Virus record (IMG/VR): IMGVR_UViG_3300044626_000114
Coordinates: 1 to 29,162 of that record
Reading direction: 5' to 3' (one strand)
Origin: a virus
Length of the DNA stretch: 29,162 nucleotides
How positions within the stretch are numbered: the stretch's first letter is position 1; every line of letters begins with the position of its first letter. This document shows positions 1 through 29,162 of the stretch, piece after piece. The notes beneath the pieces are model-generated. The model was not told the origin of the DNA. It saw nothing but the letters and a program-made list of their open reading frames with translations, and did no database searches. Position numbers and translations under genes: made by a program.

Positions 1-882
1 GGTTACTTGATGCACAGCTACAAGCCAGAGAGCTTCAGTCCTGCTGTAATCCTTAATGATGAGATTATCAGTGACAATCCTGAGGGTGGTACTGGAAAAG
101 GTATCTTTGTTAAGTCAGTCGGCCACATGAAGAAGATGGTTATAATTGATGGAAAGGGATTTAGCCCTCAGAAATCATTCCCTTATCAAAGAGTTCAGAT
201 TGATACGCAAGTACTTGTATATGATGATGTTAATAAGCACTTTGATTTTGAGAGACTATTCTCTGTCATTACAGAAGGTATAGATCTTGAGAAGAAAAAC
301 AAGGATGAGATACGCATACCATTTGAAAGATCGCCAAAGATTGTCATAACAACAAACTATGCGATCAGAGGAGCTGGTAATTCATTTGACAGACGTAAGT
401 GGGACTTAGAGTTAAAGCAATACTATAACAAGTCATTTACACCTGAGACTGAATTTGGTCATATGTTATTCAGTGGATGGGATGAATACGAGTGGAATAA
501 ATTTGACAACTACATGATAAGTAATCTACAATCCTATCTTAATAAAGGACTAGTACGTAGCGAATTCAAAAACTTAAAAACTCGTAAATTTATTGCTGAG
601 ACAAGTTCTGACTTTTGGGAATGGGCTGTATCAAATGATAATGTGTATACAAAAGCAACTGTTAAGTCTCTTGGTCAAGATTTATTTAATTCATTTACCC
701 AAGAGTATCCTGACTATGCAACATATGGTAGGTTCAAGATATCACAGAATAAGTTCTACCGATGGATTGATAGCTATGGTGAGTTTGCATTTGGTAAGAA
801 ACCAGTTGTCACACGAAATGCTCTTGGTAAGAATATTGAATTTGTAGTTAAAGAAGATGAACAATTAAACTTAAGGTTATGA
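1..882 (+). CDS. SF3-type replicative helicase, C-terminal part (5' truncated)
   Basis: This is the ATPase part of a phage primase-helicase that would unwind DNA at the replication fork. The frame is open to base 1 (Gly-Tyr precede the first possible TTG at 7), so the gene starts upstream of the window. A P-loop GGTGKG lies at about codons 28-33, where superfamily 3 normally has Ser or Thr after the Lys. It is followed by a Walker B-like VLVYDDV and a sensor-like stretch KIVITTNYAIRGAG ending in an Arg-Arg pair. This order (P-loop, hydrophobic DD, ITTN, RR) is known from D5/DUF5906-like phage helicases. The last 90 residues look like a winged-helix tail. Its stop overlaps the next start as ATGA. 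The helicase family call is firm; whether a primase domain precedes it cannot be seen. Confidence 0.8.
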   Translation, partial: GYLMHSYKPESFSPAVILNDEIISDNPEGGTGKGIFVKSVGHMKKMVIIDGKGFSPQKSFPYQRVQIDTQVLVYDDVNKHFDFERLFSVITEGIDLEKKNKDEIRIPFERSPKIVITTNYAIRGAGNSFDRRKWDLELKQYYNKSFTPETEFGHMLFSGWDEYEWNKFDNYMISNLQSYLNKGLVRSEFKNLKTRKFIAETSSDFWEWAVSNDNVYTKATVKSLGQDLFNSFTQEYPDYATYGRFKISQNKFYRWIDSYGEFAFGKKPVVTRNALGKNIEFVVKEDEQLNLRL

Positions 883-1208
883 AATTCTGCGAATCTGTAA
901 TTAAAAAGAAATTAGATTTTACTGAACAAATCTATAAATACGCCAAGCATGGCACAAGAAGAAAGGCTGAGCTATCTAAGATGATTGCAGACTATGAAGA
1001 AGTGCATGACTATCTAACTGGTAAAATTGAGGCTGTGTCGTTCGTTCCTGAATACAGCCTCAGAGAACTGAGACGGCAGTTTAATTGGCTTAACTATGAC
1101 AAAGAGTTACATGCTGATACAATCAATGAATTAAATGAATGCATAAATAAAATGATAGAGGATGGAACTAAGGGATTATCAAATCAATATAGCGAACAAG
1201 GCGGTTGA
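879..1208 (+). CDS. Hypothetical protein, 109 aa
   Basis: A charged, mostly helical 109-residue protein that I do not recognise. It starts with ATG at 879, sharing four bases with the stop of the helicase gene (ATGA), which suggests coupled translation. It is rich in Lys and Glu, and its C-terminus (Gly-Leu-Ser-Asn-Gln...Gly-Gly) lies in the 47 bases that overlap the start of the downstream SF2 helicase. It has no signal peptide or membrane segment. Its position between two helicase genes suggests a role in replication or recombination, but this is inference from context only. Confidence 0.7.
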   Translation: MKFCESVIKKKLDFTEQIYKYAKHGTRRKAELSKMIADYEEVHDYLTGKIEAVSFVPEYSLRELRRQFNWLNYDKELHADTINELNECINKMIEDGTKGLSNQYSEQGG

Positions 1209-2415
1209 CATATTAAAAGTAAACAAAATTGTTTATATTGCAGCAGAAGTACGTTGCGGAAAAACGCTCATGTCACTTGAAACAGCAAAACTATACGGAG
1301 CTAAACGAGTTCTATTCCTAACTAAAAAGAAGGCCGTATCAAGTATTCTAAATGATTATAGAAATTTTGGTTATCAGTTTGATTTAGTTGTAACAAATGA
1401 TGAGTCAATGCATAAAATAGTGTATCCTTTTTATTATGACTTAGTTATACATGACGAGCATCATAGGTTTGGAGCATTTCCAAAACCAGGGCTAGCAACT
1501 AAGACTTACAAGCAGATGTTTGCTGACAAGCCAATGATTTTCTTGTCAGGAACAATGACACCTGAGTCATTCAGTCAAGTATACCATCAGTTTTGGGTAT
1601 CTGATTACAGTCCATTTAAGCATTACGTCAACTTCTATCGATGGGCTGACGACTATGTATTTAAGTTTCAGCGCAAGATAAATGGGTTCATGGTCAACGA
1701 CTACTCAAAAGGTGACGAGCTTAAGATAATGTCTGCAATATTTCCATATGTGATTACATTCACACAACAGCAGGCAGGATTCTCAACTGAGATTGATGAG
1801 GAGATTTTATATGTTGATATGTCAGACAAGACAAAGATGATTGTGAAGAAGCTTGAGAAGGACTTGGTTGTGGAAGGAAAAGATGAAGTTATATTGGCAG
1901 ACACACCAGTTAAGTTAATGCAGAAGCTTCACCAATTATGGAGTGGCACTGTTAAATTTGAAAGTGGTAACAGCATGGTTATTGACACTACTAAGGCTGA
2001 GTTTATAAAGTCAAGATTCTTGAACAATAAAATAGGTATATTCTATAAATTTAAAGAAGAACTCAACGTTTTAAATCAAGTATTTGGATCAGATAACTTG
2101 ACAACTAATCTTGATGAATTTGATTCGACTGATAAGAATATAGCATTACAGATTGTATCTGGTAGAGAAGGCATATCACTAAAGAACGCTGAATATTTGG
2201 TATTCTATAATATTGATTTCAGTGCCACTAGTTATTTTCAAGCACGAGATCGTATGAGTGGAATTAATAGGCTAGCAAATAAGATATACTGGATATTCTC
2301 AAAAGGCGGCATTGAGGATAAGATATATAAGACCGTCAAAGCAAAGAAAAAATATACTGTTAACATTTTTAAGAAAGATTATGAAAAGAAGAACGAGACA
2401 TCAGATGTTACTTGA
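1162..2415 (+). CDS. Superfamily 2 DNA helicase / ATPase
   Basis: A 417-residue helicase with two RecA-like halves, likely acting in phage replication or recombination. It shows a Q-motif-like LRDYQ at residues 3-7, a Walker A RCGKT at 31-35, a DExH box DEHH at 98-101 after a hydrophobic strand, motif III LSGT at 128-131, and a motif VI-like QARDRMSGINR near residue 360. It is short for the superfamily and lacks extra domains, as is usual for phage versions. ATG 1162 is chosen because LRDYQ must lie near the N-terminus; this makes it overlap the preceding gene by 47 bases in another frame. The exact substrate cannot be read from the sequence. Confidence 0.9.
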   Translation: MELRDYQINIANKAVDILKVNKIVYIAAEVRCGKTLMSLETAKLYGAKRVLFLTKKKAVSSILNDYRNFGYQFDLVVTNDESMHKIVYPFYYDLVIHDEHHRFGAFPKPGLATKTYKQMFADKPMIFLSGTMTPESFSQVYHQFWVSDYSPFKHYVNFYRWADDYVFKFQRKINGFMVNDYSKGDELKIMSAIFPYVITFTQQQAGFSTEIDEEILYVDMSDKTKMIVKKLEKDLVVEGKDEVILADTPVKLMQKLHQLWSGTVKFESGNSMVIDTTKAEFIKSRFLNNKIGIFYKFKEELNVLNQVFGSDNLTTNLDEFDSTDKNIALQIVSGREGISLKNAEYLVFYNIDFSATSYFQARDRMSGINRLANKIYWIFSKGGIEDKIYKTVKAKKKYTVNIFKKDYEKKNETSDVT

Positions 2416-2674
2416 TGCAGTTATGGACTGCTATAGGGAGTTATATAAAAAATCTACACCATCAGCTGACTTTGATGAGTTGGTTGCGAATGCTCCATTA
2501 AATGAGAGAGGTCAAAAGATCATTGATTTTTATGCTTATAAGCTAGATAGATTTACATATGAAGATATTGTAGAGAAGCACATAAAGCGAAACAAGTTGA
2601 AAAATTATGAGGCTAAAAGTTTTAGGATTGAAATGTATTTAGGTTGTGGACCAACAACTAAGATTGACGATTAA
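2381..2674 (+). CDS. Conserved small phage protein, 97 aa
   Basis: This small basic protein starts at ATG 2381 (second choice 2405), inside the end of the SF2 helicase gene, with a 35-base overlap. The open frame extends further upstream, but those codons lie deep within the helicase and look like shadow. It has a pattern resembling small proteins seen next to replication genes in other Bacteroidota phages: LLDAVMDCYRELYKKSTP, then FDEL, then NERGQK, ending with YLGCGPTTK. I cannot assign a function. It is the last gene before the non-coding stretch carrying two palindromes and the methyltransferase cassette, so it probably ends the first transcription segment. Confidence 0.75.
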   Translation: MKRRTRHQMLLDAVMDCYRELYKKSTPSADFDELVANAPLNERGQKIIDFYAYKLDRFTYEDIVEKHIKRNKLKNYEAKSFRIEMYLGCGPTTKIDD

Positions 2675-2676
2675 TT

Positions 2677-2736
2677 TATACCCGAATAGGTATAATACAT
2701 CATCTGTTAACTAAAATTACACCCGATTGGGTATAA
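2677..2736. promoter_or_regulatory. Two tandem palindromic operator-like sites
   Basis: Two related sites lie 41 bases apart in the gap after the 97-aa gene. Site 1 (2677-2694) is TATACC-CGAATA-GGTATA and site 2 (2718-2735) is TACACC-CGATTG-GGTATA; each is followed by A. Each is an inverted repeat and the two are direct repeats of one another with four differences in 18 bases. Such pairs are typical of binding sites for a dimeric regulator or of phage-specific promoters. The first also contains a TATAAT string, but this is probably not informative for a Bacteroidota host. Confidence 0.5.
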
Positions 2737-2742
2737 CGTCTG

Positions 2743-2775
2743 ATGATAAACAATCGTTTTAATGTTGTTTATCAT
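2743..2775. promoter_or_regulatory. Perfect 11-bp inverted repeat (hairpin)
   Basis: ATGATAAACAA at 2743-2753 pairs perfectly with TTGTTTATCAT at 2765-2775 around an 11-base loop. The stem is A/T-rich and there is no clear T-run after it, so it is not a classic terminator. It sits directly upstream of the left inverted repeat of the methyltransferase cassette. It could be a protein site, an RNA processing hairpin or a weak terminator of the first gene block. Confidence 0.4.
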
Positions 2776-2776
2776 T

Positions 2777-2800
2777 TGTTATACACAAGTTATTAAATTT
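2777..2800 (+). repeat. Left inverted repeat of methyltransferase cassette
   Basis: This 24-base segment is repeated in inverse orientation at 3540-3562, with a single extra G at 2789 as the only difference. It contains the 9-mer TTATACACA (2779-2787), which fits the DnaA-box consensus TTATNCACA. It ends four bases before the ATG of the methyltransferase gene. See the paired right copy. Confidence 0.75.
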
Positions 2801-2803
2801 TAT

Positions 2804-3547
2804 ATGAAATTAAATAAAACATATTTAGGAGATTGTTTGGAAATTATGAAATCTATTCCAGATGGGTATGTAGATATGGTACTATGTGATTTACCGTATG
2901 GTGTTACTAAAAACAAGTGGGATTCAGTAATAAATTTAGAACTACTTTGGGAACAATATAATAGAATTACTAAAGAAAATTCTGCAATAATATTATTTGG
3001 ACAAGATAAGTTTAGTTCTAAATTAATGATGTCAAATGAAAAAATACATAGATATAATCTTATATGGGATAAGGGTGATAGGGGAAGTGGATTTTTAAAC
3101 GCTAAACGGATGCCATTAAGGAATCATGAGGATATACTAGTTTTTTACAAAAAATTACCAACATATAATCCACAATTTAGTGAAGGAAAACCATTACATG
3201 GTATGGGTAGTAAATATAAAGATGGTAATTTAGGTAATAATAACTATGGTAAATTTGATAGTCATAAAAATCCATCGGCTGAAAGAAAAGGTGATACAAA
3301 AAAATATCCTAAAAGTATTTTAAGGTTTGATAGACCACATCCTCCGATACATCCAACACAAAAAAGTCAAGAATTATGTGAATATTTAATAAAAACATAT
3401 AGTAATGAAGGAGATATTGTTTTGGATAATTGTGGTGGTTGTGGAACAACAGGTTTAGCAGCGAAAAATACAAAAAGAAATTATATACTAATTGAAAACA
3501 ATCCTGTTTATTATGAAATGTCTATCAATAGACTTAATGAAATTTAA
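2804..3547 (+). CDS. DNA methyltransferase, beta class (N6-adenine or N4-cytosine)
   Basis: A 247-residue S-adenosylmethionine-dependent enzyme that methylates an exocyclic amino group in DNA, probably to protect phage DNA from host restriction. The catalytic motif IV appears first as DLPYG at residues 29-33 (a DPPY variant), and the AdoMet-binding motif I near the C-terminus as VLDNCGGCGTTGLAA at about 206-220. This motif order defines the beta class. The second residue of the DPPY motif is Leu, and motif I has NCGGCG in place of the common PFxGxG. ATG 2804 is chosen over upstream TTG 2762, whose added codons fall in the inverted repeat. The gene has no obvious restriction partner, is flanked by inverted repeats, and looks more AT-rich in its codons than the genes upstream, which suggests a separately acquired cassette. 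The target sequence cannot be predicted. Confidence 0.9.
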   Translation: MKLNKTYLGDCLEIMKSIPDGYVDMVLCDLPYGVTKNKWDSVINLELLWEQYNRITKENSAIILFGQDKFSSKLMMSNEKIHRYNLIWDKGDRGSGFLNAKRMPLRNHEDILVFYKKLPTYNPQFSEGKPLHGMGSKYKDGNLGNNNYGKFDSHKNPSAERKGDTKKYPKSILRFDRPHPPIHPTQKSQELCEYLIKTYSNEGDIVLDNCGGCGTTGLAAKNTKRNYILIENNPVYYEMSINRLNEI

Positions 3548-3562
3548 TAATTGTGTATAACA
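3540..3562 (-). repeat. Right inverted repeat of methyltransferase cassette
   Basis: Read on the - strand, these 23 bases match 2777-2800 except for one missing G. The repeat overlaps the stop codon of the methyltransferase (TAA 3545-3547). Its - strand carries a second TTATACACA DnaA-box 9-mer at 3552-3560. No target-site duplication is evident in the bases just outside either repeat. Confidence 0.75.
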
Positions 3563-3565
3563 GTC

Positions 3566-3605
3566 GTGCAGGCGATTCGATAGTTTCGCTTGCACTTTGT
3601 TATAT
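3566..3605 (+). terminator. Hairpin after methyltransferase, terminator-like
   Basis: GTGCAGGCGA at 3566-3575 pairs with TCGCTTGCAC at 3586-3595 (ten pairs, one G-T wobble) around a ten-base loop. It is followed by a T-rich stretch (TTTGTTATATTTTTAT). This is consistent with an intrinsic terminator for the methyltransferase cassette, although the T-run is interrupted. Confidence 0.5.
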
Positions 3606-3620
3606 TTTTATCTACATTTG
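3590..3620 (+). promoter_or_regulatory. Bacteroidota-type promoter candidate
   Basis: TTG at 3590-3592 is followed after 20 bases by TACATTTG at 3613-3620, matching the known Bacteroidota -33 TTG / -7 TAnnTTTG arrangement. It would start transcription almost at the TTG start codon of the nuclease gene (3626), implying a nearly leaderless message. The call is tentative because it overlaps the terminator-like hairpin. Confidence 0.35.
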
Positions 3621-3625
3621 TCAAA

Positions 3626-3895
3626 TTGGCAACAGAGCAAAAAATACAATCTAAATTAATCAAGCAACTTGAGAGTGAAGGATACTATGTCATTAAGCTA
3701 TCTGTAACTAATAAGACTGGAATACCAGATCTTTTAGCAATACCAAGAGGATCAAACGTAGAATTTATTGAGGTAAAACGACCTGGACAAAAACCTAGGC
3801 CCTTACAAGTTTATAGAATTAAAGAACTAAAAAAACATGACATCAAAGCAACGGTCTATGATGGAACACAATATTATGATGTTTCAGAAGAATAG
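3626..3895 (+). CDS. VRR-NUC-like (PD-(D/E)XK) nuclease, 89 aa
   Basis: A small standalone nuclease of the type found in phage replication clusters, expected to cut branched or replicating DNA. Counting from TTG 3626, the core is GIPDLLAIP at 32-40 (Asp35), then EFIEVK at 46-51 (Glu49 and Lys51 of the ExK motif), then a Gln at 61 in PRPLQ. This D...ExK...Q pattern is the VRR-NUC signature, and the length of about 90 residues is normal for the family. No ATG is available. TTG 3626 gives the usual N-terminus (Ala-Thr-Glu-Gln); the open frame to TTG 3590 would begin inside the upstream hairpin. Its stop lies inside the next gene. It could be a restriction partner of the methyltransferase, but VRR-NUC proteins in phages usually stand alone. 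Confidence 0.8.
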   Translation: MATEQKIQSKLIKQLESEGYYVIKLSVTNKTGIPDLLAIPRGSNVEFIEVKRPGQKPRPLQVYRIKELKKHDIKATVYDGTQYYDVSEE

Positions 3896-4199
3896 ATCTA
3901 AGATAAAAGAATTAATGTTGGAGGGCGTTCCTATAAATGATATAAGTAGTATTTTTGATACGACACCAAAAACAATTAAAAGAAATATAAAATTTATAAC
4001 AGCTACTCATTTTGGCACTATTGAACTTGGACAAAAGGAAGGTCCATACTATGAAACAGAAGATGAGATGTATGACTTTAAAGAGTATAATTATAATAAT
4101 TTAAGTGATGGAGAAAGAGAAATTTATATCGAACGAGAAAAAACTGGCGAGCTTGGTAAGTATTTTGCCAGTTCTCATGGACTTCATGGAGGACATTAA
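3879..4199 (+). CDS. Small helix-turn-helix protein
   Basis: A 106-residue protein whose N-terminal third looks like a DNA-binding helix-turn-helix: KIKELMLEGVPINDISSIF followed by a turn and TTPKTIKRNIK (residues 8-38). The rest is acidic and Tyr-rich. ATG 3879 (or 3876) is chosen; the frame runs upstream to 3837 but that part overlaps the nuclease gene entirely. The gene overlaps the nuclease stop by 17 bases and the next gene start by 23. It may be a regulator of the phage operon. A small-terminase role is possible because TerS proteins also carry an HTH, but it is not next to a large terminase, so I favour a regulator. Confidence 0.7.
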   Translation: MFQKNRSKIKELMLEGVPINDISSIFDTTPKTIKRNIKFITATHFGTIELGQKEGPYYETEDEMYDFKEYNYNNLSDGEREIYIEREKTGELGKYFASSHGLHGGH

Positions 4200-4386
4200 A
4201 GTTGTATATCCAAATGTTTATGTCCGACAAATTAAAAAAGCTGGAAATGACTTTATAAAAGAGGTTCTAAAAAATAGCGACCAAATTTATAAAAAGATGG
4301 ACATAGAGAATGACGAGGAACATCGAGCATTCTTATATCAATTAGACAATATGGGTTTAGCATTTAGAAATTGGCTAAAAGATTAA
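4177..4386 (+). CDS. Hypothetical protein, 69 aa
   Basis: A small acidic and helical protein I do not recognise. It reads MDFMEDIKVVYPN at its N-terminus and ends RNWLKD. ATG 4177 is chosen because the frame upstream to 4105 lies inside the HTH gene and looks like shadow; ATG 4186 is a second option. It overlaps the HTH gene by 23 bases, and its own end overlaps the next gene by 16. It has no membrane segment. This tight overlap chain suggests it is co-translated with its neighbours. Confidence 0.6.
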   Translation: MDFMEDIKVVYPNVYVRQIKKAGNDFIKEVLKNSDQIYKKMDIENDEEHRAFLYQLDNMGLAFRNWLKD

Positions 4387-4556
4387 TAAAATATACTATC
4401 GTTTGGATCAGCCAAAATCTAGCCATTCCGTTTTGGGTAGTTGGTCATGTGCATTTATCTGTAAATGTGTATGAAGATATATATGAAATATTTGCATCTA
4501 TTGGTATGAATATAATCGTAGCTATTGGATTTTGGATTGATTATAAAAACACTTAA
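4371..4556 (+). CDS. Small two-helix membrane protein
   Basis: A 61-residue protein with two hydrophobic stretches, around residues 9-30 (IVWISQNLAIPFWVVGHVHL) and 41-56 (IFASIGMNIIVAIGFWI), separated by a short acidic loop. It starts at TTG 4371, the only start that retains the first helix, and overlaps the preceding gene by 16 bases. Small proteins with two membrane helices can be holins, superinfection exclusion factors or membrane anchors for replication. No lysis enzyme is next to it, so a holin role is unproven. The gene is followed by a hairpin at 4562-4592. Confidence 0.6.
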   Translation: MAKRLIKYTIVWISQNLAIPFWVVGHVHLSVNVYEDIYEIFASIGMNIIVAIGFWIDYKNT

Positions 4557-4561
4557 TAGTT

Positions 4562-4592
4562 GCGGAATCTATTTAAAAACACTCGATTCCGC
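4562..4592. terminator. Hairpin between small genes
   Basis: GCGGAATC at 4562-4569 pairs perfectly with GATTCCGC at 4585-4592 around a 15-base A-rich loop. It is GC-rich against its AT-rich surroundings, so the stem stands out. No T-run follows on the + strand. It may attenuate or process the operon message rather than end it. Confidence 0.4.
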
Positions 4593-4613
4593 GGATAATA
4601 ACTTAATATAATT

Positions 4614-4871
4614 ATGGAATCAAAAACCAAAGGTGTCTACTGTGCAGATGTAATAGTAAAAGCTATTCCTATCTCTATGAATTCCAAGCTACCTAAAGTC
4701 TTAAAAACTTTTGAAAATATACCAATAGCTTTAGATAACAACTCAAAAGTCATTAGTGAATATTTCATAAAAAGAGTGATTAAAAAAGAAAATATCTGCA
4801 AATATAAGATTAATTATGAGATAATTATAAAAAAATATTTGTCAGAGCTATGTTATGATATAAATAAATAA
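4614..4871 (+). CDS. Hypothetical protein, 85 aa
   Basis: An AT-rich gene starting at ATG 4614, about 20 bases after the upstream hairpin. The protein is basic and Lys/Ile-rich, with no recognised motif, signal peptide or membrane segment. The lack of overlap with its neighbours and its very A/T-rich codons set it apart from the surrounding compact genes. It could be a variable accessory gene; I see no basis for a function. Confidence 0.6.
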   Translation: MESKTKGVYCADVIVKAIPISMNSKLPKVLKTFENIPIALDNNSKVISEYFIKRVIKKENICKYKINYEIIIKKYLSELCYDINK

Positions 4872-4879
4872 TATATTTG
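4872..4879 (+). promoter_or_regulatory. -7 element TATATTTG
   Basis: TATATTTG matches the Bacteroidota -7 consensus TAnnTTTG and lies eight bases before the ATG of the 55-residue gene at 4888. No -33 TTG is seen at the usual distance, and the start would be almost leaderless, so this is weak. Confidence 0.3.
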
Positions 4880-4887
4880 CCTATCTA

Positions 4888-5055
4888 ATGGAGAATATCA
4901 ACTACGTAAATGCAGTAATGACAGAGATCAATGATTTAACTGACTGCATATACGAGTCTTTAGTTGATGCAGATTACAAAGAAATGAAATTAACCATACA
5001 GAACTTAATAAAAGTTCTTAGAGATCTAGACAAAACCCATGAAGCATTACCGTAA
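4888..5055 (+). CDS. Small hypothetical protein, 55 aa
   Basis: ATG 4888 opens a 55-codon frame ending TAA at 5053-5055, overlapping the phosphoesterase gene by 17 bases. The product is acidic and helical (MENINYVNAVMTEINDLTD at the start, KVLRDLDKTHEALP at the end) and has the regular hydrophobic spacing of a real small protein. It fills an otherwise empty gap in a densely packed operon. I do not recognise it. Coding is supported by its position, its balanced composition and its start right after a -7-like element. Confidence 0.65.
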   Translation: MENINYVNAVMTEINDLTDCIYESLVDADYKEMKLTIQNLIKVLRDLDKTHEALP

Positions 5056-6148
5056 AAGAGCTGTTGAATTATATAGTGAATTAAAAAATATAGAAAAAAC
5101 AGCTACAAAAATTAAAGAAGAGTTTGATCTATCTGATAAGATTACATCAATAGAACGAAATATTTATAATTGGCTCGAAAAAGAAACTGTATTTGACGAA
5201 TGTGAAAATGTAGGTATAGATCCAAGTAAGGTCAAGCATTATTGGTACAAGGGCAAACATTATAGTATCAATGTAAAAGGCGAAGAAGATAAATTTGATC
5301 ACGATAAATTTAAAGAAGATTTAATAAATGAAATCAAACAAATATCTCCTAGATATAGGCCAGTGCAAAGAAACATCTCGAAAGAACCTCATTGCCTTGT
5401 GTTTGACCCTGCTGATATACACATCGGTAAGATATGCTCAAGCTTTGAAACTGGTGAAGATTATAACTCACAGATAGCAGTTAAAAGAGTAAGAGAAGGA
5501 ATGCATGGCATATTGAATAAAGCTATTTCATTTAACATAGACAAGATTATATTTATTGCTGGAAATGATGTTCTCCATGTTGACAATCCAAAAAGGACAA
5601 CAACAAGTGGCACACCACAAGATACTGATGGTATGTGGTATGATAACTTTGTTACAGCGAAGAAACTTTTAATTGAAGTAATTGAGACTCTTATATCAAT
5701 TGCTGATGTTGAGGTTGTTTATAATCCAAGTAATCACGACTACATGTCTGGATTTATGCTTATGCAATGCGTTGAGGCATGGTTCAGTAACTGCGTTAAT
5801 GTTACATTTAACAATAATATGTCTCACAGGAAGTATACAATTTATGGTAACAATTTAATTGGAACTACTCATATGGACGGAGCTAAGGTATCTGATTTGC
5901 CGCTTTTAATGGCTCACGAGTCAGGTGCTTGGTGGCATGAATGTAAGCATAGATATATTTACGGACATCACATCCACCATAAAAGCTCAAAAGATTATAT
6001 GTCTGTTTGTGTTGAGACATTGCGCTCACCTAGTGGTACTGACAGTTGGCATCACCGTCAAGGATATCAACATGCACCTAAAGCAATCGAGGCATTTATA
6101 CATCATCCTGAGTATGGGCAAGTTGCCAGGTTAACACATCTGTTCTAA
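5039..6148 (+). CDS. HTH plus metallophosphoesterase protein
   Basis: A 369-residue protein combining a putative N-terminal DNA-binding region (residues 1-50, helical, with KIKEEFDLSDKITSIERNIYNWL) and a calcineurin-like phosphoesterase domain. Metal-binding motifs appear in the family order: DxH at Asp126/His128, GND at 175-177, NPSNHD at 229-234, a THMDG at 277-281, and GHHIHH at 309-314. Members hydrolyse phosphodiesters or phosphomonoesters; related phage proteins may act as DNA nucleases or phosphatases, but the substrate is unknown. ATG 5039 overlaps the previous gene by 17 bases in another frame. Its stop overlaps the next ATG as TAATG. The family is well supported; the DNA link is inferred from the N-terminus and from the neighbours. 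Confidence 0.85.
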   Translation: MKHYRKRAVELYSELKNIEKTATKIKEEFDLSDKITSIERNIYNWLEKETVFDECENVGIDPSKVKHYWYKGKHYSINVKGEEDKFDHDKFKEDLINEIKQISPRYRPVQRNISKEPHCLVFDPADIHIGKICSSFETGEDYNSQIAVKRVREGMHGILNKAISFNIDKIIFIAGNDVLHVDNPKRTTTSGTPQDTDGMWYDNFVTAKKLLIEVIETLISIADVEVVYNPSNHDYMSGFMLMQCVEAWFSNCVNVTFNNNMSHRKYTIYGNNLIGTTHMDGAKVSDLPLLMAHESGAWWHECKHRYIYGHHIHHKSSKDYMSVCVETLRSPSGTDSWHHRQGYQHAPKAIEAFIHHPEYGQVARLTHLF

Positions 6149-6312
6149 TGGTTACAGTTGAAGAAATGATAGCTCTCGTACAGGACTACATCTACGAGAA
6201 GAAAAAAGTCAGGGTGGCTATCCATCTAAGATACCACCCTTTCTTTATACATTCAGATCTTAGCAAACTTAACTATTGTTATGGTATTGCTCTTGATTAC
6301 TTTAAAATTTGA
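6148..6312 (+). CDS. Small ORF, 54 aa, last gene of + operon
   Basis: ATG 6148 overlaps the phosphoesterase stop (TAATG), suggesting coupled translation. The 54-residue product (MVTVEEMIALVQDYIYEKKK, then a basic middle, then LNYCYGIALDYFKI) is protein-like, with amphipathic helices at both ends. It runs 16 bases into the 3' end of the opposing 2657-residue gene. A strong hairpin (6211-6240) lies inside it, so either the terminator is within coding sequence or the ORF is fortuitous. I lean towards real because of the overlapping start and the sensible composition. Confidence 0.55.
   Translation: MVTVEEMIALVQDYIYEKKKVRVAIHLRYHPFFIHSDLSKLNYCYGIALDYFKI
6211..6240. terminator. Bidirectional intrinsic terminator at convergent junction
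   Basis: AGGGTGG at 6211-6217 pairs with CCACCCT at 6234-6240, extended inside by TATC/GATA after a bulged C. The + strand continues TTCTTTAT, and the - strand continues GACTTTTTTCTTC, so both convergent operons have a GC stem followed by a T-run. It lies between the + strand replication operon and the - strand virion operon, 57 bases beyond the stop of the 2657-residue gene. Confidence 0.65.
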
Positions 6313-9300
6313 TCGGCTGTTTGGCCAGCTTTAATTCTATCTATATCTGACAATGTTGGCTCACTTACAGTCTTTAATAGCTTAACATATTCCTTTCCTT
6401 GAGATTCTGTCAGACCTCCATTTCTATTAATAAATTCTAGTTCATCTATAGCTGTACTAGCTTCTTTTTTCTGTTTTATCAAATCTGATTCCCATCCAGA
6501 AACTTTTCTTCCTATCTCTTTTTCAACGTCAGTAATTCTATTATACTGATTCTCTGTTATACCTCTCTTCTTAACTCTATTAACAACATTTCTAGATATC
6601 TGACCAACATCTTTTGGTAATACTCCCATAGAATATAATACCATTGGAGCAATTGTGTAACCAACTATCTTACGATCTTTTTCATTAAGATATTTTTTAG
6701 TTACTCTTCCTTGGTATTCATCTTCAAATTCACCAGTTGTAGATAATTTAGATATATCAATAAGTTCTTTATAAGTATCTCCAGCAATTCCGATCATACC
6801 ATATTTACGTCCAGCAAAATCGTCTGTAAATACCTGATACTCGCTTTCCTTTTTGAGATTTTCAATGAATGCTTCTTTCTCTCTATCATTCATTTCTTCC
6901 TTACCATTAAGAACGAGGGCTTTGTTTTTATCTTCAACTGCTTTTTTAATATCAGCTTCATCAAGCATTGGTATTTCAGCAAGAGCTTTATTTAATCCAT
7001 AAGTAACTAAATCGTCAGTAATTGGAAGAGGTGAAACAATATCATTAACGATACTCTTTATTGGGTATTTTGTAGCGTTAATCATTTTTTTCTTTTTTGC
7101 TTCTTCATCTTCATCATCTCCCATTAATGATGCAGCTATTATATCGTACAATCTTCTTATACCAAAACCAATCAATTGGTATGTAGCTAGCTCGACTGAT
7201 AATCCACCAAGAGATCTTGCAGCTGTTATCTTATCTTCTGTTGTAGATGTTTTACTATATAATGTTGTGATGTCATTATACATCCTTGCCTTTTGGTTTA
7301 AGATAAATGATGCAAATGGAAGCACAACTTTTCTAGCTATTTTTCTAAATGAATCTTCGCTAGCTAAGAACTCACCTGCTAACATTGGATCAGATATGTT
7401 CTGCTGTCTATCAACCATCATCTGAGCGTAGTTAACTGCATCCATATCGGCTTCATGTGTATTCCAATCTATATCTGTAGATATTCCTCTATTTTTTAAA
7501 TCTTGTATATAGTATGAAATAAATGATGATCGAGCAACCCAAACATCTGGTTTAGATAAGAATTGTTTTAAATACCATTGATTTAATTTTGCAATATTCT
7601 TTAATGCATTGTCAAATGTTTCTCCTTTCTTATCTATTCTACTATCAATTGATTCAACTGTTGATTGTGATTCAAGACCTCGATTTGAAATTGGAGCACC
7701 AGTTCTATTAATCCAATCATTCATTTCTGAATTTACAGTTATAAACCTACCTGCATTTATAACAGTGTTAGCGATTACAGGAACAGTTTGCATTACGGCT
7801 TGATTTAAACCACCCAATGCTTTTCCAACACCTATAGATGTTATAAAGTTTGTTACTTTATTTACTGAGTCCCATGTATCTCTTGGTGCAATCTTTTTAC
7901 CTTTTGCCCTTCTGATATAATTGTTAATTCTTCTTGTTATAAGAACTCTGTCGTCAGATTCAGTAAATAATTTTTTAAATCCTTTTGAGTTAACAAAACC
8001 ATCAACTTGTCTGATAGCACTTGCTGTATTTATATCAACTAATGCGGCTTGAAGTGAATTTGAGTTATTTGTATCAAAATCAAGACTAACATATCTACCA
8101 TCAGGCATAACCTTTGGCCTTGTCGTTTCCATCAATACTCCAGTCTTATTTTTATCTGTGTAGTCAATACTAATAGAGAAAGCTCCATTTCTTTCAATTA
8201 AATCTGAATCAAATTGAACTGATTCACCTGATAATTTTTTATACCTATCTGGAGTATAATTTAAATCACTTCCAAGTTGTGTATTGTAAACTGACAAGCT
8301 TATATCTGATAATTCTTTATAGCTTTTAGCCCATTGATTAATCCACCAATTAACAGCTTCTCTATTACTTTTGCTGGCACTAGAATTAATTATATCAATA
8401 TCACCTTCATTAACATTAAGTTTGTCGAAGATCTCTTGATACATTTCTCCCATTTTCACTTCTTTTGAATCTCCATTTTCAATCAAAGTTTGGATACTTT
8501 GCTTAATCATATCAATCCTTCTATTCAACTCAGCTTTCATTTCAGCTTCTGTTCCAATAAGATTTCTATTTAAGAATGCAAGCATACCTCTTTCGTATAC
8601 ATTTTTAGCATCCATAAAACCTTTTGAATTATAAAAATCTTGTTTTGAATAATCGTCAAGTATTTTATTGTGTTGATTATTTGCTTTATTTACACCATTA
8701 ATTAATTTTGATAGACCTGCCATCTCCATAATTTTTGTAGCATTTCTAACACCATTAAACAGTTTTTCCATTAATAATGGAAAAGAATAAAGTTCGTCAC
8801 TATAGAATCTACCTATTGTTTTATTCAATAATAATTTAATAGGTCTAGCCTTAATGCCTTTGTTAACTAATTTGTTAACATTTTTAACCCCCTCATAGTT
8901 ACTAACAACTGCTTCAAGTCCACTTGTTATATTGTTATTTAAGAAGTTATCTATTGCCTCAACAACCTTTATAGCATCCCTTACTGACATATCAGCTATG
9001 TCTATATCCATAACTTTTTTCATCAGTTCAATGGCATTGTTATCGATATCCAACTCTTCCCCAGTAAATGGATCAATTTTTGTTCTGATAATCGTTTCAA
9101 GTATTGGCTTCATTAAGTTTAATTTGCCATCTAGGAATGACTTGATATATCTTTCTTTTTCAACTGAATCCATTTTGGTAGTAGGATCATTCAAAGAATT
9201 TATTATATCTTGCATTTCTTTCAATGACATATCTTTCGATATAACACCATCAGAAACTAATGAATTATATACAGCAAGTATCTCATCCTTTAGAACATTT

Positions 9301-12300
9301 TCTTGTCTTTCAATCTCATTATTTGTGTATTCAGAGACCTCAGCAATATTTGCAGCTTCCTTCATTACAACATCAAGTCCTTTTACTCGTGATGGTTTAA
9401 CAGCATTCTTGACTTTCTCAGCAATTTCTAGATAGGCATCAATGTCCTCAACCATTGACGGATCGATCTTTGCAAACTCCTTAGCCATACCAACTACCTC
9501 AGCTTGATTGTCAGTTTTTAATGCCTTACGGATAGATTTTCTTAATGCAAACGCGCCATCTAATGTTTCTTGATAGTCAGCTCGATTAAATACTTTAGCA
9601 GCATAATCTAAAAACCTCTCAACCATTACTGGATTGTCTAGATTTAGGTTACTTATTCTTTTAATCAATACGCCAGCCTGAGCGGTTTTTATCTTGCCAG
9701 TTTTAACCATATTGCTGATAGCAACAGAAAGGTTTTTTCTCTTGGTATTTAAGTCAACTTTAGCTTCACGAGCAGCTCTTACCTCCAATTTAATTTGAGT
9801 AATCATTGCTTTATAATCATCCTTTATAATAACTTTAGTTATTTTTCTTTTAGATAAAGCCTTAGCCTCTTTTGCCTCTTTACTTATTTTTACTTTTGGT
9901 TGTTTTTCACCAGTAATACGTTCTCTTGTTTTACGAGTTTGAAAGTCTGACATACTATATAGTGAGTCAGTAATTCGTTTCTCATCAACATTGTTTTTCT
10001 TAGCATAATCTTTAATAGCTTGCTCAAGAGTCATTCCTGCTTGAACAGATACTTTTAATGCTTTAATGATTAACTTCATTGCAGCAACTGGTAAGTTTAT
10101 TCCAAGCGTTTCTTTACCAAACTTGTCAAGATCATCCTCTAATTTGTCAAGGAATGATTTAACTTTCTGTAGATTTGTTTTGTCAGTTACATCTAAGTCT
10201 TTTACTTCTTCGATTGATTGAGCCTCTTCAACACCTTCTTCAACTTGCTTACCACGTTCTGCGGCAATACTTTCAAGATTTTCTTTGATTTTTCCATAAT
10301 CACTTATTAATTCACTTATTGTATTATTTAATATTGCTTCTTTACTTGTGTCCTCTCCAAATATATTTTCAACGCCTACATTTTCATTATAGTTAGTTAG
10401 GAAGTTTTTAAATACAGTCGGCTTCTTTGTGTCCAACAATAAAGCCATGCTCATTTCACCAATAGTATATTGATTCTCCTTGAACATATCATATTGAGAC
10501 AAATAATCCTCTACAGTTATTTTAGCAGCTTTAGCTTTTTGTATAATTTGTATAGCTCCAGTTATTTCTTGAGTTAGACTATCATTTCCTTTTGCAGCAT
10601 TCTGCATCAATCCTACAACATTTTTAAGTATTACTTTTTTAATGTCGCCCATTCCAGGAACAGACAACTCTCTAATACTATCTTCATTTAAACTTGCAGC
10701 CATTACAACACCTTCAAGAAAGCTTACACCATCTGGAGTCGCTACATTTTTATCTATATATCTAGGAATTTCAACCGTTTGAATCAAGCCTTCTTGAATT
10801 AAAATATCAATAGCTTGTTTCATATTTTTAGGATCAGACGTAACATCACTTGGAACTTCAACTCCTTCATATAAACCAGCTAATGATCTTTTGGCTCTAT
10901 CTGAAATTCTTTTACTGATAGCAACAGCTCTTTGCAAAGGACCTTGTGCTTTCTTTTCTTGCTTGTTAAACATTGCCATAGTCTTTGTGTTAAATGGCAA
11001 GTTTTCATCTACCTCAAAAACAAGTGTTGGGTTCTCAATAGAATTAACATCTTCTTCAGTTAGACCATACATATCCGCTTGGTCTCTTAAAGCCTGTAAA
11101 TAATCTTGATCGGTTTTATTTTGAGCAGCTAATTGTCTACTCATAGTTCTATTATTCCCATCATAGACAATACCTTCTTTAGAAACAATAGGAGTTTGTG
11201 TAACAGCTCTTTCGTCAATATTTTGAGCTATATCAATTACTTGTGATTGAGCAGGCTTGTCAGTTTCATAATCTCTGTCATTTATTGTTTTACCTTCCTT
11301 ATTTTGAGGAAATTCTTCATTTTTACCAAATGTATTTGGGTTGTGACTTGGAATTAATTCACTAGCTGGAACAATCTTAAATGTACCTCTAATTTTTGTT
11401 CCATCAGGAGCAGTACGAGTAATTGCTCTACCTTTCTTTTGACTAACACCAGACTTATATTCCTGACTACCTACAGACCTACCGATCTCATCGGTTGGTA
11501 GAGTTACTTCTCCAACAGGAACTACTTCTTCTTGGACTGCGGTTTGACCTTCTTCGGCAGCGACTTTAGGTTCTGCTTTGGGTTCTCCTTGCGCCACTTC
11601 TCCGCCAACTGCGGTTTCTGGCTGTACAGGAATTTCACCTGTTGTTTCGACTTGAACGGCATTTTCACTTATTGTTTTTAGTTCATTATTAATCTCATTA
11701 ATCCTATTTGATATGGGAGTAACAAGAGCAGGGTCTTTCCCTTCCATTTGCTTACGCAAATTTTCTCTTTCGTTTATTAATTTAAAAGATGTATATCTAT
11801 CATCATTTGATAAATTATCTGGTATTTGTCTTAGGACACCTTCAGATTCTTTAAGAGAATTTAATTCTCTTTGTCCTTGATCTTTCGTTATTTCACCTGA
11901 TAAAATTCTATCTTTTATATTGAGAACAAATAAATCTTTAATGTCTTTATTGTTTATAGTATTTTCAATATTGCTTAATTGATATTTATCTAACTGCTGC
12001 TTTGCAGTTAATGTAGCTTGAGTAATTGATTGCATTCCAGCACCACCCAACAAACCAAGTAACCCAGCTTTGTTTGCTCTTTCAAATACTTCACCAAATG
12101 TTTTTGGATTCTCAAAGTATTTCTTTCCTTTTACTTGATTTAATAATTCTTTAGCACCTATTTCAGTTAACTCTTGACCTGCCTCAGTAGAGTATTCTAT
12201 TAAACCAGCACCAGTAACTTTTAAAACTTTGTTTGCAATCAATCCTTTTAGTTCTTTCTCTACAGCATTATCAATCATCTCTGCTGTAGCATTTTCAGGA

Positions 12301-14270
12301 AGTCCTTTTAGTGATTTAGAGAAAACGTAATTTACTATTTTATTATTTACTGGAGATTTACTAAACATTTTAGTTAATCCATATTTTTCTAACAATGAAG
12401 TAATAGCACCTACAGATCCAGCAAGTAGCATCTTTTCACCTTCAGACACATCTTTAAATTCAGGACCATTCATTTGATCTCTAAAATTTGTGTAAGAAGA
12501 TGCATACAATCCAAGTGTAGATCCAACAGGACCTCCAGTCATAGCACCTGCTAATGCTGCACCTCCAGAGTTAGCTAAACCAAAAACAACTTGCTCAAAT
12601 GCATTTCTTTTTTCAGATGATAAGTATTCTTCACTAAAAGATTCAGGTGCAAATTGAGATGTTATAATTCCCTTTGCAGATCCTCTTGCATATTCATCTC
12701 CTTCAACAATAATTCTAGCTGCTTGCTCAAAACCTTGGACAAATGAAAACGCAGTTCCTGATAAAATATTTCCCCTTTCTGATTCAACTATAAAAGCATT
12801 ACCTGCTATATTTTTTACATCAGATTGCTCATTAGATATGTTTCTGTAGTCGTCTTTAAGTGACTTTATATTGTTATCAATTTCTTCCTTTCTTTTATTT
12901 ATTTTAGGTAGGTAGTTTACATTATAATCTTCTTCTGTTATTAAACCTTTTTTAAATGACTCATTTACGTCTTGCTCATATTTATTTAATTCAGAAGCTT
13001 CTCTTTTTATATCTTCTTTCTTTAAAATAGTTTTAGTTATATTGTCATTTATTCTGTCTATTTCATATTTATCAAAAGAAGCAGCTGATCTATATTTATC
13101 TTTTGACATATAGTCAAGCTTTTTCTCTCTTTCTTTATCAAGTTGAGGTAACAACTCATCAAGTTCTTTTTGAAGAAATATTACATTGTATGGATTTGTT
13201 TTCTTTTCAGATTCAATTCTATCTCTTAGATCATTTACTTGTTTTTGTTTTTTGATGTACTCATCATTAACTATATTTACTTCTAAGAAACCCTTAAGTA
13301 ATTTTGCTTCTTCGTTATCTCTATCAGTTGTCCAGTTGTCAAGATTAATAAATTTACTTTCGCCAGTTACATTATTTTTAATCTTTATACCATCATAACC
13401 TCTTCCAGCAGGTTCTATTTCAAGGTATTCGTATTTCTTTAACTTACCTTGTAATTTTGATATTACCTCATCTTCGTTTGAACCTACTAAGTCAGTAGTA
13501 ACAGTATTTAATATATCGTTGAGATCATTTTCTTTTTGAACTTTCTCAATATCTTCTTGATATTTACCACTTTTAACATATTCAAAGTGAGCCTTCTCAA
13601 ATTCTTTCTCTTGTTCTTTATCAGCTATATTAAATAATTTACCATCAGCAATAGCTGGTTTAAATTGTTTTAATTCTGGAGCTTTTTTAGCTATTTCTTT
13701 TTGCCTTAACTCTTCTTCTTTTTTTACTTTTTCTGGAGTTATATTATAAGCTTTTTCAATTTGTTTTTGATTAGCTAATTCATAGTTTGGTTGTACTGGA
13801 TTGCCGTTAATATCAGCAATCATCTTTGCATTTTTATTTAGGTAGTCATATCTATACTTGACATTTCCAGATTTTATTTCTTTATAATCGCCAGCACCTG
13901 TTACATCTTTATACCAAACACCTGAAACTTTTTTATAGTTTTGATTATTTTCTGGATTTGAATAAATACCATCATCTGGAGATGAATATTCCGAACGCTT
14001 CTTTCGAACCATTTCTTGTGTAACCGATGAAACAGTTCCATTTTTTGGTGTTGATTGTGAAACCTCTTTTTTTTTTACTAAACCTAATCGATTTACAAAA
14101 ACATTATAATCTTTAGGAGCATCAAAACCATTATTCAATAAATATGAGTGATATTTTTTAGCGTTATTCTCATCGCTCAAAGCGTTAGCAAATGCATCAT
14201 AATTTGGTGCAACATCAGCATTATTTGCTTTTAAATAATCGTAATACTTCTTTAAATTATCGTTAGGCAT
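6297..14270 (-). CDS. Giant polyvalent protein (2657 aa), probable ejected virion protein
   Basis: The last and largest gene of the virion operon. Residues 1-65 hold two copies of a ~30-residue repeat (KYYDYLKANNADVAPNYDAF / KYHSYLLNNGFDAPKDYNVF). Residues ~215-520 are charged coiled coil; ~565-630 are Gly/Ala-rich and hydrophobic (AALAGAMTGGPVGSTLGLY); ~870-923 form a Glu/Pro linker. At ~965-1230 lies a DdrB/ParB-superfamily-like domain with VPASELIPSHNPNTFG, TPIVSKEGIVYDGNNRTMSR and FNKQEKKAQGP. The last 900 residues resemble 'large polyvalent protein' modules, including a YTPDRY motif and a membrane-like stretch near 2357-2383. Polyvalent proteins are known to be co-injected with DNA to act early on the host. 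Position after the tail genes fits a T7 gp16-like internal protein. No lytic transglycosylase, RNA polymerase DxDGD or P-loop motif is visible. ATG 14270 follows a 16-base gap. Confidence 0.8.
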   Translation of the reverse strand: MPNDNLKKYYDYLKANNADVAPNYDAFANALSDENNAKKYHSYLLNNGFDAPKDYNVFVNRLGLVKKKEVSQSTPKNGTVSSVTQEMVRKKRSEYSSPDDGIYSNPENNQNYKKVSGVWYKDVTGAGDYKEIKSGNVKYRYDYLNKNAKMIADINGNPVQPNYELANQKQIEKAYNITPEKVKKEEELRQKEIAKKAPELKQFKPAIADGKLFNIADKEQEKEFEKAHFEYVKSGKYQEDIEKVQKENDLNDILNTVTTDLVGSNEDEVISKLQGKLKKYEYLEIEPAGRGYDGIKIKNNVTGESKFINLDNWTTDRDNEEAKLLKGFLEVNIVNDEYIKKQKQVNDLRDRIESEKKTNPYNVIFLQKELDELLPQLDKEREKKLDYMSKDKYRSAASFDKYEIDRINDNITKTILKKEDIKREASELNKYEQDVNESFKKGLITEEDYNVNYLPKINKRKEEIDNNIKSLKDDYRNISNEQSDVKNIAGNAFIVESERGNILSGTAFSFVQGFEQAARIIVEGDEYARGSAKGIITSQFAPESFSEEYLSSEKRNAFEQVVFGLANSGGAALAGAMTGGPVGSTLGLYASSYTNFRDQMNGPEFKDVSEGEKMLLAGSVGAITSLLEKYGLTKMFSKSPVNNKIVNYVFSKSLKGLPENATAEMIDNAVEKELKGLIANKVLKVTGAGLIEYSTEAGQELTEIGAKELLNQVKGKKYFENPKTFGEVFERANKAGLLGLLGGAGMQSITQATLTAKQQLDKYQLSNIENTINNKDIKDLFVLNIKDRILSGEITKDQGQRELNSLKESEGVLRQIPDNLSNDDRYTSFKLINERENLRKQMEGKDPALVTPISNRINEINNELKTISENAVQVETTGEIPVQPETAVGGEVAQGEPKAEPKVAAEEGQTAVQEEVVPVGEVTLPTDEIGRSVGSQEYKSGVSQKKGRAITRTAPDGTKIRGTFKIVPASELIPSHNPNTFGKNEEFPQNKEGKTINDRDYETDKPAQSQVIDIAQNIDERAVTQTPIVSKEGIVYDGNNRTMSRQLAAQNKTDQDYLQALRDQADMYGLTEEDVNSIENPTLVFEVDENLPFNTKTMAMFNKQEKKAQGPLQRAVAISKRISDRAKRSLAGLYEGVEVPSDVTSDPKNMKQAIDILIQEGLIQTVEIPRYIDKNVATPDGVSFLEGVVMAASLNEDSIRELSVPGMGDIKKVILKNVVGLMQNAAKGNDSLTQEITGAIQIIQKAKAAKITVEDYLSQYDMFKENQYTIGEMSMALLLDTKKPTVFKNFLTNYNENVGVENIFGEDTSKEAILNNTISELISDYGKIKENLESIAAERGKQVEEGVEEAQSIEEVKDLDVTDKTNLQKVKSFLDKLEDDLDKFGKETLGINLPVAAMKLIIKALKVSVQAGMTLEQAIKDYAKKNNVDEKRITDSLYSMSDFQTRKTRERITGEKQPKVKISKEAKEAKALSKRKITKVIIKDDYKAMITQIKLEVRAAREAKVDLNTKRKNLSVAISNMVKTGKIKTAQAGVLIKRISNLNLDNPVMVERFLDYAAKVFNRADYQETLDGAFALRKSIRKALKTDNQAEVVGMAKEFAKIDPSMVEDIDAYLEIAEKVKNAVKPSRVKGLDVVMKEAANIAEVSEYTNNEIERQENVLKDEILAVYNSLVSDGVISKDMSLKEMQDIINSLNDPTTKMDSVEKERYIKSFLDGKLNLMKPILETIIRTKIDPFTGEELDIDNNAIELMKKVMDIDIADMSVRDAIKVVEAIDNFLNNNITSGLEAVVSNYEGVKNVNKLVNKGIKARPIKLLLNKTIGRFYSDELYSFPLLMEKLFNGVRNATKIMEMAGLSKLINGVNKANNQHNKILDDYSKQDFYNSKGFMDAKNVYERGMLAFLNRNLIGTEAEMKAELNRRIDMIKQSIQTLIENGDSKEVKMGEMYQEIFDKLNVNEGDIDIINSSASKSNREAVNWWINQWAKSYKELSDISLSVYNTQLGSDLNYTPDRYKKLSGESVQFDSDLIERNGAFSISIDYTDKNKTGVLMETTRPKVMPDGRYVSLDFDTNNSNSLQAALVDINTASAIRQVDGFVNSKGFKKLFTESDDRVLITRRINNYIRRAKGKKIAPRDTWDSVNKVTNFITSIGVGKALGGLNQAVMQTVPVIANTVINAGRFITVNSEMNDWINRTGAPISNRGLESQSTVESIDSRIDKKGETFDNALKNIAKLNQWYLKQFLSKPDVWVARSSFISYYIQDLKNRGISTDIDWNTHEADMDAVNYAQMMVDRQQNISDPMLAGEFLASEDSFRKIARKVVLPFASFILNQKARMYNDITTLYSKTSTTEDKITAARSLGGLSVELATYQLIGFGIRRLYDIIAASLMGDDEDEEAKKKKMINATKYPIKSIVNDIVSPLPITDDLVTYGLNKALAEIPMLDEADIKKAVEDKNKALVLNGKEEMNDREKEAFIENLKKESEYQVFTDDFAGRKYGMIGIAGDTYKELIDISKLSTTGEFEDEYQGRVTKKYLNEKDRKIVGYTIAPMVLYSMGVLPKDVGQISRNVVNRVKKRGITENQYNRITDVEKEIGRKVSGWESDLIKQKKEASTAIDELEFINRNGGLTESQGKEYVKLLKTVSEPTLSDIDRIKAGQTADQILK

Positions 14271-14286
14271 GTTTATATATTTTTAA

Positions 14287-15753
14287 TTACCACTGAATAC
14301 CAGAGCTTCCTTTATTACTACCACTTGATTGACCTGATCTAGCCATTTTCCTAGCTTCTTCCCAATTTAAAGATGCTTTTGCTGGTTCTCCATTATATAC
14401 AAATTGAGCTAAATCTTTTGGTGTCTTAGCAAAAAATACAACTTCTCTTCCTTTAGAAACTTGAATTCCACCATTCTTAGGTTTATATGTATAACCTTGT
14501 TTTAAACCACCAAAATCAGGTCCACTAGATGATTTTACCCAACTACCACTTGATATTGTTGCATCAGGATCAGCACCCCAAGCTCTTAATGTGGCTTTAT
14601 ATCCAGCTATCATAGCTGCATTTTCTTGGCTTTTATCTTCACTTTTTCGGCCTCCGCCTCCGCCTCCACCTCCGCCTCCTCTATCAGGCTCATCTAGTTC
14701 AACCTTTCTTTCTAGTCTTGAGTCAATAGCGTCCAATACAGTTTGCTTTGCATCTTCAATTTGTTTATTTGTCAAATTTGGCTGATAAACACCTTGATCA
14801 TCTTGAGCAAGCAATATAAACTTTTCTTTCTCAGATTCAATAAACTTATCTAAAGCATCACCACTTAAAGCAGGTTTTCCAAGCTGTTTATTAAGTTCAT
14901 TTTCTTTAGATACTCTGTCTTGAAGTTTTGAATTTAAATCATCATTATTATAATAAAAATCGTAATTTCCGTCAGTATTATCTTTTAGAATACTGGTGGT
15001 AGCTCTAGGATTGCTTAATATACCATTAGCCAAATCAAGTCTTGCTCTTTGTATAGCAGGATTTTGCAATGCGTCTGTTATAGTCTTAGTACCTAATTCA
15101 ATAGTCCAATCTTCCCAACCTTTTGTTTTCTCATCGACAATAGTTGATAAATCAACTTTGTTATCAATTATATTCCCTGGTTGAGATATAGACCTTAAAT
15201 CCATTATAGTAGATGGATTAAATAAACCATCTTGGCCTAGTTGACCAATGATAAAGTTACCATTGTTAGGATCTACTTGAGTTGCTTTATTTCTTAAATC
15301 TCCTAACTGAGCAAGTCTATTGTTCAGTTCTAACTCAAGACCTGAGCCTATACCTTCCTGTTGTCTTTTTAATGCTTCTTGCATTTGTTGGTCATAACTT
15401 TTTGCAGTATTAGCAAATGTAGACCAACTATCCATCAAGTTGTTTATTCTATTTTTATATTCAAGAGGTGTAATTTGACCAGCTTTTAATAAACGATTCC
15501 ATTCCATCATTGATTCTCTACCTTGATTTGATCCAGATAGAATCAATTGATTTAATGTCTGACTTTTACCTAGTTCTGTATTTTGCAATATTTTACTATT
15601 ATCATATTGCAATTTATCAAGTAGTTGTTTTTCAGCTTCTCTTGCAGCACCTATACCTTGTATAGTAGTAACTAAACCACCAGTAAGCTTTGCCCAATCT
15701 ATTGGATTACTTGCTGGTATAAATCCTGTATATTCGTTGTATCTATTTGACAT
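14287..15753 (-). CDS. Putative internal virion / ejection protein, 488 aa
   Basis: A Gln/Asn-rich, mostly helical protein between a small helical protein and the giant polyvalent protein. This is the position of internal core proteins in podoviruses such as T7 (gp14-gp15-gp16), so I infer that it is packaged and ejected with DNA. ATG 15753 is used; the frame can start earlier at TTG 15774, but that overlaps the upstream stop. Near residue 360 there is a run of about ten glycines between DEPDR and RKSEDK, a flexible linker separating the helical N-terminal part from a small C-terminal globular region (TLRAWGADPDATISSGSW...GYTYKPKNGGIQVSKG). No enzyme motif is visible. Confidence 0.65.
   Translation of the reverse strand: MSNRYNEYTGFIPASNPIDWAKLTGGLVTTIQGIGAAREAEKQLLDKLQYDNSKILQNTELGKSQTLNQLILSGSNQGRESMMEWNRLLKAGQITPLEYKNRINNLMDSWSTFANTAKSYDQQMQEALKRQQEGIGSGLELELNNRLAQLGDLRNKATQVDPNNGNFIIGQLGQDGLFNPSTIMDLRSISQPGNIIDNKVDLSTIVDEKTKGWEDWTIELGTKTITDALQNPAIQRARLDLANGILSNPRATTSILKDNTDGNYDFYYNNDDLNSKLQDRVSKENELNKQLGKPALSGDALDKFIESEKEKFILLAQDDQGVYQPNLTNKQIEDAKQTVLDAIDSRLERKVELDEPDRGGGGGGGGGGRKSEDKSQENAAMIAGYKATLRAWGADPDATISSGSWVKSSSGPDFGGLKQGYTYKPKNGGIQVSKGREVVFFAKTPKDLAQFVYNGEPAKASLNWEEARKMARSGQSSGSNKGSSGIQW
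14649..14682 (-). repeat. GGN trinucleotide repeat encoding poly-Gly
   Basis: A run of near-identical CCTCCG/CCTCCA units on the + strand codes for about ten consecutive glycines on the - strand. It is the most GC-rich short stretch in an AT-rich window and is prone to slippage in units of three bases, which would alter linker length without a frameshift. Confidence 0.75.
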
Positions 15754-15763
15754 AATAACTTTA

Positions 15764-16375
15764 TTATTTTGCAAATATTTTACTTAAGTCTGTTGGACTT
15801 AATGTCCCATCATCTACGCCTTTATTTCCGTATAAACCAACAGCTTTAGATCCACTAGTCAAAGCAGTTCCTGCCGAACTAAACATGCCTTCAATTGCAG
15901 CATTCTTTCTTTCTTCAGCAGCTTGTCTTTCCATTTGAGCACTTTGCATTTCATTTAATCCAATCATAAGATTACGTTCTTGCTGTCTAGCTTGAATACC
16001 TTGCTCTGCCTCAGCTTGTGCCATATCTCTTTGATACTGTGCTTGACCTGCCTGAGCAGCTAAATTTAAAGCTTGTTCGTTTCCAGCTTGAAGTACATTT
16101 CCTACTCCACCAATAACACCCTCAGCACCTGCACCCTGCAATGATTGCATTGCCTGTGTTGTTGCTTGAGCTTGTGATTGTTGCGCCAATTCAAATCCTA
16201 AGGTAGGGACTTGAACTTGCTTGAATGCATTAAACTCCTTGATGTTTTTTAATTCACCTGCCGCTTTAGCTGCCGCCTGTGATGCCGTTTTCATATCTTT
16301 ATTGGCTTTGATAGCTTGAGCTGCACTCAAACCTAAACCACCTAAAGCTACTATCGTTCCTGTTACTGCTGCCAT
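15764..16375 (-). CDS. Putative internal virion protein, 203 aa
   Basis: ATG 16375 gives MAAVTGTIVALGGLGLSAAQ, a hydrophobic N-terminal segment, followed by a long Ala/Gln-rich helical region (AQQSQAQATTQAMQSLQGAG...QEQGIQ-like repeats) and a short Gly-rich tail. This composition matches small internal core or ejection proteins such as the T7 gp14 type, which insert in the host envelope during DNA entry. The open frame upstream to 16447 lies inside the GNAT gene and is discarded. One base separates this ATG from the upstream stop, and its stop is 11 bases before the next ATG. The function is inferred from composition and order. Confidence 0.65.
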   Translation of the reverse strand: MAAVTGTIVALGGLGLSAAQAIKANKDMKTASQAAAKAAGELKNIKEFNAFKQVQVPTLGFELAQQSQAQATTQAMQSLQGAGAEGVIGGVGNVLQAGNEQALNLAAQAGQAQYQRDMAQAEAEQGIQARQQERNLMIGLNEMQSAQMERQAAEERKNAAIEGMFSSAGTALTSGSKAVGLYGNKGVDDGTLSPTDLSKIFAK

Positions 16376-16376
16376 G

Positions 16377-16778
16377 TTATAATATTTTAACCATTTCTTG
16401 ACAATTGCTATCTCCTTTAATAAAGCCACAATTGCTATATCTGTCAATTAGACTTTTACTCTTTAGTGATGTATAAATATATTTAAAATCACCTGCATCT
16501 TTAACTAATTCAATCAATACATTTATAAGAAATTCAAGAGCCTCATGCCTATCATTTTCTTTGTATTGAAAGTTAGATACTATAAATTCAATCCATGCTG
16601 CCTTTGAGTTCGTAAAGTAAACAAATCCAGCACATATCTCAACACCATCCTTAGACACCATCACCCCACCTGTACCATTCTCTGGTAACATATCAGCAGG
16701 AGGAGGAGTCCATCTCCAATCTCTCCACCACGATGACAATGTCTCATAGTCATTGCCATTCAATAGTCGAACTTCCAT
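16377..16778 (-). CDS. GNAT-like acetyltransferase-fold protein, 133 aa
   Basis: A small protein with the strand-helix pattern of the GNAT fold: an N-terminal MEVRLLNGNDYETLSSWW, a central strand GVMVSKDGVEICAGFVYFT, then AWIEFIVSN, a helix, and a C-terminal RYSNCGFIKGD. The WWRDWRWTPPPADMLPENG segment is a pattern I recall from phage proteins placed among tail genes. The classic Q/RxxGxG/A acetyl-CoA loop is not clear: the expected place reads NFQYKENDRHEAL, so the protein may be structural or have lost activity. ATG 16778 is preferred to TTG 16784. Its role could be modifying a host or virion target; this is uncertain. Confidence 0.65.
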   Translation of the reverse strand: MEVRLLNGNDYETLSSWWRDWRWTPPPADMLPENGTGGVMVSKDGVEICAGFVYFTNSKAAWIEFIVSNFQYKENDRHEALEFLINVLIELVKDAGDFKYIYTSLKSKSLIDRYSNCGFIKGDSNCQEMVKIL

Positions 16779-16786
16779 ACACAAAT

Positions 16787-17803
16787 TTACAGAAAACTTT
16801 TGAATACTGAAGAGCCTATAGCAAACAATTTTACTTCTTCAGTTAAATCATTAGATAAATACACATTCATATAGTATCCACGAGAACCAAATGATTCAGC
16901 TTGGCTATTTTTTACAGATATTAAGAAGTCAGTTATTAATGGTATACTTCCAACACTTGTGTCTACAATTATCATATTTGATGATATTCCTACAATTGTG
17001 CCTACCAAAATTAAGTTGCTTCCTGAATTTTTGTATAACTTATCTCCAATACTAATGCTTGAGTCAACATTAAAAGAAAAGTTCAATTCAACAGCCGTTG
17101 GATCAGTTATGTCAATACTATTTGCAGATCCTACCCCTTGAGTAGATAAGGCCTTAACGTCAATAGTGTTGTCAAATCTTCTTATATAAGCAAACCATTG
17201 ATTTTCTTTTTCTACAAAGTAAGTGTAGTCAATTGAACCTGCCGATATATTGGTATATATGTCAGCAGTCCAAGTGTGAGTACTGTTTAACGATAACGTA
17301 TTAAATACTTTTACCTCTAAAGGTTGCTCATTGAATATCGTCCTTATTTTAGAACCATACTGCTGACCATAGAAATTGTTTCTAGTTGTGTTCACGTTAT
17401 GCTTCCAAAGCTCACCTTCTTTAAAAGTATAAAATGTGCTATTCATTTCAGTCATCCAGTCAGGCTGATAAGACCAAAATGAATTCCATCCTTCAGATAC
17501 TTTTGAATATGTTACCGTTCTTTTTGGTTCACATTCTTCAGTACTAAATCCAGAGAAGTAAGTTGTATCAGACTCATTATCCCAATTTCCTATTGGACAA
17601 TCTTCATCTTCAGCTAGCACCCATAAAAGTGACTCACCTAAAAATAAACACCACTGAATACCATCCCATGAAACAGTGAATTCATCTTCGTTATATATAA
17701 ATTCGTAGTAGTTCTTACTATTTATAATACCATTAGAAATAACCTCTGTAGATACAGGTTCACCACCAATTGGAATATAGTTTATTTTTATGCAATCACA
17801 CAT
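16787..17803 (-). CDS. Tail protein resembling the C-terminal part of a stabilization protein
   Basis: A 338-residue protein in two parts. Residues 1-93 carry five Cys (2, 4, 52, 69, 91) and WDGIQWCLFLGE...CPIGNWD, a small all-beta module that may bind surface sugars. Residues ~95-338 contain SEGWNSFWSYQPDWMTEMN, FYTFKEGELWKHN, RNNFYG and end GSRGYYMNVYLSNDLTEEV, LFAIGSSVFKSFL. This second part is what I would expect at the C-terminus of crAss-like/marine-phage tail stabilization proteins, yet here it is a separate gene just downstream of the 1355-residue stabilization protein. ATG 17803 is 17 bases from that gene's stop and has its own -7 element TATCTTTG. It is not a frameshift, since a clean stop and start separate the genes. 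Confidence 0.65.
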   Translation of the reverse strand: MCDCIKINYIPIGGEPVSTEVISNGIINSKNYYEFIYNEDEFTVSWDGIQWCLFLGESLLWVLAEDEDCPIGNWDNESDTTYFSGFSTEECEPKRTVTYSKVSEGWNSFWSYQPDWMTEMNSTFYTFKEGELWKHNVNTTRNNFYGQQYGSKIRTIFNEQPLEVKVFNTLSLNSTHTWTADIYTNISAGSIDYTYFVEKENQWFAYIRRFDNTIDVKALSTQGVGSANSIDITDPTAVELNFSFNVDSSISIGDKLYKNSGSNLILVGTIVGISSNMIIVDTSVGSIPLITDFLISVKNSQAESFGSRGYYMNVYLSNDLTEEVKLFAIGSSVFKSFL

Positions 17804-17807
17804 AGTA

Positions 17808-17815
17808 CAAAGATA
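17808..17815 (-). promoter_or_regulatory. -7 element TATCTTTG before split tail gene
   Basis: On the - strand TATCTTTG (17815 to 17808) fits TAnnTTTG and lies five bases before ATG 17803. The message would be nearly leaderless. No -33 TTG is clear. It might allow expression of the 338-residue gene apart from the long gene upstream. Confidence 0.35.
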
Positions 17816-17819
17816 TTAA

Positions 17820-20800
17820 TTATTCTTCTTCTTCTGGAGGAGGCGGCAACTCATTTCCGTATTGAATTAATGTAAATGTTTCTGTTGATCCATCACAATA
17901 TTCAACAACGAAATCTACATTTCTTAAAGATTCAGAGTCATTGCTATCTATGTATGCATATATGTCTTGATCACCATAACCTGAGTCTATTAATATACTA
18001 ATCCAATCAATACCATAACCTGAATCTTCTAGACTAATAGTCCAATATGTATTAGACATTATACTGAACATAAAATATGAATTTCCATCAGTATTCCAAG
18101 GTAAATATCTTTGATCTTGACTAATTGAAAGTTCACAAAGACCCTGTCTAACATCAGTAAATGATAGAACATATGTATCATTATACGGATCATACATACC
18201 TAACTTTTGAGTATTAGGATTATCCTTTAATTCATCTCTAAAATAGTTACGCATACCATTTGCTGATATCTCAATAACTTGATCGCCCAACATCTGAAGG
18301 ACAGCACCTCGTCTTGAGTCAGTAAAAAACACCATATTTGAAAACTTCGCAAAGCTCTCTGGGTTATTACTGATACCATACTCAGATGGATGAACAATTT
18401 GATTACCTAACACCTCAGGTACAGATGCCACTTGACCACCACCAACAGCATCAACTAATAAGTTCTTTCCATAAAGAACTGACGTTATTTTGTCCTGCTG
18501 TAATACCATTAGGTTGGTATCTTGTGCATACAATTTCTGTATCGGTCCGTACTGCTTATCTAAATTCTTGAAGTTTGCCTGTGATAAATTAAATGAGTTC
18601 AATCGATTGGTTGATGTGTCTCCCTTATATATACCACTATAGCAAAGTGATGCCATTTTTTCTTCTTGCTTATAGTCCTCAATAACGCTTGTTGCTCTAG
18701 GACTATACTTCATTGTAGGTCTTAAGTAGTTGTCGTAAATTCTATATGACTCAACACCATTACCAAAAGCAAATGCGTTGAAGTCTGAGTTGTCAGATGT
18801 TACGTTGTTTAACTGTAAAATTAATGGAGCTCCAATTCCTATATTTTGATTTTGTTCTTGTATATTATAGTAAACATTTCCAGGTATTACTTGTCCAGAT
18901 AAAACTGATGATACATCTACATCAATTATTATTGCATAATCATTTATAATATGAAGTATGTTGTAATATCCATTAAGAGGGCCATATATAGGAGGTATAG
19001 TATCTGTAGTTCTAAGATATATTCTTTCACCAACATTAAAAGAATGCATCATATCAGTATCTTCTATAACTGTTGTTGATTCAGGTCCTAGTACTATATA
19101 ATTATCAAATTCAGCAGGTACGTCAGGCCAAATAGCCCCATATGTAAAATCAGCATAATACCAAGATACCATGTGATTACCATTATCAATTCTATATGTT
19201 TTACGCATTTCATAGAATACGTCAACATCTGATTCTAATGGCACTGTCTCAGCAGAAAGTTGAACTGTTGGAGTTTGAGTTATATCTAATGTCGCTACAA
19301 TTTCATTTCTATTACATATATAGTTATCTCCTACACCTCTTATTAACATGCATAGTGTGCCATTTATATCCTCTTCTATATAATTACTTTGATCACTCAA
19401 AGAAGGATCTGTAGAATATTGAGGAGTTGAAGTTGATGACCTTCTAAATATTATATTATTTGCAGATGTTACTAAACTATCACTAAAATCTTTATATTTA
19501 AATGATTGATATGCACCTGATCTCCAAAACCATTCTTCTAAATTCTTATAATAATTGTCAGATGTCCATGTATTATTTTGATTCCTAACAGGCGCAGATG
19601 GATCTGTAGGAGCATAATCTCTTACTATATTTATATTTATGACTGCTCCAGGATATATTGGTCCATTATAAGCTAATATAGCATGACCTCCATACTCATC
19701 TGGAGATATATTTCCCATGTCATTATCTGAAGGAATACCACTATATGAATATATACCATCTATTACTGTTGATGAGAATATATAAGGAGGTGTAATAGGA
19801 ACAGGATTATAAATACCGTTACATCTTACATTAAATATGTATAAGTCACCTATATTATAATTACCATCATCAAAATATAATTCAAAATCTGGTGGATCTC
19901 CATAAGTAGGCGTAAGTGCTATTGATAAAAAATAAGAAGAACTCGAAGGCGGTATTGATATTGATGATCCCCATCCAGTATCAGAATCTGGAGCAGTAGA
20001 TACTTGAAATTCTGTTTCTGAAACTATTTTTATTGATATTCTATAATCCTTACTTAATTCTCCACCTGCATAAGCATATTGTATATTTATATCAGGAGCA
20101 CCGTTTTGATATGGATATATTAATGTATTATCACCATTATTAGCATAATACGAATATTCAAATGTTACATCTGATGATCTATCTACTACAGGGCTAACAG
20201 TTTGATCTCCAAGACAAGTTGGATTTGCATTATTTTTAGGTCCTCTACCTTGTCCTGTTGCATTTATTGTAGTAGATTGAGGTTCATCTAAAAATACATC
20301 TACTGGATCAGCTTTAATTTTAAAATATAATCCCTCAGTAGTAAATGGACTTGTTGCTGTTTTATACTCAAGCTCAAGAACTTTAAATTGTTTGTTTGAA
20401 TGAGTAGCTATACCATCAGCAGTTTTAAATATAATATATCCACCAACAGTAATTTTATCTCTATCAGATTCATTAATTAAAAAATATCTAAATACACCAT
20501 CAACTACAAATGTCCTTGGAAATATATTATAATAATCACCTTGTGCCTGTTTAATAACAAATCTATAATTTGTAGCCCAAAAAGGAGGATCATTATTAAG
20601 TGTTACCTTAATAGAGTTTGCTGTGTCAGAATTTAATGGAGGTATATATAGTGTGTTAGTTTTGCTAGTTAAAGCAGTAGTCATTCGACCATATTCATCC
20701 AAATATACAATACCAATTTCATAGTCACGATCACTTCTAAATGTCTTTTTAGGTTCACTTGTTATAGATTCAGGATAAAGTGATAATCCATAGTTAGGAA

Positions 20801-21887
20801 CAATTTTTATACCTTCAGCATTGACAATATCTCTAAATTGAACATAGTTACCATAAACCAATCTGTTTCCAATTATCTCTTGTGCTTTTGCAGTTAATGG
20901 TACATTGTCAAATAGTCTTGTTACTTCACTTGATTCAATAGGTGTATATATTTTATTAGCTGAAAATGTTATAGTATATTTTGAGTCATCTAATAACGAT
21001 AAATCATCTTTATTGTAATTGTCAATTATATAAACATTTAATCTATAAGTATCAAAGTAAAGGACCTGAATTTGTTCAACAAACTCATTACCAGTGTCAA
21101 ATGTTACATCTACTTCATTATACTTATTTAGCATTCCTTTATTGTCACCTGTATTGTAGTCATATGCGAATCCACTTGCATGGAAAGCAACAGATGAAAA
21201 TGGAGATAGTGAGCTATATTGATTGTCTTTATATTTAAATCGATATGAAAAGTATATAAATTTATCCTGAATATTATTTGATGTTTCAATATTAGTATTA
21301 AAAGACAAATCAATCTTAGGACTATACAATGGTGGTCTAAGAATTACATTTATATCCTCAACGATTCTAGGGTCGTCAGTCGTATAACTTTTAGATCTTG
21401 CTATATTTATTCTTCTCGGTGGATTTAATCCATCTGTCCAATATAAGAATGGGCCTTCACCTTTAGACACAGGTATAAAATTAATTCCAGTTACAGGATA
21501 GTTTTTATTAAAATTTAATACACTTCCTGGCTTTGTACATAGCAAAACAATACTAGTAAAATTGAACACCTCACTGTACTCAAATATCGCGTCAAATGTA
21601 TCACTAGTAACCAACCAATAGATAAGGTTGTCAGCCTCATAAGTTATAGCTCCAATTGTCTTAGAATTTGAGCCAGAATAAGTAACTCCTTGAGCTTCAA
21701 CTAATGTCTGAATATTAGAAACTAGTGCATTACCAAGTGAATTTGATACAGCACCAATGTTAGATCCTGATGCAGTATCTATAGTTACGTTAATTGCATC
21801 AATATATTCACCATCAGGAATAAGGCGTTCATCAAGATCCTTATTCATTTTACCTTTAATAAAGGTCTTATTTAATTCAACTGCCAT
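17820..21887 (-). CDS. Tail stabilization-type protein with C-terminal BACON-like domain
   Basis: A 1355-residue structural protein. The N-terminus (FIKGKMNKDLDERLIPDGEY, residues 9-28), the block at ~380-450 (SDRDYEIGIVYLDEYGRMTT, PPFWATNYRFVIKQAQGDYY) and the block at ~1130-1245 (VLQQDKITSVLYG, VHPSEYGISNNPESFAKF, GMYDPYNDTYVLSF) are the conserved signature of the large 'stabilization' protein of crAss-like and related phages, which builds the lower tail. The last ~70 residues before a PPPPEEEE tail (YWTISLEDSGYGIDWISI, GYGDQDIYAYIDSND, LRNVDFVV, FTLIQYG) match the BACON beta-sandwich, known from Bacteroidota glycan-binding proteins and a crAssphage tail protein. ATG 21887 overlaps the upstream stop (TAATG). 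The usual family C-terminus seems to lie in the next gene. Confidence 0.8.
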   Translation of the reverse strand: MAVELNKTFIKGKMNKDLDERLIPDGEYIDAINVTIDTASGSNIGAVSNSLGNALVSNIQTLVEAQGVTYSGSNSKTIGAITYEADNLIYWLVTSDTFDAIFEYSEVFNFTSIVLLCTKPGSVLNFNKNYPVTGINFIPVSKGEGPFLYWTDGLNPPRRINIARSKSYTTDDPRIVEDINVILRPPLYSPKIDLSFNTNIETSNNIQDKFIYFSYRFKYKDNQYSSLSPFSSVAFHASGFAYDYNTGDNKGMLNKYNEVDVTFDTGNEFVEQIQVLYFDTYRLNVYIIDNYNKDDLSLLDDSKYTITFSANKIYTPIESSEVTRLFDNVPLTAKAQEIIGNRLVYGNYVQFRDIVNAEGIKIVPNYGLSLYPESITSEPKKTFRSDRDYEIGIVYLDEYGRMTTALTSKTNTLYIPPLNSDTANSIKVTLNNDPPFWATNYRFVIKQAQGDYYNIFPRTFVVDGVFRYFLINESDRDKITVGGYIIFKTADGIATHSNKQFKVLELEYKTATSPFTTEGLYFKIKADPVDVFLDEPQSTTINATGQGRGPKNNANPTCLGDQTVSPVVDRSSDVTFEYSYYANNGDNTLIYPYQNGAPDINIQYAYAGGELSKDYRISIKIVSETEFQVSTAPDSDTGWGSSISIPPSSSSYFLSIALTPTYGDPPDFELYFDDGNYNIGDLYIFNVRCNGIYNPVPITPPYIFSSTVIDGIYSYSGIPSDNDMGNISPDEYGGHAILAYNGPIYPGAVININIVRDYAPTDPSAPVRNQNNTWTSDNYYKNLEEWFWRSGAYQSFKYKDFSDSLVTSANNIIFRRSSTSTPQYSTDPSLSDQSNYIEEDINGTLCMLIRGVGDNYICNRNEIVATLDITQTPTVQLSAETVPLESDVDVFYEMRKTYRIDNGNHMVSWYYADFTYGAIWPDVPAEFDNYIVLGPESTTVIEDTDMMHSFNVGERIYLRTTDTIPPIYGPLNGYYNILHIINDYAIIIDVDVSSVLSGQVIPGNVYYNIQEQNQNIGIGAPLILQLNNVTSDNSDFNAFAFGNGVESYRIYDNYLRPTMKYSPRATSVIEDYKQEEKMASLCYSGIYKGDTSTNRLNSFNLSQANFKNLDKQYGPIQKLYAQDTNLMVLQQDKITSVLYGKNLLVDAVGGGQVASVPEVLGNQIVHPSEYGISNNPESFAKFSNMVFFTDSRRGAVLQMLGDQVIEISANGMRNYFRDELKDNPNTQKLGMYDPYNDTYVLSFTDVRQGLCELSISQDQRYLPWNTDGNSYFMFSIMSNTYWTISLEDSGYGIDWISILIDSGYGDQDIYAYIDSNDSESLRNVDFVVEYCDGSTETFTLIQYGNELPPPPEEEE

Positions 21888-22795
21888 TATTTTATAATTT
21901 TATCTCTGCCTCTTAATGACATCAATAGTCTTGCTGGATGTAAATTACTCAATCTTATTTTGGTATTTCGCAAAGATGCTGTCTTAGCCTTTTGAACTCT
22001 ATTAACAATGTATTCTTGAACTCCTGTTTTATTGCTAAGAACAGCCCACTTTAAATAATTGTAAATATATTCTTCTGCTAGTTTGTTGATTGTGATAAGA
22101 GAATCATCACCATTTTCCATACCATCTGAAATATACTCAAGCACAATATAACCATCCTCAACACCAGTTGAAAAGTCAATAACACCAGCAGCTTTATTAA
22201 TTGTAAATTTTGGATTTCTATTTGCAGCGTCAGTCTCTAGACCATATCTTCCACCTATACCATAACCAAAATACCAGTCACCATTATATGCCCAACCATA
22301 AGAACCATTATAAGGTCCAGGTCCTACATATAATTGTTTGTCTTGTCTCATTATGTCAAGCTTAGATGTGCCTGTAACAACCTCGCCATTTAAATCGAAA
22401 ATTATATCAAGATTATTGTCTTGTAAATATGCTGTTGCTGATAGAACTGTTCTGTTTTCTGTTAGCTGAAATAGAACTCCATTTCTAAGTAAAGATATTC
22501 TAACATAGTTAACATAGTCTGGAGGCAACACCATTTTTAGTTGACTACCTAACTGCAATTCAAGAACCTTAATATTTCTTAATGCGTCATAGTTCAACTC
22601 CTGTATAGCTCTCTTTGCATGAAACAACACAGTATATCGCTCAACATTATTAACTAATTTATCGTTACCAACATACATTAGCATAAAATTATTCACAATG
22701 TCAGCTAAACTAACATATTGGTAAGAACCCCAATTTACATCTTCAGGCACTACACCATTGTTAGTATAATATTGATAGTTAGTAATATATGCCAT
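21887..22795 (-). CDS. Head-tail connector / tail ring-type protein, 302 aa
   Basis: A conserved structural protein of crAss-like and marine podoviruses. The N-terminal half reads YQYVSLADIVNNFMLMYVGN, then ERYTVLFHAKRAIQELNYDA and VLPPDYVNYVRIS, a pattern I associate with head-tail connector or ring proteins that sit beneath the portal. A Gly/Tyr/Trp-rich loop (GPYNGSYGWAYNGDWYFGYG) lies at about 160-185, then a helical C-terminus with basic residues. Its stop overlaps the start of the stabilization protein, and three bases separate its start from the previous stop, so all three are likely translated together. The exact ring position cannot be told from sequence alone. Confidence 0.75.
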   Translation of the reverse strand: MAYITNYQYYTNNGVVPEDVNWGSYQYVSLADIVNNFMLMYVGNDKLVNNVERYTVLFHAKRAIQELNYDALRNIKVLELQLGSQLKMVLPPDYVNYVRISLLRNGVLFQLTENRTVLSATAYLQDNNLDIIFDLNGEVVTGTSKLDIMRQDKQLYVGPGPYNGSYGWAYNGDWYFGYGIGGRYGLETDAANRNPKFTINKAAGVIDFSTGVEDGYIVLEYISDGMENGDDSLITINKLAEEYIYNYLKWAVLSNKTGVQEYIVNRVQKAKTASLRNTKIRLSNLHPARLLMSLRGRDKIIK

Positions 22796-22798
22796 TTG

Positions 22799-23518
22799 TT
22801 ATTGTTTTTGTTGTATTTCTTGTAACTCCTCAGCTTTTGCAGCAGCCATAACCTCTTGCTCTCTAATTGATACGCCAGCGTATTGTAATATCTTGACAAC
22901 TAAGTCAGAGAAGTCACTCATTGGCATTTCAAAGTCTTGATACCCTAATGATGGAGATGGATTAAATAATGGATCTCCGCCAACTGATGTATATGTCCAC
23001 TTCGGCTCTTTTGGATATCTAATATAATGTGCTGACACATTATTAATTATTGTATCTGGATAAACAGTGAAGTTTGAAACTGATGTAGTTGTATTGTCAT
23101 AATTATCAGCCATAGTATAAATAGGATACGCTACACTAGGAGCTGTTAAATTTGAAGCCAATAGATATAAAGCTTTTTGATGGCTAGTTTTCTCTATTTC
23201 CTTTGTTCCATTTAAAACTAACTTCTGAATAAAATAGCTATCGCTCGGTGCTTCAAAGTAAGGAGCTGTGTAAGTCAATGTGTCTATTTTATAAAAAGTA
23301 TCTATAACTTCAGAAAGCTTTTTAGGAACATCAGCATAGCCTTCTCCATGCATTCTTTGATTCTGCTTTATAATTGCATTGCTATATAGATAGATATATC
23401 TTTCAAACACTTCAAGTTGTGCTTGCTTAGCATAAAGGTTAAACTCAAATGGAGTTACATATCCTCGATTGTCTTTAGCTAATATAGATAGAACTGTATT
23501 TCTAACTTCATTTATCAT
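22799..23518 (-). CDS. Head-tail connector / ring-type protein, 239 aa
   Basis: The first gene of the connector-tail group. Its N-terminus (MINEVRNTVLSILAKDNRGYVTPFEFNLYAKQAQLEVFERY) is helical, and the C-terminal half carries ARYIRYPKEPKWTY-like sequence (HYIRYPKEPKWTY), then LGYQDFEMPMSDFSDLVVKILQYAGVSIRE, a combination I recall from proteins adjacent to the tail genes of crAss-like phages. A role in joining portal and tail is inferred. It follows a terminator and has its own -7 element TATCTTTG 15 bases before ATG 23518, so it appears to begin a new transcription unit. Confidence 0.75.
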   Translation of the reverse strand: MINEVRNTVLSILAKDNRGYVTPFEFNLYAKQAQLEVFERYIYLYSNAIIKQNQRMHGEGYADVPKKLSEVIDTFYKIDTLTYTAPYFEAPSDSYFIQKLVLNGTKEIEKTSHQKALYLLASNLTAPSVAYPIYTMADNYDNTTTSVSNFTVYPDTIINNVSAHYIRYPKEPKWTYTSVGGDPLFNPSPSLGYQDFEMPMSDFSDLVVKILQYAGVSIREQEVMAAAKAEELQEIQQKQ

Positions 23519-23533
23519 CGAAATGTCTTTTTA

Positions 23534-23541
23534 CAAAGATA
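23534..23541 (-). promoter_or_regulatory. -7 element TATCTTTG before connector genes
   Basis: On the - strand TATCTTTGTAAAAA fits the Bacteroidota -7 consensus and ends 15 bases before ATG 23518. The same distance and the same TTTGTAAAAA string occur before the scaffold gene (27325-27332). The element directly abuts the T-run of the terminator at 23541-23570. No matching -33 TTG is seen. Confidence 0.5.
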
Positions 23542-23570
23542 AATAAAAAAAGGCACTTAATAAAAGTGCC
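23541..23570 (-). terminator. Intrinsic terminator after small decoration-like gene
   Basis: On the - strand GGCACTT (23570-23564) pairs with AAGTGCC (23558-23552) around a five-base loop, followed by TTTTTTTATTT (23551-23541). This is a textbook stem plus T-run, 26 bases after the 106-residue gene. It separates that gene from the connector genes. Confidence 0.85.
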
Positions 23571-23595
23571 TCTTCCTTTCTAGTTTGATAACTTA

Positions 23596-23916
23596 TTAAG
23601 CAATAGCTACAGATGTAATTAACTGTTGAGTTGCACCAACCAATGGTAATGCAGGAACAATAATAGCATCAGGATTTGAACCAGAGCTATTAGCTAAAGC
23701 CAATGCATTAACTACAGCATAGTGAGATGCATAAGTATCATCAGCAGTAGTAAATGTAATAGTAATTACATCAGCAGTAGCAACACCACCAATAGCGGTA
23801 AGAACTAATGTTGATGTAGATGGCATTGTAATTAAATAATCAGCATTAGCTGAAATTAATGCCTTTGGAAGTGCAGTAGCAGCTCCAATCGTAAATTGCA
23901 AAAATTTTCTGTTCAT
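23596..23916 (-). CDS. Small virion protein, possibly head decoration, 106 aa
   Basis: A Thr/Ala/Val-rich, low-charge, beta-rich protein (MNRKFLQFTIG, then DYLITMPSTSTLVLTAIGG, then DVITITFTTADDTYASH). It is placed after the capsid and a conserved head protein, has a -7 element in front and a strong terminator behind, which makes it an independently transcribed small gene. That is typical of abundant virion proteins such as decoration or head-completion proteins. No family motif makes the assignment firm. ATG 23916 is immediately preceded by an 18-base perfect palindrome, which may affect translation or regulation. Confidence 0.65.
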   Translation of the reverse strand: MNRKFLQFTIGAATALPKALISANADYLITMPSTSTLVLTAIGGVATADVITITFTTADDTYASHYAVVNALALANSSGSNPDAIIVPALPLVGATQQLITSVAIA

Positions 23917-23934
23917 TTTTAAAACGTTTTAAAA
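23917..23934. promoter_or_regulatory. 18-bp perfect palindrome at start of decoration-like gene
   Basis: TTTTAAAACGTTTTAAAA is a perfect palindrome that ends directly against the ATG (23916) on the - strand. It would be in the mRNA leader or be a dimeric protein site between the -7 element at 23948-23955 and the start codon. Confidence 0.5.
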
Positions 23935-23947
23935 GTTAATAACGATG

Positions 23948-23955
23948 CAAATATA
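23948..23955 (-). promoter_or_regulatory. -7 element TATATTTG before decoration-like gene
   Basis: TATATTTG on the - strand fits TAnnTTTG. It starts immediately after the TAG stop of the 259-residue gene and lies 31 bases before ATG 23916, leaving room for a normal leader. A TTG lies upstream with a 24-base spacer, slightly longer than usual. Confidence 0.45.
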
Positions 23956-24735
23956 CTAATTATTTGATAACTTATCGTCCAAGAACTGATACAGCTCAAT
24001 ACCTTCATCTGAATGTAAATATGAAGCTAAAACAGATGTTGCATTGTCACCAAATGGAATAGTTAACAATTTCTTTTTGTTTTCTTTCAAATTGAAATAC
24101 AAGTCTTTGCCATTATTCTTTAATACCAAATAACCATCTGATATAGCTCTAGCTGCTATGTTGTTTATTTTTAATGATGGGTCATTTACAGCTTCCAAGA
24201 AATCTTGTGGATATCTCTTAGCATAAATCATCATGTCTCTTTTAATTTCAGAACTACTCATTTTATCAACTTGTCCACCAACTAAAATACGAGCAACAGC
24301 TTCTAATGTATTAAAGTCATTTGCAGCCAAATCTCTAGCGGCCAACTGTGCATCAAGTTCTGAATAAATTGATTGAATATCTTCTTCAGCATCTTTTTCA
24401 TTGTCAAATTCAAAAAATTCACTTCCATTACCAGGATGGTAATGTAAGAATTGTTGTAAAACTGGATTTGTTCTAGGAACTGTCAAAACACCATCTTCAA
24501 ATACAATTGGTTCAACAATTACATTTTGGTCTTGCTCTTCCTGAAAAGGAGTATTTGAGTTTCTTGCGTAACGAAGTGGGTGATTTGTATTAGTTTCTTG
24601 ACAATAGTAAAGTAAACGTTGTCTAGGTGTATCCTTTGAAGATATATAATAAGACAAAGGTGATTGATTGTTTCGCAGAATATAAGTTCTGTCTTTTGGT
24701 TCGAGAGCAACTCTCTTAATTGTTAATTTTTCCAT
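23956..24735 (-). CDS. Conserved head-region structural protein, 259 aa
   Basis: A protein of unknown exact role that follows the major capsid gene. The N-terminal part contains RQRLLYYCQETNTNHPLRYA and NTPFQEEQDQNVIVEPIVFE, then FLHYHPGNG; the block with LRYAxN, TPFxxEQ and epIvFedG is one I associate with proteins beside capsid genes of crAss-like phages. The rest is helical, with an ARDLAANDFNTLEAVARILVGG segment and a C-terminal LASYLHSDEGIELYQFLDD. The acidic helices suggest a protein-contact role such as head completion. ATG 24735 lies 26 bases after the capsid terminator and has an A/T-rich leader. Confidence 0.7.
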   Translation of the reverse strand: MEKLTIKRVALEPKDRTYILRNNQSPLSYYISSKDTPRQRLLYYCQETNTNHPLRYARNSNTPFQEEQDQNVIVEPIVFEDGVLTVPRTNPVLQQFLHYHPGNGSEFFEFDNEKDAEEDIQSIYSELDAQLAARDLAANDFNTLEAVARILVGGQVDKMSSSEIKRDMMIYAKRYPQDFLEAVNDPSLKINNIAARAISDGYLVLKNNGKDLYFNLKENKKKLLTIPFGDNATSVLASYLHSDEGIELYQFLDDKLSNN

Positions 24736-24760
24736 TTTATATAATTTAAATTTTTAAAAT

Positions 24761-24786
24761 AGAGAGGGCCAATAAAGACCCTCTCT
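24761..24786 (-). terminator. Intrinsic terminator after major capsid gene
   Basis: On the - strand AGAGAGGG (24786-24779) pairs perfectly with CCCTCTCT (24768-24761) around a ten-base loop, followed by ATTTTAAAAATTT. It lies 11 bases after the capsid stop. The T-run is short, so partial termination (a stepped drop in expression) is likely. Confidence 0.75.
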
Positions 24787-24796
24787 GTGTTTATTC

Positions 24797-26194
24797 TTAT
24801 CCTTTGAAGATAAAGAAGTTGTTTGCACCAAGTGTACAAAGAGCTCTTTCAGACAAGAAGTTAACCTCCATTGCATCAAGATCGCTAGTTGCAGCACCAC
24901 CAGCAGAACCAGTCATCCAAGTTTTGTAACGTCTGTTTTCAGCTTCAGAAGCTCGGTAACGAACGTGTAAGAATGGACGTTTTGCGTTTTTACCAAGAAC
25001 TTGGTCATAAACTGTAGTTGTACCAGCAGGAACTAAAACTCCGTTTACAGCTCCACCAACTAGACCACCACGAAGAGTAGCATCGTTAAGATATTTCCAG
25101 TCAGTTTTGTAGAACTCATAACCTCTACGGAATCCTGTGAATCCAAGATTCAAAGCCATTTGCTCGCTGTTATCGAATAATCCATAAGATGTACCACCAA
25201 CTCCGTAAGAGTTTTGAGCAGCTAACATATCATCGATATCGAAAGAGAACTGACGATTCAAGAATAATGCATTCTCAGCGATAGCTCCTTGCTTGTCAAG
25301 ACGTTGTACGATAGTATCAAAGTCAGCCAAAGCAGATGGATTACCACCAGCCCATACATTTCCTCTTGATTCGATAGAAGCAAATAAACCTTGAGTTCCT
25401 TTGTTACCAATATCACCAGTTGCAGCTATAGCACCAGAACCAGTTTCAGCAATAACACCTTCTACCATTGCCATTTCAAGATAATCTTCAAAACGTAGAC
25501 GAGTCTCGTGCTCTGATTTCAAATACCACAAATAACCAGTAGCTCCATTCTCAGTAGTTACCTCAACCCATCCGATTTGAGCCATATCAGATCCTGATAC
25601 AACATATTTATCTTTGATGATGATAGGAGATACTTCAAAAAAGCTATCTTCAGCTTCTAAAGAACCGCTCATTCCGTTAGCTCCTTTTTTGAATTCAGAA
25701 CCATAAACGAAAGCAGTAAATGTAGCTCCAGTATCACCTGCTAAGATACCACCTGCATTATAGAAAGCTACTGTAAAACGATCAGAAGCAGGTAAAGCAG
25801 TGATAATACCTTTGTAAGATGAAGATGCAGAAGCATTGTTTGATAAGAATACAGTTTGACCTATTCGGAAAACACAAGTTCCTGTACCAATGTCAAAAGT
25901 TACAGAGTCATCACCACCTGAAGCACCTACAGCTGTAACAGCAGTATACTTAGTATGTAAACGACCTTGCTCCGCCCACTTAATTAAGTCAGAGTTAGAA
26001 GGGATTTCAGCACCAACCATACGCAAGAAAGATGCGATAGATCGGTTTCCATAACGCTCAAATTCTTGCTCATAAGTATCAGGAAGATACTGATTCAAGA
26101 AATTGAAGTTAGTGATGTAGTTTGTAGGCAATGTTGCCTTAACGGAGCTAGGTGTAATATTTACACCAGGACTCGCTTGTAATGTACCAGCCAT
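24797..26194 (-). CDS. Major capsid protein, crAss-like HK97 type
   Basis: A 465-residue protein that forms the icosahedral shell. The segment FLNQYLPDTYEQEFERYGNR, then FLRMVGAEIPSNSDLIKWAEQGRLH (residues ~33-80), and the C-terminal NFLSERALCTLGANNFFIFKG are the typical edges of capsid proteins of crAss-like and related Bacteroidota phages. A 90-residue Gly/Ser/Ala/Thr-rich beta stretch (~85-170) may be an inserted surface or E-loop-like region. The order scaffold, capsid, head protein fits. ATG 26194 starts five bases after the scaffold stop with an A-rich leader. The gene has less AT-biased codon use than its neighbours by eye, consistent with high expression, and a terminator follows. Confidence 0.88.
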   Translation of the reverse strand: MAGTLQASPGVNITPSSVKATLPTNYITNFNFLNQYLPDTYEQEFERYGNRSIASFLRMVGAEIPSNSDLIKWAEQGRLHTKYTAVTAVGASGGDDSVTFDIGTGTCVFRIGQTVFLSNNASASSSYKGIITALPASDRFTVAFYNAGGILAGDTGATFTAFVYGSEFKKGANGMSGSLEAEDSFFEVSPIIIKDKYVVSGSDMAQIGWVEVTTENGATGYLWYLKSEHETRLRFEDYLEMAMVEGVIAETGSGAIAATGDIGNKGTQGLFASIESRGNVWAGGNPSALADFDTIVQRLDKQGAIAENALFLNRQFSFDIDDMLAAQNSYGVGGTSYGLFDNSEQMALNLGFTGFRRGYEFYKTDWKYLNDATLRGGLVGGAVNGVLVPAGTTTVYDQVLGKNAKRPFLHVRYRASEAENRRYKTWMTGSAGGAATSDLDAMEVNFLSERALCTLGANNFFIFKG

Positions 26195-26199
26195 TTTTT

Positions 26200-27309
26200 C
26201 TAATTTTTGTTTTTGTTTCTAATTACTAATCTGTTGCCACGATCATCATCTATAGCTGTAACTTTGAAACCTGGAGCTGGTGTAACTTGTGTAGCTTGTC
26301 GAGTCATATCAATATTTTTTGACTCTTTAGCCACATTGTCAACCGCATCTGCCATTCCTTTCTCATAAAAGAACTTGGCAAACTTCTCTGGGTTCGAAGC
26401 CACTGCAATAGCACGATGGAAAGATTCAGCGTCCTTAAGATAACCTTCATCATTCAAAAACTTTGATACAAAGTTCTGAAGATTAGATTGCTCTTTTAGT
26501 AGATCAGGTGCTTCAGATGGTTTATAAACTAATTTCTTATTCTCATCCAAACTAAATCCGAAACCTTCGAACTTTTCAGAGAATAACTCAGAAGTTTTGT
26601 CAGCGAAATACTTTGACCTTTTTGCTTGCTCCTCCTCCGCTTGAGTCGTAGCTTGTTTATAACTCTTGTAAGCTTCGTAAGTTTCTTTTTCTTCTTGCGG
26701 AACAAAAGATTCTCTTGACTCAAGAGGAACTTTATACTGTTCTTTTAATCCGTTAAAGTACTCCTTAGCTTTAGTGAGTTCTTTTTTCTTAGCCAACTGC
26801 TTTTTCTTAATCTCTTTCTCGTCATCAAAGTCTGGATCATATCCAAACTGAGTGTCAAGATCGAATTTAATATCATCAATATCAAGATCTCTATCTTTGT
26901 TCTTGCGATATTCAAATAGCAATTGGTCCTGATCCATAGAATCATAGTCTTTATTTAATTGAATAAAGTCCTCGATACCACGACCAGTTTCTTTTTTATA
27001 CTTCAAATAGGTAGCAACCTCTGGATCTAAATCATCATTGCTTGATCTTTGCTCAAACAACTCGTCAAGATTGCTAATCTCTTTGTTATATCTTTTTCCA
27101 ATATATGAAAGAACTTTGTTGTCGTCTATCTCAATCTCTTGAGGTTCAACTGGTGTATCTATTGGTGCACTAACATCAACTTTATCAACAGGTGGCTCAT
27201 CTTGAACTTGTCCTGTTTCTTCAGCATGTTCGTCCAACAATTGCTGTTCTATCTCTGCAACTGACTTCTCCTCGAACTCAACTGCTCTTACTTTAAATTC
27301 TCCTTCCAT
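26200..27309 (-). CDS. Putative scaffolding protein, 369 aa
   Basis: A strongly charged protein (Glu/Asp/Lys-rich) with coiled-coil stretches around 160-240 (EKEIKKKQLAKKKELTKAK...) and a basic C-terminus (DDRGNRLVIRNKNKN), directly upstream of the capsid gene. Acidic N-terminus, coiled coil and a basic capsid-binding tail are the usual design of phage scaffolds, which guide capsid assembly and then leave the head. I see no protease domain. ATG 27309 is preceded by a -7 element (27325-27332) and two palindromes, so scaffold and capsid form a unit of their own. Confidence 0.75.
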   Translation of the reverse strand: MEGEFKVRAVEFEEKSVAEIEQQLLDEHAEETGQVQDEPPVDKVDVSAPIDTPVEPQEIEIDDNKVLSYIGKRYNKEISNLDELFEQRSSNDDLDPEVATYLKYKKETGRGIEDFIQLNKDYDSMDQDQLLFEYRKNKDRDLDIDDIKFDLDTQFGYDPDFDDEKEIKKKQLAKKKELTKAKEYFNGLKEQYKVPLESRESFVPQEEKETYEAYKSYKQATTQAEEEQAKRSKYFADKTSELFSEKFEGFGFSLDENKKLVYKPSEAPDLLKEQSNLQNFVSKFLNDEGYLKDAESFHRAIAVASNPEKFAKFFYEKGMADAVDNVAKESKNIDMTRQATQVTPAPGFKVTAIDDDRGNRLVIRNKNKN

Positions 27310-27324
27310 TTAATTAAATTTTTA

Positions 27325-27332
27325 CAAAGTTA
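27325..27332 (-). promoter_or_regulatory. -7 element TAACTTTG before scaffold/capsid genes
   Basis: TAACTTTGTAAAAA on the - strand fits the -7 consensus and ends 15 bases before ATG 27309. The element shares its spacing and downstream bases with that at 23534-23541. Two palindromes lie immediately upstream of it. Confidence 0.5.
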
Positions 27333-27346
27333 ATAATTATTTTTTA

Positions 27347-27401
27347 TATGCATCTGCATACTATATTATACAAATGAATCGTTTTATATGCATTTGCATA
27401 T
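27347..27401. promoter_or_regulatory. Two tandem palindromes upstream of scaffold gene
   Basis: Site A (27347-27360) is TATGCA-TC-TGCATA and site B (27386-27401) is ATATGCA-TT-TGCATAT; both are perfect palindromes around a two-base centre. They are about 40 bases apart and lie in similar TTTTATATGCA contexts. Site B touches the stop codon of the 210-residue gene. They precede the -7 element of the scaffold/capsid unit and look like operator or activator sites for a dimeric regulator of late genes. Confidence 0.6.
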
Positions 27402-27405
27402 TATG

Positions 27406-28038
27406 TTATTCATTATCATAAAACATCCTATCAGAATCCTCTGTATGCCACTTGTCATATCCCTCACAATTAAACCAAGCATTGTTTACTAAATAGTCAG
27501 GTTTAGATGGAAACTCTTTTGTAACAAAAGAAGGCTCATACCAACGCACCCTGTTATTTGGCTGCAATGCTATTTGTCCGTTCTCTAGTAATATAATATG
27601 ATGTGACTTATGCTCTAGTGGATCTTCAGCTAATGTTATGTCAGTATTTATATCATTAGAACCCCAATTAATTGTAGCATAATAGTTACCCTTATACCAT
27701 TGCCTGTCTTTCATATACACATCAACATTTGTGTCATATACATAAGACAATTGAGTTAATGTGAATCTGTAGCTAAAACAATTCCATATCTGTAAGTAAT
27801 GAAATGGTAAATCAGGATTTGGTAACTCTGGCTCAGTTAGTAATGCGTGTGATGGTAATTTATCTCTCATAACACCATTCTCAAGTAACACTTGAAATAA
27901 TGCTGCCTGCCCTGGCATACATCTCACTGAAATAATTACTCCTTGAGTAAATTCACCATGTCCCTTTTTAAATTGATACATGTATTCATTTCTAACGAAT
28001 ACCTTCAAAGGGAAAAAATTATGTTCTATATATGCCAC
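27406..28038 (-). CDS. Conserved virion-module protein, 210 aa
   Basis: A protein of unknown exact role between portal and scaffold genes. It carries an aromatic pattern (FHYLQIWNCFSYRFT, then DRQWYKGNYYATINWGSND) and the phrase EHKSHHIILLENGQIALQPNNRVRWYEPSFV, a block I recall as strongly conserved in this gene position in marine and Bacteroidota phages. It probably takes part in head assembly. It starts with GTG at 28038, which shares one base with the TAG stop of the portal gene, so translation is probably coupled. It has no signal peptide. No enzyme motif is visible. Confidence 0.75.
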   Translation of the reverse strand: MAYIEHNFFPLKVFVRNEYMYQFKKGHGEFTQGVIISVRCMPGQAALFQVLLENGVMRDKLPSHALLTEPELPNPDLPFHYLQIWNCFSYRFTLTQLSYVYDTNVDVYMKDRQWYKGNYYATINWGSNDINTDITLAEDPLEHKSHHIILLENGQIALQPNNRVRWYEPSFVTKEFPSKPDYLVNNAWFNCEGYDKWHTEDSDRMFYDNE

Positions 28039-29162
28039 TATTTAGGACTAAATGATTCTAAATCGAAGCCATCCAAAGAATCTTCACTCGATTCGAAGTT
28101 CAATGGTGGTAAGTTATTCTTTCTTTGATTAATTAATTCAGATTGTCTTGTTGCTTGAAGATCAACTCGCTTATCTTTAGCTTCTTCTTTTTTCTCTTCT
28201 CGCTTCATTAAGTTATCCGTCTCAATACCCTTTAACTGCATATTGTATTGGAATTCTTGATCCATTAATTGAGCTTTAATAGCTGCTTCAGCTTGCATTT
28301 GTTGAACAGCAAAATTCATCTCAGCCTCTCTCAACTGAATCTTAGACTGAGCTTCAAGTTGAATCAATTGAGCTTTAGATTCAGCAGCAGCTTGTTGAGA
28401 TTGAATGTTACTTTGCATTTGCATTTGGAACTGCATTTCTTGTTCTTTCTGCTTCTGCTCCATTCTCTTTCTTCTCTTCAACTTTAATAACTCATTTGCT
28501 AACTTAATATTGTTAATCATTCTAATATCAATAGCATCCTCTAAGTCGATTGTCTGTTGTTGTAATGAAACTTGAATATTTGCCTCAAGCATTTGTTTTT
28601 GTTCTTCATCTGGAGCCAACTCGATAAAGATACCAAAGTCATGCAAATAAAGATCCTTTATGTCATTAAGTATCGCAACATTATATTTACCAATCTGCAT
28701 TGCAAACTCTTCAGCAAAGTCAGAGTACTCTAATATATCAGCAACTCTTATAGATAGACATTCAGCTAATCTTTTTGTTATATTTAAACCACCTTCTAAT
28801 ATATGTCTAGTAGCTGTATTTGAATTCAATGCAGCTAGCTTCTGAACTCCAACCAAAGCGTCAGGACTAGGTGTAGACCCATCCCTTACCTCATTAATAC
28901 CAGTCACATCACGTATCATATTTAGATAGTGATTATAGTTACCTATCAATGCAGCCATTTTTGATTGACCACTATTTGAATTCAACTCTTGTATAGGAAC
29001 TCTAGCATTATTAAACTCACCATCTTGCGTGTAACTTCTACCAATAACACTACCAGTCTGAAAATATAGTTTTAAAGCGTCCTCTGGATTGTATGCTGCT
29101 CCAGTTCCTAGGTCAACCTCATTGATACCATCAGCGTCAATAAACACCCCATCAGGAACTAC
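28038..29162 (-). CDS. Portal protein, C-terminal part (5' truncated)
   Basis: The C-terminal 374 residues of the dodecameric portal through which DNA enters the head. The frame is open to the window edge, five codons beyond the first possible GTG at 29147, so the start lies outside. The stretch with RVPIQELNSNSGQSK, LIGNYNHYLNMIRDVTGINE and DGSTPSPDALVGVQKLAALNSN resembles portals of crAss-like and marine podoviruses. It is followed by a long Gln/Glu/Lys-rich coiled coil (~215-345), probably the helical barrel at the head interior. Its order before scaffold and capsid supports the call. The end overlaps the next start as TAGTG. Confidence 0.85.
   Translation of the reverse strand, partial: VVPDGVFIDADGINEVDLGTGAAYNPEDALKLYFQTGSVIGRSYTQDGEFNNARVPIQELNSNSGQSKMAALIGNYNHYLNMIRDVTGINEVRDGSTPSPDALVGVQKLAALNSNTATRHILEGGLNITKRLAECLSIRVADILEYSDFAEEFAMQIGKYNVAILNDIKDLYLHDFGIFIELAPDEEQKQMLEANIQVSLQQQTIDLEDAIDIRMINNIKLANELLKLKRRKRMEQKQKEQEMQFQMQMQSNIQSQQAAAESKAQLIQLEAQSKIQLREAEMNFAVQQMQAEAAIKAQLMDQEFQYNMQLKGIETDNLMKREEKKEEAKDKRVDLQATRQSELINQRKNNLPPLNFESSEDSLDGFDLESFSPK

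Follow-up and report, generated by a model that had tools for sequence, protein, structure and literature searches.

Large multidomain "polyvalent" proteins encoded beside phage virion genes are thought to act as injected arsenals, and the closest described example to the gene studied here is DdrB of phage P1 (Iyer et al. 2017, PMC5512222), a large protein in a late gene context with a DdrB-ParB domain, from a repertoire that also includes MPTase, ART and GNAT domains. Cassette-like recombination was raised in that paper only as a possibility for kinase polyvalent loci, and its text mentions neither linkers nor shuffling. In podoviruses, DarB-like giants of the Bcep22-like Burkholderia phages, such as the 4515-aa gp69 of JC1, lie at the end of the virion module, were detected in virions by mass spectrometry, and have been suggested to act in antirestriction (PMC9144972). 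T7 gp16 and the phiM1 ejectosome proteins occupy a comparable position, and so does the 3694-aa Elemovirus gp18 (KNV12_gp18), annotated as a structural protein. Small genes contained within another gene in a shifted frame are also found in phages, for example lambda Rz1 in Rz and phiX174 E in D. Here, we compare these systems with an 8-kb gene in a 29,162-base viral fragment (the whole stretch of DNA analyzed, hereafter the window), which probably encodes a protein that rides inside the virion with an exchangeable, putatively DNA-acting payload, and which contains a second, unannotated small gene in another reading frame.

The gene is one uninterrupted ORF of 2657 codons on the minus strand (6297..14270), a strand that the sequence-only reading had not given. 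It closes the virion gene module of a short-tailed flavobacterial phage related to Elemovirus and Callevirus, in the order portal, a phrog_3704 gene, scaffold-like gene (26200..27309, minus), MCP, ring/adaptor, large tail protein, two internal-protein genes, and this gene. Of the two internal-protein genes, one (15764..16447, minus) matches phrog_13764, a virion structural protein, and the other (14287..15774, minus) is the positional counterpart of gp100 of Cellulophaga phage phi40:1, which was detected by MS/MS. The sequence-only observation of a giant gene with a DdrB/ParB-like domain in the place of an ejection protein was confirmed. The absence of a ParB fold in residues 965-1230 had been named beforehand as grounds for rejection, yet a ddrB-type ParB domain (PF18763) was found at residues 956-1084 (11019..11405, minus), with an E value of 2e-12 and 47.7 bits against a curated cut-off of 27.6. 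A conserved Arg in the ParB/Srx active-site pocket and an Asp/Asn at the end of strand 2 are part of the published definition (PMC5512222), and are represented here by an IVYDGNNR motif with Arg1041, in which GNNR is invariant in six relatives, including one that is only 29% identical. Structure prediction for this region gave a weak model (pLDDT 51), and a Foldseek search of the PDB with it had no significant hit. However, a second comparison with VIA-align ranked only ParB folds on top: the first 12 PDB entries (Z 5.5-3.3) are all ParB/Noc/KorB/PadC, and the first unrelated entry has a Z of 2.8.

The sequence-only interpretation, of a large polyvalent protein co-injected with the genome as an anti-host or genome-protection factor, was partly supported. 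The DdrB/ParB-type domain, the polyvalent nature, and the position of an ejection protein all held, whereas injection and any anti-host or genome-protection activity remain suppositions. Virion location is backed only indirectly: the gene in the same place in phi40:1 (gp101) and its two upstream neighbors are annotated as structural proteins with experimental MS/MS evidence, and the JC1 giant offers a further precedent. In the phage collection searched, the window protein matched only the ParB region of one DarB-like protein, from a Pseudoalteromonas phage. Further large polyvalent-type modules had been proposed, but our analyses show that the middle and C-terminus are not additional payload modules, and the nested gene had been missed. 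The N-terminal tandem repeats were confirmed, while the "membrane-like" stretches are only Gly/Ala-rich and amphipathic, with no classical TM helix (the highest 19-residue Kyte-Doolittle mean was 1.43), and the coiled coil remains a suggestion from sequence alone.

Comparison with relatives, which are metagenomic contigs or annotated phages, divides the protein into two carriers and a payload. The N-terminal carrier (residues 1-~909; 11543..14270, minus) is diverged among relatives, but has a conserved module at about residues 545-750, which includes a Gly/Ala-rich, mildly hydrophobic stretch (residues 561-632; 12375..12590, minus), and a conserved anchor at residues 781-895. The C-terminal carrier (residues ~1492-2657; 6300..9797, minus) has a near-constant length in 44 sequences and an all-helical predicted structure; Pfam searches of these 44 C-carriers gave only scattered chance hits. 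Between them, residues ~911-1491 (9798..11542, minus) form a swappable cassette. The DNA of two contigs, L002 and L005, is 94-98% identical to the window on both sides of the cassette but shows no similarity over 1.75 kb (3.3 kb in L002); relatives 97% identical outside the cassette carry an unrelated metalloprotease-type cassette there. In contrast, the same ParB cassette, 83-93% identical, lies in contigs L004, L006, and L003, whose N-carriers are only ~30% identical. Across relatives the cassette holds HExxH metalloprotease, ART-PolyVal, GNAT, DUF7178, or DUF3293 modules, with HExxH in the cassettes of 25 of 38 relatives. An MPTase domain, frequent but not obligatory in phage-type polyvalent proteins, is absent from the window protein and from the other three ParB-type proteins of its family. 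While P1 DdrB is the nearest described protein, payload swapping inside one carrier at fixed joints is shown here at the DNA level.

The inference of a virion protein leans on synteny and predicted fold. Direct homology to phi40:1 gp101, MW202828, or Panino had no sequence support, and the match to Elemovirus gp18 was weak, the carrier sequence being almost unrecognizable. Structurally, the C-carrier matched the elemo "structural protein" with an E value of 2.2e-9, and also polyvalent proteins, although the AF2 models are moderate (pLDDT 72) and, for the ParB region, poor. Elemovirus gp18 occupies the same locus but carries another payload (DUF3293 and others). The best PDB structural match of the C-carrier was the phiM1 ejectosome chain 8vb2_A (Z 5.9, rmsd 6.8, 244 residues), a Z within the noise range for helical models, and Foldseek found nothing significant in the PDB. 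No transglycosylase or lysozyme domain, as in T7 gp16, and no T7-like RNAP domain, as in the N4-type virion RNA polymerase, was found among Pfam and PHROG matches.

We were surprised to find that the 5' joint of the cassette contains a complete nested ORF in the +1 frame, running from an ATG at 11662 to a stop at 11522 on the minus strand and predicted to encode 46 aa (MPFKSKQQVKFLYSQKPQLAEKWRKENPKQNLKSLPKKVKPQSKKK, pI 10.6). Of 38 full-length relatives, 37 have a small basic ORF in exactly this slot and frame, 27 of this MPFKS type and 10 of an unrelated DUF6496 (PF20106) type that begins at the same ATG; the one exception, L020, has neither. All MPFKS copies in the giant genes are in frame +1, including that of Elemovirus gp18. 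Among 22 genomes searched, 14 have one MPFKS, five have one DUF6496, and none has both; of the 13 taken in through the C-carrier alone, all 13 have exactly one. The L003 copy of the DUF6496 type scored 31.6 bits against a Pfam cut-off of 24, with two other copies just below at 22.6 and 22.8. The MPFKS family matched phrog_1375 only weakly (E 0.0084-0.045 in three of four queries). Both DUF6496 and phrog_1375 are described as small phage proteins of unknown function, and nested placement was not reported in any paper found.

The nested frame is conserved at the protein level beyond what the host frame explains. Third codon positions of the host frame are near 2 bits of conservation inside the element and about 0.2 outside. 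Nested identity exceeds host-frame identity in 63 of 66 pairs, and in 44 of 45 pairs nested conservation exceeds that of all 150 synonymous shuffles (median z 8.0). However, in any single gene the nested ORF is not significant as an open frame (shuffle P 0.02-0.41), and two other ATG ORFs of 40 or more codons exist in this gene, so openness alone was not used as evidence. The family also has stand-alone homologues, such as URG13095.1, and in other phages of this kind (for example, contig L071) it is nested in the homologue of the scaffold-like gene, although a search for +1 ORFs in the window's own scaffold-like gene found none of the family. The region before the nested ATG is A-rich at -11 to -14 and at -3, as favored in Flavobacterium (PMC6847099). 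Recombination junctions lie on both sides of the element, at the nested ATG in contig L022 and at its 3' end in L002. A tblastn search with the full nested peptide at an E of 0.01 found nothing, while a composite peptide at an E of 10 found elemo phages at about 1e-3; a PDB sequence search with the nested proteins gave only unrelated, mostly designed repeat proteins.

Taken together, we are fairly confident that the gene encodes a giant polyvalent, ejection-type protein. The sequences themselves establish the diverged N-carrier, the conserved 1.17-kaa C-carrier (helical in the predicted model), the exchangeable payload between them, and a dual-coding joint whose small basic ORF is conserved at the protein level beyond what the host frame explains and is replaced in other genomes by an unrelated family. 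What we infer is that the carriers get the protein packaged and ejected with the genome, and that the ParB payload would then act on DNA in the new host (through DNA binding, nuclease, or antirestriction activity, as proposed for P1 DdrB), any DNase, NTP-related, or DNA-binding activity being predicted from the domain alone. It is likewise inferred that the small protein (MPFKSKAQMKACYSQDNPKWDCKKWSKETPSKKSLPNKVKKK) is translated from its own internal start on the late mRNA and binds nucleic acid, and that the conserved joint helps payload cassettes to recombine. A broader reading, which we consider about as likely as not, is that giant phage ejection genes share a single-copy, dual-coded joint that nearly every such phage fills with either of two unrelated small basic proteins, that also turns up in the scaffold-like gene of other phages, that is missing from all annotations seen, and that doubles as the joint through which injected payloads are exchanged. 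In contrast to lambda Rz1 and phiX174 E, one slot here takes either of two unrelated families, recurs in at least two unrelated host genes, and coincides with recombination joints.

Other explanations are less likely. The joint might be only a protein linker or a DNA recombination anchor, with the +1 frame open by accident and untranslated; the lack of significance of the open frame in single genes and the coincidence with recombination junctions would fit this view, and there are no expression data for the nested ORF. However, conservation is strongest at host third positions (second positions of the +1 frame) and weakest at host first positions (its wobble positions), which a DNA anchor does not predict, and the synonymous-shuffle results, the unrelated Pfam family in the same slot and frame, and the nested and stand-alone occurrences elsewhere also argue against it, making it unlikely. 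It is similarly unlikely, though slightly less so, that the giant protein is a late-made intracellular host-takeover or assembly factor that is neither packaged nor injected: this phage's virion has no direct proteomics and no lysozyme or transglycosylase domain was found, yet the gene ends the structural module after two internal-protein genes, and the phi40:1 and JC1 proteins point to virions.

A payload swap created by chimeric assembly is very unlikely. All contigs are metagenomic, and near-identical flanks invite mis-joins, but each arrangement appears in independent records (L002 and L005 share one cassette; the window, L004, L006, and L003 the other), junction positions differ between pairs, and ORFs stay open across all junctions. 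Before the +1 frame was recognized, the conserved linker was also considered as a protease site, a recombination anchor, an RPE-like mobile element, and a DGR target; the DGR reading fails because third-position adenines are fixed while first positions vary freely.

How the payloads of giant polyvalent proteins change has been hard to see, and near-identical phages that differ by one clean swap inside one conserved carrier allow carrier and payload to be tested apart. In addition, the nested gene shows that annotation has missed a conserved small (predicted) protein in dozens to hundreds of flavobacterial-type phages, including 68 sequenced Flavobacterium phage records. That one slot is interchangeably filled by two unrelated families suggests that they do the same job, which gives a handle on DUF6496. 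Within the giant protein itself, the two N-terminal repeats (residues 7-33 and 38-64; 14079..14252, minus) match at 11 of 27 positions, and a motif of the payload, FGKETLGINLPVA (residues 1384-1407; 10050..10121, minus), is shared with phi40:1 gp101 and phi46:3 gp120.

The 29,162-base viral fragment has a leftward module that runs portal, phrog_3704 gene, scaffold-like gene, major capsid protein, ring/adaptor proteins, large tail-type protein, two internal-protein-like genes, and finally the 2657-codon gene at 6297-14270 on the minus strand. The phrog_3704 gene (27406-28038), located between portal and scaffold, matches a family labelled "ferredoxin" (E 2e-63), a label that looks doubtful in a capsid operon. 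The capsid protein is 66% identical to that of a Manatee Spring podovirus (MW202828), 57% to Maribacter phage Panino, 51% to Flavobacterium Elemovirus phages, and 43% to Cellulophaga Callevirus phages, and the only bacterial-genome match of the carrier (the conserved part of the giant protein) is a Flavobacteriales MAG contig. This is therefore a flavobacterial short-tailed phage.

The sequence-only reading had described the giant gene as carrying a DdrB/ParB-like module, N-terminal tandem repeats, and membrane-like stretches, and this observation holds, although the membrane-like stretches are weak. The Pfam family ddrB-ParB matches residues 956-1084 at E 2e-12, and the pocket motif GNNR is invariant down to a 29%-identical relative. 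A structural model of residues 940-1230 is poor (pLDDT 51), yet all of the 12 best structural alignments are to ParB, Noc, KorB, or PadC N-domains (Z 5.5 to 3.3), with the first unrelated entry at 2.8; the absence of a ParB-fold hit in this region, named beforehand as grounds for rejecting the reading, was thus not observed. The N-terminal repeat is real (11 of 27 positions identical). A 29–30% identical ddrB-ParB domain is also found in a different phage, in a 5036-aa giant protein encoded by ORF 801-15908 of a 132-kb contig (L065).

The interpretation of the gene as encoding a virion ejection protein is supported only in part, as packaging and ejection are likely but inferred. The gene that occupies the same place in Cellulophaga phage phi40:1 (gp101) and its two upstream neighbours are annotated as structural from MS/MS proteomics, and the Elemovirus counterpart gp18 is annotated "structural protein". 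Sequence homology of the C-carrier (the C-terminal part of the giant protein) to these proteins is weak or absent, but its AF2 model (pLDDT 72) matches a segment of an elemoC "structural protein" (E 2.2e-9) and many proteins named for polyvalent-associated domains. The best PDB alignment is to the phiM1 ejectosome protein, at a Z that could be noise. In podovirus JC1, a 4515-aa DarB-like protein at the end of the virion module was found in particles (PMC9144972). The only sequence link that we found to the Cellulophaga proteins is the motif FGxETLGxNLPVA (window 10050-10121), which is shared by the window protein, its ParB-type relatives, phi40:1 gp101, and phi46:3 gp120. In Panino (PP540027.1), a dense tRNA array with a tmRNA (25461-28224) lies directly downstream of the positional counterpart of the giant gene, which is annotated "tRNA methyltransferase".

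Relatives collected with the whole protein and with the C-carrier, all of them predicted from contigs, show a constant C-part of about 1170 residues and an upstream length ranging from about 1190 to 2690 residues. Against two of these relatives (L002 and L005), the window protein is 88–100% identical in protein windows up to residue ~900 and 80–100% identical after ~1500, and unrelated in between. At the DNA level, the similarity stops at window 11543 and resumes at 9797, and L002 carries 3.3 kb of other sequence there. In contrast, three other relatives (L004, L006, and L003) share the ParB cassette at 83–93%, although their N-terminal carriers are only about 30% identical, and a further contig (L064) holds the ParB cassette at 73% with a diverged backbone. 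Across 37 cassettes, Pfam finds DUF7178 (7), ART-PolyVal (5), ddrB-ParB (4), DUF3293 (3), and GNAT (1). The most frequent of these, DUF7178, a family of unknown function, occurs in L008 (11093-14611) and six other cassettes, at E down to 1e-29. The HExxH motif occurs in 25 of 38 cassettes but in none of the four ParB ones; because these four are related, this is not a statistical claim. The MPTase has been proposed by Iyer et al. as the processing enzyme of polyvalent proteins (PMC5512222), and the window protein lacks it.

The stretch just before the cassette (NAVQ..Q..EVPVQPE...) looked like a conserved linker. A degenerate DNA pattern for this stretch hit at least 120 viral stretches, so that its prevalence is a lower bound: about 50 were in giant ORFs, about 25 in the scaffold-like gene, and four at the 3′ end of a 112-aa gene. 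Its codon pattern was odd, with host third positions fixed and first positions free, and the reason is a second gene in the +1 frame. Of 80 loci, 79 (all but one chance hit) have an ATG followed by an open +1 frame, 32–61 aa long except for one cut short by its contig end, of the form MPFKSK.Q.(K/R)(F/Y)L...P..A.KW......LPKKVK. In the window, this predicted gene is at 11662-11522, encoding 46 aa with a pI of 10.6. Where the host is the scaffold-like gene between portal and MCP of related phages, as in L071 (4892-6154) and about 25 similar loci (L067-L144), the MPFKS gene is nested in +1 near its 5′ end; the L071 host protein is 31% identical to the window's scaffold-like protein and lies beside a 51% MCP, yet the window's homologue (26200-27309) does not host it. 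In another phage type (L102, L105, L121, and L143), the MPFKS gene overlaps the 3′ end of the 112-aa gene, and three of the four starts are preceded by AAGGAG, the fourth by GAGGAG.

Several lines of evidence show that this is a gene, although its translation is inferred from sequence alone. Of 38 relatives with the joint intact (window included), 27 carry the MPFKS family, always in +1, while ten others carry at the same ATG, again in +1, an unrelated family that Pfam calls DUF6496 (31.6 bits, cut-off 24). In one (L020), whose joint region differs, neither family was found. Among 22 whole records, 14 have exactly one MPFKS copy, five have exactly one DUF6496 copy, and none has both; of the 13 that were collected through the C-carrier alone, all have exactly one. 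Panino, phi40:1, and phi46:3 have neither. Among 12 diverse members, the nested proteins are on average 65% identical and the host-frame peptides 42%, with the nested identity higher in 63 of 66 pairs. When synonymous codons of the host frame were shuffled in both partners, the observed nested similarity exceeded all 150 shuffles in 44 of 45 pairs (median z 8), whereas openness of the frame alone is not significant. Stand-alone relatives also exist, namely URG13095.1 beside GroES in phage 023Pt_psg01 and an unannotated ORF in S-CBS2. Upstream bases are A-rich at -11, -13, -14, and -3, as favoured in Flavobacterium (PMC6847099); since these upstream regions are mostly homologous, this is only consistent with a gene and not independent evidence.

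While the ParB-type domain, the exchange of cassettes, and the conservation of the nested frame are established by sequence comparison, packaging, injection, any activity of the payload or of the small protein, and translation of the nested gene are inferences. The payload most likely acts on DNA. The small protein is basic, lies in a late gene, is present once per genome, and is replaceable by another basic family; nucleic-acid binding, in assembly or in the new host, is the simplest guess, and a tentative one.

The nested gene is flanked by recombination junctions on both sides, and on present evidence it may either cause recombination or merely mark tolerated positions. The window and L022, a relative that holds DUF6496, are 73–93% identical up to the nested ATG and unrelated from there on. 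The window and L002 are 93–100% identical through the nested gene and unrelated from its last codons, while the window and L004 diverge upstream of about -90 and are 83–100% identical from -30 through the nested gene and cassette.
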